64,000 nucleotides of DNA from Phycisphaerae bacterium (lineage in GTDB: Bacteria; Planctomycetota; Phycisphaerae; UBA1845), in NCBI GenBank assembly GCA_029260215.1, contig JAJDDQ010000076.1, forward strand, positions 42,455 through 106,454, in the 5' to 3' direction. The position numbers and the translations under genes are program-made. A model generated the notes under the pieces. It did not search any database. It saw only the letters and a program-made list of their open reading frames with translations, and was not told the origin of the DNA. This document shows, piece after piece, positions 1 through 64,000 of the stretch (position 1 is its first letter; each line of letters opens with the position of its first letter).

Positions 1-778
1 ATTGCGGGCAGCCCTCCCGCCCGCGCCGCGTCATGCGCGTCAGCGTCGTCGCGTATTGAATCACATGATCGCTGCATGGCACGCGACGAACAATCTCCTG
101 CAAACGCAAAATTTCCTCCGCGCCGAGATGCGGCTGCACCGCCTCCGAATCGCCCGAGGTGGTCAGCTTGACGATTTCGCGCTCTTCTTCTTCCGTCGGA
201 TAGTCCACAAGAATCTTGAACATGAACCGATCGAGCTGCGCCTCGGGAAGCGGGTACGTGCCTTCCTGCTCGATCGGATTCTGGGTGGCCAACACAAAAA
301 ACGGCGACGGCAACGTGTGCGTCACCCCGCCGACCGTCACCTGCTGCTCCTGCATAGCCTCCAGCAACGCGGATTGCGTCTTCGGCGGCGTGCGGTTCAC
401 CTCATCAGCCAACACGACGTTGGCGAACAAAGGCCCTTTCACAAATCGCAACGATCGCTTGCCGCTGGACTTGTCCTCTTCGATGAGTTCCGTCCCGGTA
501 ATGTCCGACGGCATCAGGTCCGGCGTGAACTGTACGCGCGAGAACGACAACTCCAGCGTCTGAGCCACCGTGCGTATCAACAGCGTCTTCGCCAAGCCGG
601 GCACGCCTTCCAAAATGCAGTGCCCGCGACAGAACAGCGCGATCAGCAATTCGTCGACGACGCGCTCCTGCCCGACGACGACCTTGCCCAACTCGCCGCG
701 AATACGCTCGTACGCTTCACGCAGGCGCTCGACGGCGGCTACATCCCCTCCCGAGCCTTCCGGCATCGATTCAGCCAT
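1..778 (-). CDS. MoxR-family AAA ATPase (partial, runs off window start)
   Basis: Reverse-strand translation gives [75 protein letters not shown]...[34 protein letters not shown], typical MoxR Walker A/sensor motifs. Not listed in the ORF track because it is open at the edge. Confidence 0.93.
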
Positions 779-1171
779 ATCTGATTCTCACTCCCGCTCG
801 CACACCGCCCGGCGAACGAATTCCAAAAAAACAGCGACACTGATTCTATCGGGCGACAATGCCCCGGACCAACGCCGCTTTTCAGCGAATCCGCCGATTG
901 CAGCCGGGCCGCTGTCCACCGGCACCTTGCGCAGCGCCTCGAAGTGCTCACAATTGCAACAAAAAGATCATCGCCTCACCTAACGTCATAGGGCGCAAGA
1001 GGTCGTCGCGAAGAAAAATTCTCGCGTCCGCCGCCGTTCTTCGCTAAAATTGCCGTGCATTGAAAGAAATCGTAACGGACCGCGTACCCCCGTTGTCTCG
1101 CGGTCTCGTCTACCAACGACGGGCGGGCAATTGATAAGAGTCTACTTTTCTCTCCGGGAGGAGCCTTGATC

Positions 1172-2797
1172 ATGATCGTTCGTTTCACCATGTGCCTGTT
1201 TTGTTGCGCAGCCATCGCCGGTGCCGATACCTTCACACTCGATATCGTGCTCCCGTCTGGGAACAATGCGCAACTCGGCGTGCCGCTTCCGATCGAAATC
1301 CGAGGCCTGCTGACCAATGACGCACCGGGCAACGACGGCTTGGCGTGCGTGACGCTCGACGTGACCATGAGCGGGCCCGAAGCGGTCAACCTCTCGCAGG
1401 CCATCATGTGGGGGCCGCCGGCGGATCAATCCATGGACAATTTCGCCCAACCGCTCGGTTACGACGCCAACTACAGTGGTACCGGAATCGGCGATGATCT
1501 TGTACAAGCCGGCGGCGCACAAAACACATTCGGAAACAACCCCGGCCAATTTCCGAATCTCGCATTTCCCTCAGCCGAGTTCATCGACCTCAACATAGGC
1601 CACTCAGAACAGGTGATTCTCGAAGGCACGATCACCTTTCCGCTGAGCTTGAACCCGATGGCGGGCGGCGACACCTACACGCTCAGCGTTCAGAGCATTC
1701 TTGCGAATGTCCTGGGCAGCGGCCAAATGGCTGGTTCGTTCGGTGTCTACGCGGTCGAATCCGCCACCGGCGTCGCGGGCGCTCCTGTCGATATCGTCCT
1801 CGGTGGCGCGGGTGCGGGCTGTGCCGCGACGGCGGAGTGCGCTGACGTCGTGGACAACGACGGCACGTGCATGACACCGCCGTGCGGACCTGACGCTACG
1901 ACGGATGATGCCTGCCTGTGGTGGTCGTGCGGTGGCGGGACGTGTTCAAACGATCCGACGCAACCCTGTGACGCGGACAGCGATTGCGGCGCGGGCAACT
2001 CCTGCACACTGGGTGCTGCCAACGCCTGCACGTCGTTCGCATTGGTCGAGCCGTCAGATATGGGTGGGCCGTTCAACAACTGCGAGCCGGACGGATTCTG
2101 CAACAACGCGGACGCCAATCAGGCTCTGCTGTGCTTCGCGACGGCATCACCGTGCGAGAGTATCAACATTGACGCCGGCGGCCCGTTTGGCGATTGCGCT
2201 CCCGACGGATTCTGCAACTTGTTCGATGCGAACCACGCACTGGCCTGTTTCGCAACCGACAATCCGTGCAATTGCACCGGCGGCCCGTCTCCGACGATCG
2301 CGCCGAGCATCGCCAGCTCGACATCGCTGACTGCGAAAGCCGATAGTAAGCGCGTTTCGCCAGGGTCGCGCGTTTCGTTCGACGTCTTCACAGACGCCGC
2401 CATCGGAAAATTGTCCGGGTACCAACTGCACGCCCAAATCAGTGGTGGCGATCAAGGCCAACTGGAACTCGTCGATATCGTCATTGACGACCGTCGCGAT
2501 CATGTGTTCGCCGGCGCGCACGGTATCTTCGAATCGTTCAATGTCGCCAACGGCCAAATGCTCGCCGGGCTGTTCGACGAATCTGTTTCAACGAAGGCGA
2601 GCGGATATCTCGCAACCTTTGTCTACAGCGTATCGCCCCGAGCTTCCGGCACATTCGTGTTCGACGTGCTGCACGATTCCGCCATTGGGGATCAGACGTT
2701 CTTCGTCGGAGCCACGGATCGAGACAAGATCAGGATCGCCGGAACAAACCCTGCCGTCGTGGTGATCGCAAACACTCAGAAACTGTCGCGTCGTTAG
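1172..2797 (+). CDS. Secreted protein with Cys-rich segment and two dockerin-like Ca-binding loops
   Basis: ORF 1166..2797 with ATG at 1172 after a GGGAGGAG SD-like sequence; N-terminal signal peptide; repeats GGPFNNCEPDGFCNNADANQALLCFA and GGPFGDCAPDGFCNLFDANHALACFA. Confidence 0.8.
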   Translation: MIVRFTMCLFCCAAIAGADTFTLDIVLPSGNNAQLGVPLPIEIRGLLTNDAPGNDGLACVTLDVTMSGPEAVNLSQAIMWGPPADQSMDNFAQPLGYDANYSGTGIGDDLVQAGGAQNTFGNNPGQFPNLAFPSAEFIDLNIGHSEQVILEGTITFPLSLNPMAGGDTYTLSVQSILANVLGSGQMAGSFGVYAVESATGVAGAPVDIVLGGAGAGCAATAECADVVDNDGTCMTPPCGPDATTDDACLWWSCGGGTCSNDPTQPCDADSDCGAGNSCTLGAANACTSFALVEPSDMGGPFNNCEPDGFCNNADANQALLCFATASPCESINIDAGGPFGDCAPDGFCNLFDANHALACFATDNPCNCTGGPSPTIAPSIASSTSLTAKADSKRVSPGSRVSFDVFTDAAIGKLSGYQLHAQISGGDQGQLELVDIVIDDRRDHVFAGAHGIFESFNVANGQMLAGLFDESVSTKASGYLATFVYSVSPRASGTFVFDVLHDSAIGDQTFFVGATDRDKIRIAGTNPAVVVIANTQKLSRR

Positions 2798-2910
2798 CAG
2801 GTTGCCGTCAGGCCAAGACGGGGCATGCGACCGCTCGCCCCGCTACTCCGCCGTCGCCGTAATGCGATCCTGTGATTCGCTGACAGCATTCCGGGGGGCC
2901 ATGCGATTGC

Positions 2911-2940
2911 GACTCGCGAGAAGTTCGCGGCTCGTTGGGC
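2911..2940. repeat. Intergenic repeat copy 1 (core GAAGTTCGCGGCTCGTTGGG)
   Basis: Core is near-identical to 42389..42408 (one mismatch over 20 nt); both copies intergenic. Confidence 0.5.
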
Positions 2941-2956
2941 TCAGATTGACGCTGCT

Positions 2957-3781
2957 TTAGCGTACGTTGGTTCGGCTGAACAGGACGCGACCTCGGTCGT
3001 CCTTTAGGTCAACGTCGGTGACAAGATCATAGACAAACTGGAATCCGAGCGATCGGGGGACGATCTGGTTGATGTAGCTGTCGACGAATTGTCCAACCTT
3101 TGCGATGGTGCTCTTGGGTACGAATACGACGTCGTACGGTTCCAGTATGAGGCCTGAAGCTTCGCCGCTTCGGATTTGTTTGAGATTGACGGCCAGCACA
3201 CGGGGCGCTTCGCCGGGTGTTGCACGCAGCACGAGTACGTTGCTTTCCTCGGCGGTGGAACGCACGTTGCCGCTTTGAATCACGGCTTGGAGCAGGGTGG
3301 TAGGTCTGGAAAGCGAAATCATCTGCGGCACGTTGACCTCGCCGCCGATGTAGGCGACGTGGCCAAAGGACCGATGCACAATCACGGCGATTTCCGGCTC
3401 CTTCAATTCGCCGGAATAGGATACGACCAGTTCGCCGGCCAACGCCGTCGGCGTTTTTCCCGCAACCTCCACATCGTGCAACAACGGAAGCGAGATCCTG
3501 CCGTCCGGCCTGACTTCCATACGCTGATTGAAATTGGGGTGAAAAGCGAAGCTGATGACGAGTTCATCGCCGGGCGCGATGGCGTACTCCCGCTCCTGCT
3601 CGGGTGGCTTTTCCAGTACAGCCACCTCGCGCACGGCGGATTGGAACTTCGCGCCCTCTTTTTTGGTATTGGCGCATCCCGCGATGACCCAAACCAGAGC
3701 CAAAGCCAATGTCAAACGTGCTGCATGACGCACTAGCATTCGTCCCTCGCTCTGAATCAAGCGGAAAATTCCGTCAAACAT
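2957..3781 (-). CDS. Polysaccharide biosynthesis/export lipoprotein (Wza-like, SLBB)
   Basis: Lipobox VIAGC; YAIAPGDELVISFAFHPNFNQRMEVRPDGRISLPLL typical of Poly_export; start overlaps upstream stop (ATG...TGA). Confidence 0.9.
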   Translation of the reverse strand: MFDGIFRLIQSEGRMLVRHAARLTLALALVWVIAGCANTKKEGAKFQSAVREVAVLEKPPEQEREYAIAPGDELVISFAFHPNFNQRMEVRPDGRISLPLLHDVEVAGKTPTALAGELVVSYSGELKEPEIAVIVHRSFGHVAYIGGEVNVPQMISLSRPTTLLQAVIQSGNVRSTAEESNVLVLRATPGEAPRVLAVNLKQIRSGEASGLILEPYDVVFVPKSTIAKVGQFVDSYINQIVPRSLGFQFVYDLVTDVDLKDDRGRVLFSRTNVR

Positions 3782-5078
3782 CCTTGAATTTCAACATCCG
3801 GCGAAGGATCGTACGGCGATTGGCACCGAGCCCCTTCGTTCCGCCAAGCTGGACCAGGCTGTGAAAGACCGCATTCTTGGTCACGTAGTTGCAGTTGTCG
3901 CATTCGCAACCACCAATCGATTGTATTCCGTTTTTCGGGATATCGCGACACGCCTTGCGATAGGCTTCGTAGGTCGGCCCGTTCCAAATCTCTCGGAACG
4001 ACTGCTTGCTGAGTTCCCCGAGCACGTCCTTGCATTGGCAGCAGCCGCGTACGTATCCCTCGCAGGTAATCAGGCAAAAATACCAGGGCACGTAGCAGGG
4101 CGTGTGTTCGTAAACCAGGGCGCTCGCCTCGCGATAGTCCAACTGCTCCAGCGGAAGCACGTCCTTGATATCGAGATTCGTGTTGATGCCGAGGCGGAGC
4201 GCTTCCTCCTTGGCCTCCGCCATGCAGGCTTCGAGGGCTTTTTCGTCGCGCGGGGCGTGCGGCGTGCTCACCTCATGCTTGAGCAGCCGCTTGAAAAGAA
4301 CCGCGTTCATGCCCGCTTCGGCGGCATGCTGGACGGCTAGTTTTGCGTCGCGGTAGTTCTGCTCCATGACGACGAATCCGTAGAGCAGATAGGGCACAGG
4401 TGTGCCTGCCCGTTCTCGCGCATCGGCGATGGCCCGTGCGGAGGTGAGGATCTTCTCGAAATCCCCCTGAGCGCTGCCGTCGATTTCGACGTGTGAATCC
4501 GGGGTTGCGGCGTTGAGACTCAGGCGGAGCGTTCTCACGCCGAGTTGAACCAGCGTCTTGGCCCACTCCTCATTCAGCAGCGCTCCGTGCGTATAGAGGT
4601 TGACTTCGATGTTGCGGCGGCGGAACAACTCGATGAACTCCGCAGCGTGCGGATGCAAAAGGGGTTCGCCGCGTCCGATCAGCTCAACGCTTAAAGTACC
4701 CATGCGCGCCAAATCGGCGGCCAACTCCTCAGCCACCTCCAGCGGCATGATCTTTCGACCGTCACCGATGGTTGTGGCGGTGAGTTCCGCGTCGGCGTGG
4801 TCGCGACAGAATTTGCAGGAGTAGTTGCAGGCGCTGACCGGCTCGACCTGCGCGTACAACGGGCCTCCGAAAGCCTTTGAGCGTGTTTTGGCGCCGCACC
4901 AGACTCTGGCGAACGAGCCGAGCCGGCGTGCGTGCCGTCCGAGCTTGCCAAACCCGCCGGACGAGTTGTATTTGACCACAAGCGGGCTGCCGTTTTCCGT
5001 GTGCGCCGCACGCTTTGGTCTCGCGTCCTTATCCAACCGAAGCGACTCAGAGCTGTGATCTAAGATGCCATCCGACAT
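3774..5078 (-). CDS. Radical SAM protein with SPASM-like C-terminus
   Basis: CX3CX2C motif CNYSCKFC; C-terminal Cys cluster CEGYVRGCCQCKDV...GGCECDNCNY. ATG at 5078 (MSDGILDH). Confidence 0.85.
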   Translation of the reverse strand: MSDGILDHSSESLRLDKDARPKRAAHTENGSPLVVKYNSSGGFGKLGRHARRLGSFARVWCGAKTRSKAFGGPLYAQVEPVSACNYSCKFCRDHADAELTATTIGDGRKIMPLEVAEELAADLARMGTLSVELIGRGEPLLHPHAAEFIELFRRRNIEVNLYTHGALLNEEWAKTLVQLGVRTLRLSLNAATPDSHVEIDGSAQGDFEKILTSARAIADARERAGTPVPYLLYGFVVMEQNYRDAKLAVQHAAEAGMNAVLFKRLLKHEVSTPHAPRDEKALEACMAEAKEEALRLGINTNLDIKDVLPLEQLDYREASALVYEHTPCYVPWYFCLITCEGYVRGCCQCKDVLGELSKQSFREIWNGPTYEAYRKACRDIPKNGIQSIGGCECDNCNYVTKNAVFHSLVQLGGTKGLGANRRTILRRMLKFKDV

Positions 5079-5291
5079 TATCCATACCCCCCTTGGACCG
5101 CCGCCGTTGAATCCAGCGCCAGTACCCCATCGACAGGTTTTTCGCGGTAGCGGCCCGACCCAAGATTGCACCGCACACCACCCAGTATCCCCCCAGAGTA
5201 CAGCATACGCCTGCGAAATGGTAGCGGCGGCGTGCGAATCAGGTCACCGTCGCCCCGGCGGACGCATCATGAGCGGTTAGACGTTTCCGCA

Positions 5292-7613
5292 TTATTCATC
5301 CACATTCCGTGTAACGCGTCCCGAGCGATCCCGCGTAACTTGCCACGAATCGCCATCCTCGAGCGCAATACGGTACGTGCCGGGCATCGTCGGCAGACGA
5401 AGCCCTCCGCTGGAATCAACGGTTACACGGGTGCTTCGCTTGAGTTTGGAAATCACCGATTCCAGCTGCGAGAGGACCGGTTTCGATCGTCGCGACGACG
5501 TGTATAGCCCTCCGTCGCGGTTCCAAGGCTCGCTGTCGGTGATGCTCCACCACACCCAGCCGATAATCTGCGGTTTGCTCATGGCGAGAAGAAGCGTCTC
5601 GACGGCGGCGTCGGCTTGTGACTGCTCGCTCCACGGCCCCCAGGCGAAGCCGTTTTTGTCGCCGCGTTTGGTGCTGCCGGGGAAGTTGCATTCGCTGATG
5701 ATTATCGGAAGTCCCAAATCTGTAAGGCTGTCCCAATAACGGTTGGTGTCGAGCAAATCGCGACACGGCTCAGCTACGTCGAGTTTGAATTTCGGCTGAT
5801 CCACGCGCAGGCCCGGGTACCATTCGAGACCGAACACGTCGGGCTTGTGTTTGGTCTGCAACAGGCGTGAAAAGAATTGCCGCGTGCTGAGCACAATTCG
5901 GGCGGATGGCGGCCTGCTTGCTTCCAAGCCTCGCTCCCAATCATAATCGTTCACCATCATTTTCGCCCCGGGCAGGCGAGATCGAAGCTCGCCGACGAGA
6001 TCGGAAACCATGTCGGCACGGTCGTGGAACATCATGTCGCCGTACGCGTTGCTGGACGGTTCGTTGATCGCCTCCCAAAGACAGATGGCGGATCCCATGC
6101 GCCGGCCATAGTCGGCTGCGACAGTTTCCAACTGTTTTTTTGCAGCGTTTGTGAGGGATGCGCCTTTCAAACTTTTGACATTTTTGGGAAGGCTGGATTG
6201 AACGATGCTGTGCGCCTGAAGCCGATAGCCCAGCTCGACCAAGTTGGAGAAACACAGTGTCTTATCCCAATTTCGGGGATTGTATTGGCCATCGTCGCCG
6301 ACGAGCTGGTCCCAAAACAGCGGGAGGACATAGAGATTGAAGCCGGCTTTGCGGAGTTGGGCGTAGTAGGATTCGACTTCTTTGGCTGGGGTGCGATCGA
6401 ACACGAATCCGAAGGATTGGCCCATGCCGATGTGGAATTCCGGCTCGATAAGCTGAACGGTTGCGACGGTGCCCGGCTTCAGCATGCCCGGCTTGGGCGC
6501 GGGAATCCTAACCGATGGCCCTGGTTGGGTTTGCGCCTCGACCACGCGCTGCGATCGGCTTCGGACAGCTTCACGACTCAGGCGAAGCAATTTGTCCAGG
6601 ATTCGGTCCGCAGCGGCTGCCTGTTGCTTCAGGGAAGTCAGGTTTTCGACGTCGGCCAGCTCGCGCGCTAATACGCGGATTTGCTTGGTATAGGGTGATG
6701 CGGAATCCCGGCTGTCGTAGTCTTGCAGGTGACGCAGGCGCGTGTGGGCCAACTCAAGGTTGAGCAAAACAACGCCGTCGCGACGAGCTTGCTGAACCCC
6801 CCTGCCGCGACCGTCGGCCTGGAGCCAGAGATTAAATTCAGAGCCAACGGGCCAAAACAAGACCTCAGCGACGGCGGGTTTCTTCATATCGAATTTGAGC
6901 GTTGGAACGTTTGTGGCCCGCCCGTCGATGTCCACCGATCGCTCGACCACGCTCATTGAGACGGCGTCCCCTTGCATATCGGTCAGAAAACACCACGCGC
7001 CCGCGGACGTCCCGCGCTGGACCATCTGCTGCAAGCTCAAAACGCGGCCATCGCCGTCAAACGCGACCAGCGGAACGACGTCCTCCCTGGCTGGCCGTGT
7101 GGACGCGGTTTTTCCGTGCGTTGACATGCCCTTGATCGCAATGAATCGTTTTCCGCGTGCACCGCCGTCCTTGCCTGAAAGATCGACGATGAACACGCGG
7201 TCCAGCATCGCAGGATTAAGTCGGCCTGTGGTGCCGGCACCGAACGGGTTCAGGTCTGCGATTTTTAAGTGAACGCGCTGCCAAGTGCGTGAAACGTTGA
7301 AATGCGTGAGGAATATCTTCTTGTCCGTCTGGTCGAATCGGATGAACAACGGCCCGTCGCGATCGCTCTTCACGTCGAAGGAAAGTTGCTTCATCGCTTT
7401 CCACGAACGGTTGGCTGCACAGGTGATGGTCGAAGGCTCTTGGCTGTAGTCGAATCGCCAGTTGAGTACGCGCGCGTTGCCGTCGCGGTCCGCCGCCAAC
7501 TTTCCGGAGAGCGCGACCCATCCGTCAGCGGGGTCGTCTCGATTATCGGACAAAGCGGGTTTGCAGCCGGTCAGGAGTACACACAGAAACCCCGTGCATA
7601 CTTTAGCGCTCAT
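5292..7613 (-). CDS. Secreted lipoprotein, GH-A clan (GH10-like) glycoside hydrolase with N-terminal accessory domain
   Basis: MSAKVCTGFLCVLLTGC lipobox; LWEAINEPSSNAYGD (acid/base-like), DVFGLEWYPG, IIISECNFPGS (nucleophile-like); N-terminal domain shared with the protein at 14479..17082. Confidence 0.7.
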   Translation of the reverse strand: MSAKVCTGFLCVLLTGCKPALSDNRDDPADGWVALSGKLAADRDGNARVLNWRFDYSQEPSTITCAANRSWKAMKQLSFDVKSDRDGPLFIRFDQTDKKIFLTHFNVSRTWQRVHLKIADLNPFGAGTTGRLNPAMLDRVFIVDLSGKDGGARGKRFIAIKGMSTHGKTASTRPAREDVVPLVAFDGDGRVLSLQQMVQRGTSAGAWCFLTDMQGDAVSMSVVERSVDIDGRATNVPTLKFDMKKPAVAEVLFWPVGSEFNLWLQADGRGRGVQQARRDGVVLLNLELAHTRLRHLQDYDSRDSASPYTKQIRVLARELADVENLTSLKQQAAAADRILDKLLRLSREAVRSRSQRVVEAQTQPGPSVRIPAPKPGMLKPGTVATVQLIEPEFHIGMGQSFGFVFDRTPAKEVESYYAQLRKAGFNLYVLPLFWDQLVGDDGQYNPRNWDKTLCFSNLVELGYRLQAHSIVQSSLPKNVKSLKGASLTNAAKKQLETVAADYGRRMGSAICLWEAINEPSSNAYGDMMFHDRADMVSDLVGELRSRLPGAKMMVNDYDWERGLEASRPPSARIVLSTRQFFSRLLQTKHKPDVFGLEWYPGLRVDQPKFKLDVAEPCRDLLDTNRYWDSLTDLGLPIIISECNFPGSTKRGDKNGFAWGPWSEQSQADAAVETLLLAMSKPQIIGWVWWSITDSEPWNRDGGLYTSSRRSKPVLSQLESVISKLKRSTRVTVDSSGGLRLPTMPGTYRIALEDGDSWQVTRDRSGRVTRNVDE

Positions 7614-7691
7614 GTTTTTTCGGGATCGTATCGCTTCGCGCATTCGGGGACTCCGCTGAATTTTTCACGATCCTCCGGGTAATTCTGTACG

Positions 7692-8753
7692 TTACGCGCC
7701 GCCGGGTTTGACGCCCTTGATCAACGTCGTGACGCCCATGAATCGGCCTGGGAGCATCCACTCCAGCATGTTGATGATGCCCATCCCCAGTTTTTCGGGG
7801 AACATCAGGAGAATCCGCTTGGACATGGGCACTTTGATTCCGAACTCGATCCGCTCGACGCGGAACCCCGCAACTCTCAGGTAGTTGGCCAACTCCTTGT
7901 GGTCCAACGGGTTGTCGAAAAAATCCTCGCTGGGGCCTGGGTCTCTGCGCAGGAGTGCCCGCAGGGCGATTCGGATGCGGTGAAAACGCTCGTATGGGCC
8001 TCGGTTGGGCGTGCTGATCAAGACCTGTCCGTTGGGTGTGAGCACGCGGAACATCTCGTTGGCACAGGTTTGGGGATTGGGCACGTGTTCCATGCACTCG
8101 GCGCTGAGAATCCCGTTGATGCTGCCGTCTTTCAGCGGCAGATTTTCGCCGTCGCCCAGGGCGGGCATGATGTCGGCGTTGGATTCGTCCTTCTGCCGCG
8201 CACGCACGAACTGCACATGCTCCGGAAGAACATCCACGCAGACGCCCTGAATCCCCATATCCGGATTCTTATTCAGGAGATCGAAGGTCAGGTAGCCCAC
8301 GCCGCTGCCGAGATCGAGTACCGTGTCGCCGCGTGCGACGGCGAGAAGCTCGAGCATGCGTCCTTTGGTGTATTTGGATTCGTACTCGCTCACCAGTTGT
8401 GCGACGCGCGGCGGATACCCCAGCCTCTTTTCGAGCCACTCGGCATGCGAGGTGTATAGGCCGCTGTCGGGCATCAGGTTCACGAATTCCGACGCGATCC
8501 AGGTTTCGCCGTGATCGGACTTTTGGCCATCGGCGCCGATATGGAAGCAGTAGACGCCGCCCTTGATCGGATAGCGCTCGCCGCACCCTCGACACTTCAA
8601 CTCACCCTCGACCACGCCGGCTTTGTCTTCGGACTGCACATTGAGGTCGATGGAGTCTGCGTGACACTTGCAACAGCGCAGTTTCTCTGTCCAGCGACTG
8701 TGAATCGAATTTGCTTTCTGTTCGTTTTGACTCATTTTGTTACCAAGACACAT
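7692..8753 (-). CDS. Class I SAM-dependent methyltransferase with N-terminal Trm112/zinc-ribbon-like segment
   Basis: CCKCHADS...CRGCGERYPIKGGVYCF then DTVLDLGSGVGYLTFDLL, LSAECMEHVPNP. Confidence 0.87.
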   Translation of the reverse strand: MCLGNKMSQNEQKANSIHSRWTEKLRCCKCHADSIDLNVQSEDKAGVVEGELKCRGCGERYPIKGGVYCFHIGADGQKSDHGETWIASEFVNLMPDSGLYTSHAEWLEKRLGYPPRVAQLVSEYESKYTKGRMLELLAVARGDTVLDLGSGVGYLTFDLLNKNPDMGIQGVCVDVLPEHVQFVRARQKDESNADIMPALGDGENLPLKDGSINGILSAECMEHVPNPQTCANEMFRVLTPNGQVLISTPNRGPYERFHRIRIALRALLRRDPGPSEDFFDNPLDHKELANYLRVAGFRVERIEFGIKVPMSKRILLMFPEKLGMGIINMLEWMLPGRFMGVTTLIKGVKPGGA

Positions 8754-9649
8754 AACCAGGGGTTGGCGAAACTCCCGCGCAAGACGGGCCAGCTTCCAAT
8801 CGTGTTGAAATACAAGTTTGCGGCTTTACAGCCGAGACGCTGCGTGAGCGTGCGGTTGAGTCGCAGAAAACCCCAGTACCCGCGAATGGGCAGGGCACGC
8901 AGCGATTCACACCCGCACTGCTCGACAAAAAGGTAACGGAAATCCTTCATGCTTTGCAGGAACGGATCCCAAGGCCAATGAAACCTGAAGGGGTTGGATT
9001 CGGTGTTTCGATGAAACAGATCGAACGGGAACAGGCGGTTGGGGCCTGTATAATTTATCATGCCTCCGGGTCGTGTGACGCGCACGCTGCCCGAAACGAA
9101 ATCCAACCGGGCCTGCTCGTGACCCGGTGACGGACTCCGCGCGTCGCCGTCGCAACCGACATGCTCAAGAACGCCGGCGGAGAAGATGAAATCGAACGTG
9201 TCGTCGGGGAACGGCATGGCTTGCCCGTTGGCGATCACGAGGTTCTGCGGGTACTTCCTCCGTTTCCAGTGCATCGCCCGGTGCCCCGAATCGACACCCC
9301 ACGCGTCGTACCCCGCATCGCGAAGCAGATCGACACTTTTTGCGACGCCGCTGCCGACATCCAACACCCGAACACTGCCCGACGGCGCGTTCGGGAAAAG
9401 CTCGTTGAGCAGCGGAATCAGGTAGCCCGTCATGGTGACTTCGGCGGTTTTCTCCTCGTGCAAAGCCCGCTCGACGTTGTCCTGATCCGCGAACCCTTCG
9501 CCTTCCAGGAAGTTCGTGTAGCCCAGCTTGGCTGTCTCGTAGGTCTTTTCGCAGCCGGGACACTGCCACCCGCGCTCGACTTTTGTCAGCGGGCCGCAGC
9601 AGATGGGGCAGGCGAACTCGACCGTGCTTGTTACGCACTCGTTGCTCAT
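8732..9649 (-). CDS. Class I SAM-dependent methyltransferase with N-terminal zinc-ribbon-like segment
   Basis: CPICCGPLTKVERGWQCPGCEKTYE; VRVLDVGSGVAKSVDLLRDAGYDAWGVD; FIFSAGVLEHVGCDG. Confidence 0.85.
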   Translation of the reverse strand: MSNECVTSTVEFACPICCGPLTKVERGWQCPGCEKTYETAKLGYTNFLEGEGFADQDNVERALHEEKTAEVTMTGYLIPLLNELFPNAPSGSVRVLDVGSGVAKSVDLLRDAGYDAWGVDSGHRAMHWKRRKYPQNLVIANGQAMPFPDDTFDFIFSAGVLEHVGCDGDARSPSPGHEQARLDFVSGSVRVTRPGGMINYTGPNRLFPFDLFHRNTESNPFRFHWPWDPFLQSMKDFRYLFVEQCGCESLRALPIRGYWGFLRLNRTLTQRLGCKAANLYFNTIGSWPVLRGSFANPWLCVLVTK

Positions 9650-10827
9650 GGTGCAATCATCTCCGGTTGGCGATCTCTTGAATGCGCGTGACGATGCGCC
9701 AACTCGCGGTAAAGGTCAAGAAACTGCTCGGCGGCCCGTCGCCACGTAAATTGCGCGACGCGATCATGCCCTTTGGCAATCATCTCTCGCCGAAGCACCT
9801 GATCGTTGACCACTCTGGCCAACGCGTCGGCCACACAGCTGGGATCGTGCGGGTCCACCAGCAGCCCCGCATCGCCGGCGATCTCCGGCAAACTCGTGGT
9901 GTTGCTGCATACAACCGGTAGTCCGTAGGCCATCGCTTCCAAAACGGGAAGACCGAACCCCTCGTACAGTGAAATCAACACCAGCGCCGATGCACCGGCG
10001 TAAAAAGACGGCACCATCTCATCGGGAACGTGGCCCGGTTGAATGATATCGTCTCGTTGCGGCGAACGGTCGATTCGCGCCTGCGTCGCTTCGCACATGA
10101 ATGTCCGCGTGGCCCCCAGGAGGACAAGCTGCCCGTCGAAACGACCCGACGCACGCAATTTTTCGTAGGCTTCGATCAATACGGGGACGTTCTTTCGCGG
10201 CTCCAGTCGCCCGGTGTAGAGAATGTAAGGCTGTCGAATCCCGCATCGCTCCAGGAATGCAAGGTCGGGTTTTATCGCACCATTGCACTGGAAATGACTG
10301 TCCAGTCCGTTGTGGATCGTTTGTATTCTCTGTCGCGTGCCGCCTGTTACGTCGAGAATATCCGACTTGGTGGCCTCTGACACGGTGACGATCATGTCCG
10401 CACGACGCAGTGTCCAGTAGAATGTCTTTTTCAATTTCCAGGCCAACATTCGCGGATAGTGCTCTTTGAAATGCAGGAACCCCAGATCGTGAACAGTGGC
10501 CACCACGGGGACTTTGCCCAAGAGCAGCGGTGTGACAAAGCAGGAGTGAAATACATCCGCCCCTATTTTTTTCAGCAGCTTTCCGGTCGAAAACATGGTG
10601 CCGAGCTTGCCGCCGGGTTTCAGCAACTGGCAGGACGAACGGATGGATGGCGGGAGGACGTCCATCGCCTCCGCACGCGCCAGCACGGGAATGATGCGAA
10701 TGTCCCCGCCGCGAAACTCGTCGTCCAACAGAGCTGTGAGAAGGCACCGCTCGTACACTTCCGTGCCGCCCGCACTCGTGCCCAGCCGTTCAGCCAATAC
10801 CGCTACCTTGATTGGGGCGTTCGTCAT
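9646..10827 (-). CDS. Glycosyltransferase family 4 (GT-B)
   Basis: ATG at 10827 (MTNAPIKVAVLAERLGTSAGGTEVYERCLL); ILYTGRLEPRKNVPVLIEAYEKL; ALVLISLYEGFGLPVLEAMAYGLPVV. Confidence 0.92.
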   Translation of the reverse strand: MTNAPIKVAVLAERLGTSAGGTEVYERCLLTALLDDEFRGGDIRIIPVLARAEAMDVLPPSIRSSCQLLKPGGKLGTMFSTGKLLKKIGADVFHSCFVTPLLLGKVPVVATVHDLGFLHFKEHYPRMLAWKLKKTFYWTLRRADMIVTVSEATKSDILDVTGGTRQRIQTIHNGLDSHFQCNGAIKPDLAFLERCGIRQPYILYTGRLEPRKNVPVLIEAYEKLRASGRFDGQLVLLGATRTFMCEATQARIDRSPQRDDIIQPGHVPDEMVPSFYAGASALVLISLYEGFGLPVLEAMAYGLPVVCSNTTSLPEIAGDAGLLVDPHDPSCVADALARVVNDQVLRREMIAKGHDRVAQFTWRRAAEQFLDLYRELAHRHAHSRDRQPEMIAP

Positions 10828-11717
10828 GTTGGGCGCTCGTGTCGCATCCGCCGACGGTTGATCGCCAGGTGAATTCGTGTCCGCCCCCAAAGGCCCACAG
10901 CCGCAATCCACAGCAGTGGGTTCAATCCGCCCCACCCGTGGTGTTTGTAGAAATAACGCAGAGCGCCGCGATGAAAATCCCGAATGCCCAGCGGGCTGCG
11001 CACGCGCTTCGGCTGGTTCTGCTCGACGTGCAAAATCTCGGCGGAGGGGAAGCACCACACCTCCCACCCGGCATTGCGCACGCGCCGGAAGAAGTCTGCA
11101 TCCACCCAATAGACGAAAAAATTCGGATCGATCCCGCCGGCTTCAAACAACGCCGAGCGCCGGACCAGAACAGCCGCAAACGCTGTCCAGTCGCACGGGA
11201 ACGGAGTATTGCTGTCCTGCTCCGGAGCTTTCAGAAATCGTCGCGTGATTGGGTTCTCAGGCCACAGACGGCTCAGCAATGTCTGTCGGCCAAACAGAGC
11301 GTTGAGCGGACTGGGAAACCGCCTTGCGGTCATCTGGATATCGCCGGTCACATCGCGAATGCGTGGTGCCACCGCGCCGAGACAGGGTTTGGATTGCGCA
11401 AATTCCATAATGGCATCGATGCACCCCGGCTGAATGATCGTGTCACTGTCGAGAATGAACAGCCATTCGCCCTTCGACTCTCCGATCAGGTAGTGCAGAC
11501 CGGGTGCCAACCCCCGATTCTCATCCCAGCGAGTCAGACGCACAGCCGGGTATTCTTCAGCGATCAGTTCGGGTGCGCCGTCCGTGGAGCGGTTGTCTAC
11601 CACGAGCACTTCGGACTTCCCTTCGGGCAGATACTCGTAGAGGCTTTTGAGGCAGCGCGAGACATCGTCCTTGTGGTTGAAATTCACCATAATGACGGAG
11701 ATTAAGCAATCACTCAT
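10824..11717 (-). CDS. Glycosyltransferase family 2
   Basis: LISVIMVNFNHKDDVSRCLKSL...LVVDNRSTDGAPELI...LFILDSDTI, GT-A fold motifs. Confidence 0.92.
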   Translation of the reverse strand: MSDCLISVIMVNFNHKDDVSRCLKSLYEYLPEGKSEVLVVDNRSTDGAPELIAEEYPAVRLTRWDENRGLAPGLHYLIGESKGEWLFILDSDTIIQPGCIDAIMEFAQSKPCLGAVAPRIRDVTGDIQMTARRFPSPLNALFGRQTLLSRLWPENPITRRFLKAPEQDSNTPFPCDWTAFAAVLVRRSALFEAGGIDPNFFVYWVDADFFRRVRNAGWEVWCFPSAEILHVEQNQPKRVRSPLGIRDFHRGALRYFYKHHGWGGLNPLLWIAAVGLWGRTRIHLAINRRRMRHERPT

Positions 11718-11720
11718 GAC

Positions 11721-13199
11721 TTACCCCATTGCAAGTGCGGACGCTGCGGTTGCATCGTTCGGGCCGACTTCGAGATTCGGCTCGCCGGCTTTTGCCGCAC
11801 TCATCTCGGCGGACAGCAGGCCATAAGCCCCGCACATCCCGGCGACCAGCCAGGCGTGCGGCATCCCTTTGTCGAACAGGTCCATCGCAAGACCCGACAC
11901 AAGAAAGACCAGTACGCTGATGTTCAACCCATGACCCACGCGGGCCATATCGGGCCTACCCAGTTTCACAAACTCCGCGATCGATCTGCGCATCTGACGA
12001 TGCAACATCCAATAGAATAACATCAGAACAACCAGCCCGGTAATGCCCGTTTGAGAAGCCACCTGAAAGTACGCGTTGTGCGGCGAAACGGCGTGTTCCT
12101 TGTCCGGATAACTGGTGAAATAATCGAAAATGCCGTAACGGTTGCCGTACCCCACACCGAGAAACGGATGGTCCACATACTGCCGCCAGGCGGCATCCAA
12201 AACCTGAATCCGCGTGGCGATGCTGGTTTCTTTTTTGCTGAACGCTGCCCCACTCAGAACCCGCTCACGATAACTCTTGGGCGCTGCGACGGCAAGCACG
12301 CAAACAGCCGCAAACATCACCATGATCGCCGCCGGTGTGATACGAATCAGTCGGCGCTTGACCATCAGTGCCACACACGCGGCGATAAGCACGATGCCCG
12401 TTCGCGCATAGGTGGCCATGATCGTGCCCAGGAAAACAGCCAGCAAAATCGGGGGCAGGAGTTGCCGCGCGTCTCCTTTCTTTGCGTTCATCCCCAAGAC
12501 AACGGTCGGGGCGAATACCAGGCAAATGTTGAGCGCGAGCATGATCGAGTGCGCACTCGCCCCGCTCGATCGTTCGACGTTGACACCGCTCATAACGCCG
12601 ACACCGACGTTCCGCTCCACGCCGGATTTTCTGTCGCCTTTGTCTTCCCATCCGTAGCGAACGTTGAACGCGGCTCGGGGTGTGAATCTCTGTACAAGCG
12701 CATACCCCGAAAACGCGCCCGAAACGAGTATGAACAGCGTCAGGCATATATTGAGCACTTTGACACTGTCGATCAGTTGTACGACCAGAAAGAAAAATAC
12801 AACCGTGGTCGATAGTCGAAAGAGCGCCTCGACACCGTTCTTTGTCTCCGCCCCACCGATGAGACTCAGTGCGCAAACACACAGGAACCCCGGCAGCAGA
12901 TACATCCAGGGGAGACTACGAAACCGGATTCTGCGCAGGGCGAAATGTATCACCCAGGCTGCGAGCGTCACCACGGTCAGAACTTTTGAAACCGTCAATG
13001 CCAAGTGCTCGGTCAGATACCCCACACGCCCCGCAGTCTCCATCGGAATCGAGCAGGCGGTCAGGATGAGCCCCAACCGCGGATCACGCATGATGAGCAG
13101 GCTCACGCCCAGCCCGCCGCACGCCCCCAGGACAAGGATCAGAAGTTTGGTTGTCCCAATCGCAGCCAGCATTATGACCTCTGCAACCTTCCGCGACAC
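11721..13199 (-). CDS. O-antigen ligase/polymerase-like membrane protein (Wzy/WaaL family)
   Basis: Multi-pass hydrophobic ORF; HPFLGVGYGNRYGIFDYFTSYPDKEHAVSPHNAYFQVASQTGITGLVV is the Wzy_C-type periplasmic loop signature. Confidence 0.87.
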   Translation of the reverse strand: MSRKVAEVIMLAAIGTTKLLILVLGACGGLGVSLLIMRDPRLGLILTACSIPMETAGRVGYLTEHLALTVSKVLTVVTLAAWVIHFALRRIRFRSLPWMYLLPGFLCVCALSLIGGAETKNGVEALFRLSTTVVFFFLVVQLIDSVKVLNICLTLFILVSGAFSGYALVQRFTPRAAFNVRYGWEDKGDRKSGVERNVGVGVMSGVNVERSSGASAHSIMLALNICLVFAPTVVLGMNAKKGDARQLLPPILLAVFLGTIMATYARTGIVLIAACVALMVKRRLIRITPAAIMVMFAAVCVLAVAAPKSYRERVLSGAAFSKKETSIATRIQVLDAAWRQYVDHPFLGVGYGNRYGIFDYFTSYPDKEHAVSPHNAYFQVASQTGITGLVVLMLFYWMLHRQMRRSIAEFVKLGRPDMARVGHGLNISVLVFLVSGLAMDLFDKGMPHAWLVAGMCGAYGLLSAEMSAAKAGEPNLEVGPNDATAASALAMG

Positions 13200-14452
13200 A
13201 TATCGCCCAGAAAGGCGGCCACCACTCCGATCATCAGCACGTCAAACGGCAGACGAAGCCGGATCCGCGTAATAAAGGCCGCGTAAATAAGCGCACTGGC
13301 TAAGTAGACAACAATGAAGAGCACCTCCACACTGGATGCCTTGTATCGCGTCAACAGCAGAACGCGAATGACGAAAGCGGCCAGCAGCGGACCATACGTC
13401 ATGAGCATGAGAATATCCTTCAGGCTCGATGATTCCTTCTGGGCGCCCAAAGTGTTGCGGTAGTTGAAGTAGTTCAAGAATTTCTTGAAATACAACTCCA
13501 CCGTCCGCATCTTGTTGTGCAGCATGTACTCGATGGCCTTGGTTCTGTAAAAAGCGTCCCGCACGACCTCGTTCATTCCCAAGTCCGCAGCCTCACGATC
13601 GTAGTCCGACATGTCCAGTCTCGCACCGGTTGTCGCCGTCGTGTCCTTCGAATTGCCGAACAGAAGATTTAACCCGCTGTTGCATGACACATAGGCGAAC
13701 GCATCGAAGACAACGTAGTTTCTCACGCTCCACGCACCCGCCGGTAACGCCGAAATCAGGAGCATGAGCACGAGCCCCTTCCAGCTCACCACCACCTTCG
13801 AGCACATAAGGAATGCGGCGGTCACCACAAGCATGAACGTGAAGAATGGACACGCGAGAATCAAGAATCCGCCAAGAATTCCGGGCAAAATGAATCGCCG
13901 CAAAGAATGACCGGCCTTTAACAGGAGCAATACGATCAATAAGAACACAGTGGCTGAGATGGTCTGCGGGTACAGCGTGCCCGCGGAATAGAACAGAACC
14001 GGATAGCAGAGAATGAGCACGGCGCTCATGCCAGCCGCACAAGCAGAGGAATAGGTCTTGAGCAGCTTGTGCAGAAAATAAATACCAACCGCCATCGCCA
14101 GGAAATTGAGAATGCGCAGATGCACAACGTCGGCACCACAACGAACCAGCAACGCGAGCAATGCAGGATAGCCCGGCGGTCGAAACGCCGTGAGATTCTC
14201 TCCGTCAACGGTGAATCGGCCTTCCTGTGCGATGTTCACCGCCAGCCGGTAGTAGTCCCGCTCGTCCGGAAAACGCAGTGTGTCGCCGAGGAATATGGAG
14301 TATGCTGCGCCAGCCAGCATCACAATCGCAATAACAATGAAAAGGATCGCCTGGGATCTGTGCTCGACGAAGTGGCTGAACCTCTGCGCAAGCGCTTCCT
14401 TCGCCCCGCCGGACTCGTTCGTCGCAATCGTGTTGTGCCAATTCTCAGTCAT
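13172..14452 (-). CDS. GT39/ArnT-like glycosyltransferase membrane protein
   Basis: Multi-pass; GDTLRFPDERDYYRLAVNIAQEGRFTVDGENLTAFRPPGYPALLALLVRC, typical of PMT_2 family. Confidence 0.8.
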   Translation of the reverse strand: MTENWHNTIATNESGGAKEALAQRFSHFVEHRSQAILFIVIAIVMLAGAAYSIFLGDTLRFPDERDYYRLAVNIAQEGRFTVDGENLTAFRPPGYPALLALLVRCGADVVHLRILNFLAMAVGIYFLHKLLKTYSSACAAGMSAVLILCYPVLFYSAGTLYPQTISATVFLLIVLLLLKAGHSLRRFILPGILGGFLILACPFFTFMLVVTAAFLMCSKVVVSWKGLVLMLLISALPAGAWSVRNYVVFDAFAYVSCNSGLNLLFGNSKDTTATTGARLDMSDYDREAADLGMNEVVRDAFYRTKAIEYMLHNKMRTVELYFKKFLNYFNYRNTLGAQKESSSLKDILMLMTYGPLLAAFVIRVLLLTRYKASSVEVLFIVVYLASALIYAAFITRIRLRLPFDVLMIGVVAAFLGDMCRGRLQRS

Positions 14453-14478
14453 TCCGAATTCAATTTGACAGCGTCATG

Positions 14479-17082
14479 TTAATTGGGCCGTATCTTTATC
14501 CAGTCAAGCCCAAACAAATAAGAATCGCCGGCGGCCTGATTGGCTCCGACGATCGCAACAAACAGCTTGTGGTCTCCCTGGCTCAGGCGATGCGTACCGA
14601 GGGAGAGCGTTCCGCCCGGTGTCACGCTCGGGTAGTATTGATCGAAAGTGTCGCCAATCTTCTTGCCATCCAACATGAAGCGGACGATCCCGTAGTCGTT
14701 GGCTTTGGTCAAGCGAACTTCGATCGCGTACTTGCCGGCCTTGGGTACGGGCAGCGCCAACGTGAGACGATCGCCCGGGCGCCCGCCGCCCCAGAATAGC
14801 TGCGCATCGCCGCTCCAATCGCCGTCATAGTTGAACAATTCCTGCCGCTCAGCCACACCGCGTGTAGTCTCAAGAACGCGCAACTGCTCGCCCTCTATCG
14901 CGTCACGCTCTGTATACGAACGCGGCTCGATGTAGTACCCGCTGCGCCGGCCAACGGGTACGGGCGAATATGGATCAACCCCGCCCGCGTCCAGATACCA
15001 GTACACCGTCGCGTCGTACAGTGTTTGACTTCGGTTTAGGAAATACTTCTCAATAACACCGTCAAAGGATTCCTGGAACGGAACACTGTCGGAAATGTGC
15101 CAGCGGTTGACGGAAATGTGACCTCGGTTCTCACCATCGTTACGTGTTTGACTGTGAAAGGCCTTGTGGAAAATGTCCGGGCTGCACCATGCGTAACCGA
15201 AATAGTCCTCAGAGCCTGTTCCAAATGTTGACGGAAATTTCTCGCCATCGACAAAGAACTTCTCATCCCCCTCACCCCACCAGTGCCCGCGCGGGTTCCA
15301 GATGTGCAGAGCCACGCCGCAATAACGCCCCCGCCCGCTCGTTTCAAGCAGCGTCCAGTCCATCCATCGCGTAGCCTCACGCGGCGCGAAGGCATCACGA
15401 TGCCACTTGACATGAAACCGCCCGAGTTGATTCAGCGGGCGTGTGGTCGGAGCGTGCGTAATCCGAAATGCGAAGGATCGAGACCGCGCACCATCGTTCG
15501 TCAGGGTGATGGCCGCTTTTTTTGAAAACGGCATATACCAGTACGAATAGAACCCATCTTTGGTCATTCCGCACGGAAGCGATCGGTAATTATTAACACC
15601 CGGAGCCGTCCCGAAAAAGTCTCCTAGCGGAGTCCATACTGCTGGGCTACGATCATCGTCCCAGGTAATACTCAGCGTGACTTCTCGCAGTGCAGCACCC
15701 ATTTCATCCGGCGGCACATCGACAGGTGTCACCTTCAGAGCGGTGACGGCACGCGGGCCTTTCAGAGTGGCCACTGTAACGGTCTGCCCAGCAGGACATA
15801 TGATATTGCGTGTCTCCGTTGCGCTCGCCGTACGCGACGATGCCGGATCAGTCCCGAGTCGATCCCGAAGAAAAGCGTCCGTAGCCACTAGAGCGCCCCT
15901 GCCGTCTTTGGAAAGTTGGCGTGTGAACGTCGGAACGATTGTGCCCGTGGGGAATGTCTTGTACGTAAAGTGATAATACATTCCCCAACCGGGGTCCGCA
16001 ACTATTTTGCACGACTTCTGGTAGGGAATGGGCACGTAGCAATTCGCACCCTTGGCTGAGTGATAGACAAGCGAAGGAAAATCGAAGGGGGAATTACGAC
16101 CGTCAAAATACCCGGCAAACGGAAGATCAATCGCCGGCTGATCCGATCCGTCGAGATAAATCTTAACGTGCCCTTTGCCGGGCTGTGCGGTCCAGATGCG
16201 CGTGATACAACCCGGGCCTGCCATTTCCGCAAGAACAGCCCGATCGCCTTCCATGCGAATCACGCCGACGCCGTCTTCATTCGCGCCCCAACCGGCATAC
16301 TGCGCAGTGTCAGCCGCGTAGCGACTCCGCCGATCGTAGCTCGACCACTGCGCGCTACGTTCGCCCGGCAGGGGTAAGACTGCCAATCGCTCCAGATGGG
16401 TCAAATCGCCTACAAGATCGGAATACGTCAGTCGATTCGTGTCGTTTGGCGCACTATTGGGAACAGGCAGGGCAACTGCCTTGTCCGTTTGAAGCAGCGC
16501 CTCTGTACCGACCGACATATCCCGCACCCATACGGTCCGTTCACCGCGTGCATCTCCGTCAGACCCGTTGAGATCGACAAGAAACACACGATCGATCAGT
16601 GCAGCATCCATCTGCCCGGTCGCACCGTCACCAAATGGACGAAGATCAGCAGAGGTAAGCGCAATGCGCTGCCACGACTGCGACACATCGAAATAGGTGA
16701 GGAATATCTTCTTGTCCGACTGGTCAAACCGTATGAACAGCGGCCCGTCACGATCGCTCCTGACCTCGAACGACAGTCGGCCTATCGCTTTCCAGGCACT
16801 ACCAGCCGTACAAGTGATGACCGTCGGCTCCTTGCCGTACACGATGTGCCATCGAAACCCCGCCACACCGCCAGCCTCGCGTTCCATCGTCAATCGACCG
16901 CTCAGCGCAACCCACTGCTCAGGACCGATCACGTCACGCTGCGGGCCAGCCGATACGACCGAACCCAACAGAAGCACAGCCGCAATCACGCACCGCGCGG
17001 CAGTCAGTGAAAATATCGATGTCCATGCCTCGCGCATCGAATGCACCCGTGAGGAAACAACTATGTTTGACAGTCGTTTCAA
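14479..17082 (-). CDS. Secreted DUF2961 (GH172-like) protein with N-terminal accessory domain
   Basis: SRYAADTAQYAGWGANEDGVGVIRMEGDRAVLAEMAGPGCITRIW, GTGSEDYFGYAWCSPDIFHKAFHSQT...GHISVNRWHISDSVPFQESFDGVIEK; signal peptide at N-terminus. Confidence 0.85.
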   Translation of the reverse strand: MKRLSNIVVSSRVHSMREAWTSIFSLTAARCVIAAVLLLGSVVSAGPQRDVIGPEQWVALSGRLTMEREAGGVAGFRWHIVYGKEPTVITCTAGSAWKAIGRLSFEVRSDRDGPLFIRFDQSDKKIFLTYFDVSQSWQRIALTSADLRPFGDGATGQMDAALIDRVFLVDLNGSDGDARGERTVWVRDMSVGTEALLQTDKAVALPVPNSAPNDTNRLTYSDLVGDLTHLERLAVLPLPGERSAQWSSYDRRSRYAADTAQYAGWGANEDGVGVIRMEGDRAVLAEMAGPGCITRIWTAQPGKGHVKIYLDGSDQPAIDLPFAGYFDGRNSPFDFPSLVYHSAKGANCYVPIPYQKSCKIVADPGWGMYYHFTYKTFPTGTIVPTFTRQLSKDGRGALVATDAFLRDRLGTDPASSRTASATETRNIICPAGQTVTVATLKGPRAVTALKVTPVDVPPDEMGAALREVTLSITWDDDRSPAVWTPLGDFFGTAPGVNNYRSLPCGMTKDGFYSYWYMPFSKKAAITLTNDGARSRSFAFRITHAPTTRPLNQLGRFHVKWHRDAFAPREATRWMDWTLLETSGRGRYCGVALHIWNPRGHWWGEGDEKFFVDGEKFPSTFGTGSEDYFGYAWCSPDIFHKAFHSQTRNDGENRGHISVNRWHISDSVPFQESFDGVIEKYFLNRSQTLYDATVYWYLDAGGVDPYSPVPVGRRSGYYIEPRSYTERDAIEGEQLRVLETTRGVAERQELFNYDGDWSGDAQLFWGGGRPGDRLTLALPVPKAGKYAIEVRLTKANDYGIVRFMLDGKKIGDTFDQYYPSVTPGGTLSLGTHRLSQGDHKLFVAIVGANQAAGDSYLFGLDWIKIRPN

Positions 17083-18266
17083 ACCGCCTCCGACTGAGAT
17101 ACTGAAGTCGCCAACGCAGGCTCCGCCCGATTCGACCTGCCCGTCAAAAGACGATCATAGACTGCCTCAAGTTTTTCCCGGGCAATATCCATGTTGTAGT
17201 GACTAAGCATCAACTCCCGTCCGTTGGCCCCGTACTGCTGACACAAATCGGGGCGAACGGCTGCCTCCGTCATCGCAGCCGCCAACGATTTACTGTCCCC
17301 TGGAGGTACGAGCCACCCCGTTTCACCCGGAATGACTGCTTCCGGCGTCCCGTCAACATTGCTTCCGATGATCGGCAGCCCCGCCGCCATGCTCTCGTAA
17401 ATCCCCGCGGGAAGCCCTTCCGCCAAGCTGGCATGGACCGTCACATCCATAGCCAAAAGTATGTCCGCGACGTCCGTCACGAAACCCGGAATGACAACCC
17501 GGTCCGCAATTCCCAGCCGCAATGCATACTGCCACACCTGGTCTTCAAGAGGCCCCTTGCCGAGAAGAAGCAGCTTGGCGCGTGGCTGTTTCTCCAAGAC
17601 TGTCTTCATTGCATCCATCAATACAAGATGCGCCTTTTCCGGATAGAAACGAGCCACATACACAAAAGCAATGTCATCCTCGCCAATACCGAATCGCGAT
17701 CTGATCTGATTGCGATCCACTTCCGACCGGAACCGACTTGAGGATATCCCCGATATCAGTAACTCTGTACGCTCCGCAGAGACACCCCGCGACACACACT
17801 GTTGACGTGTAGCGTCACAGATCACCGTCACGAGATCGAAATGGCGGATGTACCGCGCATCGATCCACTCACTGACGTATATTTTCAATGGACGTTTGAA
17901 CCACACATAGACTGTCGTCAAAATCGGAATACCGGTGCGCTTGGCTGCGTAATACCCCAGGACGTCGCTGCGCCAATCATGCGTGTGCAGCAGTTGTGCA
18001 TTCGTTTCGCGAATGATCCGCACCAGTGTATCCACAGCGCGCCGAAACTGACGCCCAGGCCACCACGGAAGATCCAATATCTCGTGACCGTGTGCCGCGA
18101 CGGGATCGCCGTACGCCCGTTCGATGCCGTCGCGGTTCTTGAACAGCGCAGTAGGACACCTGAACCGGCTCTGATCCATATGATCCAGCCAACCCAGCAT
18201 GGTCGTTTCAACACCGCCGAACGCGACGCTGTTTCGGACCCACAGGACCGTTGTCGGTTCAGTCAT
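17079..18266 (-). CDS. Glycosyltransferase family 4
   Basis: ATG at 18266 (MTEPTTVLWVRNSVAFGGVETTMLG); FVYVARFYPEKAHLVLMDAM; VHASLAEGLPAGIYESMAAGLPIIGS. Confidence 0.92.
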   Translation of the reverse strand: MTEPTTVLWVRNSVAFGGVETTMLGWLDHMDQSRFRCPTALFKNRDGIERAYGDPVAAHGHEILDLPWWPGRQFRRAVDTLVRIIRETNAQLLHTHDWRSDVLGYYAAKRTGIPILTTVYVWFKRPLKIYVSEWIDARYIRHFDLVTVICDATRQQCVSRGVSAERTELLISGISSSRFRSEVDRNQIRSRFGIGEDDIAFVYVARFYPEKAHLVLMDAMKTVLEKQPRAKLLLLGKGPLEDQVWQYALRLGIADRVVIPGFVTDVADILLAMDVTVHASLAEGLPAGIYESMAAGLPIIGSNVDGTPEAVIPGETGWLVPPGDSKSLAAAMTEAAVRPDLCQQYGANGRELMLSHYNMDIAREKLEAVYDRLLTGRSNRAEPALATSVSQSEAV

Positions 18267-18286
18267 GGCATACCCCTGCCCGATCT

Positions 18287-19669
18287 TCACGCCCCGGTTT
18301 TCGCCGCCGACAATGCACGCCGCGGCGCATTCCTCAAACACCACACGATCGCAACGACCAGCAACACAGACGCCACCGTACGCAACCCTACCGTAGTCCA
18401 GGCAGCCCCCACGATACCGCCGAACCCAACAGCCCACTTGTACGCGGGAAAGCTCAACGCGAGCAACGTCAGGTGCATCGCCGCAATCAAGTGAAAGTAC
18501 CGCTTGGCATACAATATCCCGACCAGAGGAAAAACGATCAGCGAGACCGTATTCCCCCAGTACAGAATCCTCGCCACCGCAACAGCCCCCGTGTACTCAA
18601 CACCAAAAAGCAACGGGATGTACCAGCCCGCCAGCAACACCAGCGGCAAACTCAGCAACGCCACTGCGGTAGTCAGTGTCAGTGTGCGTCGTGTCCACGA
18701 GACAAAGTCCTCGTAGTGAATTAGATGACAAACTTTTGGAATCATCACCGTCATGATCGTCACATTGCAAAGATCGACAATCGTCAATACCTGCCACGCA
18801 GCATTGTAAGTCGCGACCTCACTGTTGCTGGCCTGACTGGTCAAAACAAATATGTCCATCCGGCTGTAAGCCGTAAACGCGAAAGCAGCCAGCATGTTCC
18901 AGCCGCCGCATCGCCAAACGTCCGCGACGGCGGCCAACACCGGACGCAACCGCCAATTCTGAAACAGCAGCTCGATCCAGTCGCCGATCCCTACAATGAG
19001 CGCGCTCGTAAACAGGCATCCCGAAATAATCCAGATAGCCCGCGTCCATGTGAGGCTCCCCAGAAATAGAAAAACCAGCAACAGCGCGACCCTGAGCAAA
19101 TTGCTGGCGGGCTGAATCATCGCCAGCGTCCCGAACTCCAGCCGTGCCTGCCGTCGCGTGAGGACGAAACTCCATAGGCCGAACCCGAGAATCGCGAGCA
19201 TGACTCCCGGCAAACCATCCGCTAATTCCGGGCGACCCAACAAGCCTACAATGGCTTGCGGAAACGCCATCAGTCCGGCAAACGCGATCGAACAGAAGAA
19301 CACCTTCAAGATCAGTCCGGCGCGGAATACGTCGTTGGACCGTTCGACAGACCCCGCTGCCGCCTCAGTCCCCAACCGGATCATGCTGTCGTTTATGCCC
19401 CGCCCCACCAACTCCTGAGCCACAAGAAAAACCGCCAACGCAGAACTTACCAGGCCGTAATCCTCCTGCGACAAACCCTTGAGCAGCACCAAGCCGCCGA
19501 TAAACCCCAAAGCGGCGTTCGCACCTGTCGAGAGCACCATCCATGACGTATGCTTGAAATCAACACGTAAGTCGCTCTTCAAACGCCACCGCTCCCACCG
19601 TCCGCAAAATCTGATGTTGTCTGTGGAGTGCTCCGCACCGAGCGAAGAATCAACATTTCTTCTCTGCAC
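18287..19669 (-). CDS. Oligosaccharide flippase (Wzx-like)
   Basis: Multi-pass MATE/MOP-like; LKGLSQEDYGLVSSALAVFLVAQELVGRGINDSMIRLG. Confidence 0.85.
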   Translation of the reverse strand: MQRRNVDSSLGAEHSTDNIRFCGRWERWRLKSDLRVDFKHTSWMVLSTGANAALGFIGGLVLLKGLSQEDYGLVSSALAVFLVAQELVGRGINDSMIRLGTEAAAGSVERSNDVFRAGLILKVFFCSIAFAGLMAFPQAIVGLLGRPELADGLPGVMLAILGFGLWSFVLTRRQARLEFGTLAMIQPASNLLRVALLLVFLFLGSLTWTRAIWIISGCLFTSALIVGIGDWIELLFQNWRLRPVLAAVADVWRCGGWNMLAAFAFTAYSRMDIFVLTSQASNSEVATYNAAWQVLTIVDLCNVTIMTVMIPKVCHLIHYEDFVSWTRRTLTLTTAVALLSLPLVLLAGWYIPLLFGVEYTGAVAVARILYWGNTVSLIVFPLVGILYAKRYFHLIAAMHLTLLALSFPAYKWAVGFGGIVGAAWTTVGLRTVASVLLVVAIVWCLRNAPRRALSAAKTGA

Positions 19670-19717
19670 GCCGCATCATCGGCTGGACAACCCCATCAAG
19701 TCGCAGCTGTCACCGGT

Positions 19718-20443
19718 TTAACCCAGCCGATACAGAAACCCCGGAATAAAATACTCGCGCCCATTCAATACCGTCCCCAACAACTTGGCACCGTCGTAGT
19801 GTTGCAGTTCCTGCTTCGCCCTCTGCAGAACTTCACGACGTGTTCGATGCGCCGCAACCACCATCACCAACCCATCCCCAGCCGCCGACGCACGTGCAGC
19901 CGCAGTCGAAGTCAGAATCGGCGGCATATCCAGAAAAACAACTTCTGCCCGCTCGCGCAACTTCGGCATTAACAGCGGCCAATCAACGTTGGACAGCTCG
20001 GTGTCCTTGAAGTTTCCGGCGGGAACGACCGACAGCCCCTTCACATCGGAGGTGTGAACGACTTCCCCAATAGCCTCCCCCGCCGCGAGTTCCGCCAACC
20101 CCGGCCTGCCCGTCAACCCCACCATTTTGGTCAGGCTCATTTCCGGACTTGCATCCACAAGCAATATGCGACTGCGAATGCGCACGGTCACCAGAGCAAG
20201 CTTCAACAATACTGTCGTCGTTCCCTCCCCGTTCGTACTGGAAGCGAAACCAGCCGCAATGCTGTCATTCCCATCCAATTCCAGAAACAGACGATCGCGT
20301 ATAACCAGCAGGTCACCCGTCATCTGCTCAGGAATTACGAATGGAAAGCGGCCGAGGCTGCTGGCCTTCAATCGCTTGGTGGCAGGTTTCGCCAGCCCCT
20401 GCGCCTTGGCGGCGGAATCGTTGGAATCACTCATGGTGTTCAA
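19718..20443 (-). CDS. CpsD/CapB-like (BY-kinase family) P-loop protein with degenerate Walker A
   Basis: Position next to Wzz-like gene; FASSTNGEGTTTVLLKLA in place of the canonical GEGK[ST]T, LLVDASPEM, VVFLDMPPIL. Confidence 0.75.
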   Translation of the reverse strand: MNTMSDSNDSAAKAQGLAKPATKRLKASSLGRFPFVIPEQMTGDLLVIRDRLFLELDGNDSIAAGFASSTNGEGTTTVLLKLALVTVRIRSRILLVDASPEMSLTKMVGLTGRPGLAELAAGEAIGEVVHTSDVKGLSVVPAGNFKDTELSNVDWPLLMPKLRERAEVVFLDMPPILTSTAAARASAAGDGLVMVVAAHRTRREVLQRAKQELQHYDGAKLLGTVLNGREYFIPGFLYRLG

Positions 20444-20472
20444 ATGTCAAAGCCCGCGCTCGGTTGGACATA

Positions 20473-22044
20473 TCACGTGCATCTTTGCAAGACGCCGAGA
20501 ACCGGACTGTCCAAATGCTCCTTCAGTTGCATCTCGTTTCCAACCGTCTCGTCATTCAATTCCACAGCGAACGACCAACAGATGCTCAGGAGCATCGCAC
20601 CCGCGGCGCTCAGCAAAATATAAAGCCACTTACGCGGCTTGATGGGCGACAGTGGCATGCCCGCCGACTCAATAACACCCAGGTTGGCCAACCGATTCCG
20701 CTGACGGTCCTCGCCCACACGCGCAATCTCCGCATTGCGAAGACACCGCTCGTACATCGTGGTCCGCGATTTTAGCTGCCGCTCAAGCTCATCAACGCGA
20801 TACGTACGCTCGTTGAGCGCTCGCAGATCCACCCCAAACGCGGCAATCTGATTCTTAATCACTTCGCCCTCAGCCACCAACGCAGCACGCTCGGACGCCA
20901 GGTTGCTCAGACTCTGCCGCAAAGCCTGATGCACCGTATTCACACCCTCGACACGCTTGCCCTCAAGCCGAGGGTCGAGCCGATCCACCAGATCACGCGC
21001 TCCGCCGAGCGCCCGATCCATGTCTTTCATAGTCCGGCCAGCCTCGGAAAACTTCGTCGCCGTTTCGCTCCGCTGCAAGTCCAACTCCGCCGCTTTCATG
21101 GACACGCTCTGCCACACCGGATTCGCGACGGTTTCCTGCGACAATGTGATCATCGCCGGTTCCGAAACCAACTGAGCCTCCAAAGCAGCGATTCCCGCAT
21201 CCGAAGCAAAACGACGCGCCTCGATCTGGTTCAACCGAGCCTTGGCGCTAAGCTGATGCTGAACCAACAACGCCTTGCGAGAATCGGCTCCGATAAGATT
21301 GAGGCTGCTCCTGGCCTCCGCCATCTCCTTTTCGAGATTCTCCACAGCCGACCTGGCGACCTCCGCCTGCTCCACATAGAACGACAAATTACCCGTCGGA
21401 CGCAGTTTTTCGATGTGCCAACTGATCGCATGCTCGCACAGAGACCTCGCGAAAGCAGCGGCCAACGCAGGATCGCTGCATCGAAATCCAACCCGCACAA
21501 CATCGCTCTCGGGAATCTGCTCCACAACCAGCGCAGCCGACACGTCCGATATAAGCGCCTCATGCTTTCGCACCGCGATTTCTTCCGCCGTAGGCCTGGT
21601 CGCAAGCCCGACGAAATACTTCACCTCCTGGACGGCCGACCTCATCGCCCCCCGCACGCTCTTGTACGCAGCCCGCACGTGACGGCGGTAGCCCAGAACG
21701 CGATCGAAACGCTTCCGCGTGAGGTCCATGTCGTCCATGACCTGGATGACCAGATCCCGACTCTTGATAATCGCGATCTCAGTGTTGATAACGTCGGCTT
21801 GGCTTAGCTGGCGAAAGATGGGCGAAGACTGACGCGCATCCTGCGAAAGAGACAGCTCCTCAACATCGGGCAGCGTCCGCCGGACCAGCACCTTGTTGGC
21901 CGCCTCGAAGGTCGGCGGCATCAGGTACACCACGACCGTACAGATTATTGTCGCCGCGATGGTGACCGTCAGAATGGGCCGTCCACGCCGGAACAAGACC
22001 CTCAGCACGTCACGCACGCTGACGAAAGACTCTCCGTTCGTCAC
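20473..22044 (-). CDS. Polysaccharide chain-length determinant (Wzz/GNVR domain)
   Basis: Two terminal TM segments; AANKVLVRRTLPDVEELS; central coiled coil; PIKPRKWLYILLSAAGAMLLSICWSFAVEL. Confidence 0.88.
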   Translation of the reverse strand: MTNGESFVSVRDVLRVLFRRGRPILTVTIAATIICTVVVYLMPPTFEAANKVLVRRTLPDVEELSLSQDARQSSPIFRQLSQADVINTEIAIIKSRDLVIQVMDDMDLTRKRFDRVLGYRRHVRAAYKSVRGAMRSAVQEVKYFVGLATRPTAEEIAVRKHEALISDVSAALVVEQIPESDVVRVGFRCSDPALAAAFARSLCEHAISWHIEKLRPTGNLSFYVEQAEVARSAVENLEKEMAEARSSLNLIGADSRKALLVQHQLSAKARLNQIEARRFASDAGIAALEAQLVSEPAMITLSQETVANPVWQSVSMKAAELDLQRSETATKFSEAGRTMKDMDRALGGARDLVDRLDPRLEGKRVEGVNTVHQALRQSLSNLASERAALVAEGEVIKNQIAAFGVDLRALNERTYRVDELERQLKSRTTMYERCLRNAEIARVGEDRQRNRLANLGVIESAGMPLSPIKPRKWLYILLSAAGAMLLSICWSFAVELNDETVGNEMQLKEHLDSPVLGVLQRCT

Positions 22045-22277
22045 TCGTTCTTCCCTGGATTGATCGCGGGCCCCGGGTCACGAGTGTCGCAGCCCGGATT
22101 GCGCCACTCCCACGCCATGATGACAGTATCGGAATCTACCACGGCCCAGTTTGAGCGCCAAGCGCAAGGCCAAATGAGCCGCACCGGCATGCGGGTCTTT
22201 TATCAGACCATACGCGGTAGAACGCACGACCAATCCGGACCCGGACCGACGTTGAAGCCACCGAAAAAAGCCTGAAC

Positions 22278-23369
22278 CTACGGCGCTTTTGCCCGACTCA
22301 GATCGTTGGCCTGACGCAGCGTCTGCAGCTCATCGGGCTGATCGTAGAGTTCCGGATGAAGAAAAGTGCCACGCTCCGCATCGGGTTTTTCTTCCTCAAC
22401 GATGATTCGGTTCTCGTTGGCCCACGGATCGCTGCGAACGCCCGTAACCTGCCAAGAGACTTTGACGTTGGGCTTGTCCGTCCGAATCAGGAAACGGTTG
22501 CCGCGAACCTCACGGGCGATAATAGCCTGCGCAAATTGCCCAATCACCGTAAGCTGATAGCGCACGTCCGAATTAAGCGTGTCAAAATAATCCGGGAGCG
22601 TTACCCAAGCAGTGCCCCGCCGACCGGTCGTGACGTTCCCGTTGTAAACATTCATCATGTCCGGGCTTTCGACGAACGAATGCGAGAGGTATCTGTTCGC
22701 AGGGTCCAGCGGGTGATCGATTTTGAAGGACCCGCCTGATTTGATAAGCGTACCAGCCACAAGCACATCGCCCAGAAACGCACCCGCGAAACCGCCGGGG
22801 TTGGCGACTCCGAGAATTCCCATTCCGGTTTCCGAGACTCCCGCGACAGCGAAACCCTGCGGCTCGATACCAACTATTGAGCCCGCCACATGCAGTTTGA
22901 TACCGGGAGCCGACGTTCCAATCCCGACATTTCCGTTATTCGTCGCGAAAATATCCTCGCCTGAAACCGCCCAAGGGCCGTCGATCGGGGCGGCAGCGAC
23001 GGTAATCGTACCGATCATGCCCACACCCACATGCGGCATGCAATAGTACGGATACGCGTTATTGGCCCGCGGGTTGGCATCCAGAAACGTCTGGTCAAAA
23101 ATAACCTCAAACGTCGTGCCGACCACCGGAGTCGGATTGCCCGAACTGAAAACCCCGTCATGAGTTCCGCTGACACCGCTCTCAACGTTGTGAAAACCGT
23201 CGTCCCACACCCACCGAACGGAATCGCCAACAGTGACTGTCAGGTCAGCAGGTGTAAATGCGACTCCGGCCAAGCTCACTTCGTGAATCGCGACTTCGCC
23301 CTCGGCAACCGGCGAATGCGCGCACACCGCACCTGCGACGACAAGTGCAACAATCATTCTCATAACCAT
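22278..23369 (-). CDS. Secreted cupredoxin-domain protein with C-terminal tail-fibre-like domain (paralog A)
   Basis: Blue-copper ligands WDDGFHNVES and YYCMPHVGVGM (C-x2-H-x4-M); VGIGTSAPGIKLHVAGS; FKIDHPLDPANRYLSHSFVESPDMMNVYNGNV. Confidence 0.85.
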   Translation of the reverse strand: MVMRMIVALVVAGAVCAHSPVAEGEVAIHEVSLAGVAFTPADLTVTVGDSVRWVWDDGFHNVESGVSGTHDGVFSSGNPTPVVGTTFEVIFDQTFLDANPRANNAYPYYCMPHVGVGMIGTITVAAAPIDGPWAVSGEDIFATNNGNVGIGTSAPGIKLHVAGSIVGIEPQGFAVAGVSETGMGILGVANPGGFAGAFLGDVLVAGTLIKSGGSFKIDHPLDPANRYLSHSFVESPDMMNVYNGNVTTGRRGTAWVTLPDYFDTLNSDVRYQLTVIGQFAQAIIAREVRGNRFLIRTDKPNVKVSWQVTGVRSDPWANENRIIVEEEKPDAERGTFLHPELYDQPDELQTLRQANDLSRAKAP

Positions 23370-23418
23370 TGACTATTTCCTTACAACACCATCCCCGTCT
23401 ACGACTCTGTTTGCCCCA

Positions 23419-24528
23419 TTAGCCCCCGTGGAGAGAAGGTTTCCTTGCAATCCCCTTCTCCTCTTCGAAATCATTCATGCGAAACATCCGTGATTCGTCC
23501 GACTTGTCGTATAATTCCGGATGCAGGTACTGCCCCCGGTTCTCGACATCCTTCATCTCTTCAACCGTAATCCTGTTGCTGTTCGCCCACGCATCCATTC
23601 GTATGCCGGTGACTTGCCACGACACAGCCACATTGGGCTTATCCGTACGGATGAGAAAACGGTTATTCTGAATTCGCTGCCCGACAATAGCCTGGGCAAA
23701 TTGCTCAATCACGGTCAATTGATACCGAAAGTCCCGATTAAGATCCCCGAAGTAGGTTGGCAATTCCACCCAGGCGTTCCCGCTTCTATCGGTCGTTATG
23801 TTGCCATTGTAGACATTCATCATGTCCGGGCTTTCGACGAACGAATGCGACAGGTACTTGTTGGCTGGATCAAGCGGATGATCGATCTTGAAAGAGCCGC
23901 CGGCTTTGGACAAGTTTCCCGTCACCACAACGTCCCCGACGAACGCGCCCGCAAGACCACCGCTGCCCGCAACGCCGATCACGCCAAGACCGGTTTCTGT
24001 AACACCCGCAATGGCGAAGTTCAGCGGCTCAAAAACAATGGCCGACCCAACAACTTCGAGCTTCTGTACCGGCGTTGCGGTTCCGATGCCAACGTTGCCT
24101 GTGTTGGTGTTGTAGATGTCAACGCCACTGGTCATCCACGGCTGCGGGTCTGTAACAACCGTAATCGTCCCGATCATGCCCACACCCACGTGAACAAAGC
24201 AGTAATACGGGTACGAATTGTTGGTCTGCGGGTTGGCATCAAGGAATGCTTGATCAAAAACCAACTCGAACGTTGTTCCTGCCGCAGCGGTTGGATCGCC
24301 CGATCTGAAAATGCCATCGTGCGTGCCCCCGACTCCGCTTTCTACATTGTGAAACCCGTCGATCCAAACCCATCGAACCGTGTCTCCCACAGTAACCGTC
24401 AGGTCCGGCGCAGAAAACGTGATTCCCGTCATCAATACCTGCAACGTATTCGCCCCTTGGGCAACAGACGCTTGCAACACGAAAGCCGACGCAACAACGC
24501 ACGAACCCAAAAATCGCCTATTCATCAA
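23419..24528 (-). CDS. Secreted cupredoxin-domain protein with C-terminal tail-fibre-like domain (paralog B)
   Basis: Colinear with 22278..23369; WIDGFHNVESG and YYCFVHVGVGM ligands retained; FKIDHPLDPANKYLSHSFVESPDMMNVYNGN. Confidence 0.85.
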   Translation of the reverse strand: MMNRRFLGSCVVASAFVLQASVAQGANTLQVLMTGITFSAPDLTVTVGDTVRWVWIDGFHNVESGVGGTHDGIFRSGDPTAAAGTTFELVFDQAFLDANPQTNNSYPYYCFVHVGVGMIGTITVVTDPQPWMTSGVDIYNTNTGNVGIGTATPVQKLEVVGSAIVFEPLNFAIAGVTETGLGVIGVAGSGGLAGAFVGDVVVTGNLSKAGGSFKIDHPLDPANKYLSHSFVESPDMMNVYNGNITTDRSGNAWVELPTYFGDLNRDFRYQLTVIEQFAQAIVGQRIQNNRFLIRTDKPNVAVSWQVTGIRMDAWANSNRITVEEMKDVENRGQYLHPELYDKSDESRMFRMNDFEEEKGIARKPSLHGG

Positions 24529-24578
24529 AACATCCTTTTCCGTAAAAAAGCTGCCACTGATCTATCGCCAGCAACCCG

Positions 24579-25409
24579 TCACGGCGTGGCGCAACAGGAA
24601 CCCTGAACACCAAACGCCTGCACGCCGTCGAAAACACCATCGCGATCGCTGTCCTTGTCGAGCGGATCCATACTGTGCAGGTATTCGGCGATATTGAGCA
24701 GACCGTCGCCGTCGGTATCGTCGAACGAATCGATGCGCGTCGGATCCAACCCAACGCGAATTTCCCAATCATCGGGCATCAGGTCCGCATCCGCATCCGC
24801 GAACGGCGGCTCAGCCACAAACGCACGATCACTGCCGCCCGCCCCTGCAAACTCCGGGTTCGGACTGCACTGACAGACGTTGGCCTGCGCATCTTCGTAA
24901 AATGTCTGCCCAAACACACGCACCAGCATGTAGTAAACAAACGCCAGATTATTGCACTGCGTGGCGTCTTCAGTACCCGGTGCGAAATCATCTTCGCAAA
25001 CACTGAGCATCAAGAGCAGAAACAGAAAATCGCAGTTCAGTTGAGGCGTGCCGCAAATTCCGTAGCAAACATCATGGACGTTGCACGCCCCCTCAAAGCA
25101 GACCAGCCCGAACGGGCAATTGGCGATCGCCCCCAGGAAATCGACAGGCCCGCAACCATTGAACGACGGAGCACACGGGTTAGGCCCTTCCGCTGCATCG
25201 TTCCACAAGTCTTCTTCAACCACGTCAACAGTCAGGCCGGAATCAGCCACCCACTTCGCCAGCGGCGCATACGACACTTCGCCAGGCAAAAGCACCACGG
25301 GCTTGGATGCCCGTTTTTCATCACGACCACGATCGACGCCGTAACCACTCGACCCAAGCACCAGCACCGCACACGAAAATACACGCAAAATCCGTTCCGC
25401 CGTCATCAC
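24579..25409 (-). CDS. Secreted phospholipase A2-like protein with C-terminal thrombospondin type 3/EF-like Ca-binding repeats
   Basis: NGCG...ACNVHDVCYGICGTPQLNCDFLF...GQTFYEDAQANVCQC matches the sPLA2 His-Asp motif and Cys pattern; DTDGDGLLNIAEYLHSMDPLDKDSDRDGVFDG. Confidence 0.72.
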   Translation of the reverse strand: MMTAERILRVFSCAVLVLGSSGYGVDRGRDEKRASKPVVLLPGEVSYAPLAKWVADSGLTVDVVEEDLWNDAAEGPNPCAPSFNGCGPVDFLGAIANCPFGLVCFEGACNVHDVCYGICGTPQLNCDFLFLLLMLSVCEDDFAPGTEDATQCNNLAFVYYMLVRVFGQTFYEDAQANVCQCSPNPEFAGAGGSDRAFVAEPPFADADADLMPDDWEIRVGLDPTRIDSFDDTDGDGLLNIAEYLHSMDPLDKDSDRDGVFDGVQAFGVQGSCCATP

Positions 25410-25486
25410 ATTCTCCTTAATCCGTTACGTCCGTAGTCAATCCACAGATTCCGAGGCCTCGCAACACCGCCCCATTCGTAACTCTT

Positions 25487-25712
25487 CATCCATGTGCAAT
25501 GCCAAGCCACGACCTGCCCTCGCCTTGCGACAGGAAACGATTTTCCCCCCTTGCAAAGGGGGGAAACAGGGGGGTCTGGATCGGAGTATCGCTTCGGTTC
25601 AAAAAGAGATCCTCCCCCGGCCCCTCCTTCGCAAGGAGGGGAGAAAGAGGGTTACTACCGCATCCACGATATCCAAATAGTGTTTGTCGCCATTCGACAT
25701 TGCACATTACTG
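25487..25712. mobile_element. MITE-like element, 226 bp, imperfect TIRs, flanked by 7-bp direct repeats AACTCTT
   Basis: Left end CATCCATGTGCAATG (25487) and reverse complement of right end CAGTAATGTGCAATG (ends 25712) match 12/15; AACTCTT at 25480-25486 and 25713-25719; internal palindromes TTTCCCCCCTTGCAAAGGGGGGAAA and CCCCTCCTTCGCAAGGAGGGG. Confidence 0.72.
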
Positions 25713-25723
25713 AACTCTTACCC

Positions 25724-28624
25724 TTACTCAATCGAACAAACGTTGAACAGGAAATCGCTATTGTCCAAAACCGCCAACCCCAACCAATCGCTGACCCCGC
25801 ATCCAACTGTATCGAAATTCCACAGGAACGTACATCGCGACAAAATGGGAATGCCCGCCCCGTTTGACAGCCCAGCCCCCGACACGGCCGAATTGCCAAT
25901 GAACGCACAATTCTTAATAGTCGCCCGCCCGCCCTGATGATGAACCGCCCCACCGTTGATCGCCGAATTCGAGGCGAACAGACACTGTGCGATGCTCGGG
26001 CTGCTCTCGACACTCAACAATCCGCCGCCGCTGGAGAACGGAAATGCATTACCGTCCGCATTGCCGGATACAATCAAAAAACCATCCATCACCGCGGTCG
26101 GACCGTTGCTCGTACTGCTGACGACGTGGTAGCTGTTGTCTGCCGCCACGTCAGGCACACCGATATCACCGCTCAGAACCGTCGGGGACGCATCCGTATC
26201 CCGTTCGGAACGCTTCGCTTCTCCCGCAAACCCATCGGTGCCATACGCGCCTCGAAAGCCGCCATACCAACCAACGCAGTCCTGCATGACAAACGTCGCC
26301 TCCCGCAATCCGCTTCCGCGATCGGGATAGTAAACACCCGTCGCCACCCAGATTTCAATGGGATTCTCACGCGACGACGCAATATCCAAAGCATCCTGAA
26401 AATCCCGGCAAGCACTGCCCCAGCTTAGACAATCCCCCGCAACCGGGGCGCGGCTGTCAACATACAAAACCTCCGTCGCACCCGCACAGTAAGGCCCCAA
26501 CGCCCATCTGAATGCGTTGCCGAACAGCGACTTGCCCGCCGGCGTCATCGACAACCAGGAATCATCGTCCAGAAAAAGAAACACACGCCGACTAAGTGCC
26601 ACGTGTCCGCCAAGCAAAGCAGCACCGACGTCGGCCGTCATCAACGCAATCGCATCGGGATCGGCACCGCTCATCGCAAGAACGCGAACACCGTCACCAA
26701 TCGGACCACGCACGCCATTCACGTTGCCCGGCGCACCGTAAACTTGCAGAGAACCCAAGTCGAGTCCCTCGGTAATCGCGTGGGTGGTGTCAATGATGGA
26801 CACCGCCGCCGATGAACCGGGCACATCCGCGAACGCCGCCAAAGGCTCGCGTTCCAAAGCGTTGAGCTGCGACGCCCAATAAGCGACCGGAACGGTCAAA
26901 TACCTGAAATCACCCCCGATGTTGGCAGGATCAACGCTCGAAGACACGAACACCGCGTCGTACGTAGCAGCCAACGCAGCCGACGTAGGCCTTGAACCCA
27001 CTTCGTCGTCGTGAAAATCAACCACCCATCCAAGCGCCCGCACAAAGTCCGCCACGGCTGAATCGCCCGCAGCCGGGGGTAACCCGCCCACAACGAACGC
27101 CACCCGGGGAACATTGCCAACTTCGATAAAGCCGGACTTTTTGATCACGCTCGTACCCTCGGCGGATGTCACCGAAAGTTCAACGCTGTAAAGGCCGTCG
27201 CTGGTGTAGGTGTGCTGCGGATGTTGTTCGACGGACGTGGCTCCGTCGCCAAAATCCCACGCCCATGAAGTCGGGGCAGCCACCATCGAAAGGTCGGAAA
27301 ACTGCACAGTCAACGGTGCGACACCGCTGGTAACGTCGGCGGTGAAGTCAGCCGACCCCACGAACCGCACACGCAAAACGTTGGCACCCCGTTCGGTCGG
27401 TGCGCTGGAATCCTGATCCTTGTAAAAATCACTGAAGTACAGCCCGTCAGGCCCCGCAGCCAGTGCGACCGTCGACGCCCTTCCGGTCCCGGTGTACTCC
27501 ACAAACGGACGCGGACCGTCGAGGAGTGTCCCGTCCGCCGCCAGCGTGAATTCGCTGATGCGTTTTCCCCGACCAGCCGGCCCCGCCACCCACGGCAGGC
27601 CCGACTCCGTCACATACGCACGCCCCAACTTCCCAAGCGGAAATCCACTGCCGCCAAACGACTCCGCCTGAACAAATGCGAGATTGACCGGTGCGCTCGC
27701 GGGATACCACGAGTACAGCGCGAAGTTCAGCATGCTCGCGTCCGTACCGTCCCAAGCGAAATTGCGACCGGGAATCACCTGCGCAAAACGGTCGATGAAC
27801 GGCCCGTTCCCGACGTAGTACAAAATCCCGTCCGCCGCACGCCACGCACCCCCGAACGGGTTGCGAAAACCGTAAGCGTAAATGTAATCCGTCGCGTTGA
27901 TACCGTCAGGCGAGAAGAAGAAAGGATTGTCAGCCGCCGGCGATCCATCAGGATGCATCCGCAGGATTTTCCCGCGAAACGAACTGATATCCTGTCCCGT
28001 TGACGAAATAAACCCGTCACCCATATGCACATACAGCATGCCGTCCGGACCGAACGATAACTTCGAAACCTGGTGGGCCTCGCCCTGCGCTTCGCCGAAC
28101 ATATCCAGAACGACCGACGCCGACGAAGCCGTCATCCCCCCGTCAACGCTGTGAAGCCGCAGCACCATCGGATAGTGAATGCCCGGCTCGAACGGCGAGT
28201 CGTACAGTTTGCTGATGAACAGATCGCCCGTCGCGGGATCGATGACAATTCCGGTCAGGCCCTGCTCGCCCGAACCCGGAATGACGCCCGAAGGCAAAAA
28301 ATCCAGCAGATCAACGGCGTAATCACTTACGGTGAAGTCGCGTGTCACGACCTTGATCGAACCGTACAGCTCCGTAACGTAGAAGTAAGGGTCCGACGGG
28401 GCATTACCCGGATTGGGCAGAAAGGCGATATTGACCGGCAGTTGAAACCCGGTCGCCACCACTTCGACCTTGAATCCGGGTTCGACCGACCACGGCAAAT
28501 CAAGGCCGGAAACACCTTGCCCGTTGGTCGAAACTCCCGGCGGCAACTCCGCCGCACCCACCGTAAGCGAAATCCACGCAAACGCCGTTGTGAACAGGAT
28601 TGTCTTCACCGTAAATCCCCACAT
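25724..28624 (-). CDS. Secreted PQQ-type glucose/sorbosone dehydrogenase-like beta-propeller + PKD domain + parallel beta-helix region
   Basis: ATG at 28624; VEPGFKVEVVATGFQLPVNIAFLPNPG, LSFGPDGMLYVHMGDG, ILRMHPDGSPAADNPFF; PKD: VAPLTVQFSDLSMVAAPTSWAWDFGDGATSVEQHPQHTY; beta-helix: SSPSIAQCLFASNSAINGGAVHHQGGRATIKNCAFIGNSA. Confidence 0.85.
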   Translation of the reverse strand: MWGFTVKTILFTTAFAWISLTVGAAELPPGVSTNGQGVSGLDLPWSVEPGFKVEVVATGFQLPVNIAFLPNPGNAPSDPYFYVTELYGSIKVVTRDFTVSDYAVDLLDFLPSGVIPGSGEQGLTGIVIDPATGDLFISKLYDSPFEPGIHYPMVLRLHSVDGGMTASSASVVLDMFGEAQGEAHQVSKLSFGPDGMLYVHMGDGFISSTGQDISSFRGKILRMHPDGSPAADNPFFFSPDGINATDYIYAYGFRNPFGGAWRAADGILYYVGNGPFIDRFAQVIPGRNFAWDGTDASMLNFALYSWYPASAPVNLAFVQAESFGGSGFPLGKLGRAYVTESGLPWVAGPAGRGKRISEFTLAADGTLLDGPRPFVEYTGTGRASTVALAAGPDGLYFSDFYKDQDSSAPTERGANVLRVRFVGSADFTADVTSGVAPLTVQFSDLSMVAAPTSWAWDFGDGATSVEQHPQHTYTSDGLYSVELSVTSAEGTSVIKKSGFIEVGNVPRVAFVVGGLPPAAGDSAVADFVRALGWVVDFHDDEVGSRPTSAALAATYDAVFVSSSVDPANIGGDFRYLTVPVAYWASQLNALEREPLAAFADVPGSSAAVSIIDTTHAITEGLDLGSLQVYGAPGNVNGVRGPIGDGVRVLAMSGADPDAIALMTADVGAALLGGHVALSRRVFLFLDDDSWLSMTPAGKSLFGNAFRWALGPYCAGATEVLYVDSRAPVAGDCLSWGSACRDFQDALDIASSRENPIEIWVATGVYYPDRGSGLREATFVMQDCVGWYGGFRGAYGTDGFAGEAKRSERDTDASPTVLSGDIGVPDVAADNSYHVVSSTSNGPTAVMDGFLIVSGNADGNAFPFSSGGGLLSVESSPSIAQCLFASNSAINGGAVHHQGGRATIKNCAFIGNSAVSGAGLSNGAGIPILSRCTFLWNFDTVGCGVSDWLGLAVLDNSDFLFNVCSIE

Positions 28625-28819
28625 TGATCCAAAGGCAGGGGGCATACCGAGGGTGGACGAACGTCCGCACGTGTCGACAACAACGCGCACCCACTGCGCC
28701 CCACAGGCTTCGCCAACCCCGTCCCCACGGGGTCCACCGCATCATAACAGAACCCGCGCGCGTCGATCAACCGTAATCGGCACGCGCGAAATGAGATTTG
28801 TAAGGAGCCGTATGAGCAC

Positions 28820-28838
28820 CCCAGGGCAATGCCCTGGG
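28820..28838. repeat. Palindrome CCCAGGGCAATGCCCTGGG immediately downstream of the small ORF stop
   Basis: Inverted repeat with 8-bp arms (CCCAGGGC/GCCCTGGG) and 3-nt spacer. Confidence 0.6.
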
Positions 28839-29024
28839 CTACATGGGCCGAGGCAGCACGAGGTCCAATAACGTGAACACAACGTCACCGACAATGGCGG
28901 ACGCGGTGCTGGTCACCAAATCGCGTCCCAAACCACTCGGAATGCATCCACCGCCGGAAAACGTCGTCGCGCCCAATATCACGAACACCGACAACGTCCT
29001 GCGAATCAATCGAACCTTTGACAT
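28839..29024 (-). CDS. Small hypothetical lipoprotein-like protein (61 aa)
   Basis: MSKVRLIRRTLSVFVILGATTFSGGGCIPSGLGRDLVTSTASAIVGDVVFTLLDLVLPRPM; basic N-terminus, hydrophobic stretch, Cys after small residues. Confidence 0.5.
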   Translation of the reverse strand: MSKVRLIRRTLSVFVILGATTFSGGGCIPSGLGRDLVTSTASAIVGDVVFTLLDLVLPRPM

Positions 29025-29039
29025 ACGCCGAAGACCTTC

Positions 29040-29696
29040 CTAACCGATCCGGGCACCGCCGCGAACGCGCCGCGACGATCGACGCGCAAAACACATCGAA
29101 AGCCCGATTCCCATAATCACGAAACTGCTCGGCTCGGGCACAACGACGAAGCCAATACCCGTGAAACCAGCCAGCCCGGTAGCGCCAGAGTAAACGACTT
29201 CCTCATTCGCGATCGCCAAAGCGCTGCCGTCTTCGTTGACTGCCAACACCAGATCGACGGACGCCGCCGCCGGCAACGGCACCAACCCGAGAAGGCCCTG
29301 TGCATGATCCGCCAGGAACGCAAACCCGGGCACCACGCCGAGAAACAACGACGTGTCATCGTCACCCAGAACAACCATCGACGCAAGCGACCCTTCGTCG
29401 AAGGTGGTCAACTCCATACGCGTCCACGCGATCGTGGTTTCCGCGGAATTGGTCGCTACCGGCGCCACGATGAAATTACCTTCGCGCATCTCCACAGCGC
29501 TGCCCGTTTCCGTCATCGGGGTGTCGCCCACGCCCAGCCACGGCGGCGCGCCCAACTGCTCGTCATCGAAATCGTCGGCGAAAGCCACCTGCCCGTCGAC
29601 GAAAACTGCCGCGAGATCCAGACGAACAACGGTCTCAGCCGACGCTGAGCGCAGACCCGCAGCCAGTAAAAAAACCAGCACATATTGAATTCGCAC
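29040..29696 (-). CDS. PEP-CTERM sorting-domain secreted protein
   Basis: GTG start at 29696 preceded by AGGAGAG; signal peptide; C-terminal VVPEPSSFVIMGIGLSMCFARRSSRR. Confidence 0.85.
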   Translation of the reverse strand: MRIQYVLVFLLAAGLRSASAETVVRLDLAAVFVDGQVAFADDFDDEQLGAPPWLGVGDTPMTETGSAVEMREGNFIVAPVATNSAETTIAWTRMELTTFDEGSLASMVVLGDDDTSLFLGVVPGFAFLADHAQGLLGLVPLPAAASVDLVLAVNEDGSALAIANEEVVYSGATGLAGFTGIGFVVVPEPSSFVIMGIGLSMCFARRSSRRVRGGARIG

Positions 29697-30124
29697 TTTA
29701 TTCTCTCCTCTTTCCCTTTCAACGTCCGCCAAAGGCGCGCGCCGCATCGGGCAGACACCCGGTGCGATAACGTACGGTAGATTATCCCGTGCGGACTTTT
29801 CAGATTCTCCCAACCCGCCTTTTTACCAGAAATACCCCGCCGATGTCAACGATAATCCAGCACCGCCAGCCCCTGAATTCAGCCAAATCGCGAAATCATC
29901 CCATTTCGGGTCTCGCCCACCCCTTGAACGCGGAAAACAGGGGTCATCGCCCCATTTTCCGCGTGCGATGGTTGAGTCTCGGGTTGAAAATGCATAGACT
30001 ATCCAGTGGGCCAGCAGCTTCTCCAGACGCCAAAAATTTGGGATCATCGTCGGAGTCCTGCTTCCCTTTCCTTCCAAACCTGGGCTTACAGGGGTACGTA
30101 AAACTGGTGCGATGGAGCGAAACC

Positions 30125-33100
30125 ATGAGCGGGAAGTGGCTAGTCGTCGTTTTGGCGACGGCTGGGACGGTTTGCGCGATGCCGCCGGTCGGCCTCGAAA
30201 CGTGGGAACAGTTTGGCCGGCTTGGCGAGTTGAGGACTTCCGTCCGCACCCACCAAGTTTCCAGCTACGAGCGATTCGGGGGCAATAAGGATTCCGCGAA
30301 TTTTCTCGAAACCGTCGGTTCCGAAAACGTGCTCATGGACGTCAAGGGGCCTGGCTGCATCTATCGAATCTGGATGACGGGCATCAACCCCAACGCCATG
30401 ATCCGCATCTACTTCGACGGCTCAGCAACTCCTGCGGTGGAGATGACGCTGGGTGATTTTTTCAGCGGTCTGAACGCTCCGTTTCTGCGGCCTCTGGTCG
30501 GTGACGACGATTATTCATCCGGCGCGTTTATTTGCTATCTTCCGATGGAATTCGAGTCCGGCTGCCGGGTGACCACCGAAAGCCCAACGCAGTTCTACAA
30601 CATTACCTACCAAAAACATGCGGACGCGACCGGCTTGACGACTTTCACGGGTACTGAAGATGACACGCTCGCCAGGGAAATTTGGCGACAGCACGGTCGC
30701 GACCCGAAAAGTGACACTGGAACACTGGAGCTGGCTGCCACCAAGACCCTTCAGCCGGGTGAATCCCTCACTCTTGCGGAGATCGACGGTCCGGCTTCGA
30801 TTCAGCAAATCGAGCTGACGATTCCCGGAATGAATGCCACAGCGGTTGAGCCGGTCTGGGACAATGGTCGCGCATACTTGGGATTCAGCCAATTCCGCGT
30901 GGCGATCGACCCTGCCAACGTGGGCGTCCGCTTGACCCGCCGTCTGGACTACGGCGTTCGGGATCAGAAAGCAGACGTTTCCGTGGACGGCATCCCGGCT
31001 GGCACCTGGCTCACGCCCGGCAGTGTTGCGGGTTGGCTGGACGACACTTTCGAGATTCCGGACAGGCTCACGACCGGAAAATCCGAAATCACTGTGAGGG
31101 TAACCTTCATCAGCTCGGCCTTCGACTGGAACGAGTTTTACTACTGGATCGACAGCATCGTTGCCGGCGAAGCCCGGCGGACAGATGAGATCGATGTGGG
31201 CGACGCCGAGGATGAAGCGAACCACGGCTATAGCGTCAGCGGCCAAACATGGGAGGGCGCGCGAACCCTGTACTATTCGGACGATGACGTCGCCACGGAA
31301 GTTGGCAAGAGCACCCGGAATCGGGTCAATTTCGAGGTAGCGATCGACCCGGACAACACCGGCGTCGTGCTCACGCGCCGCCTGGACTACACGGTCGCCG
31401 ATCAGCGCGGCAACGTGTTCGTCGACAATCAGCCGGTCGGAGCATGGAACACGCCGGGAATGATCGATGCCTTTTTCCACGACGACACCTTCGACATCCC
31501 ATCCGAATTCACCGCCGACAAATCGAAAATCACGGTGGTCATCTTCCCCAACAACGTCGATTCCCAATGGACCGAATTTCGCTATTGGGTTGATACCAAG
31601 ACCGCCGACGGCCTGGTGCGAACCGACACAATGAATATCGGTGACCCAACCGACGAAGCGGCCCACAACTACGAAATCGTGCAACCTGACGCGATCGGCG
31701 CACGCACGCAACCGCTCTATCGCAAGCCCGATCCCGTGTTCGCGGATATCCTCCGGGACTCACGCATCGTCGCGACGTGGGACAATGCCGACAGGCCTCA
31801 GGTCGATGTTCCGCTGGGCGGCTTTTTCGGCTCACAATTCGGCGCGAAGAAAATCAACGGGCTTCCCGTCGGAATCAACGTTGATCGCCTGTACTGTTTT
31901 TTCCCGATGCCCTTCGCCGACAACGCCCGCATCACGCTCGTGAACGAGAGCGATCACGCGATCAAGGGTTTGCGATATCGCGTCGCTTACTCGCACCGGT
32001 CATCCTCTGAACTCGACGGCGCGGCTCGCTTTTACGCCAAATACAACGAGGCCCGGCCTGCCATCGCCCGACGCGACTTCGTCATCCTCGAAGAAACCGG
32101 AGCCGGTCATCTCGTAGGGGTAGTGCTGGCGATGCACGGCCCCAGTCGCGGATACCTCGAAGGAGACGAGCGTATCTACATCGACGACAGTCTCACGCCC
32201 GCGCTCTACGGCACGGGAACCGAAGATTTCTTCAACGGCGGGTTCTATTTCAACCGGGGTCGGTTCTCCCTGCCCACACACGGCAACCCCACGATGGAAG
32301 GAATGCCGATCGCGACGGACATGTACCGCTTTCTCGTCGGCGACATCATCCCCTTCGCGATGTCGATCAGGGTTGGGATGCAACATGGCGGCGACAACGA
32401 TACGACGGATACGGACATTTCCAGCATCGCCTTCTACTACAAGCGCAGCGAGCCGCTCTCTGTTCTTACTGACGAGTTCGACGTGGGTGAAACCAACTCT
32501 GAAGCCGATCACGAATACACGCACTCAGGTTCCGTCTGGCGGGGCAGTCTGGTCGACAAATACGAAGGCGATGACGACGACATCGCCGTGCAGGACGATG
32601 GCCGGCGATTCGGGACAGAAAGCGACGCGGGAAGCTCTTTCAAAGTCGCGATTGATCCCTGCAATGACGGCGTTCTGTTGCGACGACGCATGAATTATTT
32701 CTACCCGAGACAGGAAGCGATGGTTCTTGTGGACGGAGTTGAGGCGGGCCTGTGGTACGACGCGGGAAACAACACGACGCTCAGGTTCCGAGACTCCGAG
32801 TTTCAGATTCCCGCATCACTGACGCAGGGCAAAAGTGAATTGTCCATTGAAATTCGCAATGCTTCGGCCAGCGCGCGCTGGACAGAATACCGCTACTGGG
32901 TCTATACATTGCTTCCGAAATCCGAATCGCAACGCGGCGACATCGCGGAGTGCCCACGCGTCATTGCCCCCCCGCCGGATGGCGACGGGGAAGGCGACTT
33001 GTCGGCTGAGGACAGCGACGCCGATGTCGCAAACATGAACGACAACGCCGGCGACGGCGAAGAGTCGCCGGACGTGCCCGTGATACTCCTGCCGACGTGC

Positions 33101-33259
33101 GGCCAGGGCGTGCTGCCGTTTGTTGCGTTTTCGATGCTGCTGTGCACCGTGGTTGCGGGATTGAGCAATGCAGAAATCGGAAAACAGAAAGTCGAAAGAC
33201 GAAAATCGAAAGTAATGCAGTCAACGGTCGCAACACCAGAGGGGATCGCCGGGGGATGA
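30125..33259 (+). CDS. Secreted DUF2961 (GH172-like) protein with three internal ~95-aa repeats
   Basis: ATG at 30125 (MSGKWLVVVLATAGTVCAMP); NVLMDVKGPGCIYRIWMTGINPNAMIRIYFDG; LYGTGTEDFFNGGFYFNRG; repeats beginning FRVAIDPANVG, FEVAIDPDNTG, FKVAIDPCNDG. Confidence 0.85.
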   Translation: MSGKWLVVVLATAGTVCAMPPVGLETWEQFGRLGELRTSVRTHQVSSYERFGGNKDSANFLETVGSENVLMDVKGPGCIYRIWMTGINPNAMIRIYFDGSATPAVEMTLGDFFSGLNAPFLRPLVGDDDYSSGAFICYLPMEFESGCRVTTESPTQFYNITYQKHADATGLTTFTGTEDDTLAREIWRQHGRDPKSDTGTLELAATKTLQPGESLTLAEIDGPASIQQIELTIPGMNATAVEPVWDNGRAYLGFSQFRVAIDPANVGVRLTRRLDYGVRDQKADVSVDGIPAGTWLTPGSVAGWLDDTFEIPDRLTTGKSEITVRVTFISSAFDWNEFYYWIDSIVAGEARRTDEIDVGDAEDEANHGYSVSGQTWEGARTLYYSDDDVATEVGKSTRNRVNFEVAIDPDNTGVVLTRRLDYTVADQRGNVFVDNQPVGAWNTPGMIDAFFHDDTFDIPSEFTADKSKITVVIFPNNVDSQWTEFRYWVDTKTADGLVRTDTMNIGDPTDEAAHNYEIVQPDAIGARTQPLYRKPDPVFADILRDSRIVATWDNADRPQVDVPLGGFFGSQFGAKKINGLPVGINVDRLYCFFPMPFADNARITLVNESDHAIKGLRYRVAYSHRSSSELDGAARFYAKYNEARPAIARRDFVILEETGAGHLVGVVLAMHGPSRGYLEGDERIYIDDSLTPALYGTGTEDFFNGGFYFNRGRFSLPTHGNPTMEGMPIATDMYRFLVGDIIPFAMSIRVGMQHGGDNDTTDTDISSIAFYYKRSEPLSVLTDEFDVGETNSEADHEYTHSGSVWRGSLVDKYEGDDDDIAVQDDGRRFGTESDAGSSFKVAIDPCNDGVLLRRRMNYFYPRQEAMVLVDGVEAGLWYDAGNNTTLRFRDSEFQIPASLTQGKSELSIEIRNASASARWTEYRYWVYTLLPKSESQRGDIAECPRVIAPPPDGDGEGDLSAEDSDADVANMNDNAGDGEESPDVPVILLPTCGQGVLPFVAFSMLLCTVVAGLSNAEIGKQKVERRKSKVMQSTVATPEGIAGG

Positions 33260-36153
33260 AGAGTAGAACTTTTGTGCAACCAATGTCCACTGACTCGAAA
33301 AGTCGCAGCTTTGCGTGGCGGAGGATTGCGCTCGTTGGGCTTTGCCTTGGCGGGCTGTCGTTCATGCCGTGCTTCGCCGGTGAGCGTATCGAGCTTGACG
33401 GCGAATGGAACCACTGGATCGACGCCCAGACGAACGTGCCGGTCAACGTGCCGTTTTCCGTCGAACCCATGAACACAACCAGCGTTTACCAAAGGAGTTT
33501 TACGGTACCTGCCGACATGTGTGAGGACGTTGTGCTGCTTCGTTTCGACGGGGTCGGCGGACAGGCGACGATCTTCCTTAACGGAGTCGAACTGGGGCAG
33601 CACGGATCGTTTACACCATTTTTCTTCGATGTCGCCGCCCTTATCAACATCGGTGGTGAAAACGATCTCGTCGTCACCATCAACGACCTCCACGACGCGA
33701 CGACCATCCCGTTCGACGGCATTGCCTGGGTGGACTTTTCCGGCATTATTCGGAGCGTGTACCTGGAGTGCGCCGATCAGGCCATCCTGCTTTCAAGCCA
33801 GCCGCAATACCAGATTTCCGAGGATTACTCCGTCGTCAACGGCGAGGTGTTTGTCGAGGCGCACGCAGCGCCGGGTGCGACGGTTTCGTTTTTCGGTGCG
33901 ATTGTCGATGGCGAGGTGGGCACGTGGGACGTCCTGGCTTCGATGGACTGGGTCGTCGCGACGGCCGACGCTACGGGGCTGGCTTCGTCAACGCTTGCGT
34001 TTTCAATGCCGGACCCGGAACTCTGGTCGCCGGATTCGCCAAGACTGTACGGTCTTTACGTTGTGGCGAACGTCGACGGTTTGACCGCTGACGAGCGTTT
34101 CGTATCGACCGGATTTCGCAACATCAGCGTCAGCGGCAACGATGTTCTGCTCAACGGTCAGCCGCTCCTGCTCAAAGGTGTCTCGCGTCACGACATCTAC
34201 CCCGACACCGGGTACGTCGGAACTGACGCACAGATTCTGGAAGACTTGCAGCGTATCAAAAACACGGGGGCCAACTACCTTCGCACGATCCACTACCCGC
34301 AAGACCCTCGGGTGCTGGACATCGCCGACCAGATCGGGCTTCTCGTTTCTGAAGAGGTGCCGGCTTGGGCGAATTTCTTCGATCCACAGATCAGACAGAG
34401 ACTTTACACGCTTCTGGAGGAGATGATCCGGCGGGACATGCACCACCCGTCGATCTTCCTGTGGATCACCGGCAATGCGACGGTGCGCCCGATGCCCTAC
34501 GCACTGGAAGCCCAGCAGATCGCCAAGGGCCTCGATCAAAATCGCCTGGCGTCCTACATCATTGACATCAACGAAGCTGAGGCTGAGGACATCGCCCTGG
34601 ACGTTGCGTTCTTCGAGGATGCCCAACTCGATCTCTTTATGAAAATCGGCTGGTGGTTCCAATACCTCGCGGAGCTTCAGGAGAATTGGGCGCGCATGCC
34701 CAAGGACATCCCCGTCATCATGGTGGAGTTCGGGCAGGAAGGTAACGATCGTGAGCCGCTCGTTGTGGGCGGCCCGAATCCGTGTTGGTGGAGTGAGGCG
34801 AGTCAGGCCAGCGACGTGAACGTGATGCTCGAAGCATGGCGACCGCATCTGCCTCAGTACAACGCGCAGGAACACCTCGCGGGCATGGTCTATTTTAACT
34901 TCACAGATTTGGATTGGCCTGGAATTGTCGAGCAGCAACCCGACCACATCCCGTCCATCCATACGGGACTTGTCTACGAAGATCGCATTCCCAAGCTCGT
35001 GATACAAACACTCACGAATTTCTATTCGACATTGCCGACCAGCTTTGTGGGCGTGCCGGAGATCGGCGACGACGGTGTCGAGCCGGTGTTCGATACGGCG
35101 ACCAATTTGGGGCCGGTGGTCAACGACCTGTATCGGGACACCGGCCTGTCGATCAATGCGGACGGCGACACGATCTATTACGCCTCGAATGGGTCAAGCA
35201 ACGACGATGCCGCCCAGCGCAAGCTGTTCTTCTCAACGAAAGAGAGTGGAGCGTGGACGGCTCCTGTGCTCGTTGACATGCTGCAGGAAACAGAGGCGGT
35301 CGCGTTCCGAAGATCGCCGTGCATTTCCTACGATGGGCAAACTCTCTATTACACGCGCGGGGAAGTCGACGTCGTTTGTTTCACCTGGCCTGTCATCAAC
35401 GTCCGCGTGGTTCAGTCCCGCATCTGGAAGACGGAATTCGTGCAGGGCAACTGGTCCGACCCCGTGGACCTGGGGGACGTCGTCAACGGCGTCGATGACG
35501 AGCGGTCAGCCTCCGACCCGAGCATCTCAGCCGATGGTAACACGCTGTTTTTCAGCTCGGATCGGGACGGCGGCAACGGCCAACTCGACCTTTGGATGAG
35601 CACGCGCGTGGGCGGCGTATGGACCTCGCCGGTTAACCTCGGCCCGGACATCAATTCCGGCTTCGACGACCACGAACCGGCAGTCTCGCCGGACGGCACG
35701 ACGCTCTATTTCGCCTCGAATCGCCCCGGCGGGTACGGCAACGGTGATATCTGGGTCAGCCGATGGGTTGACGGGCAATGGGCATCGCCCAGGAATCTCG
35801 GTCCGGGAATCAACACGAGCGGCGGCGAAAATGAGCCGGAGATTTCGAAAGACGGTCGCCACCTCTACTTCACCGGGGTTCGGACGGGCGGGGTTGGAAT
35901 CGACGACCTGTGGTTCGCCACGTCTGTATTCGCCCCGGCGGACTTCGATCAGGACGGCGACGCGGACTTGCTGGACTTTTGGCACATGCAACAATGCTTT
36001 TCGGGAGACGGCGTTCCGCAGAACGATCCGATCTGCATGAACGCGCGGCTGGACATGGACACCGATGTTGATTTGGACGACTATGAGTTGTTCCAATCCT
36101 GTGTCCTCGGTCCGATAATGCCGGTCGATGCGGGCTGTCTTGTTACGGAGTAG
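33256..36153 (+). CDS. Glycoside hydrolase family 2-like protein fused to PD40/WD40-like repeats and dockerin-like C-terminus
   Basis: LNGQPLLLKGVSRHDIYPDTGYVGTDAQILEDLQRIKNTGANYLRTIHYPQDPRVLDIADQIGLLVSEEVPAW (GH2 TIM barrel); PAVSPDGTTLYFASNRPGGYGNGDIWVSRW (PD40); APADFDQDGDADLLDFWHMQQCFSG...LDMDTDVDLDDYELFQSCV. Confidence 0.87.
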   Translation: MKSRTFVQPMSTDSKSRSFAWRRIALVGLCLGGLSFMPCFAGERIELDGEWNHWIDAQTNVPVNVPFSVEPMNTTSVYQRSFTVPADMCEDVVLLRFDGVGGQATIFLNGVELGQHGSFTPFFFDVAALINIGGENDLVVTINDLHDATTIPFDGIAWVDFSGIIRSVYLECADQAILLSSQPQYQISEDYSVVNGEVFVEAHAAPGATVSFFGAIVDGEVGTWDVLASMDWVVATADATGLASSTLAFSMPDPELWSPDSPRLYGLYVVANVDGLTADERFVSTGFRNISVSGNDVLLNGQPLLLKGVSRHDIYPDTGYVGTDAQILEDLQRIKNTGANYLRTIHYPQDPRVLDIADQIGLLVSEEVPAWANFFDPQIRQRLYTLLEEMIRRDMHHPSIFLWITGNATVRPMPYALEAQQIAKGLDQNRLASYIIDINEAEAEDIALDVAFFEDAQLDLFMKIGWWFQYLAELQENWARMPKDIPVIMVEFGQEGNDREPLVVGGPNPCWWSEASQASDVNVMLEAWRPHLPQYNAQEHLAGMVYFNFTDLDWPGIVEQQPDHIPSIHTGLVYEDRIPKLVIQTLTNFYSTLPTSFVGVPEIGDDGVEPVFDTATNLGPVVNDLYRDTGLSINADGDTIYYASNGSSNDDAAQRKLFFSTKESGAWTAPVLVDMLQETEAVAFRRSPCISYDGQTLYYTRGEVDVVCFTWPVINVRVVQSRIWKTEFVQGNWSDPVDLGDVVNGVDDERSASDPSISADGNTLFFSSDRDGGNGQLDLWMSTRVGGVWTSPVNLGPDINSGFDDHEPAVSPDGTTLYFASNRPGGYGNGDIWVSRWVDGQWASPRNLGPGINTSGGENEPEISKDGRHLYFTGVRTGGVGIDDLWFATSVFAPADFDQDGDADLLDFWHMQQCFSGDGVPQNDPICMNARLDMDTDVDLDDYELFQSCVLGPIMPVDAGCLVTE

Positions 36154-36160
36154 AGCACTG

Positions 36161-38122
36161 GTGAAATCCGCATACACGCGAACCGCGCCCGCCTCGGCTG
36201 CGTTTGCCCGACTTGTGCGCAGGTCGCCATCGTTCTGCCTGCTGGTCATCCTGAGCCTGGGCGTCTGGGGATGTCCGGGATCGCCCCTCGCGGAAATGCT
36301 CGGCATCCCCCGTAACCAGGACTCCGATTCCGACGGTGGAGCGATGGACGGCATGCCCGGCGACGGGGAGGATTCGGAAACCGTCGAGATGGCGGAAATT
36401 CCGATTCCGGTCATTGTGGCGTTCAATGTTCAGGACGGGGCTACCAGCCTGGAGTGGGTAATCTCCGACGCGCTCGAGGCAGAAACGGTTTCCAGCTACA
36501 TCGTGCAGCGCTCCGAGGAGCCTGACACCGGATTTACCGGTACACGTGTCATCGCCCGGTTTGACCAGCCGCCGTTTATCGACACAGACATCCGACCCGG
36601 CACGACGTATTACTATCGCGTGGTGGCTGTCGGACTCGCTGGTGATGAGGGTCAGCCGTCCGAGACGATCATGTTGACCGTGCCCAGTTCTCCGGGGCAA
36701 ATTTTCATCGCGGCGGGTGACATTGTCGGCATCGTCGATCTGAACATTCTGGGGGTTTCCGATCTCAACGGGGCGAATCCGGACTTCGCCAGCGAAAACG
36801 TCCAGAATATTGTTCGGGCGCAAGGCTCACAACTCTGGCGAATCGGCACGACCAGATGGAACCCAGGCGACGTGCTCGTTGAAGCGGAACTGTTCGATCG
36901 CGAAATTTTCTTCGGCACCACGATCGAGCACGCCCGCGATCCGCAGTTCTACAACTTCGATTACATCGATCGCGCCGTTACCAACGTCATCGGCAGCGGC
37001 GGTTCGCCGATCATCACCATCGACAGCATGCCCAATTCGCTTGCACGAAACACCGGCCTGCTGTTTCGCAGCCCGAATCTGAGCTGGTCGGATAACCTGC
37101 GTAACAGCCCCCCGCGCGATGCGGAAGTCTTCGCCGAGGTAGTCGTCCAGATTATCGCACATTTCCGACGCGGTTTTGCCGGTGGTTTTGAATTCGATCT
37201 GCCGATTTGGGAACTGTGGAATGCGCCCGATCTCACCCAATCCACCGATGGCACAAACGGAATCTACTGGACCGGAACCCTGGATGAGTTCAGCGACATG
37301 TTCGCCGTCGTGTACAACAGGGTTAAGGAAGAGTATGGCGACGGCGTGTCTTTCGGCGGCGCGGGTTTTGTTAAGCCGGTGTCTGTTGGAAGTTTTCTGG
37401 ACCAGCTCGCAGCCCGCGACGTCACGCCCGATTTCGTGTCCTATTCCGCCTACGACGATCAGATTGCCGGGCTTGCGGAATTCGCGTCCGCCGTCCAGAC
37501 CGAAGTTGTCAGCCGAGGGTTGGACAACCTCGACGTGATGCTCTCCGGCTGGAATCTCGCACTGCCCCGGCTGGGCATTGACCCGGACTTCTTCTTTGTC
37601 ACCAATCAGCCCAAATTCGACAGCACAGGGCACGCGATTCAATATCTGGCGGTTTTCCAGACCGCTCTGGACCTCGAAGTAGACATCGTGCTGCATGAGG
37701 GATTGCGCGACTACTCAACGGGTCTCAACCTCGGGCTGATTACCACGACGAATCTCAAAAAACCAGTGACCAGTCTGGTCGAAGCGTTGCAAAGCTACCG
37801 AAATCGTAAAGATCGCCTGCGACTTGAACCGGAGGAGACGATCGGATTGGCTGGCGTTAACGAAGATCGAACCGAGGTCACGGTGATCGTAGCTAATCCC
37901 CAAGACAGCGAAACCGAGTTTTCCGTGGATATCGACGATCTGCCGTGGGACGAGGAGACGGGCTACAGTTGGACGTTGACGATTTTGAACGACGCCTTTT
38001 TCGGCATCAACGGCGGCTTCGCGGGCGACGTCGCCGGCGGCGGCAGCGGAACGCGTTTGCGCATCGTGGACGTCGAAATGGCTCCACAGAGCATCATGCG
38101 ACTCGACGTTGTGCGCGACTAA
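36161..38122 (+). CDS. Secreted FN3 + glycoside hydrolase (GH39-like) protein
   Basis: GTG start at 36161 downstream of GH2 stop; lipobox LGVWGC; YYYRVVAVGLAGDEGQPSETI; DLPIWELWNAPDLTQ...GTLDEFSDMFAVVYNRVKEEYGDGVSFGGAGF. Confidence 0.7.
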   Translation: MKSAYTRTAPASAAFARLVRRSPSFCLLVILSLGVWGCPGSPLAEMLGIPRNQDSDSDGGAMDGMPGDGEDSETVEMAEIPIPVIVAFNVQDGATSLEWVISDALEAETVSSYIVQRSEEPDTGFTGTRVIARFDQPPFIDTDIRPGTTYYYRVVAVGLAGDEGQPSETIMLTVPSSPGQIFIAAGDIVGIVDLNILGVSDLNGANPDFASENVQNIVRAQGSQLWRIGTTRWNPGDVLVEAELFDREIFFGTTIEHARDPQFYNFDYIDRAVTNVIGSGGSPIITIDSMPNSLARNTGLLFRSPNLSWSDNLRNSPPRDAEVFAEVVVQIIAHFRRGFAGGFEFDLPIWELWNAPDLTQSTDGTNGIYWTGTLDEFSDMFAVVYNRVKEEYGDGVSFGGAGFVKPVSVGSFLDQLAARDVTPDFVSYSAYDDQIAGLAEFASAVQTEVVSRGLDNLDVMLSGWNLALPRLGIDPDFFFVTNQPKFDSTGHAIQYLAVFQTALDLEVDIVLHEGLRDYSTGLNLGLITTTNLKKPVTSLVEALQSYRNRKDRLRLEPEETIGLAGVNEDRTEVTVIVANPQDSETEFSVDIDDLPWDEETGYSWTLTILNDAFFGINGGFAGDVAGGGSGTRLRIVDVEMAPQSIMRLDVVRD

Positions 38123-38395
38123 TACGTAACCACACCTGCACTACGCGTTTTCAGGCTGGTGATCGGCGAAACCGTCCTTGTCGCAATCCACGCTATTTTT
38201 TGAATGTTACACTTGACGGGAAACTCATCGTCGCCGAACAATCCGAAATCACCGGTCGATCTGCGGAATCGGACGGGTGAAACGTCGCTCGGGAATCGTC
38301 CGGAATAATCAGCCGGACGTCTCGAATACCGCGTTTGGCGACGCGGCTGAAAGCAAGGCGCGCACGCTCAGGAAAAAGCGAATTGGAGGAAAGCG

Positions 38396-39880
38396 ATGGT
38401 TGTTTGCAAACCCACGCGGCGACAGATGCTGGCGACGATGGGTGTCGGCGGGACGCTGGCAGCGTGGTCCGGGTGCTCGGGTACAATGCCCGGCCCGGAC
38501 ACCACCGGGCAGCCGCTCACGCCGCCCGAGATGCCCGACGACCTCGACCTGCGGCTTCTGAACCGTATCACGTTCGGGCCGACGGCCGATCAGTTCGAGG
38601 AAATCGCACAAATCGGATACGACGCTTTTCTGGAAGAGCAACTGAATCCGGAGCGCATCGCGGACACGGCGACGGACGACGCGTTGCGTTCTCTGCCGAC
38701 GCTGCGACAACCACTCGCCGAGCTTGCCCAGGCGGAGGAACCGGATTTCGTCGCCGAAGAACTCGTCCTGGCCCGCGTCATCCGTGCAACGCAAAGTAAC
38801 CGCCAGCTTCTCGAACGCGTCGTGGAATTCTGGACCGACCACTTCAACATTTATCACGCCGGCGACGCCATCAAGATATTGAAAACCATCGACGATCGCG
38901 AGGTCATTCGCGCCAACGCGCTTGGAAATTTCCGCGATATGCTACACGCCTCATCGCGCAGCCCAGCCATGCTTGTCTATCTGGACAATGCCACGAACCT
39001 CGCGGGCGCACCGAACGAGAATTACGCGCGTGAACTGCTCGAACTTCACACCGTTGGCCGAAACAGCGGCTACGTGCAAGAAGACGTTGAAGAACTGGCC
39101 CGAGCGTTGACCGGGTGGAGCGTTGTCCAGGACGGCCTCGCTGCGGGTTCATTCGTTTTTCGAGCGAACCTTCACGACGACGGCCCGAAGCAAGTCATAG
39201 ACCTGTCGCTGCCCGCCAGCGGCGGGATGGACGACGGGCGCATGGTATTCGATTACCTGGCTGGTCTGCCGCAAACGGCGCGATTCATCGCGACCAAACT
39301 CGTCAAACATTTTGTGGCTGAGAGCGCACCGCAATCCGTGGTCGATCGCGTGACCGACGCGTTTCTCACATCCGACGGGGATATGAAAACAATCCTGCGT
39401 GAGGTGTTCGCCCGCGAGTCCATGAGATTGGCTGAGCCTAAATTCAAGCGTCCGCTCCACTTCATCAGCGACATCATCCGCCGCACGGGTGCCCGCATCG
39501 ACGAGAGTGAAGAGCTCGGGTTCTGGCTGTATGTTCTGGGCCACGTGCCCTTCCTCTGGCCCGCGCCGGACGGTTACCCCGACGTCGCCGAGCATTGGGC
39601 ACCGGGTTTGCTCAACCGCTGGAACTTCGCGACGGCGTACAGCTTCGGCGATCTGGTGGGCGCTCGGTTCGATGTGCTCGCGCGCGTGCAGCGTGAAGGG
39701 GATTACGCTCCTGCCGCCGTCGTTGACCTTTGGGATCGCATGTTTTTCGCCGGCCAAATGCCTCGGGACGAACGGGCTGCACTGCATGCCTACATCACGG
39801 ACGATCCCGAGGACGAGGGTCGTTTGATCTATGAATCATTCGCGATGGCCATCTCGATGCCGTCCTTTCAGTGGCATTAG
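38396..39880 (+). CDS. DUF1800 domain-containing protein
   Basis: LRLLNRITFGPTADQFEEIAQIGYDAFLEEQLNPERI; NYARELLELHTVG; SD GGAGGAAAGCG before ATG. Confidence 0.92.
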   Translation: MVVCKPTRRQMLATMGVGGTLAAWSGCSGTMPGPDTTGQPLTPPEMPDDLDLRLLNRITFGPTADQFEEIAQIGYDAFLEEQLNPERIADTATDDALRSLPTLRQPLAELAQAEEPDFVAEELVLARVIRATQSNRQLLERVVEFWTDHFNIYHAGDAIKILKTIDDREVIRANALGNFRDMLHASSRSPAMLVYLDNATNLAGAPNENYARELLELHTVGRNSGYVQEDVEELARALTGWSVVQDGLAAGSFVFRANLHDDGPKQVIDLSLPASGGMDDGRMVFDYLAGLPQTARFIATKLVKHFVAESAPQSVVDRVTDAFLTSDGDMKTILREVFARESMRLAEPKFKRPLHFISDIIRRTGARIDESEELGFWLYVLGHVPFLWPAPDGYPDVAEHWAPGLLNRWNFATAYSFGDLVGARFDVLARVQREGDYAPAAVVDLWDRMFFAGQMPRDERAALHAYITDDPEDEGRLIYESFAMAISMPSFQWH

Positions 39881-39892
39881 GAGCAAAGATCG

Positions 39893-41179
39893 ATGCAAAC
39901 CAAGACACCCACAAAGAACGGCTGCCCGGAATATCACGCGTTGCAGAGGCGATCCTTTCTCCGAACTCTGGGCCAAGCCAGCGCAGCGGCCGCTTTGGTT
40001 ACGCCGGTCTGGCTGCCGAAACTGGTTTTCGCTCAAAGTGAGAACAGTGAGCGCGACTTGTTGGTATGCGTTTTTCTTCGCGGCGGCGCGGACGGGCTGA
40101 CGCTTTGCGTTCCGCACGCCGAGCAAGCCTATTACGACGCCCGCCCCACGCTGGCAATCCCGGCCCCCGACTCCGTCCTATCCAACCGCGCGACCGACCT
40201 GGACGGCTTCTTCGGACTGCCGCCGGCGCTCGCTCGGCTGAAACCGATTTACGACGCGCGGCAGCTCGCCATCGTGCATGCCACCGGTTCGTCACACCCG
40301 ACGCGTTCGCATTTTGAAGCTCAGGATTTCATGGAAGCCGGCACGCCGGGCGACTCCACAGTCGTCACCGGTTGGCTCGCCCGACATCTCCATAGCGTGC
40401 GGGAGGCTGACGACGTCGTGCTCCGCGGCATGGCAGCCTCAACGACTATTCCGCGAACCCTGGGTGGAGCACCCAAGACCGTCGCCATCACATCCATCGA
40501 CGAATACGGACTCGTCGGGCGGGAGGAAACGCGCGATGCGCAGCTCGACCTGTTCCGCGAAGTCTACGGCTCATCGAACGACGTCTTGAGCGCGGCTGCC
40601 AACAACATAACTACCACAACGAGCCTGATCGACCGCATCAAATCCAGTCCTTACACACCCGCCGGCGGTGCAGCCTACCCGACCGACGGGTGGGGTGAGG
40701 GGTTGAAGACCATCGCGCGATTGGCCAAGGCGGATGTCGGTCTCGAGGCGGCGTGCATCGATCTCGACGGGTGGGACACGCATGCCGAACAAGGGTCGCT
40801 CAACGGCGAACTCAACGGGCTTATGGATCGCTTCGCACGCGGGTTGGAAGCCTTCCACGCAGACATGGCTGACCGCATCGACAGGACTACGGTTGTCGTT
40901 CTCTCTGAATTCGGACGTCGTGTTGACGAGAACGGAAGCAAGGGCACGGATCATGGTCACGGAAACGCCATGTTCGTCATGGGCGGCCACGTCAACGGCG
41001 GGCAGGTTATTACGGATTGGCCTGAATTGTCGCCGGACGCGCTCGACGATCGTCGCGATCTCGCAATCACGATCGACTATCGCGACATACTCAGCGAAGT
41101 GCTCACCAAGCGCGCCGGCAACACGTCACTCGAAGCGGTGTTCCCCGGGTATGCGCCCGAATTTCGCGGCGTGGTGTAG
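39893..41179 (+). CDS. DUF1501 domain-containing protein
   Basis: RRSFLRTLGQASAAAALVTPVW (Tat-like); LLVCVFLRGGADGLTLCVPHAE; TDHGHGNAMFVMGGHVNGG. Confidence 0.93.
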   Translation: MQTKTPTKNGCPEYHALQRRSFLRTLGQASAAAALVTPVWLPKLVFAQSENSERDLLVCVFLRGGADGLTLCVPHAEQAYYDARPTLAIPAPDSVLSNRATDLDGFFGLPPALARLKPIYDARQLAIVHATGSSHPTRSHFEAQDFMEAGTPGDSTVVTGWLARHLHSVREADDVVLRGMAASTTIPRTLGGAPKTVAITSIDEYGLVGREETRDAQLDLFREVYGSSNDVLSAAANNITTTTSLIDRIKSSPYTPAGGAAYPTDGWGEGLKTIARLAKADVGLEAACIDLDGWDTHAEQGSLNGELNGLMDRFARGLEAFHADMADRIDRTTVVVLSEFGRRVDENGSKGTDHGHGNAMFVMGGHVNGGQVITDWPELSPDALDDRRDLAITIDYRDILSEVLTKRAGNTSLEAVFPGYAPEFRGVV

Positions 41180-41209
41180 CGCGGTTTCAGTGAAGTCGCG
41201 ACGTGTCGC

Positions 41210-41692
41210 TTAACTCTTGCCGATTCGCACGAGGTGCTCGGTCATTTCTTCGCTCGACAAGTGCTCGGTGTCGAGTTCGACCAGCCGGCGAATCTTGTCG
41301 CCGATCATCGCTGCGACGCGATCCGCCATCGTCACGCGGTCTTCCTCGGAGGCCGTCAACATCACCGGGTCTTGATGAGGCCAATGCGCCCGAACCGGCG
41401 CTTCCATACCCACGGGGCATGTCTCGGCGGCGGCGTTGTCACAGAGCGTGATGATGATGTCCATCGGCTGGCCCGCGAATTCGTGCCAGCTCTTTGACCG
41501 GGCCTGCTCAATGGACAACCCCAGCTTTCGCATGGCTTTGATCGCCAGCGGGTGAACGAATCCAGCCGGGTGCGATCCCGCGCTGTACGCACAGAACCGC
41601 TGACCGCCGACATGCCGCAGCAGCGCTTCCGCCATCTGCGAGCGACAGGCGTTGCCGGTGCAGAGAAACAATACCTTGATTTGCGTGTTCAT
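41210..41692 (-). CDS. arsC: Thioredoxin-type arsenate reductase / low-MW phosphatase family
   Basis: KVLFLCTGNACRSQMAEALLRHVGG (CX5R); PMDIIITLCDNAAAETCPV. Confidence 0.88.
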   Translation of the reverse strand: MNTQIKVLFLCTGNACRSQMAEALLRHVGGQRFCAYSAGSHPAGFVHPLAIKAMRKLGLSIEQARSKSWHEFAGQPMDIIITLCDNAAAETCPVGMEAPVRAHWPHQDPVMLTASEEDRVTMADRVAAMIGDKIRRLVELDTEHLSSEEMTEHLVRIGKS

Positions 41693-41766
41693 CGATCGTA
41701 CCGTACCCCGTTCCCACAATGCGGGAAACGGAATTCCAAAAAAGCGCCTTTTGCGGAGCGACCGCC

Positions 41767-42255
41767 ATGACCGCTCAACACCGCTTCGGTATCGGATATG
41801 ACATTCATCGCCTCGTCCGGGATCGTCCGCTCATACTCGGCGGTGTCGAGATCGACCACGACAAGGGCCTCCTCGGTCACAGCGACGGCGACGTCGTGCT
41901 CCACGCCGTCACCGACGCCCTGCTCGGGGCCGCCGGCATGGGCGACATCGGAGAATTATTTCCCGACACCGACGCACGCTACAAGGACGCCGACAGCAAG
42001 CTCCTCCTGGCAGATGTCGTCAATCGCGTGCAGGAAGCCGGTTACAGTATCGGCAATGTGGATCTTATCATACACGCGGAGAGGCCTAACCTTTCCGCCC
42101 ATAAGGTCCGAATACGCAATCGCATCGCAGACATCCTGCATTTGCCCGTCGGCAACCTCAACGTCAAAGCGAAAACCAACGAAGGCTTAGGCCCCGTAGG
42201 CACGCGTGAAGGCGTCGCCTGCACGGCCATCGCATCGCTCATGAAGATCGAGTGA
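41767..42255 (+). CDS. ispF: 2-C-methyl-D-erythritol 2,4-cyclodiphosphate synthase
   Basis: FGIGYDIHRLV, GGVEIDHDKGLLGHSDGDVVLHAVTDALLGAAGMGDIGELFPDTD, KAKTNEGLGPVGTREGVACTAIASL. Confidence 0.97.
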   Translation: MTAQHRFGIGYDIHRLVRDRPLILGGVEIDHDKGLLGHSDGDVVLHAVTDALLGAAGMGDIGELFPDTDARYKDADSKLLLADVVNRVQEAGYSIGNVDLIIHAERPNLSAHKVRIRNRIADILHLPVGNLNVKAKTNEGLGPVGTREGVACTAIASLMKIE

Positions 42256-42380
42256 ACGCACCATCGCGACGGTGCCATATTGCTTTGGAAATGGTAACAG
42301 GTCAGCAATCTGCAATGGCGATGTCTTGGCATGGAGGCGTGCTGGTTGAGAATAATGTTGGGTGGGCCTGGCGGCGTCCG

Positions 42381-42409
42381 CGCGGACTGAAGTCCGCGGC
42401 TCGTTGGGT
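42381..42409. repeat. Intergenic repeat copy 2 (core GAAGTCCGCGGCTCGTTGGG; contains palindrome CGCGGACT-GA-AGTCCGCG)
   Basis: Matches copy at 2911..2940. Confidence 0.55.
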
Positions 42410-42524
42410 GCATTTGAAAACCGAGCAGGTTACGTACGAATGCAGCCCTTGAGCGGATCGGCATTGCACACGGCTGACTTTTTACTGGAAATGAAAGGGA
42501 TGCGCCCTTCAATCGCTCGGCTGT

Positions 42525-43538
42525 TCAAAACCGCTCGTCGGGACGGGTTTGGCGCGTGACTTGAACGGCCCGACTTTCGTTGTACTTGCCCAGCTTGCAA
42601 GCGTACTTCGGCTTACCAGCCACCTGCAACAGCATTTCCGACGAAATCGACTTGCCGGTCTGAATGATGTCACCCGGCTGAAGGTTGACCAGCTCCTGAA
42701 TCGTGATATCCGTCTCAGCCAATACGGCGCGCAATTCCACACGCGCGTTTTGCAACTCGTTTGTCAGATCTTCGACGTTCGAATCCGCCGACGCACGACG
42801 TTTGTACGCCAGCCACCCCTGCGACGCCAGCTTGCCCATCACCGGTTCAATCACGTTGAACGGAATGCAAAAGCTCATCGTGCCGCTGCGCTGCCCCATT
42901 CGGATTTCGAACCCGATGACGACCACCACTTCGTTCGGTGCCACGATCTGCACAAGGTGCGGGTTGTTCTCGATATCGCCCAGCGTGAAGCAGACCTCCA
43001 CCATGCTGGACCACACTTCCGTCAGGCACTCCAGCGCACGATCCGTGATCCGGCGGACCAGACGCAACTCGATCAACGTCAGCGGCCTATGCGGGATGAA
43101 CACCTCCGAATTCGATCCGCCCAAAAGCCTGTCGATAATCGGGTAGATAATGAGCGGGGTAATCTCCAGGCACATCTGCCCTTCGAGCGGTTCGACGTTC
43201 AGCAGATTGAAATTCGTCGGATTCGGCAACGAGTGGATGAATTCGCTGTAGGTGAGCTGTTCGACGGCAGCCACACGCACTTCGATAATCGTGCGCAAAA
43301 ACCCCGACAGAGACGCCCCGAAATTTCGGGCGAAGCCTTCGTGGATGCTCTCCAGCGCCCGCATCTGATCCTTGCTGACCCGCTCCGGACGCTTGAAGTC
43401 GTAGGTCGAAACATCGCGATGCTGAAAATTCGATTTGGTGGACAGCGTGGAAGCCACTTGATCCACGGACTCAGTGCCGACAGTCTCAACGGCCGACAAC
43501 AGGGCATCAACTTCAGATTGTTCCAGAACATCCGACAT
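42525..43538 (-). CDS. fliM: Flagellar motor switch protein FliM
   Basis: LEQSEVDALLSAVE; YDFKRPERVSKDQMRALESIHEGFARNFGASLSGFLRTI; LQPGDIIQTGK. Confidence 0.95.
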   Translation of the reverse strand: MSDVLEQSEVDALLSAVETVGTESVDQVASTLSTKSNFQHRDVSTYDFKRPERVSKDQMRALESIHEGFARNFGASLSGFLRTIIEVRVAAVEQLTYSEFIHSLPNPTNFNLLNVEPLEGQMCLEITPLIIYPIIDRLLGGSNSEVFIPHRPLTLIELRLVRRITDRALECLTEVWSSMVEVCFTLGDIENNPHLVQIVAPNEVVVVIGFEIRMGQRSGTMSFCIPFNVIEPVMGKLASQGWLAYKRRASADSNVEDLTNELQNARVELRAVLAETDITIQELVNLQPGDIIQTGKSISSEMLLQVAGKPKYACKLGKYNESRAVQVTRQTRPDERF

Positions 43539-43651
43539 CGAAGCGCGGTCCCTCCGGATTGGCGCACACTGACCGCCTGTTTATCGGCACTGACCGTGGC
43601 AGCCCTTGAGTCCGACGCAACTTTCCCACTCGTCTCACTACGATATCAGCG

Positions 43652-44965
43652 TCAACAAGGGCGAATCGAGCCGCACATCGCCTCCCACCGATCGAAAAAG
43701 TCCGGAAACGTCTTCCCCACGCAACCGGGGTCGCGAATCGTCACGCCAGGAACGCGCAGGCCGACCAACGCGAAACTCATGGCCATACGATGGTCCGCGT
43801 AGGTTTCGATTGCCGAGGGCTTGAGCGTAGTCGGCGGCTGGATCACGAGTCCGTCGTCAAGCTCCCGCACGTCCGCCCCCAAACGCGACAACTCCGTCAT
43901 CAAGGCAACCAGTCGATCGGTTTCCTTGATCCGCAGATTGGCTACGTTGCGAATACGCGAAGGCCTATCGGCAAACAGCGCCAAAACCGCCACCGTCTGC
44001 GCCATGTCGGGCATGTCGTTCAAGTCAACATCCACCGCTCGCAAACGCCCACCCGGTTCAGCCGACACTTTCAGAAAGTCCGGGCCACGCTCGACCGAAC
44101 AGCCCATCGCCTCCAGCACATCCACGAACCGCGCATCGCCCTGCACGGAATCCGTCCCCAAGCCTTCAACAACCACATTGCCCCCAGCCAACGACGCAGC
44201 CGCAAGAAAATACGATGCGTTCGAGGCGTCAGGCTCCACCGCGTAGTTCACCGCCCGGTAGGCCTGCGGTGCGGGAACGACAAACTTGGCGTCGCACTCG
44301 CCGATTTCATCCACCACGGACACGCCGAACTGTTCCATCAAACGCAGCGTCATGCGCACATACGGCACACTCACCATGCCCCCGGTTACTTCGATCATCA
44401 CATCGCCGTTCGCACAGGGCGCTACCATCAACAACGCCGAGACGAACTGGCTCGATTGCGATCCGTCGATAGAAATCTCGCCCGAACCAAGACGATCGGC
44501 ATGGATAGCCAACGGGAGGAATCCCTCGTCGCCCAGGTACTCCACGCCCACGCCAAGACGGCGGAGCGCATGCATCAAGGGGCCGATCGGACGCTGACGC
44601 ATCCGCGGAACACCGTCGAACTCGAACCGGCCCATTCCCAAAGATGAGAGCGCCGCCACAAACCTCGCCGTCGTCCCTGAATTTCCGCAAAACAAGGTTG
44701 CATCCGTCGCGGGCACATGCCCGCTGCAACCCGTGACTTCGATCCGTTGAGAGGCCCGATCGGTCGAGACGGCAAACCCCAACTCAACCAACGCGTCAAG
44801 CATCACTTCGATATCTTCCGCCAAAAGCGCATTCGACAGTATCGACGTGCCGCGCGACAGCGAAGCCAGCACCAACGCGCGATTCGTAAGACTCTTGGAT
44901 CCGGGAATGCGCACCACCGCGTCCAGCGGTCCAACCGGTTTCGGCAACTTGTAAAAGTCTTTCAC
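43652..44965 (-). CDS. aroA: 3-phosphoshikimate 1-carboxyvinyltransferase (EPSP synthase)
   Basis: VRIPGSKSLTNRALVLASLSRG; LFCGNSGTTARFVAAL; RIKETDRLVALMTELSRLGADV; DHRMAMSFALVGL. Confidence 0.97.
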   Translation of the reverse strand: MKDFYKLPKPVGPLDAVVRIPGSKSLTNRALVLASLSRGTSILSNALLAEDIEVMLDALVELGFAVSTDRASQRIEVTGCSGHVPATDATLFCGNSGTTARFVAALSSLGMGRFEFDGVPRMRQRPIGPLMHALRRLGVGVEYLGDEGFLPLAIHADRLGSGEISIDGSQSSQFVSALLMVAPCANGDVMIEVTGGMVSVPYVRMTLRLMEQFGVSVVDEIGECDAKFVVPAPQAYRAVNYAVEPDASNASYFLAAASLAGGNVVVEGLGTDSVQGDARFVDVLEAMGCSVERGPDFLKVSAEPGGRLRAVDVDLNDMPDMAQTVAVLALFADRPSRIRNVANLRIKETDRLVALMTELSRLGADVRELDDGLVIQPPTTLKPSAIETYADHRMAMSFALVGLRVPGVTIRDPGCVGKTFPDFFDRWEAMCGSIRPC

Positions 44966-45062
44966 CAGATAAACCCGAGATATCGTTTCAGAATCATCAT
45001 GGTTGAGTTTATACTGAACTCAGCAGACTGCACACGCTGGGACAAATCCACAGGAGGCGACC

Positions 45063-46781
45063 ATGTTTTCACGACGCGATGTACTTCGAGGCGGCTTGGG
45101 CGCCGCCGGAATAGGGCTGTTGGCCAAGCACGGTTTCGCACTGAACAGCGCGTCAGACCTGAATATCGGAAGCGGTGCGGTTGGGCTGGCGCGCACGCGC
45201 CCGTTCAGGTACATACCGTTTCATCCGCAGTCCGTCATGGTTGACGGCCTGCCCTTCGCCGAATGGTTTACGGGCGACTTCTTCTCGAACGACGCGATCC
45301 CTTTCCACACATGCCAAAACTGTTTCGAGAACGGCGAGCCGCCCGCACCGACCGAAGAAACAGATCTCGTCATTGTCGGCGGAGGGCTTTCCGGACTGAC
45401 CACCGCCTTTCTCGCCCGTGAATACAACCCCGTCCTGCTCGAACTGCGCCCGCGATTTGGTGGCGTCGCCCAAGGGGAAATCTGGGGCGGAACACCCTTC
45501 TCACTCGGCACCGCCTACGTCATCACGCCCGACTCAGGCTCGTACCTCGACTGGTTCTACGACCAACTCGGTTTGGCTGAGGTCATACGCAAACACACGG
45601 ACGCCAACCTGATCGAATACGAAGGGCAAATCTGGAGCGACTTCTGGACCGGGGCTGCCAAAAATCCCAAGGAAATGGCCGCCTATCAGCAATACGCTGC
45701 CATCGTCCAACAGATGGCCAACGTCGATTACCCCGACATCCCGCTTCCCGACGGCGACGTACAGTGGATCCTCGATCTCGATCGCAAGACGCTCAAGGAG
45801 GATATCGAGAGCAAAATGAACGGCTTCCAAATCCCGCCGCTGCTTGCCGGCGCGATACAGGCCTACTGCTACTCATCCTTCAACGCCGGTTGGGAAGAAA
45901 TATCAGCCGCGGGCGGATGGAACTTTCTCGCAGCCGAGGAATTTGGCCGATGGGTGCCGCCCGGCGGGATCACCTACATGGTCGACGCGCTGTGGAAAAA
46001 ACTCATCGAGCACGAACGCGCGCAAGGCCGAGGCGAACAGGACACGCGACTTCGCGCCGGATGCAAGGTCGTCGATGTGCGTCTCGTGGCCGGCAAACGC
46101 GCACAGGTGACCTACTACGGATGGGACGGAAAGCTGCGTTCACTCCTGGCCAAACGCGTCGCGATGTGCTGCCCCAAATACCTGTGCAAGTACATGATTC
46201 CCGGCCTTGAGAAAAGCGATCCGCAGCGCCTCAACGCCATGAACAGCGTTCTCACCCGCGCGTACATCGTCGGAAACGTCCTGCTCGATTCCTCAATCAA
46301 GCTCGATTTCTACGACATATTCCTGCTTCGCGACGGACATTTTCCGATGGCCGAAGATCAGGCCACCGATTACTTCAAAGTTGTGGACATGCTCAGCGGG
46401 CATTACGCGCGTCGCCGCACCGCCGACCGCAGCGTTCTGACGCTCTATTTCCCGCTCCCGTTCGATACGGGTCGCTTCACCCTCGTGACCGAAGACCCCT
46501 GGACCGAGTACGCCGAACGCTTCGCCCCGCAGATCAGATCCATGCTCGATTTGCTCAACGTCCCCCATTCCGCCGTCAAACAGGTCCGCATGGCGCGCTG
46601 GGGGCATTCCATGCCGATAAATTACCGAGGACTGATCGCCGACGGCATCACGGACACCCTCCGCCGCCCCATCGACGAAACCATTTACTTCATCAATCAG
46701 GACAACTGGGCCTTGCCCGCCGTGGAGAATTGCATCCTTGACGCGGAAATCTTCGTCCCCCGCATGACCCAAGGCCTGTGA
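45063..46781 (+). CDS. FAD-dependent oxidoreductase / amine oxidase-like protein (Tat-like N-terminus)
   Basis: SRRDVLRGGLGAAGIGLLAK; ETDLVIVGGGLSGLTTAFLAREYNPVLLELRPRFGG dinucleotide-binding motif. Confidence 0.85.
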   Translation: MFSRRDVLRGGLGAAGIGLLAKHGFALNSASDLNIGSGAVGLARTRPFRYIPFHPQSVMVDGLPFAEWFTGDFFSNDAIPFHTCQNCFENGEPPAPTEETDLVIVGGGLSGLTTAFLAREYNPVLLELRPRFGGVAQGEIWGGTPFSLGTAYVITPDSGSYLDWFYDQLGLAEVIRKHTDANLIEYEGQIWSDFWTGAAKNPKEMAAYQQYAAIVQQMANVDYPDIPLPDGDVQWILDLDRKTLKEDIESKMNGFQIPPLLAGAIQAYCYSSFNAGWEEISAAGGWNFLAAEEFGRWVPPGGITYMVDALWKKLIEHERAQGRGEQDTRLRAGCKVVDVRLVAGKRAQVTYYGWDGKLRSLLAKRVAMCCPKYLCKYMIPGLEKSDPQRLNAMNSVLTRAYIVGNVLLDSSIKLDFYDIFLLRDGHFPMAEDQATDYFKVVDMLSGHYARRRTADRSVLTLYFPLPFDTGRFTLVTEDPWTEYAERFAPQIRSMLDLLNVPHSAVKQVRMARWGHSMPINYRGLIADGITDTLRRPIDETIYFINQDNWALPAVENCILDAEIFVPRMTQGL

Positions 46782-46837
46782 CCGGCGGCCGGATTCGCCG
46801 CTCAAACGCGGACGAATCACATGGCCGTCGAAGCCCT

Positions 46838-46865
46838 TTGCCACCCGCGCAGGTAATGGTATAGT
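46838..46865 (+). promoter_or_regulatory. Putative sigma70-like promoter of tRNA-Cys
   Basis: TTGCCA -16 nt- TATAGT about 40 nt upstream of the tRNA 5' end. Confidence 0.45.
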
Positions 46866-46906
46866 ACCCCGCTCGGGTCGGCTCGCGATTGCAGCCGACA
46901 CCACCC

Positions 46907-46980
46907 GGCGGCGTACCCAAGTGGCCTAAGGGGACGGATTGCAAATCCGTTATACGTGGGTTCGAATCCCACCGCCGCCT
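46907..46980 (+). tRNA. tRNA-Cys (GCA anticodon)
   Basis: GGCGGCG acceptor pairs with CGCCGCC; anticodon arm ACGGA-TTGCAAA-TCCGT; T arm GTGGG-TTCGAAT-CCCAC; CCA not encoded. Confidence 0.95.
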
Positions 46981-47196
46981 TTGCCGTGATCCGCGAAAAA
47001 CATGCTCTTTGTCTTGGCTGTTTCGGGGTTCTCCCCGCGCAGGCCGGACTACCAATCTCCAAGCCGGAATCGAAATCGGAGGATCGTGTCGCTGCAGTCT
47101 GCGGATGCGGATGATCCTTGTGGCATACCCGGATCGGAAAACGGCTGTCTCGAATGCCGTTTCGTGATGTGATTGGGGTCGAAGCCCGACAGGCTC

Positions 47197-50061
47197 TTAG
47201 CCCCCAGGCTTCATGACCGTGGTTCCCGCCAGCCCCGTAAAACGGCGCGATCCCAAAGCAGCCTGCGGCAGACCCTCAGGCCAAAGCGAGAACGACACGC
47301 CCACGTTGTCGTCGGCTTCGTTGATTTCGAAAATCACGGCTGCGTTCCAGCCCGGGTAGCGACGAACATACGCCACCGTCGAATCGAGCAGCCGGCCGTT
47401 CTGCAGGTCAACCAGTTCCCGCAACGCCAGCGAGTGCTTGGGATCAATCCGATAGGTCATGCCGAAACCAAGAAGGTTCGAGTTCGATTCCTCGATAAAC
47501 CGGTAATCGACGCCGTAACTCAAACTCGGCGACCGATCCACCTGAAAACCAACGTCGAAAATGTCGATCTCGGCGTCATTCAGATCGTAGTTCATCTCGC
47601 TCAGGAACATCGTCGTATCGCTCATCCGCCAGACGTACGACGTGTTGAGGAAATTCCGCGACACGCTGTTCTCAGGACGCGTGTACGAAACATACCCGTT
47701 CGTGAAATCACGCGACCGGCCGTCGTTGAACAACCCAAGTTCAATATCCAGCGTCATCCAATCCACCACACGCCTATTGTCAGGACCACCACGTTTGGTC
47801 TGCAATTTCTGCGACACGCCGATTTTCACACCGTCGAAATCGTCAATACCCTCCACCGAACGATCGTTCAAAAACAATTCGCCCGACACCCGATTTGAAT
47901 GCGACATCCAAGCCACCACCTCCGGCTTGATCACATGCCGAATCCCGCTGATATCGAGCGCCTCATTACGCACATTCGGATAGACCTTCGAAAAGTACAT
48001 GCTCCCGCGCACGCCGTAAGACAGAAACAACCGCGATGCCCCACCCTCCGGTTGAGCCACAATCAAATTGCTCCACGCATCGTTCGACCGCGTCTCATCC
48101 CACGCCGAACCGCGCAACACCAGGAACGGCGCAAGACGCACCGGCCCGACATCAATCGGCACGCTCAACTCCTGGCGCGAATCGATCCGCGCAGTCGTGG
48201 ACGACGACGGACCGTCGGTTCCTTCGGTGATCAGAATGAAGAACTCCTTCTCCGCCGCACGATAACGTGTAAGACCCGCCCGATTCTCACTGTACCAGGA
48301 CGCCCAGTCTCCTACCGGCTCACCCACAACCCGAAAACTCAATTCCGGCAATCGCTCAACCTGCGTGTAAAAATCATTAGTACGCCACTGCGTCAGCGCC
48401 GTAAATGCCCAGTTCTCTCGCTGTTTCTTCAGATAAATCAGAGATTCCTGATCCTTGTCTTCTTCAAATTCCGTCTTGTAATACTCTTCCAGAAAGGCCC
48501 GATCACTGATGTAGGACGCCTCCACCGTCAGTTCCCAATCCTCGGGCAGGTAATGCCGGTGACGCCATCGAGCACGCCCGCGCGTACCGAAATCGTTGCG
48601 ATTCGAACGAAATTTCCCCAGCTTGTCTCGCCCGCTGTCGTTGACCACGTAGCTGTCGAGGTACCCGAAGTAGGTGTCGCGCTCGTAGTCCAGATCCAAA
48701 CCCGCCGCCGGACCACGATCCGTCAACAAATCCAGCGACAACCGTGCGTCGAAACCGTCCGGTGCCTGCAAACTCGCCAGACTGAAAAAGTCCCAATCCG
48801 TCTCCAGGCGAAACCCGAACGTGCCGTCGTACCCGGTGCCAAGCTGCCGCAACGCCCGATCCGACACCCCCATACGCCCGGTCAACGAAGGCCAACGAAA
48901 AATCGGAGTGTTGTAAACATTGAACGTTGGGCTTTCGATGCGGTAACGCGATCGGCTGAACCGGCCCGAATCCTCGAACAAATTCGAGACCGACTGATCC
49001 TCGACCACGATGCGATTCGAACCAATGTGATAATGCGGCGTGTGATACGTACTCGTGGTCAGCTCAGCCCCCGTCGCCTCGAAAGCCCCACTGCCAAGCT
49101 GACGAATCTCTTCCGCACGAAGCACGATCGAAACGTTCGTACCCGGCATGTCCGCACGAGCCACCGCATCCAGAATCAACGCCCGATCCTGATCGAGATC
49201 ATAGTAAAGACGTTCGGCTGACACACGACGATCGCCGAACGTCATGCGAATGTCCCCTTCGAGGTACACCGACTCCAGATCCCCCCCACCCGATCCTGAC
49301 GACGACGCTTCACCTTTTGCGGAATCCGCCGCCCGCAGAAAAACGACCGCAGTCTCAGCCCGCAACTCCAGCCAGTCGTGCCCGATCCCGCCACGGGAAA
49401 GATTGATCCCACCGTCACAGACGATGACGCGCCGGCCGTCGTCCAGCACCTTGAGCGTCGTGGAGGCTGCGTCGAAGTGAAGTTCCGGTGGGTCAGGCGG
49501 AGACTCCACCTGCTTGGGCGTCACCGTCAGCGGAGGTCGCGATTCGACGGACCCGGTATCCACCAGCCCCGCACGCACCCGATCCCGCAATGCCATCGCA
49601 TCCTGATAGACAGCCGTGTCCGCCGACGAACCGAACGCCTTCCGATCCGCCGAAAGAAAAACTTCACCAAAACTCGACAGCGTCACGAAAAGAAGCGGAG
49701 CCTCCGTCACCGTGCCAGCCGGCTCGACAACCATCGCCTCCCGATAAAGGAAAATCTCAAAGGTGTGATACGTGCGACCGCGATAGTCGCGCGGCGTCAT
49801 CCAGACAATAGCCTGCTTCGCCGCCAGCGAACGGTCGCCAATTTCCATCTCGAAATCGCCGACGACGTGCATGACATGCGCATCACCGTCGTCGAAAAGG
49901 TAGGCCAACTGCCCCGAAATCGATGCGCCCGCACGGGATATCCCCGTCGGCAAAAGGGGGCTACCCACTTCGTCCTGCAAGGGCACCAGCGGTTGGCCGA
50001 CCGCAACGCCAGCCAACCCCACCAGCGCCGCGCAAAGCATGCGTGCTTTCCCGACGGGCAT
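47197..50061 (-). CDS. lptD: LPS-assembly protein LptD-like outer membrane protein
   Basis: VYLEGDIRMTFGDRRVSAERLYYDLDQDRALILDAVARADMPGTNVSIVLRAEEIRQLGSGAFEATGAELTTSTYHTPHYHIGSNRI; beta-rich C-terminus; ATG at 50061. Confidence 0.82.
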   Translation of the reverse strand: MPVGKARMLCAALVGLAGVAVGQPLVPLQDEVGSPLLPTGISRAGASISGQLAYLFDDGDAHVMHVVGDFEMEIGDRSLAAKQAIVWMTPRDYRGRTYHTFEIFLYREAMVVEPAGTVTEAPLLFVTLSSFGEVFLSADRKAFGSSADTAVYQDAMALRDRVRAGLVDTGSVESRPPLTVTPKQVESPPDPPELHFDAASTTLKVLDDGRRVIVCDGGINLSRGGIGHDWLELRAETAVVFLRAADSAKGEASSSGSGGGDLESVYLEGDIRMTFGDRRVSAERLYYDLDQDRALILDAVARADMPGTNVSIVLRAEEIRQLGSGAFEATGAELTTSTYHTPHYHIGSNRIVVEDQSVSNLFEDSGRFSRSRYRIESPTFNVYNTPIFRWPSLTGRMGVSDRALRQLGTGYDGTFGFRLETDWDFFSLASLQAPDGFDARLSLDLLTDRGPAAGLDLDYERDTYFGYLDSYVVNDSGRDKLGKFRSNRNDFGTRGRARWRHRHYLPEDWELTVEASYISDRAFLEEYYKTEFEEDKDQESLIYLKKQRENWAFTALTQWRTNDFYTQVERLPELSFRVVGEPVGDWASWYSENRAGLTRYRAAEKEFFILITEGTDGPSSSTTARIDSRQELSVPIDVGPVRLAPFLVLRGSAWDETRSNDAWSNLIVAQPEGGASRLFLSYGVRGSMYFSKVYPNVRNEALDISGIRHVIKPEVVAWMSHSNRVSGELFLNDRSVEGIDDFDGVKIGVSQKLQTKRGGPDNRRVVDWMTLDIELGLFNDGRSRDFTNGYVSYTRPENSVSRNFLNTSYVWRMSDTTMFLSEMNYDLNDAEIDIFDVGFQVDRSPSLSYGVDYRFIEESNSNLLGFGMTYRIDPKHSLALRELVDLQNGRLLDSTVAYVRRYPGWNAAVIFEINEADDNVGVSFSLWPEGLPQAALGSRRFTGLAGTTVMKPGG

Positions 50062-50588
50062 CAGTCCGTAGGCCACCTTCTGTTGGAGAATCGAAGCGCC
50101 GAACCGGTCGGAACGGGGTCCGCGCCTGTTAGTCGCCGACCGGATTCGCCGCCAGTATAGCGCAGCCCCAAACACTGTCAATTCAACATCCGCAGTCCGA
50201 ACGCCCGGCTTGGCGAAACGCAAATGTCGATAGCAAAGCTACTTACGCAAAAATCGCAGCACACGCACACCCAACCCGCACCACGCCCGCAGGAAAGCTC
50301 GCTTTGGTTCGCAACCCGAATGGAATCGCGAGCAGCGCAACATGAGAGTCTTTTTTCGGGGCGGGGTTTCCAGGCTCGCCGATGCTGTTACGGGATCGCA
50401 CGAAGCTGTTACAATCCGCGATTCAGGTTCTAACAGCCAATCGTGCGAGAATCAGGCATAATAGATGTAGTGGCAGATTCCGATTCCTCGGGACAGATTC
50501 CGATATCCTGGACAATTCGATCGGGTAGCGAGACGATAACGGGGTGCATACAACACGCGTTCGGACAGAACACAAAAGGAGGTAGACG

Positions 50589-51689
50589 ATGGGTCTTCTC
50601 GACATGCTACGCGGCGAACTCATTGACATCATCGAATGGGTCGACCACACGCGCGACACGCTCGTTTGGCGATTCCCGCGCTACCGCAACGAGATCAAGA
50701 ACGGCGCACAACTCATCGTCCGCCCCGGGCAGATGGCCGTTTTCGTCCATCGCGGACAATTGGCCGACGTGTTCGAACCGGGCGCGTACCTGGTCTCCAC
50801 GCAGAATCTGCCAATTCTCAGCACGCTCCAGGGCTGGAAACACGGATTTGAAAGCCCGTTCAAATCCGAGGTTTACTTCGTCAACACAACGCAGGTCACC
50901 GATCTGAAATGGGGCACGCCCAACCCCATCATGCTCCGCGACCCGGATTTCGGCCCCATTCGCCTGCGCGCGTTCGGCACCTACACAATCAAAGCCACCG
51001 ACCCCGGCGCGCTGCTCAAGGAACTCGTCGGTACGGACGCATCCTTTGAAGCCGATGAAATCACCGAACTGCTCCGCTCCATCATCAACTCCTGCCTCGC
51101 CGATGTGCTCGGAAAATCACAGATAGCCGCCCTCGACCTCGCAGCCAACTATCAGTCGCTGGCTGAGGAGGTCCGCACCGCCACGGTTCAACGCGTGGAC
51201 GACGAATACGGGCTTGACATACCACAGCTCTACATCGTGAACATTTCCCTGCCGGCTGAGGTCGAAAAGGCGCTCGACACACGCACCAGCATGGGCGTCA
51301 TCGGGGACATGAACCGATTCCAGCAATACCAGATGGGCACAGCCATGACCGCCGCCGCCAACAACCCCGCCGGCGGAGGCGCTTCGGAAGGCATGGGACT
51401 CGGCATGGGGTTCGCGATGGCCAATCAGATGATGCACGGTATGCAAAACGCAGGCAGCCCGTCGCCACCCCCGGTTCCGGGCGGTCAACCTGTCTGGCAC
51501 GTCGCTATCGACGGTCTAACACAAGGCCCGCTCAACGCCCAGCAGTTTGGTGCGGCTGCCGCTCAGGGGAAATTCACACCGACAACACTGGTCTGGACCG
51601 CAGGAATGCAGGATTGGGCACCGGCGGGACAGGTTCAACCGCTCGCCGCGTCGTTTTCAATGACCCCACCGCCGCCGCCCAAGAGCTGA
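50589..51689 (+). CDS. SPFH-domain (virion core protein-like/YdjI-like) protein with C-terminal GYF_2 domain
   Basis: LIVRPGQMAVFVHRGQLADVFEPGAYLVSTQNLPILSTLQGWKHGFESPFKSEVYFVNTTQ; PVWHVAIDGLTQGPLNAQQFGAAAAQGKFTPTTLVWTAGMQDWAPA. Confidence 0.9.
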   Translation: MGLLDMLRGELIDIIEWVDHTRDTLVWRFPRYRNEIKNGAQLIVRPGQMAVFVHRGQLADVFEPGAYLVSTQNLPILSTLQGWKHGFESPFKSEVYFVNTTQVTDLKWGTPNPIMLRDPDFGPIRLRAFGTYTIKATDPGALLKELVGTDASFEADEITELLRSIINSCLADVLGKSQIAALDLAANYQSLAEEVRTATVQRVDDEYGLDIPQLYIVNISLPAEVEKALDTRTSMGVIGDMNRFQQYQMGTAMTAAANNPAGGGASEGMGLGMGFAMANQMMHGMQNAGSPSPPPVPGGQPVWHVAIDGLTQGPLNAQQFGAAAAQGKFTPTTLVWTAGMQDWAPAGQVQPLAASFSMTPPPPPKS

Positions 51690-51717
51690 CGCCGGCACCA
51701 ATTGCCCCAAGAACCCT

Positions 51718-52884
51718 ATGCCGGACGCGCCAACACCGATTTCCTCCAACGAACCACCAGCCCCGCCCAAGGACGGTGGTGCGGATTCGGCGGAAACAGC
51801 CAAAGGCCGGGTATTTCCCTGCCTGGGTTGCGGGGCGGATCTTACATTCCATATCGGTCTTCAGAAGCTAAAATGCCCATTCTGCGGCCACACCGAATCG
51901 ATTGACCTCGACCCAACTGCCGAGGTCGTGGAAAAAGATTTCACAGCCCTCATCGAGCGACTGGTGGAACTGCGGGGCACACACGGTGCCGATCGCGAAC
52001 GCGGCTTGAAAGAAGTATCATGCAACGCTTGCGGTGCGAAGATTCGATTCACCGGAACGCTCACAAGCAGCGAATGTGCCCATTGCGGCGGTCCGGTGCA
52101 GCTCGAAAACGCCCACCAAGCCGATAACCGCGTGCCCACCGACGGTTTGCTGCCATTCACGGTTGACCGCAAGACCGCGACGAAAAACCTCGCCGCCTGG
52201 GTACGTTCTTTGTGGTTCGCGCCCAATGAATTCAAACGGCGGGGCGCGCACGGAAAATTCAACGGCCTGTATCTGCCCTATTGGACGTTCGATTCTCTGA
52301 CGCACACGCAATTCTCCGGCATGCGCGGGACGACGTACATGGTTACGGTCGGCAGCGGAAAGAATCGCCGCACTGTCACACGCATACGCTGGACGCCCGT
52401 TTCAGGCCAATTCCAGCGGTTTTTCGACGATGTTCTGGTTCCCGCCGCAGGCAAATTCCCACCCGACCGCATTCGCGATCTTGAGCCGTGGCCCTTGAAA
52501 GACACCGTGCCGTTTGATGAAAAAATGCTTGCGGGGCTGATGGCCATGACTTACGATCTGCCCCCCGATGTCGGGTTCATTCAGGCAAAGCAGCGAATAG
52601 ACTCTCTGATTCGGGAAGAAATATGTCAGCGAATCGGCGGAAATCTCCAGAAAGTTCTGTCGGTTCGGACAAGCGTCGACGCCGTCACCTACAAGCACTT
52701 GCTCCTGCCTCTGTGGATGTTGGCCTATCGTTACAAACAGAAAACTTTCCAGATTCTTGTCAACGCGGTAACAGGTGAAGTCCAGGGCGATCGCCCGTTC
52801 AGTTGGGTTAAGATAGCCCTCGCCGTACTCGCGGGCACCGCATTGGCAACCGGTATCGCCCTTTTCGCCGCCTCGAACAGCTAA
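51718..52884 (+). CDS. TFIIB-type zinc-ribbon membrane protein
   Basis: CLGCGADLTFHIGLQKLKCPFCGHTE; CNACGAKIRFTGTLTSSECAHCGGPVQ; C-terminal TM; 28 bp downstream of SPFH gene. Confidence 0.82.
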   Translation: MPDAPTPISSNEPPAPPKDGGADSAETAKGRVFPCLGCGADLTFHIGLQKLKCPFCGHTESIDLDPTAEVVEKDFTALIERLVELRGTHGADRERGLKEVSCNACGAKIRFTGTLTSSECAHCGGPVQLENAHQADNRVPTDGLLPFTVDRKTATKNLAAWVRSLWFAPNEFKRRGAHGKFNGLYLPYWTFDSLTHTQFSGMRGTTYMVTVGSGKNRRTVTRIRWTPVSGQFQRFFDDVLVPAAGKFPPDRIRDLEPWPLKDTVPFDEKMLAGLMAMTYDLPPDVGFIQAKQRIDSLIREEICQRIGGNLQKVLSVRTSVDAVTYKHLLLPLWMLAYRYKQKTFQILVNAVTGEVQGDRPFSWVKIALAVLAGTALATGIALFAASNS

Positions 52885-53259
52885 AATTGCAATCCCCTAT
52901 GACCCCCGCTCCAACTCCTGAGAATCAATAGAAAACGGCCATTCCGCCACTGGCCATACGCCCAGCCACTCCGTGAGACACTTCAAATCGTTGACACAGG
53001 CTGACATTACGTGGACCGAAGATAGGGGATTGCCCGCATTTACGCAGTCGATATGTGCTGTGAACCGCGAGACCGGCAAGCGATGCAACTGCATCTGCCA
53101 ATGCAATTAGCCGGCATCGCGGGCACCGGGGGAATACGCCCTGCGAGCCGTCGGCTTAAACCAGAGCAGGACTTGAACAATCCGCGCGCACAAGATGCAG
53201 CGGAACCCGTCACCCGAAATACAGAATCACGATCCACGATCATTCAGTGAATTTATCTC

Positions 53260-53287
53260 TTGCACACTCATGCGTGCTTGGTATATT
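53260..53287 (+). promoter_or_regulatory. Putative sigma70-like promoter for the zinc-finger gene
   Basis: TTGCAC -16 nt- TATATT, ~58 nt upstream of ATG 53346; GGGAGAA SD-like before ATG. Confidence 0.4.
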
Positions 53288-53345
53288 CAGGATGTGGAGA
53301 TTGTTTAAGTCCCAATGAATAGGCCAGAAAATAGGGAGAAGCCTA

Positions 53346-53645
53346 ATGGGTCGAAAAAGAGCGAAGGGCACATTCAATTGCCCAAAATGTGAACGGGTAT
53401 TCGGTATGCAGGCGCATCTCGCGCGGCACTTGAGCACCATTCACGCTTCTGCTGCCGACAAAGCGGCGAAGGCGCGTGCCAAGGTAACCAAGAAGACGCA
53501 CAGCGCGCCGGTCGGGCGACCGTCCGGACTGGTGTCGCGGCTTGGGCTTCGCGACATGACGCTTGAGCAACTGGGCGAAGTCATTCGCCTGGCACGCATC
53601 GAAGCTCAGCGCAAACTCGTAGAGTTGCAGGCCACGTTCAACTAG
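53346..53645 (+). CDS. Small C2H2 zinc-finger protein (99 aa)
   Basis: CPKCERVFGMQAHLARHLSTIH = C-x2-C-x3-F-x5-L-x2-H-x4-H, followed by Lys/Ala-rich linker, GRPSGL and predicted helix. Confidence 0.82.
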   Translation: MGRKRAKGTFNCPKCERVFGMQAHLARHLSTIHASAADKAAKARAKVTKKTHSAPVGRPSGLVSRLGLRDMTLEQLGEVIRLARIEAQRKLVELQATFN

Positions 53646-53763
53646 CGTAGTCGAATCGCAATTCCGTCTGACCTTGCGTCAGGCGGGATTGCTATTCCAT
53701 CATCAACTCTGCCGCCACACGCCGCGCTTGCACTTGCCTCGTCATCGTAACACATTGGCGAAG

Positions 53764-54141
53764 TCACAAACCCGGTCGGTAAGAGATTATCTCCACGCGC
53801 TCCAGCGTCACCAGACCTTCAACGACCATCTCATCGATATGAGGAAGCAACTCATCGATCTTTTGGCGTGAGTCGACAATTTCGATCACAATCGGCAAGT
53901 CCTCCGACAAGCGAAGTACTTTGGCGGTATGGATCCGGCTCTTCGCGCCAAAGCCCATCGATCCGCGCAGAACGGTCGCGCCCGCCATGTGAAGCTCACG
54001 CGCTTTCAAAACGATCGCTTCATACAGTGGCCGGTTTTCCCACGAATCACGCTCACCTACGAACACGCGTAACAGATACCCCTGATCGGATGTCTTCACG
54101 ATTTCAAACCCCCTGTGTCGCGACAGCCGCCCGATACCCAA
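53764..54141 (-). CDS. DUF190 family protein
   Basis: GYLLRVFVGERDSWENRPLYEAIVLKARELHMAGATVLRGSMGFGAKSRIHTAKVLRLSEDLPIVIEIVDSRQKIDELL. Confidence 0.9.
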   Translation of the reverse strand: MGIGRLSRHRGFEIVKTSDQGYLLRVFVGERDSWENRPLYEAIVLKARELHMAGATVLRGSMGFGAKSRIHTAKVLRLSEDLPIVIEIVDSRQKIDELLPHIDEMVVEGLVTLERVEIISYRPGL

Positions 54142-54475
54142 TCCAGACCGCCAACAAACCGATGCCGTTGTTCAACGCAATGTTGCCCATCGCCCAACCA
54201 AGCTGGCCATCGCGCGCCAGCGACAGCGATTCCCAGCCAAAACTCGAAAACGTCGTCAAACCACCGAGCAGTCCGATCATCACAGCCGCCTGATACTCCT
54301 CGCGCCACAGGACCGTGCCGGTCAACACCACGCCCCCGATAAACCCGATCAACAGGCAGCCAATCGAATTGACAACCAACGTGCCGAACGGAAACGTCTC
54401 TCCACCCCAACGCTGCACCAAACCCGAAACAGCGTAGCGCAACAACGTCCCCGCCGCCCCGCCCGCCGCAATCAT
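54104..54475 (-). CDS. crcB: Fluoride efflux channel CrcB/Fluc
   Basis: AGGAAGTLLRYAVSGLVQ; FPFGTLVVNSIGCLLIGFI; GLLGGLTTFSSFGWES. Confidence 0.95.
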   Translation of the reverse strand: MIAAGGAAGTLLRYAVSGLVQRWGGETFPFGTLVVNSIGCLLIGFIGGVVLTGTVLWREEYQAAVMIGLLGGLTTFSSFGWESLSLARDGQLGWAMGNIALNNGIGLLAVWIGYRAAVATQGV

Positions 54476-54634
54476 TGTCCACTTCAACACCAGCGTCTCC
54501 TGAACGTGCCATGATCTCCCCCACATCGTGTCCGCTACGAACGACTCGATCAAGTCTTTCCAGCGACACCGGATTGGCACACAATCCTTGAAAAGAAACG
54601 ATCCGCAGGCTCAACGCTCTTGGAGAGACAGGAA

Positions 54635-55066
54635 ATGGCAGGCTATTCGGGAACGCCGTTGCCCAAAAAACTCGGCATCAAACCAATGCACCGGGTTGCT
54701 CTGGTCGCCGCTCCGGACGATTTCCCACGACAATTGGCTCCGCTACCGCAGGATGTCGAAATCGTAACAGGTTTGCTCGGTCAGAAGCCCTTTGACGTAA
54801 TCGTCTGGTTTGCGCGCTCCGAACGAGACTTGATCCGACGAATTGAAAAAACCGCTCGACGGCTCACGCCAACCGGTGGACTCTGGATCGCCTGGCCTAA
54901 GAAATCCTCCGGAGTCAGGACCGACCTGAGCGACTGTGTCGTGCGCCGAATCGTTCTTGAAAGCGGCTTGGTCGACAACAAGGTGTGCGCTATTGACGAT
55001 GTGTGGTCCGGGCTTCGATTTGTCGTCAGATTGAAGGATCGGCCCGCCAAACGCCGAGACGGATAG
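54635..55066 (+). CDS. DUF3052 family protein
   Basis: MAGYSGTPLPKKLGIKPMHRVALVAAPDDF; FDVIVWFARSERDL; GGLWIAWPKKSSGV. Confidence 0.88.
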   Translation: MAGYSGTPLPKKLGIKPMHRVALVAAPDDFPRQLAPLPQDVEIVTGLLGQKPFDVIVWFARSERDLIRRIEKTARRLTPTGGLWIAWPKKSSGVRTDLSDCVVRRIVLESGLVDNKVCAIDDVWSGLRFVVRLKDRPAKRRDG

Positions 55067-55091
55067 GGAGGCAACACCGCCTGCCATCGCC

Positions 55092-55445
55092 TTATGCAGT
55101 CGGTACGCGCGGCGGCGCGCGACGCGATTTCTTCGTCGTCTGATGTTTTCGGACCCGCATACCCCAGCAGGCGACGCAGGCGTATTGGCCATCGTCCATC
55201 TGAATCGCCCGCAGAGCGCTCAACTCCGCCCGCCCATCCGCGTGCCGCCAGCCGAGCATGCAGCGACACCACCGGCAGCCTATCAAACCCGCGCTCTCAC
55301 CGTCTTTCATTCTGTAAGCCCCCCAGATCGGCATACGGTCCGCCACCGATCGAACGAACCGATTGCCTGTCAGCCGCCCGCATCGGCGCCCATAACGTGC
55401 ATAGCTGGTAACTCCCAAGCGCGACCCGGCCACCATCCCGGCCAA
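55092..55445 (-). CDS. Possible small CxxC-containing protein (exact start uncertain)
   Basis: GCRWCRCMLGWRHADGRAELSALRAIQMDDGQYACVACWGMRVRKHQ; two CxxC knuckles; no overlap with the refined starts of neighbouring genes. Confidence 0.4.
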   Translation of the reverse strand: MAGMVAGSRLGVTSYARYGRRCGRLTGNRFVRSVADRMPIWGAYRMKDGESAGLIGCRWCRCMLGWRHADGRAELSALRAIQMDDGQYACVACWGMRVRKHQTTKKSRRAPPRVPTA

Positions 55446-55655
55446 CCAAGTCAGCCGCCGTTTCCCAGTCGCGATAAGCAGATTTTCTCAAAGGCTCACC
55501 CCGCACGTTCACCGTCCGATACAAATCGTTTCCCGTCAAACCTCTTCGTCTCAATTGACGGTCAAAACATGTCGCCTCCTTTCATGTTTTTGGATTTTCG
55601 CGACAAACGGTTACAATCTAATGCGATACCTCACCAGGATCGGGGGAAAGAAGAA

Positions 55656-57044
55656 ATGCGCCAGAACTTTATTTTCGGAATTTTCCTGCTGGCGGCTTGG
55701 CTGAACGCGACACCCTCAAGCGGCGACGGATGCTCAGACGCCGTCGGCCCGGATGTCATCGTCGGCGAGCTACCGGCCATCGTGAAATTCGGAAACGTAG
55801 GCTCCATCGCCGCCTACGCGGTTGCGACGGACGCATGCAACGTCGGCGACGAACCCGCAGCCTGGGACGCCGACACCAACCAGCACCCCGTCATCGCACA
55901 GCAGATGTACCGCCTGCGGGACGGTAGATTCACGCAGATCGGTATGAGCTGGGCCAAACACGGTTTTCTAGCAATCACCGGGCAGACATGCTGCACGTGC
56001 ACACCTCCCGCGACAAACCAGATGCTGGGTGTGGGCTGCTCCGACATCTACACCACCGCCTGGAACGGGTTTCAAGAGGGCTTTCAAGGCCTCGGCGGGA
56101 TGGGCCAGCGATCCGAGATCAACCCCTCCACGGGCGTTTTTCCGTTTCCCTACGCCACGCTGGGCCAAAGCGGTGACACGATTTACAAACGAATCCAGGT
56201 CCACAACGACGATTTCGACCCCGGCATGAACGACGGAGCGCTCTACTTCGTCGAAGGGCAATACATCACGCCCGACGACACGTTGGCTGGCAACCATTTC
56301 AACAACGTCTCCTACCGTCGTATGTTCGTTACCAACATGACGTTTGGAGGATGGAATCTCTTCCTGACCGGCAGCACCTTTCGCGAGCAACCCGCCATCC
56401 TCGCGTGGCAGGCCGCCGACCCGAGCGTGCTCCTTTCTCAATACGACGTTCCTGATGACGGCCGATTCATCCTCGGATCACGCTGCACGGACAAAGGCGA
56501 TGGCGCGTGGCACTACGAATACGCGCTTTACAATATGAACTCAAACCGGGCAGCGGCTGAATTGCGTATCCCTTTTTCAGCCGAAACAACGCTGACCAAC
56601 GTCGGCTTCTCCGACATCGACTACCACTCTGGGGAGGTCTACGATAATCAGGACTGGGAGTTCGACGCGGCGGCTGACCCGTCTTTCGCCTCGTGGCGCG
56701 TCGCCGGCGGCAGCGATCACGCACTCCGCTGGGGAGCCCTGTACAACTTCTGGTTCGACGCGGATCAAGCTCCCGAGACACGCCCCGCCACCGTCGGCCT
56801 GTTCCTGCCGGGCGATTTCGATGAAATCTTCCTCGATGCGTGTGCCCCCATGTCCGCCAGCCCGACGCCCGGCGACTGGGATGGCGACGGCGATGTGGAT
56901 TTGTTCGACTTCAACGCGTTCACAAACTGCACCGGCGATCCGAATCTGCCTCCGCCGGCGGGTTGCGAAACCTTCGACTTCGATAAGGACAACGATGTGG
57001 ACTTCGTCGACTACGGTGGGTTTCAACGCGCCTTCGGCCAATAG
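55656..57044 (+). CDS. Secreted dockerin-containing hypothetical protein
   Basis: ATG at 55656 with GGGGAAAG SD and signal peptide MRQNFIFGIFLLAAWLNATPSSG; C-terminal GDWDGDGDVDLFDFNAFTNC...FDFDKDNDVDFVDYGGF. Confidence 0.85.
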   Translation: MRQNFIFGIFLLAAWLNATPSSGDGCSDAVGPDVIVGELPAIVKFGNVGSIAAYAVATDACNVGDEPAAWDADTNQHPVIAQQMYRLRDGRFTQIGMSWAKHGFLAITGQTCCTCTPPATNQMLGVGCSDIYTTAWNGFQEGFQGLGGMGQRSEINPSTGVFPFPYATLGQSGDTIYKRIQVHNDDFDPGMNDGALYFVEGQYITPDDTLAGNHFNNVSYRRMFVTNMTFGGWNLFLTGSTFREQPAILAWQAADPSVLLSQYDVPDDGRFILGSRCTDKGDGAWHYEYALYNMNSNRAAAELRIPFSAETTLTNVGFSDIDYHSGEVYDNQDWEFDAAADPSFASWRVAGGSDHALRWGALYNFWFDADQAPETRPATVGLFLPGDFDEIFLDACAPMSASPTPGDWDGDGDVDLFDFNAFTNCTGDPNLPPPAGCETFDFDKDNDVDFVDYGGFQRAFGQ

Positions 57045-57054
57045 GCACGGCCTG

Positions 57055-58503
57055 CTATTGCTTTGGATTCAGCGATTTTTTGATAGCCACAACCCCCGTG
57101 TCCAGCACAGGGTCATCCTTGGAAAAATCGACGCCCGCATGGGGAATCACGACATCCGGCTCAATGCCCTTCCCCTCGAACAGGAGGCCAGCTGCGTCCA
57201 TCGCCTTCCAACTCGGCAGATAAACAAGCACACCGTTCGGCAAATGCCTGGCCTTGGGGTTCCCGCTCGACCCGAAGGATCGCTCCCCGACGAGTGTGGC
57301 TGAGGGCACTTGCCTCATCATCAGCAGGAACGCCTCGCAACTGCTCATGCACTTCCGACCCATCAAAACCGCCACCGGCCCCGCAAATCGACGCCCTTCG
57401 CGATCGGGCTGGAGCGTACGTTTTCGCACGGGGGTAAAGTCCGTCTCGCGAGGCCCGTGCCGATAGGTGTGCGACGCGTAGACAACCGGCTCATCGACAA
57501 ACCAGCCAGCCAACCGCTGCGCCAGGGTCTCGCTCCCCCCGCCGTTGGGTCTGACGTCGATCACGACGCCCTTCGCGCCCGAAGCGCCGCCAAGAAACGC
57601 TTCAATCTCGTCAATCTGAGCACTCGCGTCGGCCGACCATGTCCCGATCAAGACATACGCGATGCCGCCCGGCAGGTGCCCAACGGCTGACCGTCCGCCG
57701 ATCCAGCGGATATCCGCCACCCGGCTGGCGATACCCTCGCGGGACCAGTTCGGCTGAACGTTTCGCACGACTGTCGGATACCGCGAACCGTCAAGTTCGA
57801 GGAACAGATGAACGTCGCGGGCAGCCCCCAGCATCGCCGCAGCAGCCCGGGTCCACGCTCCCGTATTTTCTTGCCCCACAACGTCGTCACGATGATCCGC
57901 GAACAAGCGTTCCCAATCGATCTGCCGGAGTTCTTTGTAGGAATACCCGTTTCGCACCGCGTCGCACAGCGCGTCGAACGCCTTCACGTTCAACCGCTTC
58001 TGCTCTTGCGGATCGCGCTCGACCCCCGCAAGGCCGCCGGTGCGAAACTCGCACGCCAGCACCTCGGCAGGTACGTGCCAAACGCTGCGGAAGTTCTTGT
58101 GACGCTTGCTGTTAATCCCAAATCGATAGAGATGATCCGGCTTGAGCTTCACCGGCAGGACGCACGTGTAAGCGTCCACCCATCGCGCTCCGCCCGAGAC
58201 CTGCGGAAACTCCGGCCCGCCCCCGACAAAGGAGTATCCGTCGCGGCTCATCGGCGTATCGAACACCACGCGAATCTCGGTGATACCCGGATCGACGTCG
58301 CGTGCTCCGAATGCGGGCGATGTCTCCACCACTTTCGGAACGCGCTGCTCGTCGGTCAGGTCCTGCCCGTTTGCCAAACCCGTGATAAACAAGGCTGCAA
58401 GCATCGCAAGACGCTTTCGGAACGCGGCGGGCCGCAATCGGTACGCACAAGACACGCGGAAATCGTCCCGGTAGTCGTTGAAACTCCGTCGTCGCCTGCC
58501 CAT
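57055..58503 (-). CDS. S41-family C-terminal processing peptidase-like protein with N-terminal Ig-like domain
   Basis: VVETSPAFGARDVDPGITEIRVVFDTPMSRDGYSF (Ig-like); AKGVVIDVRPNGGGSETLAQRLAGWFVD; VAVLMGRKCMSSCEAFLLMMRQ; FGSSGNP. Confidence 0.85.
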   Translation of the reverse strand: MGRRRRSFNDYRDDFRVSCAYRLRPAAFRKRLAMLAALFITGLANGQDLTDEQRVPKVVETSPAFGARDVDPGITEIRVVFDTPMSRDGYSFVGGGPEFPQVSGGARWVDAYTCVLPVKLKPDHLYRFGINSKRHKNFRSVWHVPAEVLACEFRTGGLAGVERDPQEQKRLNVKAFDALCDAVRNGYSYKELRQIDWERLFADHRDDVVGQENTGAWTRAAAAMLGAARDVHLFLELDGSRYPTVVRNVQPNWSREGIASRVADIRWIGGRSAVGHLPGGIAYVLIGTWSADASAQIDEIEAFLGGASGAKGVVIDVRPNGGGSETLAQRLAGWFVDEPVVYASHTYRHGPRETDFTPVRKRTLQPDREGRRFAGPVAVLMGRKCMSSCEAFLLMMRQVPSATLVGERSFGSSGNPKARHLPNGVLVYLPSWKAMDAAGLLFEGKGIEPDVVIPHAGVDFSKDDPVLDTGVVAIKKSLNPKQ

Positions 58504-58765
58504 TATTCCCACCCTTTTCCGAACCGTGGCTGTTTCGCGCGTCGGATGCCTGAATCCCTGCACGCCAGCCTCATCTTGTCGCACACCAAGTGTCCACCCG
58601 ATGCCCCGCTTTCGCAACACGCACGCCCAACTCCGGCATAGCGGTTTGCGGCCTCGACTTTGGGAAAATGGGTGCGCACTGAAGCGTGCTGCTCGCTGCG
58701 ATTGGATCGAAACGGCTCGAACAGCAGGGAGCAGCCATTGAGCACGCGATGGTCCTATCAAAAAT

Positions 58766-58798
58766 GAGGCGGCCTGGGTTTGGAACCCAGGCCGCCTC
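58766..58798 (-). terminator. Rho-independent terminator for the minus-strand gene at 58909..59343
   Basis: Perfect 15-bp stem GAGGCGGCCTGGGTT / AACCCAGGCCGCCTC with 3-nt loop, followed on the minus strand by ATTTTTGATAGG. Confidence 0.85.
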
Positions 58799-58908
58799 TT
58801 GAAGGCTTGTCACGTCCGTCCCGCCGTGCGGCGGTATCTAACTTGATTCAGCACCCGCTTCGACGGGTGAACACCTACCGAAAAGCGTTCACAGCGCTTG
58901 ATGGCGCC

Positions 58909-59343
58909 TTACTTCGGAAAATGAAAGCTCTTGCCCTTCCAGGTGGAAGCGGTCGCGACGAGGAAACCCCCCGTCTTGTTCGGGATGACGGCCTTGATCG
59001 CACCCTTGCCAAAGCGATGCTCCATGCAGCTCTTGGCCGACGCGGTCGACTTGAACGCCTGCTTGCTGCTCGACCACTTGCGAAGCTGCGTCGCGCTGAC
59101 CTTCTGGACCACCGCACCCTTTTCGATCCACTTCGAGAAGCTGTTCAGCGACGCCGGCGACGGACGACTCTTGCGAGCCGGTCCCATGGCCTGCGACGTC
59201 AACTGCTTGTACGACGAAATCTTGTTCGTGAAACTGTTGCAAACGGACTGATACCCTGGGGCCGGGCGACGAGTCGTCGTGCGTGTCGATGTCCGAGACG
59301 TCGAACGCGATGATCCCCAACTGCCTGTTTTGTACGTAGCCAT
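58909..59343 (-). CDS. Small basic Ser/Thr/Lys/Arg-rich protein of unknown function (144 aa)
   Basis: MATYKTGSWGSSRSTSRTSTRTTTRRPAPGYQSVCNSFTNKISSYKQL...; SD GGAG upstream; own terminator downstream. Confidence 0.75.
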   Translation of the reverse strand: MATYKTGSWGSSRSTSRTSTRTTTRRPAPGYQSVCNSFTNKISSYKQLTSQAMGPARKSRPSPASLNSFSKWIEKGAVVQKVSATQLRKWSSSKQAFKSTASAKSCMEHRFGKGAIKAVIPNKTGGFLVATASTWKGKSFHFPK

Positions 59344-59704
59344 ATTTGACTATCTCCGTTGTTCTGACGTGACTGTGCCTAAAAACTTCATCTGGGCAAT
59401 CATCGGAACGACCGTGCGCACGCTTTAAGTAAATGAGCTTAGCAGGCGGGTGACTTTAGCCGAAAGGCCGCCAAGTTCGGACGGTTTCGTCCTGTTCGCA
59501 CACGCGACCGCCACTCGGTTGGTTTCTCAACACGCGAGCGCTCGTTCCGCAAAAAATACGCATGCGCGATGAAAAACGCGGAAAGTACGCGATCGCCGCG
59601 ATTCGCAAGACCGCCTGCGCCCCCCTTGCCCGACGTGCGAGCCTCGGTTTCAATGCCCCGCAAACGTGCTCGGGAATTTCTATGCTTTTTTTTAAGCGAA
59701 TCGT

Positions 59705-61612
59705 GTGTTGGCCACCTTCAAGGCGCTGCTGAGCAATCGAAACTTCATCATGCTCTGGTGCGCGTACGGCATCAGCTCGATGGGTGACAACCTGTCCGAG
59801 ATGGCCATCCTCGCCAAGCTCGACGCCCTCAACGATGTCGTCGACGTCACGCCCATTCAGGCGCGCATGACCTTCCTCTTGATGGTTCCGTTTTTTCTAT
59901 TCGGACCGTTGATGGGTGCGCTGGCGGACCGCTTTCCGAGACGTCGCATCATGATCGTCGCGGACATCGCCCGCGCAGCCATCATGCTTGCATTCGCCGC
60001 ACTGATCGAGTTGGGCAGGCGTACCCTCGGTTCTGATTGGGGGCCGCTGGCACCGTTGGCGTTTCTCGGCATCTTCGCAGCCCTTTTTGCCCCATCCCGC
60101 TCCGCCATGGTCCCCATGCTAGTGCGACACGAACTGCTCGTGCCCGCCAACGCGATGATCAGCGGGCTGGGTATGATCGCCACCATGTTCGCCCTCATGT
60201 TCGGCGGCAAGCTCGCGGACATGGGCTACATAAACGAAGTGTTCCTCATGGACGCGGGAACCTTCGCCGCCAGCGCCTGCTGCCTCTTCATGATCGTCCT
60301 TCCGCGCGAAAAAACGTCCGAAAGAGCCAAAATCCACCGCGAGCCGTTCGTCACCACCATGCGGAAAGGCTTCGGTTATCTGCGGGCACACCGACGCGTG
60401 GTCGAGTTGCTGGGATTGGCTGTCGTATTCTGGTTCGCTGGCGCGACGGTCAAGAGTGTCCTCCCCGCGATCGTCAAAAATGCGTACCACGGCACGTTCG
60501 AAACCATCGGGCGATTCCCAGCCCTTATTGGCCTGGGAATGGCCGTCTCATCCGTGGTGGTCCTGCTCCTCGGCAACACCCTGCGAAGCCAATACGCCAT
60601 CACGTGGGGCTTCGTGGGTGTGTCCGGCTCAATGACGATGTTGGCGGTGACAACCTTCGGCCTGTGGTCTCCCGAAACGGCTTGCGCCATCGGAGCGGTC
60701 GCGACGTTCTTCGCCGGGTTTTTCGGCATCGCCATCGTCATCAGCTACAACGCGCTGTTGCAGAAGATCGTGCCTGATCGGTATCGCGGTCGCGTTTTCG
60801 GGATTCTCGATCTGACGACCAACGGCGCTTTGCTGCTCGCCACCGGACTGCTGGGTATCCCGAAATGGGGGGGCATCGACGCATGGTCCGGGTACATCCT
60901 GCTGGCCATCGCCCTCCTGACTTTTGTCGTGGGAATGATGTCACTCTTCATTCGCCTGGGGCGAACGTCCTCACGGAGACTCTACGCCTTCTACCGCAAC
61001 CTCACCCAATTCTTCGCGCATTTTCAGTGGGGGTTCAGGCGTATCGGACCTTGCACCATCCCCGAGAAGGGGCCGGTCATCATCACTTCCAATCACACCT
61101 GCTATATCGACCCCCTGCTCATTCACTGCGCATGCGGCTACAGGCCCATATCGTTCATGATCGCGGCGGAGTATTACAACCTCCCCGTGGCGGGCCATTT
61201 CATCAAGGTCGGCGAGTGCATCCCGGTTCGACGCAGTGAACACGACGTCGGAGCCATGAAAGAGGTTATCAGAACGCTCAGAGGTGGTAGTGTGGTCGGC
61301 ATTTTCATTCAGGGCGGCATCCGAGGCGCTACCCCGGGCGGACTCAAGAACGGCGTCGCGATGTTCGCCCTCAAGACCCGGGCCACCGTCGTGCCGGCCT
61401 ACATCGGGGGAACGCGCAACAGAGGGTCGATCGTCAAAGAATTCTTCGGCCGACACCGGGCACGCATCGTCTTCGGCCCCCCCGTGGACCTTTCCGAGTT
61501 CTCGGGCACCAGAGACAAAAAAAGTCTCGACGCCGCCAGCCAAAGAATCTTCAAAGCCATCATGGCCCTCGCCCCCAAGGTGGAGCCGGGGAACGACGAG
61601 CCAACCAGCTAA
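59705..61612 (+). CDS. MFS transporter fused to 1-acylglycerol-3-phosphate acyltransferase (PlsC) domain (LplT/Aas-like)
   Basis: N-terminal 12-TM MFS (FLFGPLMGALADRFPRRRIMIVADIARAAIML); C-terminal VIITSNHTCYIDPLLIHCAC (NHx4D-type), GIFIQGGIRGATPGGLKNGVAMFALKTRATVVPAYIGGT. Confidence 0.9.
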   Translation: MLATFKALLSNRNFIMLWCAYGISSMGDNLSEMAILAKLDALNDVVDVTPIQARMTFLLMVPFFLFGPLMGALADRFPRRRIMIVADIARAAIMLAFAALIELGRRTLGSDWGPLAPLAFLGIFAALFAPSRSAMVPMLVRHELLVPANAMISGLGMIATMFALMFGGKLADMGYINEVFLMDAGTFAASACCLFMIVLPREKTSERAKIHREPFVTTMRKGFGYLRAHRRVVELLGLAVVFWFAGATVKSVLPAIVKNAYHGTFETIGRFPALIGLGMAVSSVVVLLLGNTLRSQYAITWGFVGVSGSMTMLAVTTFGLWSPETACAIGAVATFFAGFFGIAIVISYNALLQKIVPDRYRGRVFGILDLTTNGALLLATGLLGIPKWGGIDAWSGYILLAIALLTFVVGMMSLFIRLGRTSSRRLYAFYRNLTQFFAHFQWGFRRIGPCTIPEKGPVIITSNHTCYIDPLLIHCACGYRPISFMIAAEYYNLPVAGHFIKVGECIPVRRSEHDVGAMKEVIRTLRGGSVVGIFIQGGIRGATPGGLKNGVAMFALKTRATVVPAYIGGTRNRGSIVKEFFGRHRARIVFGPPVDLSEFSGTRDKKSLDAASQRIFKAIMALAPKVEPGNDEPTS

Positions 61613-62670
61613 CCTTCACGTCGCGTAAATCGAAGGCCAGAACTGCCTGGAACCGTGAAGTCTCTCGGCAAGACGCAGTTGTTTGTGGCTGACTCGCTCG
61701 TGTCGACGCCCTCGACGTAATACGTCACGAAGAACGTCTTCGGCAAACCGCCCAACTGCCACGTCTGCGGCAGCGTTACGGGAAGACTGCGGTCCGCGTT
61801 CTCGTACAGCTTGATGCGACCCGCGCCAGCCGCGGCGCTCAGCGTCAGCGTGCCTTGCAAAGTCCCGTCAGCCGTGATGGTCAGCGGCACGAGGTCGTCC
61901 TCCCCGGCGGTGGAGCCGGTTTCGTCCTTGTCCGGCACGTCGTTTCCGTTGTCATCGTCGTCGTTCAGGCACAGAAAACCGCCCGGATCCAATTCATTCT
62001 GTTCCGTCACAGACCCGAAATCAAGCTGAATTTTGAGTATATCGATGGGAATGATAGCCGAACACTGCGTAACCGTCGCCGCCCCGCACGTTTCACCGCC
62101 GCGATTCTCCGCCGTGAGCGTGAGATCGAGCGTCAGCATCGGATCGGTCAAGGCGTGGGCTATAACGGTGAGATCAAACGTCGAGCAACCACCGCCCGCG
62201 ACCGCGATCGACGAAGGCCCAAAAACCGACACGCCGCCGACAAAAAAGGCTGGCGACCAACTCACTTGATACGTCGCGTCGCACGCGCCATTGTTGCACA
62301 GCGTAACGGGGTACGTCACGATGGCACCCGGACAAGCCGACATCGTCAGCGGCACGTTGTCGAACGAGCACGGCTGAGCCAGCGGCTCGATGATGCAAGT
62401 CCCCCCACCACCGAGCACGGGGTCGCAGCAGGTCCGCCGGCAGGCGGCGTTGCCGGGTTCGCAGCAGGTTCCGTTGCACTCGACCGCCTCGGGCGTACAG
62501 CAAAGATTGATTTCCGGGTTGAAGCAGGTCTTGCCGAGCGCGCAACACGTACTGCCACAGCATTCGACCTTACCGCCGCAACACACCTGCAAAGCCGCAT
62601 CCTGGCACGACGAGCCAGACGGGCAACAGCGGCCACCGCAACACTCCTCACCCGGAGTCACGCCAACCAC
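61609..62670 (-). CDS. Cys-rich repeat protein (353 aa, GTG start, no obvious signal peptide)
   Basis: EECCGGRCCPSGSSCQDAALQVCCGGKVECCGSTCCALGKTCFNPEINLCCTPEAVECNGTCCEPGNAACRRTCCDP. Confidence 0.65.
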   Translation of the reverse strand: MVGVTPGEECCGGRCCPSGSSCQDAALQVCCGGKVECCGSTCCALGKTCFNPEINLCCTPEAVECNGTCCEPGNAACRRTCCDPVLGGGGTCIIEPLAQPCSFDNVPLTMSACPGAIVTYPVTLCNNGACDATYQVSWSPAFFVGGVSVFGPSSIAVAGGGCSTFDLTVIAHALTDPMLTLDLTLTAENRGGETCGAATVTQCSAIIPIDILKIQLDFGSVTEQNELDPGGFLCLNDDDDNGNDVPDKDETGSTAGEDDLVPLTITADGTLQGTLTLSAAAGAGRIKLYENADRSLPVTLPQTWQLGGLPKTFFVTYYVEGVDTSESATNNCVLPRDFTVPGSSGLRFTRREG

Positions 62671-62682
62671 GAAGGTCAGAAA

Positions 62683-63438
62683 TCACCCACCTTGTTTAGG
62701 TGATTGACGAATATCGACCTCCGGCGGCGGGTCACCAGGTTTCCAGTCGTTGAAACGTTCCGGGTGTTGCGCAAGCCATTCGAGACATTGTTTTTGAAAT
62801 TGGGAGACAAGTTGTGCTCTGCCTACCTCCGGGTTGCTCTTAATCGCGTCGATAAATTCTTTTTCCGGAAGACCCCAGTGATTTTTCGCGTTACAGTCTC
62901 GAATAAGATTTGCGGCTTCGTCGGCCAGGAATCGCCCCTGAGACAATTGAATATCCGAATTGAGCAAATCAACAAGCTTCTCGACTCCAGCGCGAACATT
63001 CCATTCAGCCAAGCCGCCAGCAGCACACAATTGGAAAACAGGGTCTGCATTTTGATTGAGAACGGCGTGAAAAAGTGGCAATCCTCTCGGGTCCTTCGAC
63101 TTGATTAGACACACTAATACACCGCTCTTTTCCTCTTGTGTTTCAAGTCGAGGATAAAGCGCCAATAGCTCATCAAGACGATTGTGCCCATTAAGCAATT
63201 TGCCTAGGCTGCTAAGTTTGTTTAGAGCCTTTTTGCGTTGTGCCGTCGGCGTTTCTCTATCTTGGAGGGAATCCAGCAAGACCGGTACAACGTCGTTGGC
63301 GGTGTAGACCTTGCCTTGCCAACGCACGCTTGGTATTGTACGCTTGTTTGAATCGACTCCAAGGCCAGCCTGGCCTGGAGTCTGCGCAACACTAGTCAAG
63401 GCAATCATGAGTATGCATAAACTGAAAATTTTCATCAT
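62683..63438 (-). CDS. Secreted HEAT-like repeat hypothetical protein
   Basis: Signal peptide MMKIFSLCILMIALTSVAQ; helical repeats including KDPRGLPLFHAVLNQNADPVFQLCAAGGLAEW. Confidence 0.7.
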   Translation of the reverse strand: MMKIFSLCILMIALTSVAQTPGQAGLGVDSNKRTIPSVRWQGKVYTANDVVPVLLDSLQDRETPTAQRKKALNKLSSLGKLLNGHNRLDELLALYPRLETQEEKSGVLVCLIKSKDPRGLPLFHAVLNQNADPVFQLCAAGGLAEWNVRAGVEKLVDLLNSDIQLSQGRFLADEAANLIRDCNAKNHWGLPEKEFIDAIKSNPEVGRAQLVSQFQKQCLEWLAQHPERFNDWKPGDPPPEVDIRQSPKQGG

Positions 63439-63456
63439 CTACTCCGCAAAGGGGCA

Positions 63457-64000
63457 TCATTTGCATTCTTGCTGTTGTTTCAACTGAACGTCCTGAAGGT
63501 AAGCGATGTCTTGATCGATGCCTGTCTCTAATTGGTGATCGATTTCCCATGTGTAAGCTGTACATTCGCTTTCAGGAAAAAAGAATCCAATGGTATGGAC
63601 GAGTTCGTGCCCAATGATGCTGGCGGTACGATTCTCGGAACCACTGAAAGTGTCGGTACCGAACGTGACATCGTCCGATGGACTTGTCGTACAGGCAGCG
63701 ACACACGGTGGTGGAAAACCAAGCCCACACGGCACACAGGGATCAGCAGATATCGTAGACGCACCAAAACCTGCATCCACGATACTGTTTAGTAAGTTGG
63801 AATATTTCCAGAGAATAAATGCATATGTGTTTGTGTAGTCACCGACATCCGGGGCATGGAATTGCCCATCAGGGCCGTGCTGATGGGGTGTGGTCCACCA
63901 ATTGTGAACGGGGAGGACGCGAATTCGAACCCTTTGAGCCTCCTTACCTTCAACCGTGGCGGCGATCCATACCTCGACCGTGCGGGGGTGAATTTCTGTT
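63457..64000 (-). CDS. Putative HExxH metallopeptidase-like protein (partial, open at window end)
   Basis: Reading frame of ORF 63457..63780 continues without stop to the edge: ...TEIHPRTVEVWIAATVEGKEAQRVRIRVLPVHNWWTTPHQHGPDGQFHAPDVGDYTNTYAFILWKYSNLLNSIVDAGFG...RTASIIGHELVHTIG. Confidence 0.7.
   Translation of the reverse strand, partial: TEIHPRTVEVWIAATVEGKEAQRVRIRVLPVHNWWTTPHQHGPDGQFHAPDVGDYTNTYAFILWKYSNLLNSIVDAGFGASTISADPCVPCGLGFPPPCVAACTTSPSDDVTFGTDTFSGSENRTASIIGHELVHTIGFFFPESECTAYTWEIDHQLETGIDQDIAYLQDVQLKQQQECK

Follow-up and report, generated by a model that had tools for sequence, protein, structure and literature searches.

The window that we analysed, a stretch of 64,000 nt from a Phycisphaerae bacterium, contains a Wzx/Wzy-type exopolysaccharide (EPS) operon. 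Read from 22044 to 2957, the genes encode a Wzz-like protein, a tyrosine-kinase-like ATPase, Wzx, GT4, protein B and a membrane protein, followed by Wzy/ligase, GT2, GT4, two methyltransferases, protein A, a radical SAM/SPASM protein and a Poly_export lipoprotein. The chain-length determinant resembles the XrtA-system type. The features considered below are as follows:

2957-22044, minus strand: EPS operon with the genes for A and B, all genes on one strand
5292-7643, minus strand: protein A, 783 aa; lipobox, domain, mid region and GH10/GH5-like (clan GH-A) catalytic part
7119-7520, minus strand: domain copy 1, N-terminus of A, residues 42-175; CIA30/CBM11-like module
14479-17082, minus strand: protein B, 867 aa; signal peptide, domain, DUF2961/GH172 and C-terminal CBM84-like module
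14494-14826, minus strand: C-terminus of B, residues 753-863; resembles MiXBM, a xanthan-binding module (CBM84)
16510-16914, minus strand: domain copy 2, N-terminus of B, residues 57-191; CIA30/CBM11-like module

Two hydrolases of one operon have homologous N-terminal domains

The initial annotation described a nearly gap-free segment of ~135 aa common to A and B, and its coordinates hold: 7122-7523 corresponds to residues 41-174 of A and 16513-16917 to residues 56-190 of B. Within the domain, the two copies are 57% identical with a single one-residue indel. BLASTP aligns residues 1-174 of A with residues 16-190 of B (51% identity over 176 aa, 175 bits, E = 1e-49), and detects no other A/B match at E <1 outside this N-terminal segment. 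The first ~40 residues of the two proteins, which contain the export signals, have no meaningful likeness. A whole-genome search found two copies of the domain only, those on A and B; an ordinary CIA30 protein is encoded elsewhere in the same genome (G000:C66).

At the DNA level, the copies are 65% identical over 133 codons, with 43, 29 and 69 changes at codon positions 1, 2 and 3, respectively. This degree of identity, together with the excess of third-position changes, indicates that the duplication is old and that the copies have been under selection at the protein level. Identity between the copies reaches 80% in one 140-bp stretch, and we considered recent gene conversion as a possible cause. 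We rejected it because in this stretch the copies often encode the same amino acid with different codons (in two 20-codon blocks, 8 of 16 and 3 of 14 identical residues), and because the remainder of the domain DNA is 40-67% identical.

A and B are predicted exported enzymes with unrelated catalytic parts

The catalytic parts of A and B had been annotated as unrelated, and this was borne out: that of A is GH10/GH5-like, that of B is DUF2961/GH172, and the BLASTP match between them is N-terminal only. In Pfam searches, the catalytic part of A matches GH10 just above the cut-off (23.1 bits, E = 5e-5) and Cellulase just below it (23.0 bits, E = 6e-5). Its putative acid/base, E528, and putative nucleophile, E651, lie in the clan GH-A Glu motifs NEP and SEC, and the surrounding sequences, WEAINEPS and IISECNFPG, are invariant in the orthologue described below. 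An AlphaFold model of full-length A, made from two sequences, had a pLDDT of 41 and was set aside.

Protein B matches DUF2961 (PF11175) with E = 2.7e-75, and it also matches PDB entries 4kq7, 7v1v, 8ah3 and 8ic8. E604/E625 of B align with E270/E291 of alphaFFase1, the acid/base and nucleophile of that enzyme (PMC8605356), with a spacing of 21 residues in both proteins; the adjacent Asp and Trp residues of the -1 subsite are also kept. Furanosides are the substrates of those relatives of B that have been characterised (PMC8605356, PMC10115798); our guess, by analogy, is that the operon's EPS may contain a furanose. By sequence, the C-terminal module of B is similar to CBM84: MiXBM, a module of a Microbacterium xanthan lyase (7ehg), is matched with E = 8.9e-6 by whole B and with E = 6.4e-7 (residues 24-133) by the C-terminal module alone, and a Paenibacillus xanthan lyase (6f2p) is matched with E = 0.0019. 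NCBIfam has no family match for A or B. Protein A has a lipobox (LTGC, residues 24-27; PAGC in the orthologue) and B has an ordinary-looking signal peptide, so we predict that both are exported, a call read directly off the sequence rather than made with a trained predictor.

The operon and the domain have a narrow distribution

The close form of the domain is known from two genomes only and is missing from most planctomycete relatives; when we searched 100 relatives with the single sequence and scanned across GTDB species for peptide patterns, one further genome came up. This second Phycisphaerae genome (G040; isolate OFTM5, JAJDDU010000014.1), from another genus, has the same operon, with its genes in matching order from the export gene as far as the C-terminal third of B. 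The domain is present on its A orthologue and is 78% identical there. Within B the contig breaks off, and a search of this genome for the remainder of B did not find it. A is closer to the OFTM5 A than it is to B, so the duplication took place before the two genera diverged. With the SPASM protein as a marker, we found the operon in no further genome among 100 relatives.

Several neighbouring genes have features of their own. The radical SAM/SPASM protein (3774-5171, minus strand) lies within the operon and is kept in the second genome. The two successive methyltransferases (7692-9649, minus strand) each have an N-terminal zinc-ribbon-like (Trm112/RlmA-type) segment. Adjoining the operon are two tandem paralogues (22278-24528, minus strand) with an N-terminal cupredoxin-like stretch, DLTVTVGDSVRWVWxDGFHNVESG, and a small exported protein (24579-25409, minus strand) has a CNVHDVCYG motif similar to that of secreted phospholipase A2. 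A second DUF2961/GH172 protein, of 1156 aa with inserted repeated beta domains, is encoded on the plus strand (29789-33259) and has an orthologue in the second genome (G040:C360).

More distant relatives of the domain are found on other enzymes. A class-level profile search to E = 1 returned only weak matches besides the known copies, among them one (G218) that is CIA30-like by eye and non-significant by itself. At the phylum level, a search found a full-length homologue in genome G625 (E = 2.3e-8; direct BLASTP, 1e-5), carried by a 528-aa exported protein that has a weakly GH42-like (GH-A-like) barrel and lies outside any EPS locus. In another genome, G771, the C-terminal domain of a GH5 cellulase is weakly linked to the domain (E = 6.7e-5). 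A five-sequence profile that includes both has matches in 12 of 351 genomes, on proteins including GH5 cellulases and an acetyl xylan esterase; two of the matches are Pfam CIA30 or CBM_11 domains above the cut-off, and one GH5 cellulase with a relative of the domain has a weak CBM30 match (E = 0.009). The initial annotation had proposed looking for the domain in other EPS loci: one such locus was found, in the OFTM5 genome, where the domain is on A, but the domain also occurs outside EPS loci, in G625. EPS specificity would thus be at most a trait of the A/B branch.

Fold and profile comparisons link the domain to CIA30 and CBM11

The domain itself scores below the cut-off of every curated Pfam family. 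The best Pfam match is CBM_11 (PF03425; 12.4 bits, E = 0.16, cut-off 27 bits), for the A copy only, and CIA30 (PF08547) matches none of three domain copies up to E = 10. Direct sequence searches of the PDB gave chance Hcp1 matches only. An AlphaFold model of the domain, a check suggested at the outset, is a beta-sandwich of eight strands predicted with moderate confidence (three sequences; mean pLDDT 66, core about 80). In a Foldseek search of the PDB, CtCBM11 occupies ranks 1-4 (E = 8e-6 to 4e-4; 6r3m and 1v0a both at 8e-6), followed by CBM-like domains of GH50 agarases, the laminarin-binding X584, NDUFAF1/CIA30 (7zkp, E = 8.5e-4), CBM29 and CBM30 (both around E = 1e-3). TM-scores of these fold matches are 0.5-0.6.

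We also compared profiles with hhalign, using CIA30 and CBM11 alignments built from planctomycete genomes. The three close copies gave probabilities of 35% for CIA30 and 34% for CBM11 (scores 29-30). Addition of the G625 homologue raised these to 62% and 43%, and five sequences, with G771 added, gave 93% and 75% (scores 47 and 37), a result that depends on this one weakly linked member. The best score among the reversed controls and 100 column-shuffled ones was 21, and shuffled or unrelated alignments had probabilities of <=3%. These profile links, and relatives that include Pfam CIA30 and CBM_11 stretches, place the domain in the CIA30/CBM11 superfamily. We consider it well supported, on fold and profile evidence of moderate strength, that the domain is a divergent branch of this superfamily, in line with the early guess of a jelly-roll/CIA30-like carbohydrate-binding domain. 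A factor that assembles complex I also has the CIA30 fold, so the fold is no proof of sugar binding.

The domain is an added module on GH172

We examined GH172 homologues at 20 loci from relatives. Sixteen of them align with the core of B from its first residues (B residue 216 on); none of these 16 has the domain, and the stretch preceding the core is signal-peptide- or lipobox-like. The homologues without the domain are 34-40% identical to B, and none of the 20 loci is near homologues of the EPS genes. The CBM84-like C-terminal module of B is present in 17 of the 20, and, judging from sequence, the pairing of GH172 with a CBM84-like module is a common planctomycete protein. The 16 homologues lacking the domain show that it is an added module, gained by the EPS-operon version of this protein. 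This pattern is the strongest evidence tying the module to the EPS locus; a simple fusion is also compatible with it.

Discussion

We propose, as the probable explanation, that a lineage-specific CIA30/CBM11-type carbohydrate-binding module directs two hydrolases to the operon's own EPS. Joined to A and B just after their export signals, a beta-sandwich module of the CIA30/CBM11/CBM30 superfamily would bind the polysaccharide made by their own operon and would hold A, a GH10/GH5-like lipoprotein, and B, an exported GH172, on the polymer, which the two enzymes may trim, shorten or release during or after export. Co-targeting of A and B to the same polymer is plausible; glycan binding, the identity of the ligand and the role in polymer processing are what we infer. 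Support for the EPS reading comes from the retention of the operon in a second genus, the presence of relatives on glycan-active enzymes and the predicted export of A and B, whereas the moderate model (pLDDT 66), the lack of a Pfam family and the G625 homologue outside EPS loci count against sugar targeting. EPS operons often encode glycosidases, such as PgaB (PMC5933820) and those of Pel (PMC9894940), and may include CBM-bearing polymer-modifying enzymes, such as PelADA (PMC13254593). CBM84 modules, together with predicted CBM11 modules, are present on enzymes that degrade xanthan (PMC10881899).

The domain could instead serve in protein-protein docking and anchor A and B to a shared part of the export machinery, or one enzyme to the other. 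NDUFAF1, which functions in complex I assembly, is in the fold set, CIA30 is the best profile match, A and B are in one operon, and the strongest conservation falls in a charged stretch, SDRDGPLFIRFDQ(T/S)DKKIFLT, without an obvious aromatic platform. Nonetheless, the best fold matches are carbohydrate-binding modules, and planctomycete relatives sit on glycan-active enzymes beyond EPS operons, such that we regard docking as unlikely. It is also rather improbable that A and B are catabolic scavengers of external polysaccharides, with the module targeting a foreign glycan: their genes lie inside one same-strand operon that is also found in a second genus, even though relatives often encode GH172 homologues with the CBM84-like C-terminus at loci that lack EPS genes, and the C-terminus of B is like a xanthan-binding module. 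Least probable, in our view, is that the domain stabilises each enzyme or forms part of its structure by packing against the catalytic domain, as in GH50 agarases, and has no targeting role. The CBM-like domains of GH50 exo-agarases do rank high among the fold matches, but the domain occurs on two unrelated catalytic folds and is dispensed with by GH172 homologues at 34-40% identity.

Returning to a module that directs A and B to the EPS, a more specific version, which we offer tentatively and hold to be somewhat doubtful, is that the domain is the first of a new CBM family in the CIA30/CBM11 superfamily, with an uncharacterised planctomycete EPS, possibly one that contains a furanose, as its ligand. 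Duplication of this single module inside the operon would then bring both an endo-type GH-A enzyme and a GH172 to the nascent polymer. If targeting to the EPS is correct, the module would offer a ready probe for a planctomycete exopolysaccharide that is as yet uncharacterised, B would count as a GH172 that acts in EPS processing rather than in scavenging, and CIA30/CBM11-type modules would be extended to GH172 and to EPS operons, with no new kind of system established.

Comparison with known systems

CBM11 (PF03425; CtCBM11, 1v0a/6r3m) is the best fold match, is likewise an accessory domain of exported glycoside hydrolases, and has profile probabilities of 34-75%; however, it is only about 10% identical to the domain, which is shorter (~134 aa, as against 170-182 aa) and below the Pfam cut-off. 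Typical of CBM11 is an aromatic cleft that binds beta-1,3-1,4-glucan. CIA30 (PF08547; NDUFAF1, 7zkp) is a fold match (E = 8.5e-4) and the best profile link (93% with five sequences), but the domain falls below the Pfam report level for CIA30 and is found on exported glycosidases, whereas NDUFAF1 is a mitochondrial assembly factor. CBM30 and CBM29 are fold matches around E = 1e-3, at low identity and with the cut-off missed. Relative to characterised GH172/DUF2961 enzymes (alphaFFase1, DgGH172), B keeps the catalytic domain, both glutamates and the -1 subsite Trp/Asp, but differs in its additional N-terminal module and its CBM84-like C-terminus. Lastly, PelADA, which is encoded in the pel operon of B. 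cereus, resembles A and B in that an EPS operon supplies a polymer-modifying enzyme together with a carbohydrate-binding module on the same protein (PMC13254593). The module of PelADA, CBM114, has an alpha/beta/alpha architecture, however, and its catalytic activity is deacetylation.
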